A stretch of DNA of 64,000 nucleotides from Owenia fusiformis (taxonomy: Eukaryota; Annelida; Polychaeta; Sabellida; Oweniidae), in contig CAIIXF020000002.1 in assembly GCA_903813345.2 (NCBI GenBank), positions 3,944,001 through 4,008,000 of the forward strand, given 5' to 3'. A program made the translations under genes and the position numbers. The notes below the pieces were generated by a model. The model had not been told where the DNA came from and made no database searches. It saw only the letters and a list, made by a program, of their open reading frames with translations. Within the stretch, counting starts at the first letter, position 1; every line of letters starts with the position of its first letter. Shown here one piece after another: positions 1 to 64,000 of the stretch.

Positions 1-220
1 CAATTACATGTATTGCCATTTCTGGTGGTTATATTTTATTTGAGTCACTCTGTATTATAGTTTATTTAGAAAGACATTTTCATTTGTACTTCTGTGGTCA
101 GTTAATGAAAGCATAAATATTTCATCCCCAATGTTTATATTATTTTTTATTTAAATTTGCTACTATAGAGAAATATTATAATATTAAAATATAACTATCT
201 ACTAACCCAAGGCTGTACAC

Positions 221-2494
221 TTAGTTAACATATCCAGGCCTGCTTTAGCAACACTATAGGTAACATCAACAAACTCCATAGTTCCCTAAAATATATATTC
301 ATTTGAGATTTGTGAGACAAACTCCATAGTACCCTAAAATATATATTCATTTGAGATTTGTGAGATTTAGTTTACATATCTAGGCCTGCTTTAGCAACAC
401 TATATGTAACATCAACAAACTCCATAGTACCCTAAAATATATATTCATTTGAGATTTGTGAGATTTAGTTTACATATCTAGGCCTGCTTTAGCAACACTA
501 TATGTAACATCAACAAACTCCGTAGTACCCTAAAATATATATTCATTTGAGATTTGTGAGATTTAGTTTACATATTTAGGCCTACTTTAGCAACACTATA
601 TGTAACATCAACAAACTCCATAGTACCCTAAAATATATATTCATTTGAGATTTGTGAGACAAACTCCATAGTACCCTAAAATATATATTCATTTGAGATT
701 TGTGAGATTTAGTTTACATATTTAGGCCTACTTTAGCAACACTATATGTAACATCAACAAACTCCATAGTACCCTAAAATATATATTCATTTGAGATTTG
801 TGAGATTTAGTTTACATATTTAGGCCTACTTTAGCAACACTATATGTAACATCAACAAACTCCATAGTACCCTAAAATATATATTCATTTGAGATTTGTG
901 AGACAAACTCCATAGTACCCTAAAATATATATTCATTTGAGATATGTGAGACAAACTCCATAGTACCCTAAAATATATATTTAGAGATTTGTGAGATTTA
1001 GTTTACATATCTAGGCCTGCTTTAGCAACACTATATGTAATATCAATAAAATCTATAGTGCCCTAAAATATATATTCATTTGAGATTTGTGAGATTTAGT
1101 TTACATATCTAGGCCTGCTTTAGCAACACTGTATGTAACATCAACAAACTCCATAGTACCCTAAAATATATATTCATTTGAGATTTGTGAGATTTAGTTT
1201 ACATATCTAGGCCTGCTTTAGCAACACTATATGTAACATCAACAAATTCCATAGTACTTTAAAATATATATTCATTTGAGATTTGTGAGATTTAGTTTAC
1301 ATATCTAGGCCTGCTTTAGCAACACTGTATGTAACATCAATAAACTCCATAGTACCCTAAAATATATATTCATTTGAGATTTGTGAGATTTAGTTTACAT
1401 ATCTAGGCCTGCTTTAGCAACACTATATGTAATATCAATAAAATCCATAGTGCCCTAAAATATATATTCATTTGAGATTTGTGAGATTTAGTTTACATAT
1501 CTAGGCCTGCTTTAGCAACACTATAGGTAACATCAACAAACTCCATAGTACCCTAAAATATATATTCATTTGAGATTTGTGAGACAAACTCCATAGTACC
1601 CTAAAATATATATTTAGAGATTTGTGAGATTTAGTTTACATATCTAGGCCTGCTTTAGCAACACTATATGTAATATCAATAAAATCCATAGTGCCCTAAA
1701 ATATATATTCATTTGAGATTTGTGAGATTTAGTTTACAATCTAGGCCTGCTTTAGCAACACTATATGTAATATCAATAAAATCCATAGTGCCCTAAAATA
1801 TATATTCATTTGAGATTTGTGAGATTTAGTTTACATATCTAGGTCTGCTTTAGCAACACTGTATGTAACGTCAACAAACTCCATAGTACCCTAAGATATA
1901 TATTCATTTGAGATTTGTGAGATTTAGTTTACATATCTAAGCCTCCATAGTACCTTAAAATATATATTCATTTGAGATTTGTGAGATTTAGTTTACATAT
2001 CTAGGCCTGCTTTAGCAACACTGTATGTAACATCAACAAACTCCATAGTACCCTAAAATATATATTCATTTGAGATTTGTGAGATTTAGTTTACATATCT
2101 AGGCCTGCTCTATATGTAACATCAAAAAACTCCATAGTACCTTAAAATATATATTCATTTGAGATTTGTGAGATTTAGTTTACATATCTAGGCCTGCTTT
2201 AGCAAGACTATATGTAACATCAACAAACTCCATAGTGCCTTAAAATATATATTCATTTGAGATTTAAGAGATTTAGTTTACATATCTAGGCCTGCTTTAG
2301 CAACACTGTATGTAACATCAACAAACTCCATAGTGCCTTAAAATATATATTCATTTGAGATTTAAGAGATTTAGTTTGCATATCTAGGCCTGCTTTAGTA
2401 ACACTGTATGTAACATCAACAAACTCCATAGTGCCTTAAAATATATATTCATTTGAGATTTAAGAGATTTAGTTTACATATCTAAGCCTGCTTT
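221..2494. repeat. Tandem satellite, about 95-bp unit
   Basis: More than 20 head-to-tail units fill this stretch. Each unit holds the blocks TTTACATATCTAGGCCTGC, TTTAGCAACACTATATGTAA, ACTCCATAGTACCCTAAAAT and ATATATTCATTTGAGATTTG. Some units are shortened to about 47 bp, repeating only the ACTCCATAG to TTTGTGAGA half (near 315, 655, 905 and 950), so the array mixes full and half units. Towards the right end units change to TTTAAGAGA in place of TTTGTGAGA, as expected of an ageing array edge. No open reading frame spans the array. It lies just downstream of the truncated SDR gene. Confidence 0.95.
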
Positions 2495-3490
2495 GTACCC
2501 CAAAAATCAGACCGCTAGTATTTGAGATATTTTCAAGTCAACAGACTGGCTGGCGCATGAAAAACGGGGGGCTACCCTTTATCCCTAGGACTATAAAACT
2601 TCATTCGTTGTGGCAATTACTTGTGTAGTCGATGCTTACTGAACAACCCAAATTTTAGTAACAATTTAATAACAGGTTACTTGAAAAAGATTACTCCATA
2701 CTTCTACTAACATAAGCAAAACCTTAAATAGTCTCAAAATATATTATATCCAATGCAGTGAGTAGGTTGTCTTTTAGCAGAGAGGACAGAGAGTAACCGA
2801 GTCAATACGTTATTAACTTACTTGTTGAGCAGTTCTTGGTTAACGTGTTGAAGAGACGTCTCAGTGTACAATTTTGGATCTTTGATCCAGTTCTAAATTC
2901 CCAACCCCTTTTTATTCTACTTCCTAATTAGCCCAAACGTCTAGCAAACGTTATTAAGTATTACGAAATTATAAATTTACATATTTAAAACGTTTGAATT
3001 AAGGCAGTTTGCATTTTCAGAAAAAAAATAAAAAGATAATTGTGGAAATGCCATTTATATAATCTCCATTTTAAACAAGGTATGCTGACAATGTGTAATT
3101 AATAAATTATAAAAATATTAACATAAAATTTTCGAAAATTGTTATCCATTTCCTAAAAAATCAGTCATTTTAATTATTAGAAAAATTACAAATGAAAAAT
3201 ACTCATCATGCGGGACTTCCTTAAATGTGTAAATAGCGTAAATCATCTTGAAACGTCAAACGACACAATGTCAATTATAAGTACGTAGCCCAAACGAAAT
3301 TGCTCATAAAATTAATGTTATTTATGTAAAAGATGACCCCGTGTGTGCACTGACTAATAATGGCTTTAACTGACGTTGGATTTGTGACAATCTACTCTCA
3401 ACACTTTTGGCATACTCTCCTATGGGACAATGTTAAACCAATGTATTCCTTCAGTCATACCTGGATGGATCGAAAATGCTCTCACGATAC
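2495..3490. other. AT-rich non-coding stretch
   Basis: I looked on the minus strand for the SDR exon that should carry the YxxxK active-site motif and did not find a convincing one. I see no long open frame, RNA gene or clear repeat here. The missing SDR exons probably lie left of the window. Confidence 0.5.
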
Positions 3491-3559
3491 ACCCTGCGCG
3501 CAGCATTTTGGATTTCCAAGGTATGATGTTTTCATATGATTGAAAATCAAACTGGGAAA

Positions 3560-3648
3560 CGAGTATGGCGCGCAGAGTCTAGTTATAAACTACCGAAGAA
3601 GGCGAAGCTCTCTTTTAAGAAGCGTAGTCGAACGAATGCAAAGGGTAC
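3560..3648 (-). mobile_element. Short copy of the TACCCT-ended MITE family
   Basis: The segment GCGCAGAGTCTAGT, then GAAGCTCTCTTTTAAGAAGC, then GAATGCAAAGGGTA matches an 81-bp insertion at 44354-44434. Longer relatives lie at 10898-11258 and 16344-16682. Only the right TIR (AGGGTA) is clear. The element is non-coding. Confidence 0.6.
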
Positions 3649-3694
3649 TCATACGGTGACTTTAGAGGAGGAATTACCCCCGGGGATCCGGATT

Positions 3695-3792
3695 TACCCC
3701 AGAATTCAGAGATAAACTTATCTCTGTATAAAGTTTTACCTCTAGATGTTCATCTTTATATGGAGATAAGGCCATCTATGAATTCTGGGGTA
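3695..3792. mobile_element. 98-bp fold-back element
   Basis: The ends are exact inverted repeats, TACCCCAGAATTCA and TGAATTCTGGGGTA. Nested inside are AGATAAACTTATCT and GGAGATAAGG. It is a small non-coding fold-back insertion that ends 24 bp from the donor of SDR exon 4. Confidence 0.65.
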
Positions 3793-3816
3793 CCCTCTCC
3801 CCCTTCGGTGACTTAC

Positions 3817-3996
3817 TGGCGATAACGCTTGTAGGCTTGAAACATTCACTATACTTCCTCGGTTCTCTACCAAATATGGAATAGCCAGTTTGGTAAGTTG
3901 GAATACAGCTCTAACATGTATGTTCAACATCTCATCTAATTGCTTCAATTCCACATCTTGTATGCCACCAGTGTTAACTGCTCCTGCATTGTTCAC
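3817..3996 (-). CDS. SDR exon 4 (NNAG to NVSS)
   Basis: 180 nt, 60 codons, phase 0 at both ends. The acceptor is TTTAAAG before GTG at 3996. The donor GTAAGT follows CCA at 3817. It encodes VNNAG, the helix with LNIHVRAVF and the strand SIVNVSSLQAL, all standard SDR core. An open frame runs on past the donor to 3742, but that part is intron and fold-back sequence. Confidence 0.87.
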
Positions 3997-6900
3997 CTTT
4001 AAACAGGTAAATAATATATAATTGTTGACCTCCCAAGCGGTTGACAGTAATTCAAACTGTGAGGTCTACAATAATATTTCGTTAGTCAAAAATAAAAAAT
4101 AAATATACCGTTAAAACATAGACTTGCATAGCATTGGAACGGTAATTGAACTATTATTGAAGTTGCATCGAAATTTGTAAAATTCAAAACAAATCTTGCA
4201 CATGTGTTACTTATATTCATAGTAATACCAGGTAGTTAACAGTGAGTTTAAGGAAAGTAATTAATAACATAAACTTTGGGAAAGCCCATTTGTGATCAAC
4301 AATATTCCAAGTCAATGTTTGAAATGTACAGTAGAACCCGTGGAAGTGGAACACCTTTGGTACCTCTTAAAAGTGTTTAAGTTTGGAGGCGTTACTTTTA
4401 CAGAGATTTGAAAAATACCACTTGCAGGGGTGTTCCACTTTCCAGATTTCATTGTTTAACATTTAAAGGGGTAACAAAAACTACAGATGAGCTGGGATCA
4501 ATTTCATGACACAATTTATCAATATTTTTACTTTCATCAATTTCATTGTGCCTATTTTCAAAAGTTACAACAGTTCTAACTTCATCTTACGATAATCTTT
4601 TGATTTTTAAATCGGGTAAAATATTTCAAATATGGGCTTTGATGAGATATCTCTATTCTTTGTTCAAAGATACGATGAGGATTGTAAGACAAACATTAGC
4701 ATTCTAAAAAAGCCCAAATCATGCACGGTCTAATCTTTGTTGCAAACTTAAAGGCAGAATCAGATCTAGCAATTACTTTGGTGCTTCATCCTGACGAAAA
4801 TTGTTTCAATTGTAGAATATATTGGGCTCATATCATTCCTTGTCATTTTTGATGCAATGTGAAAATCTGCAACTTAAACTCCCCGACTTGCTTCTAAACA
4901 GGGGGAACAACTTTACCTACCAGTACGTCAATGCCACCAAATTGTTTCACAGTAGCATCCACTAAGCGTGCCAATTGTTCCTCATCGGTAACATCAGTTT
5001 TCACCGTCAGAATCTGTGGTACAAATAACAGTAATCATCCCTGATGTTACGTAATGTTATTTTTACGTAAAAGAGTGTCAGTTTTCATCAACAACGAACA
5101 TGTATCATTCAAATGTTTAAGTTTTATAATGTAAAAGAATGTCAATTACGAATTTTTAGAATACTTATTAGACTCCAGATTGAAAATCTGGAGTCTATTG
5201 TTTTTGCCTGTTTTCTTTATTATTATTATTCTTTTTTCTTCCTCCTCACCAAATTTCTCGTTAACTATAACAGCTTACTTAATCCAACTTACATGGTTAA
5301 CTAAGGACTGAATCCGGCTTTCTGGGAAATTAGGTCAAATTTTTATCTAGGTCAAAGGTCAAGAACTAGGTCAAATCCAGTACTTTGTCACTTTTTCCCA
5401 TTATCTCGGTCGTCCTTCAATATTTTTGATCCTGTTTTTTTTCATTGTGTTCCTCATAAAAAAGTAGAAAACCTAGGGTCGATTTAGTTTTTTGGTATCT
5501 CAAAGCGATTTCGAGATATCAGTGTCCGAAAACGAGGTCCAAAAAAAATTTCTCCGAATCCAATGTCCAGGATATCAGTCTTATAGAAAATTTTCTCAGG
5601 ATTCCGAATCTGAAAACCAAATTTCGATCTGACTTCCGGTTCAGAAGTTATGGCGTTTTGAAAATTCAAAAATCGCTAAATTTGGTGCCCCATGTTAATT
5701 CAATGGGAAAAAATATTTTTTTGAAGTGTAAAATACGAGATATAGACTAAGCACAACTAAACATAATGGAAGCCCATAAAAGAAAGGGACCACAAGACCT
5801 TCTTTTTATAAAAATTTGGACACCAAAATGCCTAGGTCAAAATCTAGGTCAAATTCAAAGTTTTTCCTTATTTTTGCGATTCTGACACTACAGATTAATA
5901 ATATTCTTCGAAATTTTGTATACATGTAGCCAAGAGTGTGCTAATAGTGTTAGCCTTTTGCCGTCAGAAAGTATTTCGACCCACTTTTGAGATATGGTGT
6001 CCGAAAAGTAGGTCAAACTAAAAATTTCTCCAAATTTAACGTATGAGTTATGAATTAAGGGTAGAATTTTCTCAGGAATCCAAATCTGCAAACCAAATTT
6101 CAATCCGACTTTTGGTTTGGAAGTTAAGTCGTTTTGAAAGCTCAAAAATCGCTAAATTTGGTGCCCCATGTTATGGCAATGGGAAAAAAGATTTTTTTGA
6201 AGTGTAAAATACGAGATAAAGACTGAGTACAGCTTCACATAATGAAAGCCTATAAAAGAAAGGGACCTCAAAAGCTAGCTAGCTTCACAATTTGGTCACC
6301 AAAATGCCTAGGTCAAAATCTAGGTCAAATTTATAGTTTTAACTTATTATTGCGATTCTGACACTACACTTTAATTATTTGCTTCAAATTTTTGTATACA
6401 GGTAGCAAAGAGTGTGCTAATAGTGTTAGCCTTTTGCCGTCAGAAAGTATTTTGACCCAATTTTGAGATATAGTGTCCGAAAAGTAGGTCAACATGAAAA
6501 TTTCTCCAAATTTAACGTATGAGTTATGAATTAAGGGTAGAATTTTCTCAGGAATCCGAATCTGCAAATCAAATTTCAATCCGACACCCGGTTTGGAAGT
6601 AATGGTGTTTTGAAAAATTAAAAAATTGGTATTTTGATATCCAATGTTATGTCAATTATCTTTGTCACTATTTGTCGTTATTCCTTTATCTTTTTTTCAT
6701 CATGTAGATTAAAGACAGTCCTTTCATTATTGTAACTGTCTTTTTTGATTACTCTTACCGATTTTGAGGAATGGCGTCCGGAAAGTAGGTCAACATAAAA
6801 AGTTCTCAAAATTTAATGTATGAGTTATGACACAAACGTAGAATTTTCTCAGAAATTCGAATCTGCAAACCAAATTTCGACCCAAATTCTGGTTAGATAG

Positions 6901-8246
6901 TTATAGCTGTTTGAAGTCTCGAAAAGTCAATATTATGATATCCCCATGTTAAGCGAATGTAGACGAAGATAAGCTACTTAAAAGTTCTCTAAATGTCTGT
7001 ATTCTAGATGACTCAGCTTATTCTGAATGGCTCAGCTTACAGTATTTTGGATAACTCAGCTTAAAAAAAGTTTTAAATCTGGAGTCTTAAATTGAACTTG
7101 TTCAATTTACATGTCTAGTTATATTTTGTTTCATACTTTTATTTTTATCAATCATTTATTCCAAAAAGTCTTAAAAAACACTTTTTGGAATAAAAAAAAG
7201 TTTCACATATCTCATTTTGATAACATTGGACAAGACTACAACATAAGCCAAGGTGTTTTTTAAATCTTCTAAATCTTGGGGCTTTAAGATGGCGAAATTT
7301 ATTTGAGATTTACCAAGGTGAATGTGTTTAAATCCACTTAATTTTGACAATTACATACTGAATTTTGCATATGTGCTACACTTAAAATGATAATGCTAGT
7401 TCATTTTTAACATACTGTTCGAAGAAAAAACACTCAAAATGTCATTTTGACCTATATGACGTTTCGATATCTCATTTATACTTGTAAATCACATGATCAT
7501 TGGTGAAGGCAAACCCTTGGAATTAAAACGTCCTTGAGGTAGATAAGGGTGAATAACCTGCTTTAAAAGCAGTATCTACATTTTCAATAATTATAATAAT
7601 ATAATTATAATGTAATAGGACTTTATTTGTACTGATGCCCTTTTATACAATAATTGTGAAAATGTTGCTTTACGCATGTATAGACCAATCAATCATTTTT
7701 AATTGTTTTCATGTCACCTCCAGAGACATATTGTTGTAGTCTCCAACTTTTTTATGGGCGGTGTTCTGTGGTCGGCGGTCGGCGTCTGTAACAAATGACA
7801 GGTGGTGATATTTTGCATGTTAATGCCTTGTTAACCTTTTGTTGTGGGTTTAATACATATACTTTACACAAACCTTTTGCTTCTCCAATCCCTGATCTTG
7901 GCATAACTTTGACGTCTTTTCTAAATTTTCCACATTCCTGCCTACAAGTACTACTTTACTACCTTCTTTAGCGAACTCCACTGCTATTCCAGCCCCAATA
8001 CCAGAACTGGCACCTGCAATTTAGGGGTGAATCACATGTAATTTAGGGTGAAATCCCGGGGTGAAATCACATGTAATATAGGGTGAAATCCTGGGGTGAA
8101 ATCACCTGTAATTTAGGGTGAATCCCAATTATCCTCAATTATCAACACAACCAATATCAACACAATCCCATCGCTATATACAGTGAATATATAGAGTATC
8201 CTTTACCTGTGATGATGACAACTTTGTCAGTGAGCCGACGACTCAT
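3817..8246 (-). CDS. Classical short-chain dehydrogenase/reductase, 5' part of gene (4 exons)
   Basis: A partial SDR gene on the minus strand. The exons are 8246-8207, 8013-7874, 5013-4921 and 3996-3817, in phase throughout, giving 151 residues from an ATG at 8246. Seen: the Rossmann cofactor motif TGASSGIG at residues 13-20 across the first intron, a D-V-T motif in exon 3, NNAG at 93-96, the structural and catalytic Asn in LNIHV near 116, and NVSS with the catalytic Ser at 144/145. These are hallmarks of classical NAD(P)-dependent SDR enzymes, which oxidise or reduce alcohol and carbonyl substrates. The catalytic YxxxK and the C-terminal substrate loop are not in the window; the gene continues to the left. 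There is no signal peptide, so a cytosolic or organellar enzyme is inferred. The substrate cannot be told from this part. Confidence 0.88.
4921..5013 (-). CDS. SDR exon 3
   Basis: 93 nt, 31 codons, phase 0. The acceptor TTTGTACCACAG ends at 5014. The donor GTAGGT follows CTG at 4921. It encodes ILTVKTDVTDEEQL and ends FGGIDVL, which joins VNNAG of the next exon exactly as in classical SDRs (the D-V-L-V-N-N-A-G block). Confidence 0.85.
5160..7095. mobile_element. 1.9-kb TIR element with internal 0.4-kb tandem repeats, in an SDR intron
   Basis: The left end holds GACTCCAGATT, itself part of a local palindrome with AATCTGGAGTC (5170-5196). The right end is AATCTGGAGTCTTAA near 7075. Between them are about four diverged direct repeats (roughly 5330-5760, 5800-6240, 6280-6650 and 6740-6960). 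Each carries blocks such as GAGATATGGTGTCCGAAAAG, TAGAATTTTCTCAGGAATCC and TTGGTGCCCCATGTTA. Short minus-strand open frames in each repeat are diverged copies of one another, but they are not a recognisable protein. A non-autonomous DNA element is the best reading. Confidence 0.65.
7713..7848 (+). mobile_element. Short copy of the TGTCACCACC repeat family
   Basis: Contains ATGTCACCTCCAGAGACATA, GTCGGCGGTCGGCGTCTGTA and TGCATGTTAATGCCTTGTTA, which recur at 17278-17400, 21074-21541, 32281-32934, 55258-55395 (reversed) and 58891-59030 (reversed, partial). This is a short version lacking the internal AAGGTCAAAAAGGTC repeats. It lies in the large SDR intron. Confidence 0.65.
7874..8013 (-). CDS. 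SDR exon 2 (Rossmann motif)
   Basis: 140 nt, entered in phase 1 (two bases complete the split Gly codon), leaving in phase 0. The acceptor is CAATTGCAG-like, ending at 8014. The donor GTTTGT follows AAG at 7874. It encodes the glycine-rich GASSGIG followed by GIAVEFAKEGSKVVLVGR. The Arg after VLVG is often seen in NADP-preferring SDRs, so NADP is a mild inference. Confidence 0.87.
8020..8125. repeat. Short tandem repeat in SDR intron 1
   Basis: Three imperfect copies of a unit built on TTTAGGGTGAAATCC and GGGGTGAAATCACATGTAA. Confidence 0.7.
8207..8246 (-). CDS. SDR exon 1 with start codon
   Basis: The ATG at 8246 starts MSRRLTDKVVIIT, the usual short lead into the first beta strand of an SDR. 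The donor GTAAAG follows at 8206, in phase 1, splitting the first Gly of the TGxxxGxG motif. The start is chosen because the methionine sits at the normal family distance (about 13 residues) from the Thr-Gly motif. Confidence 0.82.
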
Positions 8247-8927
8247 TCTTTGTAATCCAATGTAGAGAACTTTTACAACTAAAATCCAACGAGAAGAACC
8301 TTATTATTCCAACTTGTGCAAACGCCTGCTCTTTGCAAATTATTTCTTATAACTGAATTCAAAATTACTATAGTAAGACTTATATTAATCATCATTAATT
8401 TCACACACGGTCTAGATTAGCTGTTATCTCCTCTTGGACTTTATACCATCACTCAATCTGCAAAGGGACATCTCAAACCCATTCTGATATATATGGGTCT
8501 ACCCGTCTCCCTTTTTAATCCAAATAGTCTAAGTCGATTATTTACTCCAGGTATTTCGTACTCATCTGTGTTGTCTTGTTTTTTATTAGTCATTTTATTT
8601 CATAATAATATCATATCATAATACAAAGAATATCATGTAGTAAAAATTCTACAAGATAATCAATGTAACATTTATGTTGAATTATAAATATATCAAATTC
8701 TAGTATACAAATCAAATACAAATTTTTTACAATCATTCATAACTGTTCATATATAAACAAAAAGGAAAAAATATTATTAAGGCAGGTATTAGATGTTTCA
8801 CAAAAAACAGTATGTTAATCAGCAATTCATCCGAATCATCATATTTGACAGAAAAGTTTGGATAGGATTTTTTCTCCGGGATTTGGCTTCTCAGCTTTGT
8901 GCAAACTAAGTAAAGCAAATTGGTCAA

Positions 8928-9405
8928 TGACACTGGTGATCCGCTCGATTACGCTGGTTACCGAAACGGTTCGTTTTGGTATTTTTTTTCTCACAAACGC
9001 ACAAACGTGTATCAGCATCATATGTTTTAGAAAATATTAATGTTTGCGAAAAAATAGCTCAGAAGACAACAGAATCGTCGATTTAATTCCTCACTTAGGT
9101 TACATAAACGGTTTAGGTTAAAAGTGCAGATCTTAACTGTTTTTCGAAAAACCGTTTATGTAACTGAAGTGAGGAATTAAATCGACGATTCTATTGTCTT
9201 CTGAACTATTTGTTCGCAAATATGTACATTTTCTTAAACATATGATACTGATACACGTTTGTGTTAAAAATGTCGTGGGAATTCTGCCTACAACGTGTGA
9301 AATAAGGAAAAAAGAAAAATAGTACCTTCGATGTTCCGATATTTTGTTACCGAAACGGACCGTTCGGGTAACCAGCGTAATCGAGTGGATCACCAGTGAA
9401 TGAGG
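8928..9405. mobile_element. Fold-back element, about 480 bp
   Basis: The arms are inverted copies. GGTGATCCGCTCGATTACGC on the left pairs with GCGTAATCGAGTGGATCACC on the right. CGTCGATTTAATTCCTCACT pairs with GTGAGGAATTAAATCGACG. The turn is near 9130. The overlapping short open frames on both strands are a by-product of the symmetry. Confidence 0.75.
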
Positions 9406-10890
9406 GCAGAGACATGGAGACGTACAACAATATGAATTTTATATGTCTTTCTTTCTGTAAGGACTAGCTTACAATCTAATGTTTGGTATATTTTTTTCAT
9501 CCCTACAATTATAGGTTTCGTGTAACATTGTTGGTAACGTACATTGCTTTACAGATTTGTATTGTACCCCTGAACACATGAAAGTTTTTCAACTTAGTTA
9601 AGCTTACATGTTCATGGAATTCACCAATTAATTATGGCCTATGGTCATGTTGCACATTGTCTCTGCAGATGCTAAATCTAAGCTTAATTAGAACGTCCAT
9701 GTTCGTATTAACTTTAATGGAATGGACGACCCTGCATATGGTGAAAGAAATTATGGTCCCCTGGGGATTATGGTCCCCTTTCTAAACGGCCCTTACTGGC
9801 CCCGATTGTGTATGAGATAATAAGAGAGAGAGTTGTATTTAGGTCACCATATAAATCAATGGAGAGTAGGACCATAATTTGACAGGACCTCGTACCCTTT
9901 CAGTGGCGTAGCCAGGATTTGGTGACCGGGGGTTCTATTTTTATATTCACAAATCCCCCCACCCCTTCATTAGGGTTCCTCAAATAATGTACAATTACAC
10001 CCCCTCCAAAAGTTTGGCAATCCTAACTAACCCATTGGATTATGTATTAAAAGCATCTTTAAGTTTGATTTCTTATTTATTTTTATATTTTTTAGAAAGA
10101 ACTATTTTGGGAGGGGAAATATAATTCATTTTAATACCGTCATTAAGTGAAGTAGATAATTGAATTTGAATTTTATTTAACAGAAACGATTCCTTTATTT
10201 ACGTTAGCAAAGTCTGAAAGTAATGGGCTTTATCAAGAAACCTCTCCCATTGAAATAACACTGGACGTAATTGATTTTCAAAAATGACCTTGTAGCTTTG
10301 TAACTTTAATGTTCACAAAGTAAAATAAACAGGCAACGTGCAAAAAAGTCAAACAACCTATGATTAATTTTATCCATCAAAATATATTTAGGTGAATCTT
10401 TTATTGAATACATATCCTGAAATCTGTCGTCTGATTTCTGGAAGACTCTGGAGCATGATTTGTTTCCAAGGAATATCAACTATTTCGCACAATTTTTTCT
10501 TTAACTTAAGCTACTTCATCTAGGACAAAATAAATCACCTCATACAATGGCTTATCATAATTTTTCAGGAATTTTGTTGGAGTCCAGTTCGGATCAAATG
10601 CAAACACCCTATACTCCGAAAGATCGTTCTTCTACGATGACTTTTCACAACGTTTACACGAAGGCTTTTTAAACTATCCGGGATAGTCGTATTACTGATG
10701 AAAATATCTATTATTCAAATAAGTGGGTCTCGGTTATGCTTTGTTTTCAAAAGTTAAAAATACTTCTTTGGATGTCCCCGGAGCTCAGTTGTAAGACCCC
10801 CGGAGCAGATCAACTGCAATTGATTATAAAAATGTTTTGGTGGATATAAATCATATATAAATACAAGCGACTGTTCGAATATAAAACGTA
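9406..10890. other. Intergenic, with two dispersed-repeat fragments
   Basis: No gene was seen. At 9740-9900 lies a repeat (GGGGATTATGGTCCCCTTTC, then ACCATATAAATCAATGGAGA) that recurs inverted at 37090-37225. At 9902-9990 lies a fragment of the GTAGCCAGG family (GGCGTAGCCAGGATTTGG). Confidence 0.55.
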
Positions 10891-10897
10891 TTTTGTT

Positions 10898-11258
10898 AAT
10901 TAAAAGAGAGCTTCGTCTTCACTCTTTCAAACTAAAATAAACCTGTGAACTCACCGCGCCAATCAGTGTTCGTCGGCCAAATTTGACCGACGTTCTATAT
11001 ATGGTCATTCCTTCTGACGTCATCTTTGAGCCCGGAATTGACCAATGACATGCGCATATTTAATTAGAACGCATTTAGCGTATGTTTGTTCAAGCTCGCT
11101 GAATGGTGGAAGAAAGGTCAGCGCATTGGTCAGAAGTGATTTATTACCCAAACTTTCACCGGTACCCGTCGTGGGGGTGGGGCTACTAAACTGTAATATG
11201 GTCTCTACTAGGCAGAGTGGAGTTTAACTAGACTCTGCACGCAGGGTATTGAACATTA
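10898..11258 (+). mobile_element. Longer copy of the TACCCT-ended MITE family
   Basis: It runs from AAAAGAGAGCTTCGTCTTCA to CTCTGCACGCAGGGTA and matches 16344-16682 along its length, including TCTATATATGGTCATT and ACTGTAATATGGTCT. The left terminal TACCCT is missing, so this copy is truncated. It is non-coding. Confidence 0.75.
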
Positions 11259-11259
11259 A

Positions 11260-12690
11260 TACCATGTGATTTTTCAATGTTTTTTTATTATGTAATTTAT
11301 TCGCTAAACATATCATCGACATTAACATGAAAATGGAGAGCAGTTAAACTGGAACGATAACAATTTGAATTCTATACCATCTCTTAGATGAGTGGAGTGT
11401 ATCTGAAAAAAAAACAAATAATTTTTTGCAATGATTGATTTTTCTTTGGAAAAGTGATTGGTAAATAAATACTGAACAAATGAAAAAATGAATAAATTGA
11501 ACAAATGCTTGTGTTTATAAATGATATACGCTTTTAAATAATTCATTTCACAACGTTTTTAATTATTTAACGCAATTGGTTTCGGGGACTTGCCAGCCCA
11601 AGGGACGTCCCAAGAAATATTTTAAATTGTTAATTGAAATAAAACCAAACAGAGGTGTACACATTTGAAAGAACTTGTGTTTCATCAATATTACGACTAT
11701 TCCAGATATTTACTCGTCAATGTTGTAAAAATCATTCGGAGTATGGGATGTCTTAGCATTGTTTTCAATAACTTTCAATAACTTCGTATTGGACCAGAAC
11801 TGGCTTAAAACAAAATTCCTACAAAGGACTGATTTAGCCATTGCCCAAGATGGGTTATTTTGTCCGAGAAGAAGCTTTTAAGTTAATTGTGCGAAATTAT
11901 TGTTATTTCTAAACCTCATGCTCTGGGGTCTTGCCAAAATCTCATCCCGTGCCTAAGGTTGCCAACCGTTTTGAGGGAAGTGTAACTTCACTATGACATG
12001 TCTTTAACAAAATAAGGCTCTCGTATTCACCAAAACAAACATCAATTCATTTACTGCTCATATATGTAGTTTTCAAATAGCACAGTGATTTAATGTTTCT
12101 GGATATATGCATTTTTGCGCAAAATGATATTTTGGGAAATCCTGATCGGGGGTTCGTTCGAACCCACCAAACCCCCGCTGCCTACGGCTATGCCTTTTAC
12201 ACTGGCAGTGTAGCACGTTTCTAAACATTCGAATTTCCCGCTTTTAAGTTGAAACGATGTCTGTAAAAATGTACATAACGGTAATTTTCCTTTCAAGGTA
12301 ATAACTGTCAATACATTTTAGTGTATCAATAAAATACTTCAAAAGTGTTATCTATTGTCTTAAGATAGAGTAAATGAATAAAATGTAGAGATACAGGGAG
12401 AAAATACAAAGTGTACGATTTGACAATCTAGTTACCAAAATGTACAACTCGAAGTCCTTGTCAAGTACAACAACAAAAATGACGGAAGAGGGTGGACATT
12501 TGCCGTCAAGTCTTAATAAGAGACATTCCGGAGCTACATCTAATGATGAAGGTATAGTCTTTGCTATGATGCACATATACTTTTAGTGCTTCTTGTCTTT
12601 AATAGGCTGTAGGATACGTGGCTCACGTGAAGAAGATAGATCTATATGAATTATTTTTTAAAAAATTGAAAAAAATTAAACAGGAAATGA
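11260..12690. other. Intergenic; one GTAGCC-family fragment
   Basis: No gene was recognised. A fragment of the GTAGCC-type repeat (CCCCCGCTGCCTACGGCTAT) lies at 12130-12195. The remaining sequence is AT-rich with no clear structure. Confidence 0.45.
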
Positions 12691-12699
12691 ATATGCATA

Positions 12700-12936
12700 C
12701 AGTTGGGGACAAAAATAAATGACAGGTCGATTTTCGATCACCATTTCCTAATTATGGTGGTCTGAAAGCCCATAATTTCCAATATTGTCTAGATATATAT
12801 CCCTTAAAATTTGTATATTTTACATTTTGTATAATCACATCCACTGATGTATGGCCTCTTGTAAATTCTCTTATTTTTAACATGGGAAATCCTCACTTCA
12901 GCAAATCCACCTGTCATTTATTTATGTCCCCAACTG
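12700..12936. mobile_element. 237-bp TA-flanked MITE
   Basis: The element starts CAGTTGGGGACAAAAATAAA and ends with its near-exact inverse TTTATTTATGTCCCCAACTG, over about 27 bp. It is flanked by TA on both sides. TA target duplications and such termini are typical of Tc1/mariner-type non-autonomous elements. Confidence 0.8.
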
Positions 12937-13280
12937 TACAACTTGACCAGAACATGGGGTTTCTGGAGATAGTCATTGGTTTTAAATATAGTGTAAACAG
13001 GCCTGTAATCACGGGGGGAGGTTTGAGCGGACAGTTTTTCACCATTCTGAGCACTTCACACACTAGTTCGAACAAGTTAAACTTAAAACCGGTTTATTTA
13101 TTAATCTGATCTTACTTGGGGCTGGATTGAGTTTAACATCCGTGATATGTTTTCAAAGGTTGCAAATTTTGGATCGATTCAAATCAATCTTTATATGAAA
13201 TCAGGGTTTGCTTAGTTCCGCATGTCGAAACCTGCGGAACTATTAAATTAATACATCAAAGGCAAAATGATCATGGAGGT

Positions 13281-13503
13281 TAGACCTAGTCGGGGCACAG
13301 GAACCTGTATCAACACCTGACAGTGACATCTATTGGTGACAGAACCCTGGGAACATATCTCCTATACAACATGTACAAGAGATAAAGTGATATTTCCTGA
13401 TTTTGGTCACCAATAAATGTCACTGTCAGGTGTTGATACAGATTCCTGTGAGATGGGGCCATAAGACATGTTAGATAAGAAACGAGGCCCCTGACTAGGT
13501 CTA
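13281..13503. mobile_element. 223-bp fold-back element
   Basis: The outer ends TAGACCTAGTCGGGG and CCCCTGACTAGGTCTA are inverted repeats. The inner arms also pair: CTGTATCAACACCTGACAGT with ACTGTCAGGTGTTGATACAG. The loop is near 13370. No coding content. Confidence 0.8.
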
Positions 13504-13526
13504 ATGTTGTTGGACTATTCACACAC

Positions 13527-14342
13527 ATGCATCGGAACAGAGATAACCCCCCCCCCCACTCAGTCTATGTAAAATATTATTTATTATTATATACCCAATA
13601 TGTAACACTAATCCTGATTGGTCAATACCTAGTCACGTGTTCCGAAATGGATTTACTATTTCCCTCGGAAAGTTATATTCCCTCAAATGTGACATCAGCG
13701 GGAATATACATTTGAACTATTGCCCGCTGACGTCACAATTGCAACTTCTATTACCCTTGGAAACGTCTGCGCATCATCACTGCGCAGACGAAAAACAGAA
13801 AAATGGAGGATGAGCACAAACACAAATCAACTCCGTTCACCATGACAGACGTGCGTGAACGATACAGTATAAGCAACGTGTATAAAGTTCCCTAAGCTCA
13901 ATACGTCTGTGTAATTTCAAGTGTTATGATAATCTATTCCGCGTGTTAAACGCGATTGAATTTGTCAAGTGAGAGTCTCAGAGGCAAACATTTCTGTTGA
14001 GCATCTGATGACGTTACAGCTTATAATGCTAACAATGGACCCGGGGAGGGTGCTTTCTAAGCCTTTTTGGCCTTCGCAGAGGAAACGGGACAAGAGTCAG
14101 TATAGGGTATATAATAAAACAAATAGTGACTGCCTAATTTCGAGCAATAGTGTAAATGATTTCCCCTTGGGAATATCCTCTACAATGTACTATTCCCTCA
14201 GCCTGCGGCTTCGGGAATAGTACATTGTAGAGGATATTCCCTCGGGGAAATAATTTACACTATTGCCCTCAATGGCAGTCACTATTTGTATACTATTGTA
14301 CATAGACTGAGTGGGGGGGGGTATCTCTGTTCCAATGCCTGG
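13527..14342. mobile_element. About 815-bp fold-back element upstream of SH3D19
   Basis: The termini GGAACAGAGATA, a C-run and CACTCAGTCTATGTA are repeated inverted at the right as CATAGACTGAGTG, a G-run and TATCTCTGTTCC. A long near-perfect palindrome is nested at 14105-14290: GGAATATCCTCTACAATGTA pairs with TACATTGTAGAGGATATTCC. A 30-codon open frame at 13804 (MEDEHKHK...) sits inside with no recognised homology. Confidence 0.8.
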
Positions 14343-14633
14343 GACTTCACAACTGTCAAGTGATTTTGGGACAAAGCTGAAGGGTCCTTATTAATAATTC
14401 TGATATAGACAGTTTAACTCTTCAGATGTGAGTCAAAACTCCAAATAGTCTAACTCATCAGAGCCTGTGCGTCACTGTCGTGCTGTTCCCACACCAATCA
14501 GAGTTGCCCAACTTTGCTTGGTGGTCTGCTTTTGGCCATTGAGGCAATTGAGGCCAAATGATAAGGACATCGATGGCTGATATTGCAATTTTCATTGTTG
14601 ATTCTGAAACGTTTTCCTGTCGCTATACTTCAG

Positions 14634-14784
14634 GGGAATCCAAGGTAGAGAGAGTTGTTCCTAAGGTGCCATCGAGACCTGCCCCACCCCCACACAGACC
14701 TGCCCCTCCTCCCATTAGTCGACCAAAACAGGAACCAATCATACCTAGTAGCAATGCTGGTGCCGCAAAGCCTCCAGGAAAAAG
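14634..14784 (+). CDS. SH3D19: SH3D19 exon: proline-rich
   Basis: The acceptor is ATACTTCAG; the donor GTATTT follows AAAAG. It enters in phase 1 and leaves in phase 2. It encodes VPSRPAPPPHRPAPPP and SRPKQEPI, with class I/II SH3-ligand cores. The open frame running upstream to 14558 is intron read-through. Confidence 0.8.
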
Positions 14785-17700
14785 GTATTTCACTTGCATT
14801 ATTGTACAGTAAGTCATTTTGGGATAAAAGTTCACTTTAAGCACTCTTGATATGTTAGTTTTACTATGACAATGAATGATAGCAGTTAAAACACTTCTAT
14901 TTTAGACGACTTGAGATTACTGTGTTAGATGCAAGACCAATGAGTGAGGTTGGATTTAGAAGTACCCCTGCCAAGCCCCCTAAATCTCCTGAATCTCCTG
15001 TAGGGTCTCGTGAACCTGTTATAGCACCCACTCCAGCAAGTAGACCTGGTGGGTACTAATGATTCGTTCAGCATAGGCGTAGCCAGGGGGGTGCGTTGGG
15101 TGAGGATCCCCCCCTCCCATAACCAATAAAATAGAACCATTAGATAGAAGAAGAAAAGAACTTTAAGATGCTTTTTATTTGTAGCTTCTAGCTCAATTTT
15201 GAAGAAAGTTACATCAATTTTTGTAAAATTCGAAACAAATCTTTAATAAAGATTTTTGGCTTGCCACGATCCCCCCCCCCCCCCCAACTTAAAACCAATT
15301 CTTTGGCGATCGCACCCCCCCCCCCCCCCACCTGAAAGCTGGCTACGCCCATGTTCAGTAAAATCATTTGGCAATTAATTGTATTGTATCATGTAATTGT
15401 TCATAATGCTGTATTGGCAAGCCATACTTGAACTTTGACCTAGCAGGGGGCCCGCCATATTTGAAATAAAAATGAATGCAGGTATCCAGAATCTCAAGAT
15501 CTAAAGGGAATAAACAGAAATTAAAAAAATGAAATTAATTATGGAAAAGCAAAAATCGTCACTGAGAAAACGTAATATCGAAATCAGAATAAATGCAGAA
15601 TCATTGCCTATTCTTTAAGCAAGACAATTCTGTAACAAATGAATTAATGTAGTGATCAGTGGGATACAGGGAACGCCTCAGTCTGTCCGTACGTACGTCC
15701 ATCCATCGGTCTGGGCAATAACTCAAATACCGTTGGCCCGATTTTGTTCATATTTTGTACACATATACCCTATGGAGATAGAAGTTCTACTCCAAAGCCG
15801 ATTTTTAAAATGGCTGTTCATTTAAAGATGGCGGACAATTTATGCCAATGTTACAGTAATTTAGGTACAATATGTAAATTGAATAGCGATGTTTTAAATG
15901 TAAAAAACTATATAGGACATTAATAAAGCTAGAAATGTAGTTATTAAAGAAGCACATGGCAGCCATCTTGAAAAATGTGAAATCTTGAAAAAAATTTGGT
16001 ATGTGAATACTATAAGCATGGTACATTGTCTAATTACATTTTTAGTAGAAGGCGGCCATTTTGATAAATGGCCGGAATTTTAACATATTTTACTATAACT
16101 TGAAAAGTAGTGGAGCGATTTTGTTCATTGGTATGTGACTATAAGCATGGCACACTGTCTAATAACACTTTTGCGAGAAGGTGGCCATTTTGAAAAATGG
16201 CTGCCATTTTTGCTATATACTTTGTTTCTAAAAATGCCAGCCATTGCTGTTCGATGGGATTTGATACGCTTTGGCGCTGCTGTTGTCTAGTTAAAAATTG
16301 CCTGTGTATGAAATTATGTTAACCTATCTCACATTTAAATGTACCCTTTGCAGTTTTTTGACTTCGCTTCTTAAAAGAGAGCTTCATCTTCACTCTTTCA
16401 GCTAACAGTAAATCTCTGAACTCACTGAGCTAATCGGTGTGCATCGTCAAACTACGGACGACTTTCTATATATGGTCATTTTATTGCCATTGCATAATTA
16501 ATGAGCATGCGTTTAGCACTTGTTCCTTCTAGTCCGCTGATAGATTGAGAAAAGTTGGTTTATTTGATATAATTTATGACACAGACTGTCACTGGCAACA
16601 GTCACAGGGGGCTGCTAAACTGTAATATCGTCTATAATAGGCAGAGGGTAATTTATAACAAGGCTCTGCGTGCAGGGTAATTATAATGACTCACTTTTAT
16701 TTCACACAGTACCCTCAGCAAGACCAACACCTGCTCCTAGACCACAACCAGCCAAAAGACCAGCTACAAACAAGAAACCAGCGATTCCAGACCAAGTAAG
16801 TGTTCAGTTATTCCGAATTTTTTAAAACTATACAAGAAAATCATGTGAATGAAGGCTGTTGCTTGATTTTGCTCTGTTGCCATGGGTAACTCGCGAGAAT
16901 CTATCTCATTACCCAATCAAAAGTTTCAATATTGAGTGACAATGAATACTAATTTTCAACTCTCAGAAGTTATTTTTATGTGTACCTTAAAATCTAGGCC
17001 TTCAGTGTTTTGTTTTCTCTCTCACTAGGCTTGGGGCACCAGCCGTCACTATTATGATAATAACAATGATTTTTGTAAGAGAACAGGGTTTGAAACTCAC
17101 AACTGCCTGCCTGCCAATTGCATCTACTTTTCACTTTTGGCAATGAACTTGTTGCCAAACATGTTGCCCACTGGGCAAAGGGCTGAATGCCAATATTTTC
17201 AAATACACTATACTGGTATTGTGGCATTTATATTTTGAACCATAGTCATGAACCTTGCTAGAGAAATATCAGTTTTTTCTCACCACCAGAAGTGGTGACA
17301 TATTGTTATACACCCATGGACAGTTGGCATTTGGCGATGGTGGTTGGCATCTGTAAATAATGGCATGTGGTGACATTTTGCATATTAATGCCTTATTAAT
17401 AAAATTGTTTTACTTTCCAGCCACCTCCTCCTTACGTCCAAGCCATGCTGACCTCCATACCAACAAACAAACCAAATCTTGCCCCAGTACGCCCTGTACC
17501 ACCTAGGCTCGATCAGTCAAGTAATACAAGCCCTAATTCACAGGGTTTAGAGGGCGCTAGTGGACCTTTGGTTGATGCACGAGCAAATGTGTCGGAAAAA
17601 CCAAAACCACTTCCAAAAAGGCCAATGAGTGTGTTTGGGGATCTCAGTCAGGCTAAGCCAATCTCTCGACCTCCTGTTCCAGCCCATAGACCGAAAAGTA

Positions 17701-20700
17701 TGGTAATAAGATCAAATGTTGATTTAGTTGACTTATCTGACCCAGAACCTCCCATTCCAAGACTAAGGACTACCTCTTTAGATAAATCGGAACCATTTAT
17801 AGAAGATCAGCCTAAAACATCTCGACCTTTTAGACCAACAATAATCAGGCCATTAAAACCTGGTAAACAAACAGAGCCCAAGGGAGAGGATGATGTTAAA
17901 AGGCAAGATGATCCGTCAGGACATGATACAGAGAGTTTAAAAAATGAAACCAAAGATTCTGACTTTGAAAAACATGCTGATAAGCCTGCTATTTTAAAAC
18001 CTAAGCCAGCTATATCTGCAAAACCTTCAATATCAAGCCCTCCACCTGTCAGCCCAAAACCCAAGAGTTTAAGTCCTCCTTTGGTAAGTCCCAAGCCACA
18101 AAGTCCTGTTTCTACATCTGCACATGATGATATTGACTCTGAATTTTTCACTCCTCCACAAAGTCCGAGTTCAAGTCCACGACAATCTCAAAGTCCTGAA
18201 CAAAGTCCCAAAACATTAACTAATGTAAAAGATCTTACCCCTTCTCCAAAATCAGAGACGGACAAGGACAAAACTGAGATTAATGAAAAGCCAGAGATTG
18301 CGAAAGATGAGATTAAAAATTCTTTTGTTGCAAAGTTAAAACCGACTGTTGTAGCTCCACCAATTGGATCAAAAGAGTGGCTTGAATCAGGTGGAGTTTC
18401 TAAGAATGATGCTATTCCTGATATGCCAAATGGTAATGAAGATACGATGAGTGTCAAAAATAAAGTTGAGGCTTTTCAAAGTAATCTCCCTCACTTAGAT
18501 GAACAAGTAAGCTCTCTCGATCAACTTGCTAAAACATATGAACCACCAAAACTGAAAAGACCCACCATTATTCGCCCAAAAGCTAAAGCACGATCACGAT
18601 CCCCTAGTCCAAAAAGAACAGAAATTGACTCTAAACCAGAGAAAAATGAAGCTGCTGTTATTGAAACTGAAAACATTGAAAAGAAAACTGAACCCCCTCC
18701 AAAACCATCCAGGCTAAATGCTGGTCCTCCACCAAGGCCTAAAGCTAGACCCAAATCAATGATTGTATTATCAGAGAAGAATAAAAATGCAAATAATGAC
18801 AATTATGAAGAGCCAGTTACAGGTGTACTTGTTGATATTGCATTAAGTTCAGATGGGGAGTCTAAACAAGAGAATCTGAAACCTTCTGTAACAGAGGTTA
18901 GTGTGGATGATGCAGGCAATGAGAAAGCTTCTCCTGAAAAAGAAGCACCTGGGTCTCCTGGGAAGAAAGTACCTCCAGCAAGGCCAGGAGGACCTCCACC
19001 CAAACCTCCAAGCCCTCTCAATGCCAAGCCTAAACAGTTCAAGTAAGTCCAAATTACATTTTTTCATCTTGTTTTATCTTTATTTTTCATAGAATCCGTT
19101 TTTAATAAAGAGATTTCCCTAGCAATTTGGTTGAAAAACCAGAAAATTTTTCATTTTCCCAACATTTTGACATTTTACCACATACCTATACAACTTAAGA
19201 TGCTCAACTTAGTAAAATTAGACGGCAAAGATCATTTCTACACATTTTAAAACTATTTTTGTGTAAATTGTTCAAATAAGAGCAATTTAAGTGAAACATT
19301 TTGTGACGGATTTTCTCGTCACTCTGGGTTTCAAGGTCATCTCTGATGTGACGAGAAATCTCGTCACTCCAGGTAGTCAAAAGGTTAAGAGTCCAAGTCG
19401 ACATTAGGTTCAAACGATTTAAAACCGACCTATGTTGCGCTTGAAACTTCTGCTAATTCTAGGAATAATTTCATCAAAAATCAACATAAAGATGGTGATT
19501 ATGGGAATTTTGAAATAAAATGTCACTCGATCACCAAAAAATTGAGTGTCGTTTATGATTTCCATTTATTTCCCATTGTATTCATCCCTATTGTTGTTAA
19601 TTTTGAAAATCATTTACCATTGAAACAATTTTTGCCAGGTCCTGGTTTGTTTTCATTTCAATATTATATGCAGTCCCTTAGCCAGGATTTGCCAAGGGGG
19701 TTCACTTTTTAAAAAATTCCAGGGGGGTTCACTTGTGTCAGTTTTGGTCCAAAAATGGGTTCGCATCGACCCCCCCCCCCCTGGCTACGGGCCTGATGTG
19801 GTTACTAAGTTTTTAACTGTTTTGTTTAATTAAGGTTGCAACGTTCACTCTCTGAAAAGTCAAGTGGGCCTATGAAAGCAAAAGGTAAGTTTGCGATTGT
19901 TTTGTTTATTTTCCTAAAAAAGGAATGGAATTTGCATGTATGGATGCTAACAATCAATTTAGTACCATTTAGTACCATGTGTATTTGTTCATTGAAGTGT
20001 AAAATTTGGTAAACATTGTGTTATCATAAATTTAATTTTCATATTCCTTTCAACTCCTGCTTCAATCGTTTTCAATTGTCACTTCCATTATTCCATGTGA
20101 TTTGTCTTCAATTTGAGCTGTTATTTTAACTACTGTAGATTGGGTTAATTTGGCGCTACTTAATTTGGCGACTTTGCCATTTTTGCCATATTGGCGGCTA
20201 TTTAATTTGGCAGATATGCAAAAAAATTTAAAATTAAATGCAATATTAAACTTACACGCTGTTTGCGAATTACGATGTAAATGGGCATGTTTGGCTATGT
20301 TCATTTTTTTATTTTGAGGACCACTGGCGATATTCACCACGTTTGTACATTTTTGTGAGATCATCCTTTACATTTTGCACCTCGATCGATGCTGCTACTA
20401 TACCATGCTTTTCCTTTCTAGCTTTTCCCTGAATATTAATGAGTGACTGACCAGTTCTGAGCCAATTTATGAGAGACATTTTTTCATATTTTTGGAAAAA
20501 ACTAAACCGGAAGTGACCTAAATACACTGGAGGAAATACCCTAGATAATTCCCGGGGATTCATTCTAAATTTTGGCGAAGATTTATATTGGCGAATTTTT
20601 CAATTTCGCCAAATTCGCCAAATTAAAGCAGGCGCCAAATTAACCCAATCTACAGTATTTCATCTAAAATATTCTCCTAATATTGACAATGATTCCATGA

Positions 20701-23700
20701 TATTATTTGCAAATGAAAACACACTATACATACATATATACAAATTACATACTTTTACATGCTTCCTTATAAATTTTTTTATTTATTTTTTTCAATATAT
20801 ATATTTTTTTTTCAAAACATTGTTTACAATCAAAGTTAGTACTAATCTAAGACCACGGGGGTTCCTTATAAAATACCATCCCAAAACTCTTCTCTAATTT
20901 TTATTTTTAGGCCCACCAGCACTGCCAGAGAGACCTGGTCCAGAGCACCCTCTTTTCCATTATGTTGCCACGGGGCCAAGGGGGGTTGCGCTGTTTGATT
21001 ATGAAGCACAGCAATCAGATGAAATATCATTCCAGGTAGCTACTGAAGGAGTTATTTATTTGCCCAGTTTTGTTATTATGTCACCACCAAAAAGTGGTGA
21101 TATATTGTTATGGTCTCCAGTTTTTTTTTTGATGGTGGTTGGCGATTGGCGGTCGGCGGTCGGCGTCTGTAACAAATTCTTACAACTTAACTTCCAATAA
21201 AATAACACATACTGTATAGACTGATTTCAATTGTTTTCAAAATCATCTGCATGTTTTTAGAAGTTCAAGTCTGACTTTAAATTTAAGATTTGACCTTCAA
21301 TGATCTTCTTAAGGTCAAAAAAGGTCAAAAAGGTCTTTTTTCAACTTGCTTCAAATTGACCAATTTTTTTTCAAAATCATCTACAAGTTCTCAACATTTC
21401 AAATCTGACTAATCTGGCTGATCCTTAAATGAAATTCTCAAGCTCAAAACATTTGACCTTTAATGACCTCCTCAAGGTCAAAAAGGTCTTTTTTTATCTT
21501 GCTTCAACTAGTTGGTGACACATTGTCATGTTATGCCTTGTCTGATATGATATGATATATAGAGGATATCCTATGATTTATGAGTGACATGATTTTTATC
21601 CACGAATGGATATGATATCTGCATGAGCGAGCGTAGCGAGAGAGTGCAGATATCAATATCCTCGTTTTGAGTCTGAAGTAGCAAAAATCCATAAACCATA
21701 TCATACCGTTTTTATTTTCACATGTTATCCTATGAATATCATGCTAACTATGGAATAAGATATGATATGTTATTAAACTTATTCAGTTTTTCAAATGTTC
21801 ACTTTCATACCTGTCATCGTACATGGATTTCTTTATGTTCAGTTAGATCTGATCATAACATACAGAGTGACTGGAATAAAAAGAAGACCGTTGAAATAAG
21901 CAGTATCTCCTTAATTAGACAAGTTACATCAATGAAATTTTGCTCTTCTCATTATTGTTTATGCTTCTCTTTTCACAAGGTTGGAGATGTAGTGCTTCTC
22001 ATACGTAAAATTGATCCTTTCTGGTATTATGGGAAGGTGAAAAACAAAGAAGGTCTTTTCCCAACAAACTTCGTCGAGGTTGTTGAGCAACTCCCAAAAG
22101 AAGAAAAGGAGGTAAGATAATAGGGAGGTTAAGTTACATGTTTTTAAGAGAACCTTTACGTGAGCGTGTAATATTTTGACCCCTGGGGATTACTGTTCTG
22201 CTCTAAATTCACTTTCCCAGGGACCTAATTACAATGTGTACAATTATTTTCCGTATACCTTTATACTCAATCGGCCAAGTAATGCCTGGGTCACGTTTGC
22301 TCCGATTCATCGGCCGGCGCCCGCCCGATTGAATATTTTGTTCAAAATTGTATACAGTTTTGACTACAAATGGGGAAACTGATCCACAGAGAACTATAGT
22401 TCTACACATTCACGTTACGTACAAATTTTATAAAAAAGTGTAACTTTACCTCCCTAATGTTTGTATGTACTGTATTATTGAGCAATTCTGGAAAATTTAG
22501 AAGCAATATTAGATAAACAAATCTTCAGGTGGCCTACTTTGGATTGTTCTCTTATCCAAAATAAGCATTTGACTGGAAACCGTGGAAATTCTCAAGGAGG
22601 ATTGGCTCCCAGGATCGAAACTCGATATTTTCCAACAATGAAAACATTGAAATGTTGTTATTTTCTGATAATAAAAACTGACTATAAATTCAAAATAAAC
22701 AGTTAAAAAGATTTGAAGCAATATCTCGATCATTTCTTATGAGTTTGGGAATTTTTCGTTAGAAAATAAGACAAAAATTCACAACTCAAATGTTGAAGGG
22801 AACAAAATGGCAGCTGTTTGAATTTGAATTTTGTATCACGGCATGCTCATATATGGGACAGAATATTGATGTTGCACTCTGGAAGCCAATCCTCCTTGGG
22901 TAGTACTGGACATTTGAGCTTTAGTCTTGAGTTAGCAGAAGTGCCAACCTAAAATGAAAAGTTTTCGGGAGATTTAAAAAAATTGCGGTACCTTTACGGG
23001 AGTTTTTTCAAAATCCGGTAGTTTTTGCGGGAGTTTGTTGAAAAAAAGCGGGAGTTTTTACGGGAGATTTTTGAAAAAAAACAGTAGTTTTTACGGGAGA
23101 TTTCGGAAAATCGGGAGTTCTTACGGTAGGTTTCTGAAAAAACGGGTGTTTTTACGGTAGATTTTGAAAAAAACGTGAGTTTTTATGGTAGATTTCTGAA
23201 AAAACAGGAGTTTTTACGGTAGATTTTGAATAAACAGGAGTTTTTACGGTAGATTTATGAAAAAACAGGAGTTTTTACTTTAGATTTTGAATAAACAGGA
23301 GTTTTTACGGTAGATTTTGACAAAACGGGAAAAACAGTGTTTTATTACTTTGGAAACAAATTTATCAAAGCTAAGTAAAATGTATATGTGGCGTTCACTA
23401 TATGCTAAGGGCAATCTGCGTGAGGTTCCATTTTTAGGTTTGGTTTCTCGCGCATGAGCATTAAATCCAGTGATTTAATTGGTTGAAATTATTGACACAT
23501 GCGCAGTAAATAAATTAATTAGAACTTATAATCTAAGATAGATGTCACTTACGTTCATTATTTCACAGCAGTCCCTATCCATAATGCGCCTTATATTGCG
23601 GGAATATTTTGTTTAGCGCCATATAAAAACAAAATGTATTCTCCCGACAGAAGTATGACAGAATATGAACTGGCCCCCGTTTGTGGACATTTGGTGTACA

Positions 23701-26700
23701 AACGTATACCGAACTGATCGCAGAAAAGCAATTTGAATCATGGGAATGAAGTTCTTTTAAGTTATTTATGAAAGTATCGATAGTGAACCATGGGAGCCAA
23801 TCCTTCTTGGAGTAAAAGAAAGAAGCGTGCCTGCAATAATCAAGGTCACAAATTTGTCAAATTCCTTTTAAATACGGTAGATTTCGACAGCAAAACTGAG
23901 ATTTTACGGGAGTTATACCAAGAATACGGGAGATTTTACGGGAGTTATACCAGAAAACGGGAGATTTTATGGGAGTTATACCAAGAATGCGGGAGATTTT
24001 ACGGGAGTTACACCAGAATACGGGAGATTTTACTGGAGATTTCAGCAAAAATACGGGAGATTTTATGGCCATATTTTTTTAAAAAAATATGGGAGATTTT
24101 AGTGGAAATACAGTACGGGAGTTTTTACGGGAGAAAACAGTATGGGAGTTTGGTATTTTTTACGGAAGAACAAAAAATTTATGGGAGATTCCCGTAAAAA
24201 AACGAGAGGTTGGCAAGTCTGGTTAGGTACCACAAAGGCACAGTAATATCATTTGTAGTATGTATTATTACAGCAAGTCTACTTTACTTGAAATATCAGT
24301 GGTAGAATTGAACATTTATCTGTTGTTAAAAGTTATTTGCCACAAATACAAGTCAAGAAAATAATTCCATTCTTGCAGGATACAGAAGCTGTCAAAATAC
24401 AAGCAGAAAAAACGACAACGCCAACCGCATCTGATCAAATATCAGGACCACGCTGCATGGCAAGATTTGACTTTGAAGGTGAAAACGACAGTGATTTATC
24501 ATTCATGGAAAATGACGTCATTAAGTTAATGGAACGTTCAGGTGATGAATGGTTGAAGGGAGAACTAAATGGCAAGACGGGACTATTTCCAGTGACTTTT
24601 GTTGAAATTATTGAAGATTTGCCAACAAATGAGGGTGCTAATCCAGATCAACAAGAATCTGCAGCAATTCATGCTTTGGATCAGGCTTTGACTGCTTGGG
24701 ACGATGATCCCCCTGTTGTTGGTGACAAAGGTGGGGACCAATCTATTGCAAATATGAAAGCAAGTGAAAAGAATAATGATCTTTTTAAGAAGGGTAGGTA
24801 TGATTTAAAATCGATTCTAAGTTTGGATAGCTTAGTTTTGAAACTATGCCAGCCAATAACTTTAGCAAATTTCAGTCGGCCTTATGAAGTCCTGAACCAG
24901 CCACGATTTCAGAATTTAAAGGAGCATCAAATGTATTTTAAAATACTTTATTTTATGTATTCGATCAGTTTTGCTTTTAATATTTTCTATAAAGTTTGAT
25001 GAAATTTGGAATTATATCAGATAGATATGTTTTAATGTTATCTCATAATATCGAGAATATGCCATCTTTGATAGCACTTTGACCTTGACCTCATGTAACC
25101 TAGCAACAATGTAGGACATATTCCACATGATCATGAAATTAATTGATAGTTTGATTAATTGATACTATTCTAACGTTTGCATGTTTTAATTGACATTGTA
25201 CATTTATGTAGTGCTCGCTTTCTTGTTTAGATGGCCACATTGTGATGAAGACCTTATTTGACTTTAAAAGCAATTTATTATAACGTTTGCATGTTTTAAT
25301 TGACGTTGTACAATTATGTAGTGCTCGCTCTCTTGTTTAGATGGCCACATTGTGATGAAGACCTTATTTGACTTTAAAAGCAATTTATTATAACGTTTGC
25401 GTGTTTTAATTGACATTGTACAATGTAGTGCTCGCTCTCTTGTTTAGATGGCCACATTGTGATGAAGACCTTATTTGACTTTAAAAGCAATTTATTATAA
25501 CATTTGCATGTTTTAATTGACATTGTACAATTATGTAATGTTCACTTTCTTGTTTAGATGGCCACATTGTGATGAAGACCTTATTTGACTTTAAAAGCAA
25601 TTTATTCTAACGTTTGCGTGTTTTAATTGACATTGTACTGTAGTGCTCGCTCTCTTGTTTAGATGGCCACATTGTGATAAAGACCTTATTTGACTTTAAA
25701 AGCAATTTATTATAACATTTGCATGTTTTAATTGACATTGTACAATTATGTAATGTTCACTTTCTTGGTAAGATGGCCACATTGTGATGAAGACCTTATT
25801 TGACTTTAAAAGCAATTTATTCTAACGTTTACATGTTTTAATTGTCATTGTACAATGTTGTGCTCGCTCTCTTGTTTAGATGGCCACATTGTGATGAAGA
25901 CCTTATTTGACTTTAAAAGCAATTTATTCTAACGTTTACATGTTTTAATTGACATTGTACAATGTTGTGCTCGCTCTCTTGTTTAGATGGCCACATTGTG
26001 ATGAAGACCTTATTTGACTTTAAAAGCAATTTATTCTAACGTTTGCATGTTTTAATTGACATTGTACAATGTTGTGCTTGCTCTCTTGTTTAGATGGCCA
26101 CATTGTGATGAAGACCTTATTTGACTTTAAGAGCAATTTATTATAACATTTGCATGTTTTAATTGACATTGTACAATTATGTAATGTTCACTTTCTTGTT
26201 AAGATGGCCACATTGTGATGAAGACCTTATTTGACTTTAAAAGCAATTTATTCTAACGTTTGCGTGTTTTAATTGACATTGTACAATGTAGTGCTCGCTC
26301 TCTTGTTTAGATGGCCACATTGTGATGAAGACCTTATTTGACTTTAAAAGCAATTTATTATAACATTTGCATGTTGTAATTGACATTGTACAATTATGGA
26401 ATGTTCACTTTCTTGTTAAGATGGCCACATTGTGATGAAGACCTTATTTGACTTTAAAAGCAATTTATTATAACATTTGCATGTTGTAATTGACATTGTA
26501 CAATTATGGAATGTTCACTTTCTTGTTAAGATGGCCACATTGTGATGAAGACCTTATTTGACTTTAAAAGCAATTTATTCTAACGTTTGCATGTTTTAAT
26601 TGACATTGTACAATGTAGTGCTCGCTCTTTTGTTTAGATGGCCACATTGTGATGAAGACCTTATTTGACTTTAAAAGCAATTTATTATAACATTTGCATG

Positions 26701-28200
26701 TTTTAATTGACATTGTACAATTATGGAATGTTCACTTTCTTGTTAAGATGGCCACATTGTGATGAAGACCTTATTTGACTTTAAAAGCAATTTATTCTAA
26801 CGTTTGCGTGTTTTAATTGACATTGTACAATGTAGTGCTCGCTCTCTTGTTTAGATGGCCACATTGTGATGAAGACCTTATTTGACTTTGATGGAGAAAA
26901 TGGGGAATTAACATTCAAGGTAATTATGAACAAACTTAAATTATTTTAGTCTGTAACGGTCTATAATAATATATCTTCTTTGGAACATTGACTCAAGATA
27001 GTTTGTTGAATTCAGTGTGTTTGAATAAACATACAAATTCAAATCATATTATCTTGTCTAAAGTCTAAAATACTTTCAGGCTGGGGACGAAATATCTGTG
27101 ATAAACCAGGTCAATTCTGATTGGTTAACTGGTAAGATAGGTGGCACAACTGGTATCTTCCCAGCATCCTTCATTGGTGACATTCCAGAAAACCTACCAT
27201 CATGTGATAACAATACAGCCCCACCTTTTGAAGAGGATGTAAACAAAAAGGTAAACTCAAGAGCAAGAAGTTTTAGCTTAATGTGAATTTTAAACCAAGG
27301 ATAAAACAATTCTATTCTAATTTAAAAGCATTAATACTGAAACAAACCCAAGTAACGGTATGTAGTCTTGGCACAATTTTACTTTGCCATTGGATGAAAT
27401 GAGATAAAAGAATGAATGATGAGGTGAGATGGTTAAGGGATGGATTATGATAAGATTAAGATCACCTTCTCCAATGACCTCAAGATTTTTGATGTTCAGC
27501 TTGTGATGTTACATTCAATCTGGCATTTTCTATCATTTATGGGATGTCATAAATTTTCAGGAATTTTACTATTATGATACATGTATATGTAATAAGTACC
27601 TTCACCAAAATATAGATTTTTTGACATAAAAATCTGATATGACAATTTTATGACAAGGAGTGACTATAGTATATTCTTGCGAGAAAGTATAAGAAAATAT
27701 ATATGCTGCCTTTATATTTCCAGGAGGTGCAATATTACGCAATAGCAACATTTCCATTTGAAGCACAATCCGATTCTGATCTAAGCTTCAACACTGGTGA
27801 TAGGATCGCAGTGAATGAACAAATTGATGATGATTGGTTATCAGGAACAATTGGATCTCGAAGTGGTGTTTTTCCAAAAAACTTTGTTGAGATCGAGAAA
27901 ACTTCACCACAAGAGACTTCACCATCGAGTGGTCTCATAAGGACCTCTTCTAATAGTCGAATTAAGACCCCTGAGAGACCGATAGTGACTCCTCAAGGAC
28001 GCGTGGTTTATGATTTCACAGCAGAAGCAGAAGGAGAACTTTCAATGTCAGTTGGCCAGACTGTGTATTTGTTGGAACATGTTAATGCAGAATGGATGAA
28101 AGGAACAATTGACAATGACACTGGTAATTTCCCAGTGAATTATATAGAAATTATTACGCCTCTGCCAGAGTCTCCAAAGCCAGATGAATATAAAATATGA
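14634..28200 (+). CDS. SH3D19: SH3D19-like multi-SH3 adaptor protein (11 exons, 5' end missing)
   Basis: Exons: 14634-14784, 14906-15048, 16710-16795, 17421-19042, 19835-19884, 20911-21035, 21980-22111, 24379-24793, 26855-26919, 27080-27250 and 27724-28200. All join in phase and give about 1145 residues. Residues 1-705 are proline-rich and disordered, with many PxxP SH3-ligand motifs (APPPHRPAPPP, KPPKSP, PPPRPKARPKS) and PTIIRPLKPGK-type blocks like those in vertebrate SH3D19. Five SH3 domains follow at about 709-765, 794-852, 913-970, 990-1047 and 1078-1136. Each has ALYDF-like, W and FPxxF/Y signatures. The count and order match SH3D19 (EEN-binding protein), a cytoplasmic scaffold tied to endophilin and ADAM-protease trafficking. 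That role is family knowledge. The first exon enters in phase 1, so at least one upstream exon with the start codon was not found. Confidence 0.9.
14906..15048 (+). CDS. SH3D19: SH3D19 exon: proline/serine-rich
   Basis: The acceptor TTCTATTTTAG precedes ACGACTTGAG. The donor GTGGGT at 15049 keeps the frame; a GTACTA four bases later would not. It encodes STPAKPPKSPESPVGS and APTPASRP. Confidence 0.8.
15067..15352. mobile_element. GTAGCC-family element in an SH3D19 intron
   Basis: The left end is GGCGTAGCCAGGGGGG and the right end CTGGCTACGCCC. C-runs occur in the middle (15270-15330). The inverted ends mark a non-autonomous TIR element. It begins only 18 bp after the exon at 14906-15048. Confidence 0.7.
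15660..16310. repeat. Degenerate dispersed repeat with internal direct repeats
   Basis: Contains TCTGTCCGTACGTACGTCCA at the left and two internal copies of ATAAGCATGG followed by CATTGTCTAA or CACTGTCTAA, with AGGCGGCCATTTTGA or AGGTGGCCATTTTGA (16010-16200). It resembles the element at 35365-36100 in style (CCGTCC blocks, AAATGGC). It is intronic, with no coding content. Confidence 0.5.
16344..16682 (+). mobile_element. Full-length copy of the TACCCT-ended MITE family
   Basis: Starts TACCCTTTGCAG and ends CTGCGTGCAGGGTA. The flanks ATTTAAATG and ATTATAATG agree at 7 of 9 positions, consistent with a decayed 9-bp target duplication. It ends 27 bp before the acceptor AG-proximal base of the exon at 16710. 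Confidence 0.8.
16710..16795 (+). CDS. SH3D19: SH3D19 exon: proline-rich
   Basis: 86 nt. The acceptor is ATTTCACACAG and the donor GTAAGT. It encodes PSARPTPAPRPQPAKRPA, leaving in phase 0. Confidence 0.82.
17278..17400 (+). mobile_element. Short copy of the TGTCACCACC repeat family
   Basis: Runs from TCTCACCACCAGAAGTGGTG to ATGGCATGTGGTGACATTTT and ATGCCTTATTAAT. It abuts the polypyrimidine tract of the next SH3D19 exon (17421), so the element end lies about 20 bp from a functional splice site. Confidence 0.65.
17421..19042 (+). CDS. SH3D19: SH3D19 large proline-rich exon (541 residues)
   Basis: The largest exon, 1622 nt. The acceptor is TACTTTCCAG; the donor GTAAGT is at 19043. It begins PPPPYVQAM. 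It holds repeated basic-proline motifs: KPLPKRPMS, RPPVPAHRPKS, RPTIIRPLKPGK, SPPPVSPKPKS, RPTIIRPKAKARSRSPSPKR, PPPKPSR, PPPRPKARPKS and PPKPPSP. Many fit PxxPxR or RxxPxxP ligands for SH3 domains, so binding to its own or partner SH3 domains is plausible. No folded domain is seen. A single uninterrupted coding exon of this size and composition is strong evidence that the gene is intact. Confidence 0.93.
19671..19795. mobile_element. GTAGCC-family element, 125 bp
   Basis: The ends CAGTCCCTTAGCCAGGATTT and CTGGCTACGGGCCTG are inverted. The interior has two GGGGGTTCAC blocks and a C-run. It is intronic, about 40 bp upstream of the next exon. Confidence 0.75.
19835..19884 (+). CDS. SH3D19: SH3D19 small exon
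   Basis: 50 nt. The acceptor is GTTTAATTAAG and the donor GTAAGT. It encodes LQRSLSEKSSGPMKAK, a basic, serine-rich linker. It enters in phase 2 and leaves in phase 1, both matching the neighbours. Confidence 0.8.
20133..20655. mobile_element. 523-bp TA-flanked MITE
   Basis: CTGTAGATTGGGTTAATTTG at the left and its exact inverse at the right (CAAATTAACCCAATCTACAG) form perfect terminal repeats of at least 20 bp, with TA on both flanks. TTTGGCG repeats lie subterminally. No transposase frame. A Tc1/mariner-type non-autonomous element inside an SH3D19 intron. Confidence 0.88.
20911..21035 (+). CDS. SH3D19: SH3D19 exon: first half of SH3-1
   Basis: 125 nt. The acceptor is TTTTTATTTTTAG and the donor GTAGCT. 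It encodes a linker and then GVALFDYEAQQSDEISFQ, the ALYDY strand and RT loop of the first SH3. The intron falls in phase 0 right after SFQ. Confidence 0.88.
21074..21541 (+). mobile_element. Long copy of the TGTCACCACC repeat family
   Basis: Starts TATTATGTCACCACCAAAAA and ends GGTGACACATTGTCATG followed by TTATGCCTTG. Inside are two direct repeats containing AAAAAGGTCTTTTTTCAACT and TTGCTTCAAATTGACCAA. Its closest relative is 32281-32934. Confidence 0.75.
21980..22111 (+). CDS. SH3D19: SH3D19 exon: second half of SH3-1
   Basis: 132 nt, phase 0. The acceptor is CTCTTTTCACAAG and the donor GTAAGA. It encodes VGDVVLLIRKIDPFWYYGK then EGLFPTNFVEVVEQLP. Trp in FWYYG and the PTNF strand complete the SH3 peptide-binding groove. 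The open frame starting at 21722 is intron read-through into this exon. Confidence 0.9.
22593..22899 (+). mobile_element. 307-bp TIR element (CAAGGAGGATTGGCT ends)
   Basis: It begins CAAGGAGGATTGGCTCCCAG and ends GGAAGCCAATCCTCCTTG. A second copy lies in reverse orientation at 31731-32036 (306 bp), sharing the ATATTTTCCAACAATGAAAA block. It is in an SH3D19 intron. Confidence 0.82.
22938..24221. repeat. Composite element rich in CGGGAGTTTTTACGGGAG minisatellite
   Basis: Short repeats of the type CGGGAGTTTTTACGGGAGAT occupy 22970-23330 and 23870-24190. Inverted ends GTGCCAACCT (22941) and AGGTTGGCAAG (24207) suggest one insertion with subterminal minisatellites. The left block drifts to CGGTAGATTT, the right to GGGAGTTATACCA. 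An open frame of 135 codons at 23790 is only this repeat read through. Confidence 0.65.
24379..24793 (+). CDS. SH3D19: SH3D19 exon: complete SH3-2 plus acidic linker
   Basis: 415 nt. The acceptor is CATTCTTGCAG; the donor GTAGGT leaves in phase 1. SH3-2 reads CMARFDFEGENDSDLSF through DEWLKGE to KTGLFPVTFVEII. Unlike SH3-1 and SH3-3 it has no internal intron. The linker is acidic (LTAWDDDPPVVGDKGG). Read-through past the donor to 24999 is intron. Confidence 0.92.
25172..26890 (+). repeat. Exon-derived satellite: 15 decoy copies of an SH3D19 acceptor plus partial exon
   Basis: Units of about 107-111 bp repeat head to tail. Every unit contains the intron end (CTCTCTTGTTTAG or TTTCTTGTTAAG) and the first 38 nt or so of the SH3D19 exon at 26855: ATGGCCACATTGTGATGAAG, ACCTTATTTGACTTT. 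After that point the decoys turn into AAAAGCAATTTATT and stop (TAA), whereas the last copy continues into the true exon (GATGGAGAAAATGGGG). Exon heads start near 25231, 25341, 25448, 25558, 25663, 25773, 25879, 25987, 26094, 26203, 26311, 26421, 26531, 26638 and 26747, with the real one at 26855. Two sub-types (GTGCTCGCTCTC and ATGTTCACTTTC) alternate unevenly. Confidence 0.96.
26855..26919 (+). CDS. SH3D19: SH3D19 exon: first half of SH3-3
   Basis: 65 nt. The acceptor TCTCTTGTTTAG is shared with many satellite copies; the donor is GTAATT. It encodes GHIVMKTLFDFDGENGELTF, the first strands of SH3-3, and leaves in phase 0 after FK. That is the same position at which SH3-1 is split. It is the last unit of the upstream array and the only one with a complete exon and donor. 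Confidence 0.9.
27080..27250 (+). CDS. SH3D19: SH3D19 exon: second half of SH3-3
   Basis: 171 nt, phase 0 at both ends. The acceptor is ATACTTTCAG and the donor GTAAAC. It encodes AGDEISVINQVNSDWLTGK, then TTGIFPASFIGDI and an acidic linker. Confidence 0.92.
27724..28200 (+). CDS. SH3D19: SH3D19 terminal exon: SH3-4 and SH3-5
   Basis: 477 nt, ending in TGA at 28198. The acceptor is TTATATTTCCAG. SH3-4: YYAIATFPFEAQSDSDLSF, then DDDWLSGTI and SGVFPKNFVEI; the usual ALYDF is altered to AIATFPF. A serine/proline linker follows. SH3-5: GRVVYDFTAEAEGELSM, then NAEWMKGTI and TGNFPVNYIEII. The protein ends about nine residues after SH3-5, as expected for SH3D19. Confidence 0.93.
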   Translation, partial: EVQYYAIATFPFEAQSDSDLSFNTGDRIAVNEQIDDDWLSGTIGSRSGVFPKNFVEIEKTSPQETSPSSGLIRTSSNSRIKTPERPIVTPQGRVVYDFTAEAEGELSMSVGQTVYLLEHVNAEWMKGTIDNDTGNFPVNYIEIITPLPESPKPDEYKI

Positions 28201-28273
28201 TGCCTGTTCAACATCATTTATAGTGAAATATACAGATATTTTATTCTGTTCCATGTCTGCATCTTTCACAAGT

Positions 28274-30303
28274 AATATTTCCTGATACAGTAGTGTGCAA
28301 GGGAACATTCCCTGATGAGTGTATGGGGAATATTCCCTGATGCCAGGAGTGTGAGTGGAATATTTTTTAATGACAAGATTGTGTGTGAGGGGAATATTCC
28401 CTAATGACAGGAGTGGGAGGGGAATATTCTTTGATGACAGGATTGTGAGGGAAATATTCTTCAATGACAAGAGTGTGTGTGAGGGGAATATTCCCTAATG
28501 ACAGGAGTGTGAGTGGAATATTCCCTGATGCCAGGAATGTGAGGGGAATATTCTTTAATGACAAGAGTGTGTGTGAGGGGAATATTCCCTAATGACAGGA
28601 GTGGGAGGGGAATATTCTTTGATGACAAGAGTGTGTGTTAGGGGGAATATCCCCTAATGACAGGAGTGTGAGTGGAATATTCCCTGATGCCAGGAATGTG
28701 AGGGGAATATTCTTTAATGACAAGAGTGTGTGTGAGGGGAATATTCCCTAATGACAGGAGTGGGAGGGGAATATTTTTTGATGACAAGAGTGTGTGTTAG
28801 GGGAATATCCCCTAATGACAGGAGTGTGAGTGGAATATTATTTAATGCCAGGAGTGTTAGGGGAATATTCTTTAATGACAATAGTGTGTGTGAGGGGAAT
28901 ATTCCCTAATAAGAGGAGTGAGGGGGAATATTCCCTGATGCCAGGAGTGTGAGTGGAATATTCTTTAATGCCAAGAGTGTGTGTGAGTGGAATATTTCCT
29001 AATGACAGGAGTGGGAGGGGAATATTTTTTGATGACAAGAGTGTGTGTGAGGGGAATATTCCCTAATGACAGGAGTGGGAGGGGAATATTTTTTGATGAC
29101 AAGAGTGTGTGTTAGGGGAATATCCCCTAATGACAGGAGTGTGAGTGGAATATTATTTAATGCCAGGAGTGTTAGGGGAATATTCTTTAATGACAATAGT
29201 GTGTGTGAGGGGAATATTCCCTAATAAGAGGAGTGAGGGGGAATATTCCCTGATGCCAGGAGTGTGAGTGGAATATTCTTTAATGCCAAGAGTGTGTGTG
29301 AGTGGAATATTTCCTAATGACAGGAGCGTAAGGGGAATATTCCCTGATGCCAGGAGTGTGAGGGAAATATTCTTTAATGACAAGAGTGTGTGTGAGGGGA
29401 ATATTCCCTAATAACAGGAGTGTGAGTGGAATATTCCCTAATGCCAGGAGTGTTAGGGGAATATTCTTTAATGACAAGAGTGTGTGTGAGGGGAATATTC
29501 CCTAATAACAGGAGTGTGAGTGGAATGTTCCCTGATGCCAGGAGTGTGGGTGGAATATTCTTTAATGACAAGAGTGTGTGTGAGGGGAATATTCCCTAAT
29601 GACGGGAGTGTGAGGGGAATATTCCCTTATGACGGGAGTGTGAGGGGAATATTCCCTAATGACGGGAGTGTGAGGGGAATATTCCCTAATGACAGGAGTG
29701 TGAGGGGAATATTCCCTAATGACAGGAGTGTGAGTGGAATATTCCCTGATGCCAGGGGTGTGAGGGGAATATTCTTTAATGACAAGAGTGTGTGTGAGGG
29801 GAATATTCCTCTCAAACAGGAGTGTGAGTGGAATATTCCCTATTGCCAGGAGTGTTAGGGGAATATTCTTTAATGACAAGAGTGTGTGTAAGGGGAATAT
29901 TCCCTAATAACAGGAGTGTGAGTGGAATGTTCCCTGATGCCAGGAGTGTGAGTGGAATATTCTTTAATGACAAGAGTGTGTGTGAGGGGAATATTCCCTA
30001 ATGACGGGAGTGTGAGGGGAATATTCCCTAATGACGGGAGTGTGAGGGGAATATTCCCTAATGACAGGAGTGTGAGGGGAATATTCCCTAATGACAGGAG
30101 TGTGAGTGGAATATTCCCTGATGCCAGGGGTGTGAGGGGAATATTCTTTAATGACAAGAGTGTGTGTGAGGGGAATATTCCCTAATAACAGGAGTCTGAG
30201 GGGAATATCCCCTCATGGCAGAAGTCTTGAGGGGAACATTCCCTGATGAAAGGGGTGTGAGGGGAATATTCCCAAAAATGAGAGCAGTGTGAGGGGAATA
30301 TTA
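28274..30303. repeat. Minisatellite of GGGGAATATTCCCTAATGAC units after the SH3D19 stop
   Basis: About 2 kb of units of roughly 29-33 bp, each containing the palindrome GGGAATATTCCC or a variant (GGAATATTCTTTAATG), then GACAGGAGTGTGAG or GACAAGAGTGTGTGTGAG. Higher-order copies exist: the block at 28826-28990 recurs at 29140-29300, and 29560-29790 recurs at 29970-30170. It starts 74 bp after the stop codon and so may be transcribed as 3' UTR. Many long open frames on both strands here are products of the repeat, not genes. Confidence 0.95.
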
Positions 30304-30448
30304 CTTTTGAAATTGACCCAGGTATTTCCTCAAAACATTATTCAATAACTGGTTTTCTATTCACTGCTCTGTTTTTTATTCTGTTAAACTACATACTGTA
30401 TATGGTGTCATGTATAAAGGGGCCTAGTTCTCAATTTAGGATATTAAA

Positions 30449-30580
30449 CATCAAAGTGTACAAAATATTCACACATTCACAGAGGCTCAGGTTTTTACAG
30501 GGAATGTGCCTCAATTTGACAAAATATTCACACATTCACAGAGGCTCAGGTTTTTACAGGGGAATGTGCCTCAACTTGAA
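30449..30580. repeat. Direct duplication, about 68 bp
   Basis: Two adjacent copies of ACAAAATATTCACACATTCA, CAGAGGCTCAGGTTTTTACA and GGGAATGTGCCTCAA. Confidence 0.85.
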
Positions 30581-30664
30581 GGCAGAAAACAAACAGTGAG
30601 CTCTTATATCACACTACGTATATTACTGCTATTGGTTTTAAAGGAATATAATGGCACAGGTGCT

Positions 30665-30852
30665 TAAATTTGTTATCTTTTCATGTACTTTCTAATTATT
30701 TTGTTAGCTTTTCATGTACTTTCTAATTATTTTGTTATCTTTTCATGTACTTTCTAATTATTTTGTTAGCTTTTCATGTACTTTCTAATTATTTTGTTAT
30801 CTTTTCATGTACTTTCTAATTATTTTGTTATCTTTTCATGTACTTTTTAATC
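30665..30852. repeat. 31-bp tandem repeat, about 6 copies
   Basis: The unit is TTGTTATCTTTTCATGTACT plus TTCTAATTATT, with TTATC/TTAGC variants. Confidence 0.9.
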
Positions 30853-31164
30853 ATTTCTAATGTACTTTACATTAGACATGAATGTGTACACAAAATAGTT
30901 ACTGTTCATGTGTATAATGCATATAAACAGTGGATTACACTTATATTCAATGTTGACACACTTATACTGAATATATAAATAATATGTACATGTACATATA
31001 AATTATAGTTAATGCTCAAGGGATGAAAAAGATATTTTTCTATCTGAAAGGTGTTATATCTTGTCAGTTTAATTGCAGGTTTTAGTAATGTGAATTGAGA
31101 ATATTATATTGAAAGTGGCATAGGTATTCCCAAAAATTGGAATGAAATGTTTGCCTTATTAATA

Positions 31165-31265
31165 TTTCATTGGCATATTCATTTATTTCATTGGCATATT
31201 CATTTATTTCATTGGCATATTCATTTATTTCATTGGCATATTTATATATTTCATTGGCATATTGT
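31165..31265. repeat. 21-bp tandem repeat, about 5 copies
   Basis: The unit is CATATTCATTTATTTCATTG followed by G. It yields a repetitive open frame that is not a gene. Confidence 0.9.
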
Positions 31266-31730
31266 TGCTATGTAACTCATCACTATGGGATATATATTAA
31301 AATATGTAGTCTTGCTTCAAGACTGTTATCCCCCTCCCTCCCCCTCTTATATACTTCTCCAACACAACACCTCCTGGTGTAAAGTTAATAGGGGAGGGGG
31401 TCTGGGTCTTGGTGCAAGACTGTAAAATATGTAGATCATTAAATGTTAATTAATGCATTTAAAAATTGGTGCTGGTCACCTCGCTTCCTGATAAATTAAA
31501 CTACAGATTGAGTTCAGCCTGGCCTCGGAATAATGTAATAACAATGAACAGTGAATATGTTATTTGATTGGTTGAAAATATTGAGCCATGCTTAATTAAT
31601 TGTTCTGATCAGAAAGTGTATATTAAGCTCTTTTGCATTTGACATTTTGTATAATTGTTTTAAATAGAATGATACAGAGGCATAAAATGTTTATGTTTCT
31701 CAAAAATCAAACCAATATTTAGTTTTTATG

Positions 31731-32036
31731 CAAGGAGGATTGGCTCCCAGAATGCAACATCAGCATTCTGTTCCATATATATTCCATATATGGGCATGTT
31801 GTGATACAAAATTCGAATTCAAACAGCCAGCATTTTGTTCACTTCAAAATTTGTATCTTGAATTTCCTAACAAAAAATTCCAAAACTCACAAAAAATGAT
31901 CAAAATATTGGTTTGACACTTTTGAATTGTTTATTTTGAATTTTTAGTCGGTTTTAATTTCAGAAAATAACGACATTTCGACGTTTTCATTGTTGGAAAA
32001 TATCAAGGATCGATTCTGGGAGCCAATCCTCATTGG
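31731..32036 (-). mobile_element. 306-bp TIR element, inverted partner of 22593-22899
   Basis: It begins CAAGGAGGATTGGCTCCCAG and ends CTGGGAGCCAATCCTCATTG. The interior matches the intronic copy at 22593-22899 in reverse (TTTTCATTGTTGGAAAATAT). Confidence 0.82.
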
Positions 32037-32280
32037 TTTTTATGTCACAACCACTGCCAGTGTTTGGCAGTTGGTGTTTCATATACAATGATAACTAAGA
32101 TTTTGCCAGAACGAGGCTGGAGGTAACAATGGTCAATCAGACATTTTGAGAATTTGATTTGGAGCATGGCGAACCATTTAAGTATGGAGTAAATACTTGC
32201 TCGTGTAGATATCATATCCATTGGTGGATAACAATTGTATCACTCATAAGAGATAGGATATCCCGGAAGTGTGTGATTTT

Positions 32281-32934
32281 TATTATGTCACCACCAAAAA
32301 GTGGTGACATATTGTTATGGTTTACGTTTTTTTGACGGCGGTTGTTAGTTGGCGGTTGGTGATCTGTAACAAATTCTTACAACTTCCAATAACTTAACAA
32401 ATACTGTTTAGACTGACTTAAATTTGTTTTAAAATCATCTACAAGTTTTCAGAAGTTCAAGTTTGACTTTATAGCTAAGATTTGACCTTCTCAAGATCAA
32501 AAAAGGTCAAAAAGGTCTTTTTCCAACTTGCTTCAAATTGACCAATTTTTTTCTCAAAATCATCTACAAGTCATCAGAAGTTCAAATCTGACTTTAGATC
32601 TGAGGTTTGACCTCCAATGACCTTCTCAAGGTCAAAAAGGTACTTTTCTAACTTGTTTCAAATTGACCAATTTTTTTTCAAAATTATTGATAAGTTCTCA
32701 AAAGATCAAATCTGACTATAGATTGGACCTTCAATGACAATCTCAAGTTCAAAAAGATTTGACCTTCAATGACCTTCTCAAGGTCAAAAAGGTCTTTTTT
32801 CATCTTGCTACAAATTGACCAATCCTTTTTTTCAAAATCATCTACAAGTTATCAGAAGATCAAATCTGACTTACGATACTCATAATATTATGAGCAACTA
32901 GGTGGTGACATTTTGTCATGTTAATGCCTTGTTA
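32281..32934 (+). mobile_element. Longest copy of the TGTCACCACC repeat family
   Basis: Begins TATTATGTCACCACCAAAAA and ends GGTGACATTTTGTCATGTTA then ATGCCTTGTTA. It carries four internal repeats around AAGGTCAAAAAGGTC and CTTGCTTCAAATTGACCAA. A 29-bp tandem array begins directly at its right end. Confidence 0.8.
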
Positions 32935-32939
32935 TTCAT

Positions 32940-33245
32940 ATTTTCATCTTATGTTATCATGACATATTATCTTATGTACATGTTATCTTGACATATTATC
33001 TTATGCACATGTTATCATGACATATTATCTTATGAACGTGTTATCTTGACATATTATCTTATGTACATGTTATCATGACATATTATCGTATGTACATGTT
33101 ATCTTGACATATTATCTTATGTACGTGTTATCATGACATTATCTTATGTACATGTTATCATGACATATTATCTTATGTACATGTTATCATGACATATTAT
33201 CTTATGTACATGTTATCATTACATATTATCTTATGTACATGTACT
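32940..33245. repeat. 29-bp tandem repeat, about 11 copies
   Basis: The unit is ACATGTTATCATGACATATT plus ATCTTATGT, with ATCTTGAC variants. It abuts the repeat element ending at 32934. Confidence 0.92.
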
Positions 33246-33249
33246 CTTA

Positions 33250-35360
33250 TACTGGTGCTGGTCACACATATGTATGCAGATAACAGATTGTATATCTCAT
33301 GCACATTTATATTTATCATTTACAATGCATCATTTATCCTTCTTGGTTTGCAGGAGTTAACGCAATGAAGTAACAACTATGACTTGATTTTGGGTGGTGT
33401 AATATTGGGACATAATCTTTTTTACTGGAATAAACGTCAACGTAGATATCTTGCTGCATTTCAACATGTTAAGTTGTGTTGTGGCTATCAAATGTGAGGA
33501 GAATATACTTATAAAATATTTAAAACCTGTCCAGTGGAACGCCTTTCTGTAAGGAACACCTCATTTACGTTAATTGTATGTTCATCCCGTTATTTTAAGT
33601 ATGTTGTCACTCAATGTTATTTCAAAAGAGAAAAGCAGTCAGAAAACTATGAGCATGCGTCTTCTTGTCAGGGCATGCAAGTCCAAAAGATCTTAAAAAT
33701 TCCATCTACGTCCGATCCGTTCGTACACAATTTAAGCTCGTTCGTTCGTTTTAAAGGGACCCAACACCATGGTCACATGATCAGTCGTGTGGAGGTAAGC
33801 TCCCAGTTGAAATAAAAGCACTGTCCTCCTTTGGTTTCTGTGAAAAGTAGCTAATACCCTTATGTATTGGTCAGTTTGTGTGTCACACGACTAATCCATA
33901 CCATATGCTTCATTCAACATATTTTATGCTATTGAGCTGCATATATAAACAGTACTTTGCAATAAGGTCATACAGTATACTTACCCCTTGCAAATTGTAA
34001 TTTATTGAATTCACAGTAAACCCATCAATTTTTAAGAAAACAAAGAATATTGTTCTCATGGATCTATTATTTATGTTAGACTAACTATGAAAATATAAAT
34101 ATGAAATAATATGTTAGCTTGAAGTCATATATAAGATGAAAATATATGTTCATGCATAAATACAGGTGCAATATATAATTTATATGTATATCTATGTCAT
34201 CTGTCTATACATGCGCGTATAGCCTAGTGTTACATGTGAACAAGATGGTTCTGGAAAGAAATGAGCGTGGCAGATTTGCTAAAAAGCCACATACACCACA
34301 AAAGCAAGACCAATTTGAAAGTAAGTTCATTATTCTCAAGGGTACACTTCAAGTGAAAGCTACATTGCTACAGGGTGGCCTATCATTCTGAGACAAATGT
34401 ATTATCCAACGATTGTGATTTTCGAAGCTAAAATATGATATCTTGAGCAGATGGAAATACATTCTCATGAGATATGTATATATAGTCAAAAGTGATAACT
34501 ATTTATTGAGTGTAATGAAATGTATCCTTCGCTAACTGCTTTTGTTTGAGATAATTATCATGAAATATTTTTAAATTAATTTTTATGTGTGTCATTGATC
34601 CTAATCCACCCTGTAGTCTGGTGTTTGTAGAGCATTGCGACTCGTACAACTTATTCTCACAAATATCAAACCTCATTTACTAATTAATTTTTTGTGTGAA
34701 TATGAAGAGTCCAAGCATTGCTTTTTTATGTTTATTGTATAGCTATATTTAGCCTTGATATCCATGATTTTTAAAACAAAATCTCACCGTTAGATTTCGA
34801 GCTATTCATGTTTACTCATTTGTCTAATTGGAAAACAATGCAAATCTCATTTTTTCAAAGGAAAAAAATTGAAATTCTAAGACGGTGAAAAATCATTAAA
34901 AAATACACAGATTCAGAATCCGGCAAGCATTTTCCCTTATTCTTCTCCGTTAAGAAGTTTTGTAAGGTGTTGGATTCCTTTAAGAACGTAGTGAGAACTA
35001 GTTTACTGTGGCTGGGGGCTTGGACATTGACCAACCTTGAATATATGTGCATGTGTTGTAAATTGTAATTATAAGTTGACCTTATCGCCTACGCAGACTT
35101 ATTACTCATTGCACTTACAAGGTCAGTTTTAATGTCATCAATTCAATGACATTGTCATGCGAGCGAGTTATTGAACTTGGTTTTTACTCATTTTTTCATA
35201 TTTGGTACCGTTTCTTTTTTTTTAAATTTCTTTATATTCTTTTTATTTCTCATTTCTCCATATTTGACACAGTTTCTTTTTTCTAATTTTTTCTTATTTG
35301 ACATATTTCCTTTTTATTTTATCCTTATATTTAATAACTATTAACTTGGATTCTTGATTA
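33250..35360. other. Intergenic, no gene recognised
   Basis: A splice-acceptor-like TTGGTTTGCAG at 33343-33353 is followed by five codons (GVNAM or ELTQ, depending on frame) and stops, with AATAAA at 33430. It could be an alternative last exon of the upstream gene, but nothing confirms that. The short open frame at 34194 has no family signature. Confidence 0.35.
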
Positions 35361-35364
35361 ATTA

Positions 35365-36100
35365 TTCCAACGAACGAAGTTCGGTAGGGATATGGTGAAG
35401 CCCTCCATCCGTCCGCCCGGAAGATCACTTGATTACTATACTAGTAGACGGATTTTCTTCATATTTAGTGGAAAGATGTATATTGATGAATAGTTGTGCG
35501 CAACAACAAAAAATCTAAGATGGCCTCTACTTTGAAAATGGCGGGAATTTTTTTGTGAAAATCTTAAGTTTTTCAGTTTAAAAAGCAAAGTAAGAAATAT
35601 TATTGTTTGAAATTTAGTAGGAATATTTATTACATCTATCTGTTTTATATATATTCCGAGTTTTTCAACATGACTCCCAGGGGCCAGTGTATGAAAGTTC
35701 GGGAAAATGGAGAATTTGCGTTGATTTTGAGATCTTTCTAAAGTATAGCTTTATTATACTCAAATGAAAGGCAATTTAGATTAAATTGCAAATATTGTAT
35801 CGGTTTTGTAATTTGGGCTTCGTAAAATTCAAAATGGCCGCCTTATGTGGAATTTCGAAATAATTTTCCCTTCAAAGTATGGCTATATTATACTCTAGTT
35901 GAAGGAAATTTAGGGCAGATCACTATTTTGGTATTGTTTTCCTGATTTGTGCCTCAGAAAATTCAAATTGTCATTTATCAGTTGTGCCTTTAAAACTCTT
36001 AAATGGTCACCCAAATGCTTTCAAAATTGGAATTCAAAACTCCAATGTTTATATTTTTGCGACAAATACAGATTCATATATGTTATAGTGTTCGTTGGAA
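35365..36100. mobile_element. About 736-bp TIR element
   Basis: The ends TTCCAACGAAC and GTTCGTTGGAA are exact inverted repeats. Inside are CGAAGTTCGGTAGGG, CCATCCGTCCGCCCGG and several AAAATGGC blocks. There is no transposase frame. Confidence 0.7.
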
Positions 36101-38470
36101 TTTGCTACTCCGTGGAGTTGCCGTTTTCTAGTTTGTTATATTTTTCACTGCACTTTTCTTTTGATATATAACCACTTTGGCAATATTAATGAATGTGATT
36201 CCCATCAATTAACCTTGTTCTGCTTCCTGTTCTCTAGACTGATTATTTTTAATAAGTTTCAATAAGTATTTTAATTGTTAACTACACCAATTATGATTGC
36301 AATGATATATTTTATATGTCAGTAATGCAAATTAAGAGTTAATACAGAATCGATGGTATTATTGACTCCGTATTTGATTGATTTTATATCATACACTCCT
36401 CTCCATAAGTTTGACATCTGGTTCCCAAACTTATATGGGTGTACCGAGAATATCTCGATAATGACTATAACGAAACCAACAGTTCGCAAATATCTAGGTA
36501 AAGTAAAAGATGAAAGAAAGCTTTCATGAGAAGTTTTTCTTTTTTTATGAAATCTATAAAAAATAAAAACCATAAGGTGTTCCAAGTTAATCTTCAAAAT
36601 CATACTTGATGGCACTCAAAATTTTCTTGGCGACGTTCAAAGTAAGTTTTGATGGAGTTTAATGTACGCGTATATATGGGTTATGTTCAAGGAGGTTTTG
36701 GATATGGGGTTTACGGTCCCTCAGCTAGATATGCATATCTTTTTAGGGATAATGTGACGATACATTCCGCTTGTTGATTGTTGAAGATACACTCCGCTTG
36801 TTGATGGGCATATGCTCTCATGAATAAAATTACTATACCTCAAAAATCATAGGATATACTCTATGTATCATATATCCAGAAGGTTCTTTGAATAACCGAA
36901 AGTGGAAAAATATGCCAAAATTAAGATACGGGATATATCCTACCAACTTTTCTCCCTAAAACTCTACTGGGCATTAAATGAAGATATTCGCGTTAAGAAT
37001 ATCACTTTTGGGAAAAAAGAGATCGTAAAAGATTGCAAAACTTTTTTTCTTGATTTTTTCTATTTTGATCATGTGTAAAAGGGTGGATGGTCCTATCAAA
37101 TTTTGGTCCTACTCTCTATTGATTTATATGGTGACCTAATTACAATTATTTTCCTTATTATTTATACACAGTCAGGGCCAGTAAGGGCCGTAAGGAAAGG
37201 GGACCATAATCCCCGGGTGACCATAATTTCTTTTACACCTGTATGTCTGTTATCCCCTCCCCGGCAAAAGCTACTTATTGTATCGTACCGTTAAAAGAGC
37301 CTATTGCAAACCTTGTCGTGCACACTAATAAGTGATTTCTCGTTCTTTCAAGAATGTTTGTATTTGAAATATATTTATCTCAGAACTATTTTCCCTGCTA
37401 GAGGGTCAATTTTTCCGATTTTCCAGACGATTTTCAAAATTTTTGCGCCTGTTGATAGCGTTCAGGATGTACCTTTTGCTCTGATATCATTATCGGTTAC
37501 AGTATTAGATGCATTGATGTACATGTAGGGTCTTTATTTATAAATCTGATATAGAATGAGTTCAACTCATCAGGGCCGCTGCATTCCCATCTAGTTCAAT
37601 GACCCTCAAATCATTATTTTTGTCAACATTTTCGAATTAAAACGTTGTTAAATACACTTTTGAATTTAAAAAGTGAAGTTTCATATCGTACCTTGATTAC
37701 AATTCGTACTACTTTGCACGAAGGTTTCACACACAGATAAGATGCAGCAGTCGCTCACATACAAATACAAAAGACATCTTTTTTTCAGAAACAATTTTTA
37801 ATCATTTTTTGATTTGGTACTACCTTTAATTTTTAAATTGATTATCCATTGTCGTTATTGAAAAACAACATTTTAACATTTTAAAGGTCATAAATGTGTT
37901 AGAATATGATCCTATTAAACATATTGCCATAAATCAGAAACAAATGGCGCATGCGCAATGGGACTAAAGACAAGTATATACTATGAATATTCTTAATTTT
38001 AACACCTTAACATCTTACCATGTGAAATATTTGCAAAAAGCAAATCGACGAATCCATTGACTAGATATTAATATTAAAACTGCCGTTAATTGGATACATT
38101 ACCACTGACTCGAGACTGTTAAACTCTATTTGAAAGAATGATTAATAGAGTTTATTAAACACAAGAAAAATTAAGTGACAAAATCATAAAGATTTGACAC
38201 ATCTAAGGACTTGAACGATGAGTGTCAATTTTACTGGCTGGAAAAAATCAAGTTTGAATGAAAAGAGTTTAGTTGTTTCAATGAACAAATATAGCAACGT
38301 GGTTGTAGTACTTCGCGATATATGTGCAGACTTGATTGTGGGTGTGCTGTTGTTCTGTCAATACCATAAAGATGTATTTCAATTGTAGCAATTGTAGCTG
38401 AAGATCATCTAAATGAGGGATACAATCAAAATATCGGATATATTTTATTAAGATCTGCAAAGAACAGAAT
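36101..38470. other. Intergenic region upstream of FGF-A
   Basis: A reversed copy of the 9.75-kb dispersed repeat lies at 37090-37225 (ATCAAATTTTGGTCCTACTC to GGGGACCATAATCCCC). A small duplication of CATTCCGCTTGTTGATTG / CACTCCGCTTGTTGATGG is at 36762-36806. The FGF-A promoter should lie near the right end, but I see no decisive core-promoter motif. Confidence 0.45.
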
Positions 38471-38475
38471 GACAC

Positions 38476-38833
38476 GTGCATATAACGTGTTTTGTTGGAA
38501 TGAACGCTCACTGGATTTTAATACAAATTATTTGGATGATACAACTTAGTTCACAAATTATGTGTAAATCAACCAAGAATTTTAATATACCAGTGTTAAA
38601 ACAGGCAGCTATGACCAAAGACGCTTTAGCGAGTAGTACGGGAACGTTTACGTTACGGCTACGTAGAAATAATGTTTACGGCCCAAAATGGGGCCCCGGT
38701 ACACCAAAGAGACGCTTAAAACGAAATCTTCCTCGTCTTAGTGACACTAAATATTTTATGTCTTCGACAGGATACAATTTGGTTATCTTACCGAATGGAC
38801 GAATAACAGGCCATTCGAGGCCGAGCAGATATG
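38476..38833 (+). CDS. FGF-A exon 1: signal peptide and first core strands
   Basis: Starts at ATG 38476; a second ATG at 38500 would begin nearer the hydrophobic stretch and is equally plausible. The donor GTAGGT at 38834 is in phase 1, after SRPSRY. It contains the signal-like segment, the basic RRLKR site and STGYNLVILPNG. Confidence 0.85.
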
Positions 38834-41800
38834 GTAGGTTGGAGACACTCAGCATGAAGTAACTCATACGTCATCCTGACGTTTACGTCATTGTAAACAT
38901 AGACTGGCTCTAAGCTTATTTGACCATTGCGTGCAAAAACTTTTACTTTATAGTTTTTACTTGTTCGGCGAGGTTTTATCCGGGGATTTTATATACACGT
39001 ATGCCTCTGTCGTGCTTACACTATACGTTGACCGTGTGTAGGAACTCTATTATCTAACGTTTCGTTTTTACATTGAATAGTTAATGCTCTTCGTACTGAA
39101 TGATTAACATACGGTGACCTGAACTTTGTCCATCTGTCTGCTTGCTTGTTTTATTTGTTTGCTTGCTTGTTTTATTTGTTTGTTGTTTGGTAAGAATCTT
39201 AGGCCTATATAAGATTATGTTATTCGATGTTATCAGTTAATAGTCCTATTTTCTCCCGTAAGAGAATCTATATCTAGCCCACAATGCTTGAAATGTCGCT
39301 GACTTTGTTCATAAACTTTACGTATAACGTAAAATTCATTGAAACGTATTCAATATTACGTATAACTGTTTCTTCTGCCAGGCTTTCTTCCTTAAACCCC
39401 TATACAAAAATATAAACAATACGTAACGTTGCTAGGCAATGCTGCAGCGTTCAAAAGCACGTTATCATTCCGTGATGCACTTTCGACAGCTAGACCCAGG
39501 GTGCCAGTGGGCCAAGATGATGAAATCAAAATATATCATTTTTTAAAAGATGATGCAATATTACTGGGCAGAATAAGATAGATGGGCAACAGACTTTGCC
39601 ATTCACCTTGACCCTCTTAGTAGATAAATTCCAATGTACTTGAATGAGGATTTGTTACTATCTTGATAAGAAGACGAGATCCAATCATGTGCCTAGTTCT
39701 CCAAGCACCACATTGGTCGAGCCTAAACCTAAAGGGATAGAATTGAAGAACAATTATTTATAAAGAACAAAAGTAAAAATTCATTATGTGTTAATTTTGT
39801 ATTTAACACCCCCCCCCCTTCCAAAGTTGCTGAAAGATCATTGTATTTAGATATTTTGAATTAACATGATATATTTATTATGTGTTAATTTTGTATTTAA
39901 CACCCCCCCCCCCTCCCCGCAAAGTTGCTGTAAGATTAGAAAACATATATATAGTGTCTTTAGTTAGTTTGAATCAACACATCTTGGTAAGCCACGCCCT
40001 CTCCATCTCTGTCCTTCTGGAGAGCATCTGCGATGCAACAGAGAGAGGTGCTATGAGTATCAGAATGTAATCAACATGATATACTCTTATGTTTTATGTA
40101 CCAATTTAGAAAAAGAATATTTCAAGAATGGAGTATATTAAATTTTAGGCGGTTGGGCCCCTTTATAGACACGCTTCGATAAACATATTTACAATAACAT
40201 CAGACCATGTAAAATAACATGTTTGCACCACTTAACTAATTACCGATTAATTGATTTTTAAATGTTTTACATGCGAGGTTAATGAAATTGTGAAGTATGA
40301 AAGCCAATACTTGACATTAATTCTCTGGTTCGGTGTCAGTTTGACACCTTGTGTTTAAGGGTAAAAAATATTGAACGTTTTCTACACATTTTAGAATTAT
40401 TGGTCTGACTTTCAAATAGCAAGCGGCCTTGTAGTTAAAGTGGTATTGCTTATAAACCTTCCGGCCTATCACACCGATATTTCTTAAAAACGTGGACTTG
40501 CATGCCTTTTATGCTTTCTTGGAGGAAACCCTGCTCTTACCCACATAAACTGGGGCTATTTAGATAAAAAAAAAGTGGCATTACAGGGCACTTTTTTTAA
40601 TTAGGCCCTATTGCATTATTTTTTTAAAATTTGGGCCCACTTTTGGTGCCCCTTCCCCTCTGGATTTTCAGGATCGTCCTTTGTGTTTTGTTAAACATAC
40701 CCTTCACTGGCGGATCCATCCAGTGGGGATCAATCCCGGGGGATCAATGGGGCCCGGGCCTCCCTCTGTAGGATGGCCCCAAAAGTTTTATAGTGCTTCA
40801 TTACCTGACCTTTTTGGGCATTAATTAGGCCAAATGAGCCAAAAATGGGCCTTAAATTTTCAAAATTCGGGCCCTATTTCGGGGGGGGTTAGAGGTCCGA
40901 CATTTATTTTCTCAACTGAAATGTGGGTCCCCCCTGGTAGCTTCCAGATTCGACACTAACCTTCACATTACGAAGGGGATTGGTTTTGCATGGGGAAAGT
41001 TTATTTGTGGCTGGGGGGAATCCTGGGGTGAGCCCCCCCCCCTCCCCCCTTACAAAAAGCTGGTTACGGGCATGATCTTAAGCGTTTTGGGTAACAGTAT
41101 TAACACGCATGCACACTTGCTTCAAATAAGGGACTAGGTAATTTAATTTCATTCCTCATTCTATAAGGCAACAAATCAAGTATATAATTATTTTTAATGA
41201 TTTTGATCTATCCGCAAATATTGGCATTAGGTAAAAATAAAAGGCCTAATGCAGAAGTTTTCAACTGACTATTATTCACCCGGGATTATTTAGTTTGATA
41301 GTATCATATCTGGAGACAATGAAGAGATTTCACACAGTACATGAGATTATCTAAAATGTAAATCTAGTGAATACGTTGGCGTTATACGTTAATTTTGAGC
41401 TAAAAACGTTGTGCGAAACCTCTCTATTCTTCTATTACGATAACGTTTACCCATGTCAATGGAGAGATTAGGATATAGTGCCCCTTTAAATGTAGAATAA
41501 ATATAATTACAATTTATCATTCAAATACAAAACGCAACACTTGAAAAACGATGACCTTAGGACAAGGTATATTCATATTTAGGATGAAGGCTAAATAAAG
41601 AAAATATATAGTAAGGAAGTGACAATAAGACAGATTACTGGATAGTAATTGTCTAAAAACTAATCATTAATCGCTGGCGGGTCTTTGATGTGTTATAAAC
41701 GACCATACAAATCCTTGATGTACTAGCTATAATGTAAAAGTGCTTGTCATTCAAAAATCAACATTTCCGGTTTGGATATATCTTCAATTTATATGATCTA

Positions 41801-44800
41801 TTACACAGTTGTTAATTTCAAAATTCAGTTTTCATTTCGATATCCTTTCTTTTCAATAGTTTAATTTTGCTTTTTAAAGGCCCCATCTATAGTTTGAAAA
41901 TATGTTTTAACATTTATTTACTATTTTTCATGACTTTAAAAGTTATTTTTGTGACCAATTTAAGGGAAAAAAGATTTTTATTTTTCAAATATGCAAATTT
42001 CCCGCCATTTTTCAAATAAAAGTTAACATTTTTTAATCAACAACTATTCGACTATTCATTTACTCATTCCTAATACAATGTACAATGTATAATCCTCTCT
42101 CATTCCTTAGCCTAAAACAATGACGAGGTATAATCCTCTCTCATTCCTTAGCCTAGGACAATGTAAAAGACTCATTTGCTCTTTATACAACTATGCTATG
42201 TATTATTCTAAATTATACGCTAGTTTGTGACTGTCAGGTCGCTTGTTTTGTATAATCCTCTCTCATACGCTAGTTTCGGACGTTCAGACAACTTACTTTT
42301 TATAATTCTCTCGCATACACTTGTTTTAGACGGTTAGATAACTTGCTTTGTAAAATCCTCTCTCGTGCGTTAGTTTGGACGGTCTGATAACTTACTTTGT
42401 ATAATTCTCTCGCATACGCTAGTTTTGGAAGGTTGGATAACTTGCTTAATGTATAATCCTTTCTCATACGCTAGCTTTTGGACGGTTGGATCACTTGCTT
42501 GGTAAAATCCTCTCATAGGCTAGTTTTTGGACGGTTGGATCACTTGTTTTGTAAAATGCACTCTCACGCGCTAGTTTTGGACGGTTGGATCTCTTGCTTT
42601 GTAAATTCCTCTCATACGTTTGTTTTGAACGATTAAAATACTTGCTTTGTGTAATCCTCTCTCATATGCTAGTTTTTTGACGGTTACAACTTGCTTTGTA
42701 TAATCTTCTCTCTCAAACCAACGCTAGTTTTGGACGGTTAGATGACCTGCTTTCTTTAATATTTTCTCATACGCTGATTTTAGACGGTTATATAACTCAC
42801 TTTGTGTGATCCTCTCTCAAAGGCCAGTTTTGGACAATCATATCGTTAACAGTATAAACTGATACTGGCTCATAAGCTAGTTTTGGATGGTTAGAGAACT
42901 TGTTTTGTATAATCCTCCCCCATACGCTAGTTTTGGACGATTAGATCTCTTGCTACATGTGTAATCCTCTCTCAAATGCCAGTTTTGGACAATTAGATCG
43001 TTTGCTGTGTATAATTATACTCACTCATACGCTAGCTTTGGACGGTTAGATTACTTGCTTTGTATAATCCTCCCCCATACACTAGTTTTGGACGATTGGA
43101 TCATTTGCTACATGTATAATCCTCTCTCAAACGCCAGTTTTGGACAATTATATCGTTTGCTGTGTATGATCATACTCACTCATACGCCAGTTTAGGACGG
43201 TCAGATAACTTGATTTGTATAATCCTCTATCATACGCTAGTTTTGGACGGTTAGATTACTTGCTTCGTATAATCCTCTCTCAAACGCTAGTTTTGGAAAA
43301 TAAGATCGTTTGCTGTGTATGATTATACTCACTCATACGCCAGTTTTGGACGGTTAGATTACTTGTTTCGTATAATCCTCTCTCATACGCTAGTTTTGGA
43401 CAATTAGATCGTTTGCTGTGTATGATTATACTCACTCATACGCCAGTTTTAGACGGTTGGATTACTTGTTTTGTATAATCCTCTCTCATACGCTAGTTTT
43501 GGACAATTAGATCGTTTGCTGTGTATGATTATACTCACTCATACGCAAGCTTTGGACGGTTAGATTACTTGCTTTGTATAATCCTCTCTCAAACGCTAGT
43601 TTTTGGACGATTGGATCACTTGCTTCGTTTAATCCACTCTCATACTCCGTCTTAGACCAATTGTTGTGTGTCACCTCAGAATCTTGTGGCATCGCTGTTT
43701 GTAATTACGCTGGTAATTAATCCGTCTTATCGTTACTTTAATGAATTCTGACGTTTTTGGAGTTCTCCTAATCGAAATACACAATTGAAATCACAAATAT
43801 CAATTAATATGTCCCTGCTCCAGAAAATTTCAGACGCAATAATATCATGCAAAGAACCAGTATAACAGTTTTTACTAAGCAGTGGACCATACAGAAGTCA
43901 TGATGTTGGCCTACGCACTTTCGAAGTCACGATTTCATCATTTAAACTATATTTAGTGGTGAGTCGTGATCAAAATGGATGACATTTATCAATTCAGAAT
44001 ATTGAATATTGGATGATGAAATCCGGTTATGTATCACGAATCGCGGGCATGAATGTACATATTCTGCATGAAAGGTTTTTTAAGCGTCGGAAAATGCGTT
44101 AAGCCGCGCCGATTTAGTGTATGCATGAAGGGTTTTATTGGGTTTTGAATGGGTTATTAATTTCTCTCAGAATATAGCGCCAAATAGAGGAGGACATACA
44201 CCTTACCAACTTCAGAAGGCAAAACAAACCCCTATATTTATAAATAATGATATATCTTTAACTAAATTGGTATAAGTAATCGCATGACATGGAAAAGTTA
44301 AAAAGGCCAACTTTGTATATGTAGGTGTTTATGCAAGATATATCATACTTTAATACCCTGCGCGCAGAGTCTAGTGAAACTACTGATGACGAAGCTCTCT
44401 TTTAAGAAGCGAACTCAAACGAATGCAAAGGGTAATACTTTAATTTTTCCATCCTTGCCTTTCAGCCCTACTTGAAAGAATACACGTGTCGTCAGGAATT
44501 ATTCGATTAAGGGGCGTCACTACTGGGAGATACATCTCTATAAACCACAGAGGGCGTTTACGATCAACGGTAAATAGAGCATCTTTGTAAAGTAGTCACT
44601 TTGCTTTTCATTTTATGTACAATACATTTATCAGATATGTTAAATTTGATCAATGATTTGATGATCCAAACATATTTCTTCAATGCATTACTTGATTACT
44701 ATTATTAATGATTTGACGATCCGGATATATCAATCAGGTATAGCATTAATCAATCTGTAATGTAAAACTAGTCACATAATGCCTCTTAATATAAAACGCT

Positions 44801-45180
44801 GGTTTGATGTCCGAGGCGTGTTCAACAAATACAAAGCAATTTTCATGAATAAATTCAAATTGTTCCAAATTTTCGGAATGTGGGATCAGAAACAAAATGC
44901 AGTTATTTGTTTGAAAAAAAGACACAGTTCAAACTGTGCGACTCGTAAATTACGATGCTTGTATTTTCAGACTGAAGCAACGGAAGAGACATTATTCTTG
45001 GAAAGAATTGAGAGTAACTTTTACTCCACATACAAATCCTATAAGTATTCGGCCATGGACTGGTGTTTGGGCATTAGACACAGTGACGTCACACTAGGTC
45101 AAGGACGCGCTGAAAAGGTCGGGTGTAGAACAGGTATGGGAGGAAGGAAGGCAGCCTTCTTTCTGCCCATATCTCCATGA
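38476..45180 (+). CDS. Fibroblast growth factor family ligand, FGF-A (3 exons)
   Basis: Exons 38476-38833, 44466-44569 and 44971-45180 join in phase (1, then 0) to give 223 residues and a TGA at 45178. Residues 9-30 are a hydrophobic signal-peptide-like segment. RRLKR at 79-83 fits a furin-type cleavage site ahead of the core. The beta-trefoil core runs from about 92: STGYNLVILPNGRITG, then SGIIRLRGVTTGRYISINHR, then LFLERIESNFYSTYKSYKY and GRKAAFFLPIS. These blocks match FGFs (the GxYLxMN, FxExxxxNxYxTYxSxxY and FLP motifs). The 104-nt middle exon is the classical FGF length. A secreted ligand for FGF receptors is inferred. The N-terminal core looks closest to the FGF9/16/20 style and the C-terminal to FGF1/2, so the subfamily is unresolved. 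Confidence 0.92.
38834..42060. other. FGF-A intron 1, left part
   Basis: Intronic. A GTAGCC-type repeat fragment lies at about 40706-41075 (CCCCCC, then AAAAGCTGGTTACGGGCATG). Two near-copies of TTATGTGTTAATTTTGTATT followed by TAACACCC and a C-run are at 39783 and 39876. No exon was recognised. Confidence 0.5.
42065..43645. repeat. About 50-57-bp satellite in FGF-A intron 1
   Basis: Roughly 30 units of the type TTTGTATAATCCTCTCTCAT, ACGCTAGTTTTGGACGGTTA, GATNACTTGC. From about 42950 units alternate with a second type (GTTTGCTGTGTATGATTATA, CTCACTCATACGCCAG), giving a dimeric period of about 110 bp. Open frames here are by-products. Confidence 0.94.
44354..44434. mobile_element. 81-bp MITE with 9-bp target duplication, next to FGF-A exon 2
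   Basis: The insertion starts TACCCTGCGCGC and ends GCAAAGGGTA. Both sides are flanked by ATACTTTAA (44345-44353 and 44435-44443). It is an internally deleted form of the family at 10898 and 16344. It ends 31 bp before exon 2 of FGF-A; the right target duplication leads straight into the polypyrimidine tract. Confidence 0.88.
44466..44569 (+). CDS. FGF-A exon 2 (104 nt)
   Basis: The acceptor is CTTGCCTTTCAG and the donor GTAAAT. Two bases complete an Ala codon, then 34 codons read LLERIHVSSGIIRLRGVTTG, then RYISINHRGRLRST. It matches the FGF middle exon in length, phase and the VxIRGVxSGxYLxMNxxGxL pattern. It is too short and stop-bounded to be picked up as an open frame on its own. Confidence 0.93.
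44971..45180 (+). CDS. FGF-A exon 3: C-terminal core
   Basis: The acceptor is TTGTATTTTCAG. It encodes TEATEETLFLERIESNFYST, then YKSYKYSAMDWCLGIR and a heparin-binding-like basic loop ending GGRKAAFFLPISP. The open frame extending upstream to 44779 is intron. Two Cys (in DWCLG and VGCRT) are not usual FGF positions. Confidence 0.94.
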   Translation, partial: TEATEETLFLERIESNFYSTYKSYKYSAMDWCLGIRHSDVTLGQGRAEKVGCRTGMGGRKAAFFLPISP

Positions 45181-46088
45181 CGCTGACCAATCAGAATTTT
45201 GGAGGTCGTGTCATCTTACCATGTCGTCCTATTGTGGTCGTTGGATTTTCTCACTGTGTATAGGTTCCAGCACATAGAATTACAAAGGGACACAATATAT
45301 TTGGAGTTCTGTCTCAGAGTGTCAACAGAAACATGCGCAAATAACGTCATCCATGTGCAAATGACGTCTTCTTGCGCAAACGACGTCCTTCCGTCTAATT
45401 TTCCATTAGTCTACGTTTGAGCATAATCAAAAGTATTTTTATTCTAAGTATGTAAAGTATATTTAAAGCCAAAATAATTTTGTGTTTTCGTATATATTGA
45501 ACAATCATTTATTTTTCCAAATTGGGAGCCACATGCAAACATGCACCAACTTGCATTTATTCATATCTCATATACGTCTGTTTTCTTTGATATTCCACTA
45601 AATAGTAAGACATGGCTGAGAAATAATTTGGGATAGATTTACAGTACAATTTCGAACTTTGTTAGTGTTACAATATTGCATTTGTTTGGTACAAATGATG
45701 TTCAATAAATATAAAACCTCGAACTTGTAATGATAAGTGAAAATGATACCGATTAAGAAACAATAAAGCGTGTTGTTACTGTTTTATCAATCGAGCTATC
45801 ACTGATTTAAGTCAGTATACTTTGTTTGAATGAAGTCACTAGTCTGCCGGTCTGAACGGGTACTGTTATTGATGTACATGGTGACCATAAACTCTCTTGA
45901 CAAGGGCCAGAGATTTTATACTGTAATTGTAAAGAAAGTTCATGGACACCCTGTATATACAACGCTTGTAAATCACTTGACTACGTGACTATGTACAAGG
46001 TGGACCAACATGTCAACGTTTTTTTGCTAGTTTATTTCCGCTAGAGATGCACCATTCAATTATGCAATGTAAACCAAAACAAACATAT
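45181..46088. other. FGF-A 3' flank
   Basis: AT-rich, with AATAAA-like signals at about 45705 (TTCAATAAATATAAAAC) and 45761 (AACAATAAAGCG) that could serve polyadenylation of FGF-A. No other gene. Confidence 0.45.
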
Positions 46089-46089
46089 A

Positions 46090-46645
46090 CAGGGTGGGCC
46101 AAATGTTATATTACTTACAATACAATACTATATAACAATCAGCAGAGACATTTTTTGGCCCAATTTATTGCTGTTTACGTGAAAGAGAAAACTCAACACT
46201 GGAGTGTAAATGCAAATTTTATTGACTTTAAAGGTACTATATTTTTGAATTCCATGGCTTATTTAGAGGTTTGTGTAAAACAATATGAGATTTGCTTATA
46301 ACAGCTTTTAAATCTCGTTTAAGTTTAGGAGGTTTACATTTTAACCATTAAATACTAGCATTCAATAGACTAGATGCTAGTAGAAATAATCTAGATTTAC
46401 GTCGTTAAATATTCAAAATTCAGTCAAAGTGATGTCATATTTGTAAAAGTAAAAGTACATCTAGAAATATGGTTTCGAAAATTGTTGATCAACTTTGAAA
46501 ATATTGCTATCTGGTCAGAACGAGCCACCTGATGGTGAAACTGGAAACTACCTACTCCCACCTGAGTTATTTTATTTGATGACACATTTAAATATTCTGT
46601 GTGTTCATAGCAAATAGTCACTTCTGCACGTTTTGGCCCACCCTG
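46090..46645. mobile_element. 556-bp mariner-type MITE between the FGF genes
   Basis: The termini CAGGGTGGGCCAAA and TTTGGCCCACCCTG are exact inverted repeats flanked by TA. There is no transposase. A related end (GGCCCACCCTGTA) is at 56787-56800. It lies in the convergent intergenic gap. Confidence 0.88.
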
Positions 46646-47182
46646 TAAATACTTTAACTTGAAGCATTTGGATCGAAGTGCTCGAAATCAAAAGTTATAT
46701 CGCTTAACAATTAAATCCATTGAGTGAGAATAATGCTTTTTTAATACATTGTGATATGAAACAACAAAATAGCTCATGCAGCAAAGGTTAAATCAATTTT
46801 TCAAATTCCACATATTTGTTCAGGGCGGTTATAATTGTTAACATAACATGAAGTTTATTATTTGAAACGTTTTCCACCAAGATATCATAAATTTGTTACC
46901 ATGGAAACAAGACAACATAAGAGAACATTTTGGATCCTGGCCTGCTTTTTAGATTCATGTGTGCATAGCAATGCGAAATTGTTCAAACGATTACAGCACC
47001 ACCCCTGCGTTCTTGAGAACTAAAACTAGGGACCCTTCATTATTAGGTACTAAAACTAGGGACCTATCATGCTACATAGCGCTGTGGCATGTCACTTTGC
47101 CACATATAAAACATCGATTTAAAACTAGGAGGGGCCATGTTGAATATACACCCATCCACCATATATTTGTGCTGCTCAAATG

Positions 47183-47805
47183 TTAGTCTTGCTTCAAGAC
47201 CCTGAACTATCTACTCTAAAAATAGTTGTTCGAATCGATATACTCTAACAATAATTGTTCGAGTAGATATACTCTAACAATAGTTGTTCGAGTAGATATA
47301 CTCTAACAATAGTTGTTCGAGTAGATATACTCTAACAATAGTTGTTAGAGTGGATATACTCTAACAATAGTTGTAAGAGTAGATATACTCTAACAATAGT
47401 TGTTCGAGTAGATATACTCTAACAATAGTTGTTCGAGTAGATATACTCTACCATTAGTAGTTCGAGTAGATATATTCTAACAATAGTTGTTCGAGTAGAT
47501 ATACTCTAACAATAGTTGTTAGAGTGGATATACTCTATCAATAGTTGTTCAAGTAGATATACTCTAACAATAGTTGTTCGAGTAGATTTACTCTAACAAC
47601 AGTTGTTAGAGTGGATATACTCTACCATTAGTAGTTCGAGTAGATATACTCTAACAATAGTTGTTCGAGTAGATATACTCTAACAATAGTTGTTAGAGTG
47701 GATATACTCCATCAATAGTTGTTCAAGTAGATATACTCCATCAATACTTGTTAGAGTAGATATACTCTAACAACAGTTGTAGATAGTACAGGGTCTTAAA
47801 GCAAA
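47183..47805. repeat. 29-bp minisatellite bounded by terminal inverted repeats
   Basis: About 20 units of GAGTAGATATACTCTAACAA followed by TAGTTGTTC (47215-47775). The left border CTTGCTTCAAGACCCTGAAC plus TATCTAC is repeated inverted at the right as GTAGATAGTACAGGGTCTTA plus AAGCAA. The array therefore sits inside an element with about 27-bp inverted ends. Each unit is itself partly palindromic (GAGTAGATATACTC). Confidence 0.9.
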
Positions 47806-48676
47806 ACTTATCAAAATTGAAAAAGCATAAATAATGTGAATAACACAAAGGGCAGTATTCAAAAGTGCAGACTAATATGTCTGTTGGCCTTATGACATTT
47901 AGCATGAGGTTTTTGACATAAGGTTTGCCTGTATATCATTCAGCACATTAATAACTCAATTAATGTGTGATTATTGGCGTTTATAGCTAAAATCAAATGT
48001 TGTCGCACATATCGAATAAATGTTGAATATTTATTTCAAACAGATTGTTATTTAGTAATTAAGCATTGTTAAATACACATTAGTGTATGGGTTAAAATGC
48101 TTTTCCCCAAGCAAACCCGTTCACTGATTAGATTACAGTAAAACTTGTCCAAATTGCCAATTGGGTGATCAAATGTGTTTAGATTGAGAGGTTACAATGC
48201 AACAACATGGGTCAATGGAAATGTTCTTAATGCAATAATCAGTCATATGGGTTCATCAGTCGTACAGAAATTAATAAAAAAAAACTTGACATTCATTTTT
48301 AGTCTATATTATATATTAGAGAGGTTAAGCTTTACATTTTAAGAGGGCTACTAGAATTATGAACTTCTAAGGATTAATTCTTTCCTTCGTAGTATTTAGT
48401 TGCCCGATTGAGTATCCGAAAAATAGTTGTCCCTGGAAAAAACAATTGAGCCGAAGGGGATATATTATTTCACTATCACGTCGAAGGTCTCATAAAACGT
48501 CTCGTTTAGCTTGATTCTCTATTCATGCTATTAATGCGTGCTGCATACAACAAGGATGTGCTATACTAGAATTGCAAATGTTCCATTTATTCTTAAACTG
48601 ATTACGTCCAGGTAAACACACTCGAAGTGCCCATTCAAGGAACACCCTAAATGCGTTTGGATTTTCGGTGCATCGA
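47806..48676. other. FGF-B 3' flank
   Basis: No gene. A repeat end of the type TACAGTAAAACTTGTCCAAA lies at 48134, also seen in diverged form at 49420 and 60087, marking another dispersed family. TTTATT runs that could be minus-strand polyadenylation signals occur but none stands out. Confidence 0.4.
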
Positions 48677-48868
48677 TCAAGAATGTTGAGGCGCAATTAA
48701 AAACATCGTAGGCTTGGTACCAAATACTGTATTTCGTCCTTTGATCATACGTCCTCGTCTGTTGATTCCTAAATACCAGTTGTGACCTCCATATTTATAA
48801 GACTTAAGTGAAGTATAGTTATTTTCATGGATTGTGAGAATGAATAAGTTTTCATCTGTCACGTGAGG
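48677..48868 (-). CDS. FGF-B last exon
   Basis: The acceptor is CTTGTATTTTGCAG; 63 codons then TGA. It holds the FGF block LFILTIHENNYTSLKSYKYG and a basic loop INRRGRMIKGRN, ending IAPQHS. Confidence 0.9.
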   Translation of the reverse strand, partial: PHVTDENLFILTIHENNYTSLKSYKYGGHNWYLGINRRGRMIKGRNTVFGTKPTMFLIAPQHS

Positions 48869-51800
48869 CTGCAAAATACAAGTAGAAAATAAAATGCAAT
48901 GAACGAAATTAAATTTTGGAAAAGTTCACCTTGGATACAAGGTTCAATTTAGTTAAAACCAACTTTACAGTTGAATAGTACACTGTAAGTTTAAATGGAA
49001 CATGGACCATTTACCTTTCGTAAGAGTCAGTGTGGGTTTTTAGTAATATAAGTAGTAAATATTACTTAATTTAGTAAAACTAGATATAAATATTTCAAAA
49101 CCTGATTTTGAAAATTAGACAAATATTCCCAAAAGTTTTTCGTTACTCCTCGTATTCAAGATTAAAAACAAGGAGTGTAAAAATCATTTTTAAATTATTC
49201 AATGAATAATTCAGACAAGCTATTCTTTCATTAGAGTATTTGTCGTATGTAAAGCTAAACTGGTTGAAAACAGAATGATTTACCGTTGATATCACGTTGC
49301 TGCTCGCGTCCATGCCTAAATACCGCTGAGTGGAAATGCCTTTGATATGAACTATTCCTGCATATACATGTATCACCTGGACAACACCTACAACATGCAA
49401 AATATATACTGGACTTTACAGTAAAACCTAGTACAATGAATACCTCTGGAGCCACAAAGGTGTTTTCACTGAACATAGGTGTTCACTTACAGAGGGGCGG
49501 TTTTATATATTTAAGTCGTGGAGTATGTGCTGAGAAGGGACCTTCACTACACTAGACACAGGTGTTCACTAGAGAGAGGTGTTCACTAAGAAATGTTTCA
49601 CTGCAGTACAATTTCTATGTTTTCCAAAACAATAATTTTATCCCATCATTTAATCTTGTCCTAGGATGTAGTACAATTTCTATGTTTTCTAAAACAAATT
49701 ATGTGTAAATAAATGTATATTAAAATATGTTCTCTCATATAAATGAGTCAATAAATATACAATAAAATAAAGAACAATGTAATACAATACAACGCGATAC
49801 AATAGAATATAATGCAATACAATACAACACAACACAACACAATACAATTACAATGTAATACAACACAAGAATTCGCCTCAAATTTTGTGGACTTCAAAGT
49901 TTAGTTATGTAGTTTAATTTGTAAAGTTATAGAAAGGGTTTCAGTTTGCAGATCGGCGCGTAGGGCGAAAGTAATATATCCCCGTAAAAATCTGTTACTT
50001 GTATTTCAAGAATATAGAATGAAATATTTGTTTTATTTCATCAAGGTAAGTAATGCATTTATAGATGTCGTACAAGTAGTAAATTAAAAGCAGTGGACAA
50101 GACATAGACTATCGCCGATAACACATGATCAAAATGTGTGCACTGTACGTAAAAAATATATACAAATGTAAGGTTGAGACGGTTAATGTCAAATTGACTC
50201 ACTGACACATGATTTGCGCATGCGCAATACGGACTTGAGAGGAATTGAAACTGAGGCTCCTGGCTTGCTCCTATTACGATTTTAATTCATATGTAACAAG
50301 CTTCCAATTCTCATTAAGATGACATTTTCAATCTTGACTAATAATGCTTCATAATTAATGATCGCATTACAAAATCCATCGGATTATTTATCTTCTATTT
50401 GTCTTGAAGTGGTAAATACAATTGTGTTCGTCTGGAGTAAAAAAGCTTTATCCCAGGAAATAGTCACTCAGTTTCTTATTTCTATCAGCCTATTCTATAT
50501 TGACAGACCCTGGAGACAATTATGTGATGGTACCAAAAGATTTGATATATATGACTTTTTACCATGGTCAGAGCAATATCAGGTATATCATAGCAAGTGA
50601 TAAATCACATATTTGGGATAGGGATGATATTGGGATTAGAGGGATTATATGAAGGGTGATATGGATATCATTTTTTCACTCATTCAAAAGAGGATTTTAG
50701 ATGGATATTTGTCTTGACCATGGTATAAGGTGTTTTTTTATTAATGATTTATTTCCATATATAACAAACATAACACACATGTCGGCGGCTTTGCAGAACT
50801 GCATTATAAGCCACAAGTAAACAAGTTTGTAAGAAGTTAGTGAATAACTTTTTTTATATCTAATGGTATGAACATATTTGCCGGGCGAAATAGCATATCC
50901 TTTGAATCTTAAAAAGATTCCCGAGAAAATGCGAAATATTTCGAGTTGTTTCAAATCTACTTGTTAATCTGAACTAGTTTAAACATGAATTCATTAAATA
51001 AATCTAAAAATCGCTCAAAACGCTATTCATTTTCAATATTAGATTCTGGTGACCGCAATCGGAAATTCACAATGGGATTAAACAGAAACATATTAAACAC
51101 GATGTCTTTAACCACTTTAGGTCGTTTTTTATATTTGGGTCCATTTTTCAAAAATTGTATCCTAATTAAAATTTCATGGTGGCTTTATTGGAGTGATTTT
51201 GACACTGTTGTACTTACTATTTTGATTTCTAAGGTCATGAGATCCCTTCACCTCCCCACTTGGCAGTATCGTAAGACTGTATCCCGTCTGCGATATGACG
51301 ATCTTGTTGTCGTCACTTCCGGTGTTCTTCTTACTTAGGGGATTTGGATGGATTCGTATATGAGTCTGCATGATATCAATATCGTTGTTACGCGTGTCTA
51401 TACCTACAACAATCAATGCTACTTCGCTTAATAGTTTTTTGAGTAACTTTGGATTTTCGTTTCACTTGTTTTCGAGATAATACAATCAAATAAGAAATGG
51501 ATGATGTTTTGAATTCACGGTTTAGCTGAGAAGATAGTATCCCGTAAAAAGGATGATACAACATTTGGTTCCCACACCGGGAATCGAACCCGGGCCACGG
51601 GCCACAATTCATGCCCCACCACCCCCCCCCCCCCCCCAATTCAAAAAGTTAGCAGGGATCAGAGATTAGGAACTCGACTCATTTCCTTCCTTACTCGATG
51701 CATATGGTCTGTCCTTGAGCTTAACATTCTGATAGTCATAACATCTTTCTGTTTCACCTGAAACATCTCAGGGCTGAGAAGAAAATAGATGTCATGGATT

Positions 51801-54203
51801 AACATGATGGGAGCTTAGTACCATTATAACCATAGAGAAAGTTGGAACTCCATCCGTGAATGGGAAAACCTTTTGTGAACATTTGAAACAATTTTGACTT
51901 GTGTTTTTTAAAAGTCTCTCACGAGATGCAATCGCCCAATTTTGTCAATTGGGTGGGTCATTTACAAGAAATTTTAAGATTTTCACACAATTTTCTTTTG
52001 AACTCAAAAGCTGCTTTTTCGCAGACAGAATTAACCAGTATGATGACGTCAATCATGCTTCTGCAGGAAATTTGCCATAAGCCCATTATGATCAAATGCG
52101 AAATTATAAGAAATAATTAAAAATTGTTTCATTATATACTTATTTCATCGAAGGCTTCTATATATCATCCCTAAATACCGATTAAAATATTTTAACTTCA
52201 AAAAGTACCTAGGTACTACTATAGTTCTTTATTTGATTTTTTAAAAGGAACAATCAATGGGGATTCTCTGTGAATACAAAAAGTGCAAAATAAATCATTT
52301 TAATTGATTTTCTTATTTTTTGTTGATAAGACAGGAGTAAGAAACTGCTATAGCAGCTAATGAAGGATGGGTTTAAAAGGTGTGCTGACTGTTGAACAGT
52401 TTCTTTGGTGTAGCGACCATTGGGCATGTCCGTCGGAGAGCTGTAGTGTAACGAGCCAGTTACCGGACTTCAATGCCAAGTGCGGGAATCGAACCGAGGA
52501 CCTTCAGGCAGACGCTCTGCTGATTCGGCCAAAGAGGCTAGCCACTACGGCAGAGACTGTAGTAGCGACTTCATATCGAAGGCCATTACAACAGCATCTC
52601 GTGAAATACAGCATACTGTCTTTAACATGAAATGCCCATTTGAATTTTCCTTGGCACCCCAGTTTGTATTTTTTCATTTCAAGGCTGGGATGATTCAAGG
52701 CTTTATATCTCCTAATGACCAATAAATAATAACTCGTTTATCAAAGAGTATCATCAATATTACATAGATCTATTTAATCTATGTTATTCAATTAAATACA
52801 ATGAATAGATAGAATGTTCAGATGACGTTCTTTATCGTTTACAACCGTCTACTGTAATGGACCCGTCGCGATAATTCCCGTATGATCTGCTGGTCACATG
52901 GCCGACATCTGAGGTCAAGTATACGTTCTGGAATATAACGAAAGTTCCAAAGAATGACGTATTATTCCGAATTTGTGTTTGTGATTGTACAAGTCTATTA
53001 GTAAAGTACTAAATAGCTAGATGATAATCTAATAGACCGGTAAATTTCTATGGTGTATTTATAACCGGTATTTATAATTGAATTCCCGGTTTCAGGTCGA
53101 GAGGTCGTCTCGACATCATCTTCTCAAGGTTAAATGTTTTTACTTTCGGGCCATGTATCAGAGTCACCGTAGGCGATCGCGAAGTTAAATCTAGTGATAG
53201 ATAATTTTCAAGTTGTCCTGTTATAATCAAAACTTGAAAAATATACTCGTTCAACATCCGACGCCGCACTCATTCTTACAACAGGCAGTTTTTGATTGAA
53301 GAGGTTGAGACTGCCTGACTGCCACACCACAATCATTTGTGGTAAATCGTGACACCGCAAACTGTCATTTCGACACTCATCACTAGAGGTGTCAAGTATT
53401 AACCGGTTAACCGGTTAACCGCCGATAATGCCTTGACCGGTCTGAGTTTTTATGGGCGGTTAGTTGACCGTGTATAATTCTGTTATTTCCCACGCTTATT
53501 TTGCATGCTAATCCGTTTCGTTTTATGGTGTCAGTTTCACGTAAGCTACTCATACATGTCATGAGTCCCATAACTCCTTACAAACATCCAATCAGCAACT
53601 TTAATCCCTGCCGCATTGCTTTCCCGCGCTTACTTTGCATTTTAATCTGTTTGTTTTCAAGCGTCAGTTTCATGTGAGCTACTCATACATGTGATAGGTC
53701 CGATAATTCCTTACAAACATCCAATCAGCAACTTTAATCCCTGCCACATTGCTTTCCCGCGCTTACTTACATAGAATAGCGTAAAGCTTGACGAACGTAA
53801 AAAATAAACGCCGATATATCAATTTTCCAATTTTTTTCAACTTTCAAGATCGAAGATGAAGATTTCATTTGAAATTATAAGTTCAAATTTCCCGCCGGTT
53901 AACCGACTTTAACCGGTAAAAAACCCCGGTTAACCGGTTAATGCTCAAGCAGTTAATTGACACCACTACTCATCACATTTTTCTTACTACATTTTTATCA
54001 CAAGGTTGGGTTCTATTAGAGGGATTTGAAAATGAAAGGGTCGAAATAATACTGAAAATCATGTGTTTAACGATCACAATGTACGTACCGTGGAGAATTT
54101 GTACGTCAGTTATGGGGATGCAACGCAAGGCCAGGAAATCAGCAGAAAGACGTACGAACACGATAACGAGGTCGGTAACGCCTTTTGTGAACATGAACTT
54201 CAC
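48677..54203 (-). CDS. Fibroblast growth factor family ligand, FGF-B (3 firm exons, 1 tentative)
   Basis: Minus strand, convergent with FGF-A. The firm exons are 51403-51218, 49387-49284 and 48868-48677 (TGA at 48679-48677). They encode ISQTGYSLTILPSGEVKG, then AGIVHIKGISTQRYLGMD, then LFILTIHENNYTSLKSYKYG, HNWYLGINRRGR and PTMFLIAP. Exon 2 is 104 nt with phases 1 and 0, exactly as in FGF-A. The first firm exon is entered in phase 1 from a TTGTTGTAG acceptor, so a 5' exon is needed. A candidate at 54203-54089 fits the phase and would give 198 residues. The sequence is more diverged than FGF-A (no obvious furin site, FLIAP for FLP), but all trefoil blocks are present. A secreted ligand is inferred; the subfamily is unknown. 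Confidence 0.87.
49284..49387 (-). CDS. FGF-B 104-nt middle exon
   Basis: The acceptor is TGCATGTTGTAG; the donor GTAAAT follows ATATCAACG. It encodes VVQVIHVYAGIVHIKGISTQ, then RYLGMDASSNVIST. The 13 nt ATCAACGGTAAAT at the exon-intron border are identical in FGF-A. Read-through to 49143 is intron. Confidence 0.9.
49388..51217. other. FGF-B intron
   Basis: Contains a pentanucleotide microsatellite of the ATACA/ACACA type at about 49770-49865 and a repeat with GGTGTTCACT blocks at 49455-49600. I see no exon. The open frame at 50985 on the plus strand runs antisense over the FGF-B exon and is not a gene. Confidence 0.5.
51218..51403 (-). CDS. FGF-B exon with first core strands
   Basis: The donor GTAAGT is at 51217, in phase 1 after LRNQN. 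The upstream border is the acceptor ATTGTTGTAG at 51404-51405, also in phase 1. It encodes IDTRNNDIDIMQTHIRIHPN, a linker, then IVISQTGYSLTILPSGEVKG. An ATG at 51416 could start translation instead, but the product would then lack a signal peptide. Confidence 0.85.
51577..51593 (-). other. tRNA-like T-arm fragment
   Basis: Read on the minus strand, CCGGGTTCGATTCCCGG is a perfect T-arm with internal B box. The 5' half does not fold as a tRNA; G-runs occupy the place. It is probably a SINE head or tRNA relic, not a functional tRNA. Confidence 0.45.
52330..52565 (-). mobile_element. tRNA-derived SINE-like element
   Basis: On the minus strand a tRNA-like head (about 52554-52481) contains an A-box-like TGGCCGAATCAGCAG and a B box GGTTCGATTCCC at 52495-52484. 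A non-tRNA tail follows (CATTGAAGTCCGGTAACTGG and onwards). The layout fits a tRNA-derived SINE. The exact ends and any A-rich tail were not resolved. Confidence 0.55.
53384..53968. mobile_element. 585-bp hAT-type MITE with 8-bp target duplication
   Basis: The ends are TAGAGGTGTCAA and TTGACACCACTA (inverted, one mismatch), flanked on both sides by CTCATCAC (53376-53383 and 53969-53976). Subterminal AACCGGTTAACCGGTTAACC motifs occur at both ends. Inside, a segment of about 120 bp is tandemly duplicated (AAACATCCAATCAGCAACTT in each). An 8-bp duplication with a TAGNG terminus is diagnostic of the hAT superfamily. Confidence 0.92.
54089..54203 (-). CDS. Tentative first coding exon of FGF-B
   Basis: An ATG at 54203 opens 38 codons (MKFMFTKGVTDLVIVFVRLS, then ADFLALRC) ending at a strong donor G|GTACGT in phase 1. 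That matches the phase 1 acceptor at 51404. The peptide is signal-like, with a hydrophobic stretch and Cys near residue 28, but Asp and Arg interrupt it. The hAT element ends 121 bp downstream in the following intron. Transcript data are needed to decide. Confidence 0.35.
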
Positions 54204-55257
54204 GCATTCAAATGTGAATTACGCGCTTTCGAACATGAAGAAGAGTTGTAACTTGTTTATGGTATGACATTTGATAACAAAAACGCCTACAAAGTACTTC
54301 TAACTCCCATGCATACTAGTTTTGAAACCGTCCTATCGTGTTCTAAAAAGTCGTAAAGCGGTGTTAAACAGTTATAGATGTACCTACTCGATGAAAACCA
54401 ACTGCAAATTTTGATAAAAATTTATTTCTTCATCCTAGGACAAGTCCTTTGAAACGATTTGTATTTGTTTAAAACGCTTTTTGCATGGAGTAATGACCGA
54501 CAAAGGACGTCGAGTTAGGTCTGTCTGCGAATAGGATGAACAAGCCGCAAAGGAGGTGGACGCAAATACTATTTTGATTAGGCTCGAAGCTTTGGAGCGT
54601 CATCCCATCGGAGCACGTCCATGAAGTTCCCAAAAAGACCATGACAAGTTGTAGCTACGTCCATGGGCTCTGGTGGTAGAGCCCATGCTACGTCTTATAT
54701 CCGTTCGCGTTCTTAGTGCGTGCATTTCATTCCAAGTAGGTTGTCCTTCGGTATAATTCTCGTATTTGTGGTTCCATCTTCAAAAGAAGAGACGCGAAAG
54801 ATTTTCCTTAAAAGGTCAAAATATTTCAAAATAGCTACGAGAAATGTATCGTGGGAAATTAGGTTGACCAAATAACTAAATTTTGTCCTTTTTGAGAGCT
54901 TTTTTTATCTTTTCGTACCTTCTCGATTAAAGAGCGAACCACGAAAGGGAAAATTGCAGAATTCAATGGTCGCACAAGATTAAGTATACATGTGTCAGAT
55001 TTCAGTTAAAGCATCACTTAGGGGAATTAATATACCCTAGACCCTAGAGTAATAGTCGAGGGTGTAGGAGTACACCTACTTTCTTAATTTGAAAGTAATA
55101 AGTCACCACCCATAACGTTTCATTTGTTACAAAATCTGAAAGTAAGAGTAAGACTTCACATGGAGATATGCTGAGTACGCTTAAATCAGTTTTTGACAAT
55201 TTTGACTTATCCAGAGGTTCAGTATTGTATTAACAATGTAGTCCCTAAACAGAACAA

Positions 55258-55395
55258 TAAGATGCAAAATGTCACCACCTGCCATTTGTTATAGACGCCG
55301 AAGGTCCATCACCAACCACAGAACGCCGTCCACTATTTAAACGCCGGAGACGTATAATAAACAATATCTCATAACTATCATCACTTGTGGTGGTG
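55258..55395 (-). mobile_element. Reversed short copy of the TGTCACCACC family
   Basis: AAAATGTCACCACCTGCCAT at the left and GTGGTGGTGACATAATAG at the right match the family ends in reverse order. Confidence 0.6.
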
Positions 55396-56238
55396 ACATA
55401 ATAGAATTGGAATATACGTTTGACAGTCAATCGAATAGTGAGGACCTCACCAGGGGCGTAGCCAGCTTTCAGTCAGCTATTTTCTTCTTCTTTCTCATGG
55501 TTTTATTTTTATCGGTTATGATATTTAGAGTTCTTTTGACCACATAGCTTCAATGGCATTCCAGAAATGTGAAAATTCGATTCAAATGAATCTAGTCATC
55601 CTGGAAAGCTCCATTATAATTGAGACCATTTTTCCCAGAGTTTTGAAATCATGACAATATTTTAGCAATTTTGTATGAAACATCAGAAATTTTATGAAAA
55701 GTGTTCAGACAGATGGATTTTTCAAATATGACTGTTCACTGTTCAAATTGGGAGGTGTTCACATTTCAAGTTTTTTTAACATGGGAGTCATGGGAAGAAA
55801 AAATGGGATCCAAAAAAGTGTTCAGATTTGAAGGTGTTCGGATTAGCCAGGCGTTCAGATTTACAGGTTAACTGTAATATCACGATATGACAATATGCTA
55901 ACCAGCTATGCATTGTGCGGTGAACTACTAAAATTATTGACCGCTCTTTAACCAATCAGAGTTGAGTATTTTATTTGAGGTAGTAAGAATAGTAAAAACA
56001 TTTTTTTATTATCGCATTGTGCCTAAACTTGGGCTTAATAAAATAAGTACTTTTCATTTGTGTCAGAGACATGGAGATATTTATGTCCCTGTAATAATGA
56101 TAAGTGCATGTCTTAAAACAAAATGATCTCGTAAAAGCATACAATTTGGATACATTTTCATCATATTCATACATGGTAACGATACTACGTATGTCTGTAT
56201 CAAATATCAATGAATGTGTGTTAGAAGGAACACACGAT

Positions 56239-56425
56239 GTACAACGGATTTGACAATCCCCCCCCCCCCTGGCTGGCCAGAAATTCTTTCAAAATCATGC
56301 AGTTTTACACCATTCTGAGCACTTTTCGCATAATTTTTTGCCAAAACTGTCAAAACGCCCCCCCCCCTGGCAAAACCTTCCCCTTGGTAAAACCGCTCCC
56401 CCCGGTTAATCCTGGCTACGGGGTA
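56239..56425. mobile_element. GTAGCC-family element
   Basis: CCCCCCTGGCTGGCCAG at the left, CCGGTTAATCCTGGCTACGG at the right; the interior TTCTTTCAAAATCATGCAGT is shared with 59585-59793 and 61097-61305. Confidence 0.6.
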
Positions 56426-58264
56426 GTCTTACTGTTTTGGGATTTTCCCGAGGATTTCACTCCTATACAACTCAGAGGTGTACTCGTATAGGAGTGAAAC
56501 CCTCGGGAACTCTTAATAAATATGTGCCGCGCCATTTTGAGCATTTTTCATGTCAATTTCCTCTCAAGATTGAATGTTTCGAGATTGTCCTCCTGCGCAT
56601 ACCTATCCAAATTATTTAAAGTGAACCCCAGGTGGATTTTAGAATCTTTTATTTTGAGACATGTCTTTCTAGGAATGTATTAGTAAGGCAGACTTTTGAC
56701 AAGATTGCATCCGACATTTACACTCTTTAGTTTTTGTAGTCATTTTTAAGTACTTCAGAATCTATTGCAAAAAGTGGCTTTTTTTGGCCCACCCTGTATT
56801 TCTTGTTCTTCTTGTAAAAAACAAACAATCAAAAAAGATTTAAAAAGATACATACCCATAAATTTCTCTACTCCTAGAGGCCTATAACCATTTCCTAATT
56901 TTATAAATTCTGTCTTTTTCTTCCTCATTAGAATCCTAAAAACTTCCAACATCACACCAAGCCTCAATTTGGCATTTTTCGTCAGCTCATTCCCAAATTT
57001 TGGAATTTTCTCCAATTTCTTCGATTCATTCCTAATTTTTATATCGGTCTGTGTTATGTCAATCGTGTTCTTTGAAATCATTGCGAGCCATATCAGTCTT
57101 AATAACGGGTTCAAAAGCATTATCAACTCTCTCCTGTAAACTTTTATAAATAACTTTATCTCATATGAACAAGATATGTCTGGACAACTCCCTCATTGAT
57201 AATGTAATTTTGCACTTTTCCATTTGATATTATTAAAAAGTGTATTTTACACGACAATAAGTTATTCCAATATCATCTGCTAGAGTTACTATCTAATGGC
57301 TTACAACAACCCTGAATCTAAACCACAAACCTTACTCACCTCTTACTTTAACATTTGATTTGCAGTCTACCCTTTCCAGTAGTTGATTTATCCAAAGGAT
57401 AGGATACATGCAGGGGTGTAGCCAACTTTTAGTCAGAGGGGGTGCGATCGCCAAAATCATTCGGTTTTCAGTTAGGGGGGGGGGGTGCGATTGTGGCATA
57501 AACAAGCCAAAAAATAAGATTTATTTTGAATTTTACAAAACTTCCTTCAAAATTGAGCTAGAAGCTTCAAATAAAAAGCGTTTTAAAGCTCTTTTCTTCT
57601 TCTTTCTCATGGTTTTATTAGAATTGTTCCTAATTAAAAGAGTGTAGCTGAAGACAAGCTCTTATTAAGGGTATATCTTTATTGGTATAGGCAAAATTAT
57701 TTCATGAGTAATGCGATAAGTGGCAAGTACATTACATGAAGCTCACTTTTAAGGGATAACCTATAAAAGTGTACAGTATGCATATAATGAACCCTTTCAA
57801 TAGTTCGATTCTGATTCTTTAAAAAAGAGCTTATGTATGTGTATTAATATGAATGCGATCAGGCCAATGGTATCCGAGTTATCAATGGGGATGTATTGGC
57901 TGAGTGATAGAACTCCTTTAGAGAAGGCACATTAAATCCCAATCGATAAGTGAATTGTTCATTCGGGTTCAACCTTGGCCATATTTTAGGGCATTATCTG
58001 ATCAAATTTCTTGGTCTTTACATGGGTTTTCAACTCTAATTGAAAGCCCATGGTCTTAAAACTGATCCGACTATGAAATGAAATCATTTGTATTTTATTT
58101 TTGATCTATGCATGGGTTATATTATCATTTAAATATTTGGTTACTAAAAGTGCTCAAATTATTCTCAATCCAATGTTTATTCAATGTTTGTCATATATGC
58201 TCAAACTCAACATGGCCAGATGTCTTTTTTAACTTTTTTAACTCTTTCTATTCTGCCTTAGTTA

Positions 58265-58325
58265 TCAACTGCCTTTAGACTGGAAGGGGTTAATCTTTGA
58301 CATCCAATTGCTCTTCTTCACAGAC
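58265..58325 (-). CDS. Unrecognised gene, last exon
   Basis: 61 nt. The acceptor is CCTGATTCCAG. It completes a Lys codon, then encodes SVKKSNWMSKINPFQSKGS and a stop. Confidence 0.6.
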
Positions 58326-60624
58326 CTGGAATCAGGAAATTAGTTTAATTTTAAAGAATATTATTACTTTTCATAAGTTTAAATTCTTTTCAAGTGTGCA
58401 GAGCTCTTCAAACTGAAGGCAATCCCAGGATGCACCACAAAAAGGAATATGCTTGATTGAGTATTGAAAGTTGGATTGTGGGTAATATTTTGACCTATTG
58501 TATTGTATTGTATTTTGTTTACCACCAATGAAGGTGAGCAATACCTCTAGGGTATATCCTGTATATATACGGTCGTAATTAACGCATAATCATGGAAGGC
58601 AGATTCAGGAATCCCTCCTTGAAGGAGCCCTGTGTTCTTTTATGTGCACCCAGAGGTACCTGTGCTACTGCTGAGCTATATGGGTGGATGTTTAAGGGAA
58701 CATATTTTGTCCTCTCAATATTGGAGAGCTCTACTCGGGTAAAAAGAATTACTCTCCTGAGCACCACTTTGTTTGATACAAAATATTCACAATCTATTAT
58801 AATACCACACATATTCCTATAATACCACACATATTCCTATAATACCACATATATTTCTTACATTTTCAACTCAATGAAAAAGACAAGTCATTAACATGAC
58901 AAAATGCCACCACCTAGTTGCTTACAATATCATGAGTTAAATCTTAAGTCAGATTTGAATTTCTGAGAAATTGTAGATGATTTTGAAAAATAAATGGGTC
59001 AATTTGAAGCAAGTTGAAAATATTCAATCAAATCCCTATCTCATGACATCTATTTTTCTTCCATTTGTTTTAAATAGAAGCCAGTTTTTTTCACTTACTT
59101 GTGTGGTTCTATGACATCCCCTCTCTCCTCAGCATCTGAAAAAATATAAGACATTGTACAGTACTATGTTTTGAAGCCGTACAATATAAGCCATTGTACT
59201 ACACTTTGAAGCTGTACACTATAAAGCATAATAGGGCATTGTACTACATTTTGAACATATACAATAATACAGCACTGTTCTAAATTTCAAAGCTGTACAA
59301 TAATCTAACATTGTCTTACAGTTTAAAGCTGTAAGATATTTGGGCATTGTACTACATTTTAAAATTGTACAATATCAGGCATTGTACTTCAATTTAAAGC
59401 TCTGATTGGGAATTTCTATAATATTGGTTAAAACTGGAAGAAATTTAATCACTATAGTCTGCATTTTAAATTAGAATTTTGCAGAATTCAGAACAATTCA
59501 GAGCGCCAGTGGAGGACTTTATAACTTAAGCTCTTTATGGACCTGATGAGAGAGAGAGAGCTGTTTGAAGCCATGGACATGTTTCAGGCCCGTAGCCAGA
59601 ATTTGCCAAAAGGGGGTTCAGCTTTCAAAAATTTCCAGGGGGGTTCACATTTGGCAATTTTGGCCCAAATATGGCTAAAATCACTTGAGAAGTGCTCAAA
59701 ATGGTGAAAAACTGCATGATTTTGAAAGAATTTTTGGCCAGGGGGATGGTCGCCTAGCCTGAACCCTGCAAACCCCCTCTGGCTACGGGCCTGTGTTTTA
59801 CCATGAATCAAACAGTCAAAACATTCAAGTGATGCTGCATTCACCCTACACACTACTGCTATATCCCAGATCTGACTATGATGCCATCTTTTATGCAGCA
59901 AAAAGTTTATTTACTTCAAGAAATGGACATATGTCATCAGGTTGCAAATCATAACACATATCAGCATTTGACATAAAAAGCTAACCCTACCATAGGTAGA
60001 GAGTTTATAGAGACAGACATTTCAAAAAAGCAGCAACCGTTTGTAGAGTAAACGAAGTGTTTGTACATGTAAATTGTAGATATACAGTAAAAACTGTCTA
60101 ATCCACAAAGCCCCAAGACTGGCCAAAAGTATCTTGATTGGCAGGTGTTCACATTTCAAGATTTCTTAAAGCTAAGTTCACACCAACTGCGCTTTAATGC
60201 GAGGTGCAAAGCCACATTAAAGCGCCATCAAAGCGCTGTTGGTGTTAACTTTGCTTAAAAGGGAGATAACAAGAGAGCGAAATTGGGATGAAGTTAATTG
60301 AAAAATAAGATTTCTCAGTCCAAATAAGAATTATAGTCAAAATTCACAATTTCAGTCAGACATTTACACAAAATCAGTATGTTTTAAAATCTCAGCAATA
60401 ATTATTCTTAAAAATTAGCCAAAATCTCACATTTTAAGCTCCTTTGAAAAATATGGGTTTTTGAAAAAAAAGATGAAGAACTTACCTTTAAGAGTTTCTA
60501 CCAACTGCCGAGTGAATAGTTCTTTAAATGGACGCATATCCCGTACTTGCTGTGCACGTTCTACGTTCTTTTGTTTCCTAATTGCACTCCCCACACTAAG
60601 GCCGATCCATTCTGCTTCCTCTGG
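58265..60624 (-). CDS. C-terminal three exons of an unrecognised gene
   Basis: Exons 60624-60486, 59135-59099 and 58325-58265 join in phase (1, then 2) and end in TGA at 58267-58265, giving 78 residues. The reading is PEEAEWIGLSVGSAIRKQKN, a basic helical stretch to TRQLVETLK, then DAEERGDVIEPHK (a 37-nt microexon), then SVKKSNWMSKINPFQSKGS. All splice sites are canonical (TTTCAG acceptors, GTAAGT-like donors). I do not recognise the family. The charged helix and short basic tail show no membrane segment. Upstream exons must lie to the right, beyond 60624, but were not identified. Confidence 0.62.
58891..59030 (-). mobile_element. Partial TGTCACCACC-family copy
   Basis: TTAACATGACAAAATGCCAC and GGTCAATTTGAAGCAAG match the family in reverse. 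The other end is missing. Confidence 0.5.
59099..59135 (-). CDS. Unrecognised gene, 37-nt microexon
   Basis: The acceptor is TATATTTTTTCAG and the donor GTAAGTG. It encodes DAEERGDVIEPHK with split codons at both ends, in frame with both neighbours. Confidence 0.6.
59585..59793. mobile_element. GTAGCC-family element, 209 bp, complete
   Basis: CAGGCCCGTAGCCAG at the left and CTGGCTACGGGCCTG at the right form perfect 15-bp inverted ends. The interior holds GGGGGTTCA blocks. It lies in an intron of the minus-strand gene. An inverted, degraded relative lies at 61097-61305. Confidence 0.82.
60486..60624 (-). CDS. Unrecognised gene, third-last exon
   Basis: 139 nt. The acceptor is TCTGTGTGTTTCAG; the donor GTAAGT leaves in phase 1. 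It encodes 46 residues beginning PEEAEWIGLSVG and ending FTRQLVETLK. Rich in Arg, Lys, Gln and Glu, with heptad-like spacing that suggests a helix. Confidence 0.62.
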
Positions 60625-60854
60625 CTGAAACACACAGAGATATAAGTGAGATAAATATTTTTTTATATTTTTTTTTAAATTTATTTATTAGGATAAAATG
60701 CTTTTACAACAAATATACAAATATAATGTTTGAAACAAGAGACATTTAACATTGCAGAATCTATAATTTGTTGTAAAAATAACAATACAGAAAAACACAG
60801 AAATTATCGACAACTATTTCAAAATCTGAATTGTAGGGTCACATTGTAATATCC

Positions 60855-60995
60855 TAAATTGTATTGTATTGTATTGTATTGTATTGTATTAAATTGTATT
60901 GAATTATATTGAATTGTATTGTATTGTATTGTATTGTATTGTATTGTATTTAATTGTATTGTATTGTATTGTATTGTATTGCATTGTATTGTAAA
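60855..60995. repeat. (TTGTA)n microsatellite
   Basis: About 25 copies of a pentanucleotide TTGTA/ATTGT with few interruptions. Confidence 0.95.
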
Positions 60996-61096
60996 TTATA
61001 TAGAGATTCTCACAAGTATATATAAAACAAAACATTTAAAACTGATCCTGGTCCAACATCAGCCTATAAGACACTCATATTACAAAGAAATGGAGG

Positions 61097-61305
61097 TATC
61101 TGTTAATACTTTCCAGGGGTTAGCAGGGTTTGGGCGAACCCCCCCTGGCCAAAAATTCTTTCAAAATCATGCAGTTTTTCACCATTTTGAGTACTTCTCA
61201 AGTAATTTTAGCCATATTTGGGCAAAAATTGTCAAATGTGAACCCCCCTGGAAATTTTTGAAAACTGAACCCTCCCTTGGCAAATCCTGGCAATGGGCCT
61301 GCTTT
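61097..61305. mobile_element. GTAGCC-family element, degraded
   Basis: GGGGTTAGCAGGGTTTGGGC at the left and GGCAAATCCTGGCAATGGGC at the right, with AATCATGCAGTTTTTCACCA inside, match 59585-59793 in reverse. Confidence 0.6.
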
Positions 61306-62943
61306 CATACAAATTGATTCAAGTGAAACAAGAACTTCATGGCAAACTTTAGTCAGGAATCAAATTAAATTAAAACATTCAATCATAGCTAGCTCATTTT
61401 ATGAGAAATTTCACATGTCACAAGTCTTTGGGGACTTCTTAGCTATCATAACCAGTCTCCTATTTTATTGGAATTTATTACTTGGTGAATTAGTCCATAC
61501 ACTTGCCCCGTTAAATTTCCCCAGGACTCATTAAAATATCTCATTAAATTCTCCAGCCTAAACACTGTCAAATTATGCTCATTTAGACATTTTTAACTAA
61601 TTAATATTTCTTAATTGAGATTCTATCTGTTAAAATGTGTAAACTTTCAAATTAATCAAAGCAATTACATGATTTTCTGTCATTTCGGGCAAGTTATGAA
61701 AACTTGGTAACTGGTGTTGTTTCTAGCATGGGGAGATGAGTATCCATGGTAACTAGTGTTGTTTTAACATGGGGAGACTGTCAGTAGTTACTGGAAGATG
61801 TTTCAGGTATATATGTTACTCCAAATTTCCATTTTATTTCCAAAAAACTTTCTTAATTTCACTGATACTGATATCTACTTGTTGAAATAATTTATTCCAT
61901 TCCATGGCGTAGGATGGGGAGATGGGTGCAATCATACCCCCCCCCCCCAACAACCATAAAACAACAAACAAGCAATTTCGTAAAATTTGTTGACAAAACA
62001 TTATAAATTAAGTGCTTAGAATGCACCATATACTGTACATTGTAAATTTCTGCATCTACCCCCACCCCTTCACCAGTGGGGAGGATATATTGCATGTGGG
62101 GGGGGGGGGTCACAAAACCATACACTTAGAAAAGCAATCAGAATTCCATATTAGATGCAATTAAATCAGCTTGAAAATCAACACATTTCTTTTGATGTTC
62201 TTACACACATTACAACTAATCATTATGTTCTCATGTGATTTCCCTTACAAAAAATAACACAATCCACATTTTCTTAATATCCCAATTAAAACCATAAATA
62301 AACAAATACATATTAAAAACGTTGAAATAAAAAATTACATTACATAAGTTCCTCAATGTTTGTCCAAAATAATCAGTAATCCTTTTAATGTTAGATTATT
62401 ACAATCAAGGTACTGCAGATATGTACCCAGGGATATGTAGAAAGTGATTTGGATAATTTGTAAGGGAATAAGATCTGTTTTCATGATAGCTGCTTCCTTG
62501 TAGTAGATCACAGAACGCTAATAATGTGAAAACAGAGATAATACATAGACAATATAGATAATAGCAAGATAAGTACAAAGCTACAAAGCCTACACAAGAA
62601 ATACATAATTAAGATTACGTAAAGTAATTAAATACAGTATTTTAATTAGACTGGAAACTTTTGAACTTTTGTGATTTTATGACCTTGTGATCGTAGTTAT
62701 ATAAGATCTGAGGCTTATGGTTTCATGCTTTGTGGAATGACATCATCATTTAATCGGCCAATCGCAACGGAATAATTATTCATATAGGTATCCACTGGAC
62801 CTGGAGGATCAACATCTTTGCATAATACAACTGAACATTAACAAATGACACACGTGATTCAGTTATTTCTTAATTAGACTGTCAACTTCACAAATTAATT
62901 TAGAATCTAAATACAAAGACACTGCCATTAAGAAAGACACAGA
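61306..62943. other. Intergenic or intronic, no firm gene
   Basis: AT-rich with C/G runs at 61939-61949 and 62098-62110. A 54-codon minus-strand frame near 62522-62360 follows an ATTATTAG and could be an exon, but nothing else supports it. The right end should hold the promoter of the plus-strand exon at 62944. Confidence 0.35.
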
Positions 62944-63014
62944 ATGACAAGCGATATGGAGCATGGATCTGATGTTGTCAAATATTTGGGGGCAAGGATT
63001 GACAAATTCTATAG
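62944..63014 (+). CDS. Possible first coding exon of an unrecognised gene
   Basis: An ATG at 62944 opens MTSDMEHGSDVVKYLGARID then KFY, followed by a strong donor AG|GTGAGT in phase 2 (Arg or Ser next). The donor and the ordinary amino-acid mix make it look real, but there is no second exon in the window. I do not recognise the product. If real, the gene runs rightwards out of the window. Confidence 0.4.
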
Positions 63015-63890
63015 GTGAGTTATGTAGTTATAAATCAATTTTGCCTTTTATAAATGTATCGTATATTTAATTTCACCGAAGAATGTTTAGAAACAAAAAA
63101 ATGCATGCATAAAAACTGGATCTGGGGTATTTTTGTAGGTACAATTTCAGGTTTCCAGATTCTTTTTAGCTCGAAGTTTTAAACCCAAATCTTTAGACGA
63201 CATCTACTGATTAATATTCTTTCTGATATTTAAAAATCAAAATTTCAATGTCTCAAATATCTTAAGACTAACAAATCATATTTTTGCTTTATTATTTTTA
63301 TTGGCTAAAATTACGTTTTGTCAATGAACCTGTTACACAGAAAATCAGAAAAACACAGGTGAACATTTGAAATTCTTAACAACCGATCTGACAACTGATG
63401 AGCTATTTTAGATTTAAATATGAACATATGTCCAATGTTCCAATTTAATTATGATTGGGTCTTAAAACAAACTATTCTCAACCGCTAAGAATACATTTCA
63501 TGACACTTTTGATTAGGCCAATCACCATAAATAACTGAAAACAAAAGTCTTCATCCCCTTAGAATAATCCTTTGTACATTTTTATGACCCCAGTAATCAT
63601 TATCAGATTTTATCAAATTGTTTCAAAATCATTTAATCACAGAGATGTGAAATACTGAGCAATTTGAGGAATATCAACGGCAGGTTTACTTGTGTAAGAT
63701 GGAATTTACAAGTCTAATTATTATGCAAATTATTTCATCATTTGCATGGATGGGCAAAGCATGGAATGAAATGATGGGCGATAGCCTGGGGGTATATCAG
63801 GAGATTTCAAGGATGAGTTGATGAATGGACATGCTCAAGTTGCATTCTGATGAAAATCTGTGATTGTATTTATAATATTGACTAAGCATC
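63015..63890. other. AT-rich sequence, probably intron of the 62944 gene
   Basis: No exon, repeat array or RNA gene was seen. Confidence 0.35.
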
Positions 63891-63966
63891 CACAGGGAGC
63901 AAGTCACCCCCCCCCCCCTTATATCCTACAAACTTTTATTTGAGGGGGGTGACTTACTCCCTGTGT
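63891..63966. mobile_element. 76-bp fold-back element
   Basis: CACAGGGAGCAAGTCACCCC pairs with GGGGTGACTTACTCCCTGTG, with one mismatch, around a loop of about 35 bp. Confidence 0.75.
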
Positions 63967-64000
63967 AAGCATAACATATTCCTCCTTATACAGACCCCCC

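Follow-up and report, generated by a model that had tools for sequence, protein, structure and literature searches.

The SH3D19 gene of Owenia fusiformis lies on the + strand at 12440-28200 of the window, by which we mean the whole 64,000-nt stretch of DNA analysed. In a protein search, residues 548-1008 of the gene model matched the O. fusiformis protein P0001 (1182 aa) with 100% identity and 100% coverage, and the exons of P0001 were located in the window by tblastn. Among the matches listed (120 of 264), P0001 was followed by SH3D19 records from other phyla and the best named matches were SH3D19; Pfam SH3 models matched all five SH3-bearing pieces of the gene (E < 0.001), and the identity proposed in the first-pass annotation is thus borne out. 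The first half of SH3-1 lay under the curated Pfam cutoff and its second half passed SH3_2; the N-terminal piece had no match in the Pfam search. The SH3 domains were aligned using SH3D19 and nine relatives picked from those listed, and the solved structures searched included 16 SH3-containing chains at E < 1e-10.

The intron between the exons of the second and third SH3 domains holds a tandem array, laid out as follows; splice-site scores, here and throughout, come from generic matrices not trained on Owenia, and a slash marks the splice junction.

24379..24793, + strand: upstream coding exon of SH3D19 with the second SH3 domain; donor AGG/GTAGGT, phase 1, score 8.88
24794..26854, + strand: host intron of 2061 nt, 1627 nt of which are complete decoy units
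25166..26792, + strand: 15 decoy tandem units of 105-110 bp, each made up of an intron 3′ end with its acceptor, 35 nt of exon and a 10-nt filler, and each giving an in-frame TAA
26793..26854, + strand: intron 3′ end of the functional acceptor (unit 16)
26855..26919, + strand: functional 65-nt exon, which begins the third SH3 domain; donor AAG/GTAATT; present in P0001

TRF reported the array at 25166-26889 with a period of 110, 15.9 copies and a score of 2779, and also with a period of 217, far beyond chance, in agreement with the initial description of 15 tandem units built from the acceptor and the exon start. Each decoy unit was composed of the last 60-65 nt of the SH3D19 intron, the 35 nt with which exon 26855-26919 begins and a 10-nt non-exon filler, so that the shared exon sequence, first put at about 38 nt, is shorter than supposed. 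Copies of the exon start were found at 25231, 25341, 25448, 25558, 25663, 25773, 25880, 25987, 26094, 26204, 26311, 26421, 26531, 26638, 26748 and 26855 (n = 16), the sixteenth unit being the real intron-exon boundary. The filler reads AAAAGCAATT, or AAGAGCAATT in 1 of 15 units; it does not continue the exon sequence, and the next motif, TATT(A/C)TAAC, comes after it. The in-frame TAA claimed for the decoys was present in 15/15 when the frame of the upstream exon (phase 1) was carried through, although the tail it would close had to be corrected to 17 residues, DGHIVMKTLFDFKSNL(L/F), with M at the sixth position and I instead in unit 5. As first observed, a full exon with a donor follows the last unit alone; this is the mechanical outcome of a tandem duplication whose right break lies inside the exon, and no special cause is needed.

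As in a boundary minisatellite, the units are tandem and each carries the splice site of the adjoining exon, with the AG kept in 16/16 (unit 6 weak, -1.33). A 62-base query of the exon half plus filler gave 16 matches in the 498-Mb assembly, every one at the SH3D19 array; as far as tested with this query, the array is a single-locus minisatellite. Neither the 372 bp that precede the array nor 26920-27300 contained degenerate units above the level of shuffles. Short matches to the filler at 7562, 23724-23725, 24971, 27321 and 44833 were considered as its template and judged to be chance. A 14-bp palindrome in several A-form units, ACATTGTACAATGT, was set aside as well, 17 other palindromic 14-mers being found elsewhere in the window. 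Two of the 16 units, the functional one and unit 15, were folded as RNA, and neither folded better than shuffles (z 0.75 and 1.14).

Thirteen tandem arrays were identified in the window, only one of which overlaps any of the 12 mapped SH3D19 exons. In 20 hand-picked 10-kb stretches (200 kb), a sample measured for repeat density only, minisatellites made up 10.4% of bases, in 26 arrays no shorter than 150 bp, with none in 8 of the 20 stretches. One array of about 4.9 kb in this sample (L016, 5083-10000) reached the end of its stretch. Within the window, the SH3D19 stop codon at 28200 is followed, about 117 bp further on, by a 2-kb minisatellite at 28317-30302 with periods of about 30, 64 and 94. 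Elsewhere in the window, an ORF at 38473-38862 has what we take to be an FGF-like look and had no Pfam match at 0.001, and a minus-strand ORF at 3742-4065 presumably resembles a short-chain dehydrogenase exon.

The relationships among the units were analysed with a distance matrix and an NJ tree, and two placements in the array bear on its history.

25166..25385, + strand: units 1 and 2, at the 5′ edge, which fall between the two principal forms of unit in the distance matrix and NJ tree
26249..26345, + strand: opening 97 bp of unit 11, which the functional copy matches exactly in its intron end and exon start (26793-26889)

The two main unit forms described at the outset were recovered: form A mostly combines ACAATG with TTGTTTAG, and form B combines ACAATTATG mostly with TTGTTAAG. 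To judge from the matrix and tree, these forms are consistent with unequal exchange. Unit 16, the functional copy, was nested among the A units in the NJ tree, which has no outgroup and does not give the direction of change; unit 11 was nearest to unit 16, alone or tied, in 500/500 resamplings of the intron-part columns; and units 12 and 13 were identical across both the intron part and the exon part. The functional boundary therefore appears to form no separate lineage and seems to share exchange with the decoys, and its identity to unit 11 over 97 bp suggests that it evolves in concert with them. The alternation of the two forms along the array (11 runs) had P = 0.14, and AAG acceptors sit closer to the exon with P = 0.03, though the units are not independent.

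The near-invariance claimed for the exon part was upheld. Variation was confined to 1/35 columns in the exon part, as against 22/65 alignment columns in the intron part, 18 of them with substitutions; the filler varied in 1/10. By Fisher test the exon-intron difference gave p = 0.0025 on substitutions (18 of 65 columns) and p = 0.0012 when events were counted by hand (19 in 62), the two differing in how indels are counted and both treating columns as independent. That the filler also varies little speaks against selection on the exon sequence as the sole cause.

The acceptors were first said to have two spellings, and the count returned three: TTGTTTAG in 11/16 units, TTGTTAAG in 4/16 and TTGGTAAG in 1/16 (unit 6). 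Ten units, namely the functional one and nine decoys, scored 3.16-3.31, unit 4 scored 2.33, the four TTAAG units -0.04 and unit 6 -1.33; the range over five other real SH3D19 acceptors was -1.37 to 7.44. Nine of the 15 decoy acceptors thus equal the true one or lie within 0.15 bit of it, and on these scores most decoys are no weaker than the working site at 26855. A classic recursive splice site requires AG directly followed by GT. The decoys read AG/ATGG, and a scan of the intron (24794-26854) found no decoy AG/GT, the sole AGGT lying at 24796 just behind the donor, which leaves the recursive splicing that the first-pass annotation had entertained, in its classic form, without sequence support. 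The same scan found no GGG, AATAAA or ATTAAA, and the suggestion that the decoys serve as alternative last exons was dropped on the lack of the latter two, the poly(A) signals that the scan covered. Just behind the upstream donor there is also a tandem rival 4 nt downstream, TAG/GTATGA at 24798, which scores 5.93 against 8.88 and whose use would shift the frame (24794-24798).

The decoys had also been said to lack a clear donor, a statement that fails at unit 6.

25768..25773, + strand: GTAAGA, where the unit 6 acceptor has changed to a donor-like TTG/GTAAGA, score 6.81, surpassed among the GTs of the intron by the real donor only
25663..25767, + strand: candidate 105-nt poison exon with in-frame TAA, from the unit 5 acceptor to the unit 6 donor-like site

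A single difference separates unit 6 from unit 10, the change of TTGTTAAG to TTG/GTAAGA, and its score falls just under the weakest of the six scored real SH3D19 donors (6.88-10.32). The interval 25663-25767 has the anatomy of a poison exon, in that an acceptor and a donor-like site bound an in-frame stop. On the + strand of the window, 67 of 3533 GTs scored at least as high as the unit 6 site, and six of these were real donors.

Which acceptor is used was read from the annotation. P0001 joins ...FKK to DGHIVMKTLFDFDGENG, a junction indicating that it is the last acceptor, 26855, that is used in the annotated protein, where none of the other fifteen appears. With a query carrying the decoy tail, P0001 was the sole Owenia record at E < 1e-30 and no truncated record was returned, a result that such a transcript, if decayed or omitted, would also give. 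The accessible part of PMC9977687 describes the published Owenia annotation as built from RNA-seq plus prediction, with 31,678/31,903 transcripts RNA-supported, a figure for the whole gene set.

By its sequence anatomy, the Owenia array is grouped with several human systems; both boundary minisatellites and duplications of splice sites have been described in human genes, so the initial remark that such arrays are rarely described was overstated. In CBS 844ins68, as the available text of PMC7490669 describes it, the last 52 nt of intron 7 and the first 16 nt of exon 8 are duplicated, acceptor included; the inserted copy adjoining the exon remainder is kept and the upstream one excised, and a title cited there credits the acceptor choice to G runs. 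The Owenia array likewise is a tandem duplication of an intron-exon boundary with its acceptor, and the exon-adjoining copy is kept, according to the annotation; CBS 844ins68 is however a human polymorphism with one extra copy, against fifteen. The ABCA7 intron 18 VNTR has a 25-bp unit starting at the donor, with one-unit retention, stop-containing isoforms and length-linked exon skipping (PMC5954066, in part). It too is a minisatellite adjoining an exon with a splice site in its units, but it is the donor (GT) that is repeated, the unit contains no coding exon, and the splicing effect was measured. In the IFI6 (6-16, G1P3) minisatellite, the repeat units are alternative splice sites, according to the portion of PMC4526556 that cites Turri 1995; these are donors and productively used, in contrast to the acceptors with stops in Owenia. 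A survey of human duplicated genes, so far as its accessible text goes, reports 27 modifications of introns by repeats situated at exon-intron boundaries, with an average unit of 30 bp repeated 4 times, tied to novel introns in recent paralogues (PMC2812944). Recursive (ratchet) splice sites resemble the Owenia array in placing several acceptors within one intron and differ from it in needing AG/GT. Judged on sequence, the Owenia array is set apart by the repetition of the acceptor, by the coding sequence and stops in its units and, relative to CBS, by its copy number; an acceptor-type array of such size was not found in the literature searched, which marks the limit of that search and is no proof.

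Taken together, these observations probably reflect a duplicated intron-exon boundary that was amplified by unequal exchange and is spliced over normally; the array is most likely an accident of repeat expansion, bypassed by the cell in splicing. In a tandem duplication, one breakpoint would have fallen 35 nt into the SH3D19 exon and the other about 62 nt before the acceptor; their joining would have left the 10-nt filler at the joint, and unequal exchange with gene conversion would then have produced the 15 complete extra units. The 3′-most copy would have remained continuous with the remainder of the exon and with its donor, which would explain why the gene still works. In defining the 65-nt exon, the spliceosome would work backwards from the donor at 26920 to the closest acceptor, 26855, and the whole array would be removed within the 2-kb intron; decoy use would be rare and would mostly give truncated or decayed transcripts. 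Exon definition from the donor at 26920 is likely to be the selector because the preceding intron is long (2061 nt) and the following one is 160 nt. In a published acceptor survey, we take the class label LS to denote a long upstream and a short downstream intron. That survey, in its available part, reports that long flanking introns cut the preference for upstream acceptors and that the LS class behaves as exon-defined (PMC9225289). It also reports that upstream acceptors are preferred overall, a point against the explanation, so that some decoy use would be unsurprising. The identity of unit 11 to the functional copy and of unit 12 to unit 13 is as predicted by ongoing exchange. Three further points count against it: with nine decoys scoring like the true acceptor, nothing local explains their being ignored; the invariance of the exon part exceeds what a uniform duplication history predicts; and the G runs credited with acceptor selection in CBS have no counterpart in the SH3D19 intron, which lacks GGG.

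The strength of the decoys would also suit a regulatory cassette, in which they compete with 26855 and the unit 5/6 poison exon lowers full-length SH3D19 or truncates the protein after SH3-2. Such a role would gain from the near-donor score at 25768 (6.81 vs 6.88-10.32, the best GT of the intron barring the real donor), from the stop within the 105-nt candidate exon, from the nine decoys that match the real acceptor and from ABCA7, where splicing changes track repeat length (PMC5954066, in part). We nevertheless consider it unlikely, given that other GTs this strong occur about once per kb, so that one within the 1.6-kb array is expected by chance, that the donor change is seen in just 1/15 decoys, that the intron has neither AATAAA nor ATTAAA, and that the decoy-tail query found no truncated Owenia record. 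A more far-reaching proposal, which we regard as rather improbable, is that the working acceptor evolves in concert with its 15 decoys, with exchange writing variants into the site and the first 35 coding bases, that a donor bred from an acceptor outlines a poison exon, and that each worm's SH3D19 output could be set by how long its array is and how its units are ordered.

The contrast between exon and intron parts (1/35 columns against 19/62 events or 18/65 substitution columns; p = 0.0012 and 0.0025) could further be read as selection on the decoys themselves, for instance on silencer or enhancer motifs, beyond exchange with a constrained exon. This is very unlikely, since the same pattern would follow from conversion tracts shared with a selected copy or from divergence of the intron half before amplification, and since the non-exon filler varies in 1/10 columns, so that low variation is not confined to the exon. 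An assembly artefact is what noisy long reads might produce, repeats being hard to assemble; we think it extremely improbable here, as the units bear distinct variants and the reads, with an N50 of 25.75-30.75 kb and Illumina polishing in the available text of PMC9977687, are far longer than the 1.7-kb array, if that is the same assembly.

On the reading of the array as an amplified boundary that is spliced over, SH3D19 of Owenia offers a naturally occurring setting in which to test how the spliceosome picks one acceptor out of many that are nearly the same when a single full exon follows them. Use of the decoys in RNA is the feature that would, if true, make the array work like those of CBS, ABCA7 and IFI6. 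The locus suggests that a gene can stay intact when a repeat expansion starts at one of its coding boundaries, and that a decoy acceptor can become a donor-like site, thereby outlining a new exon.
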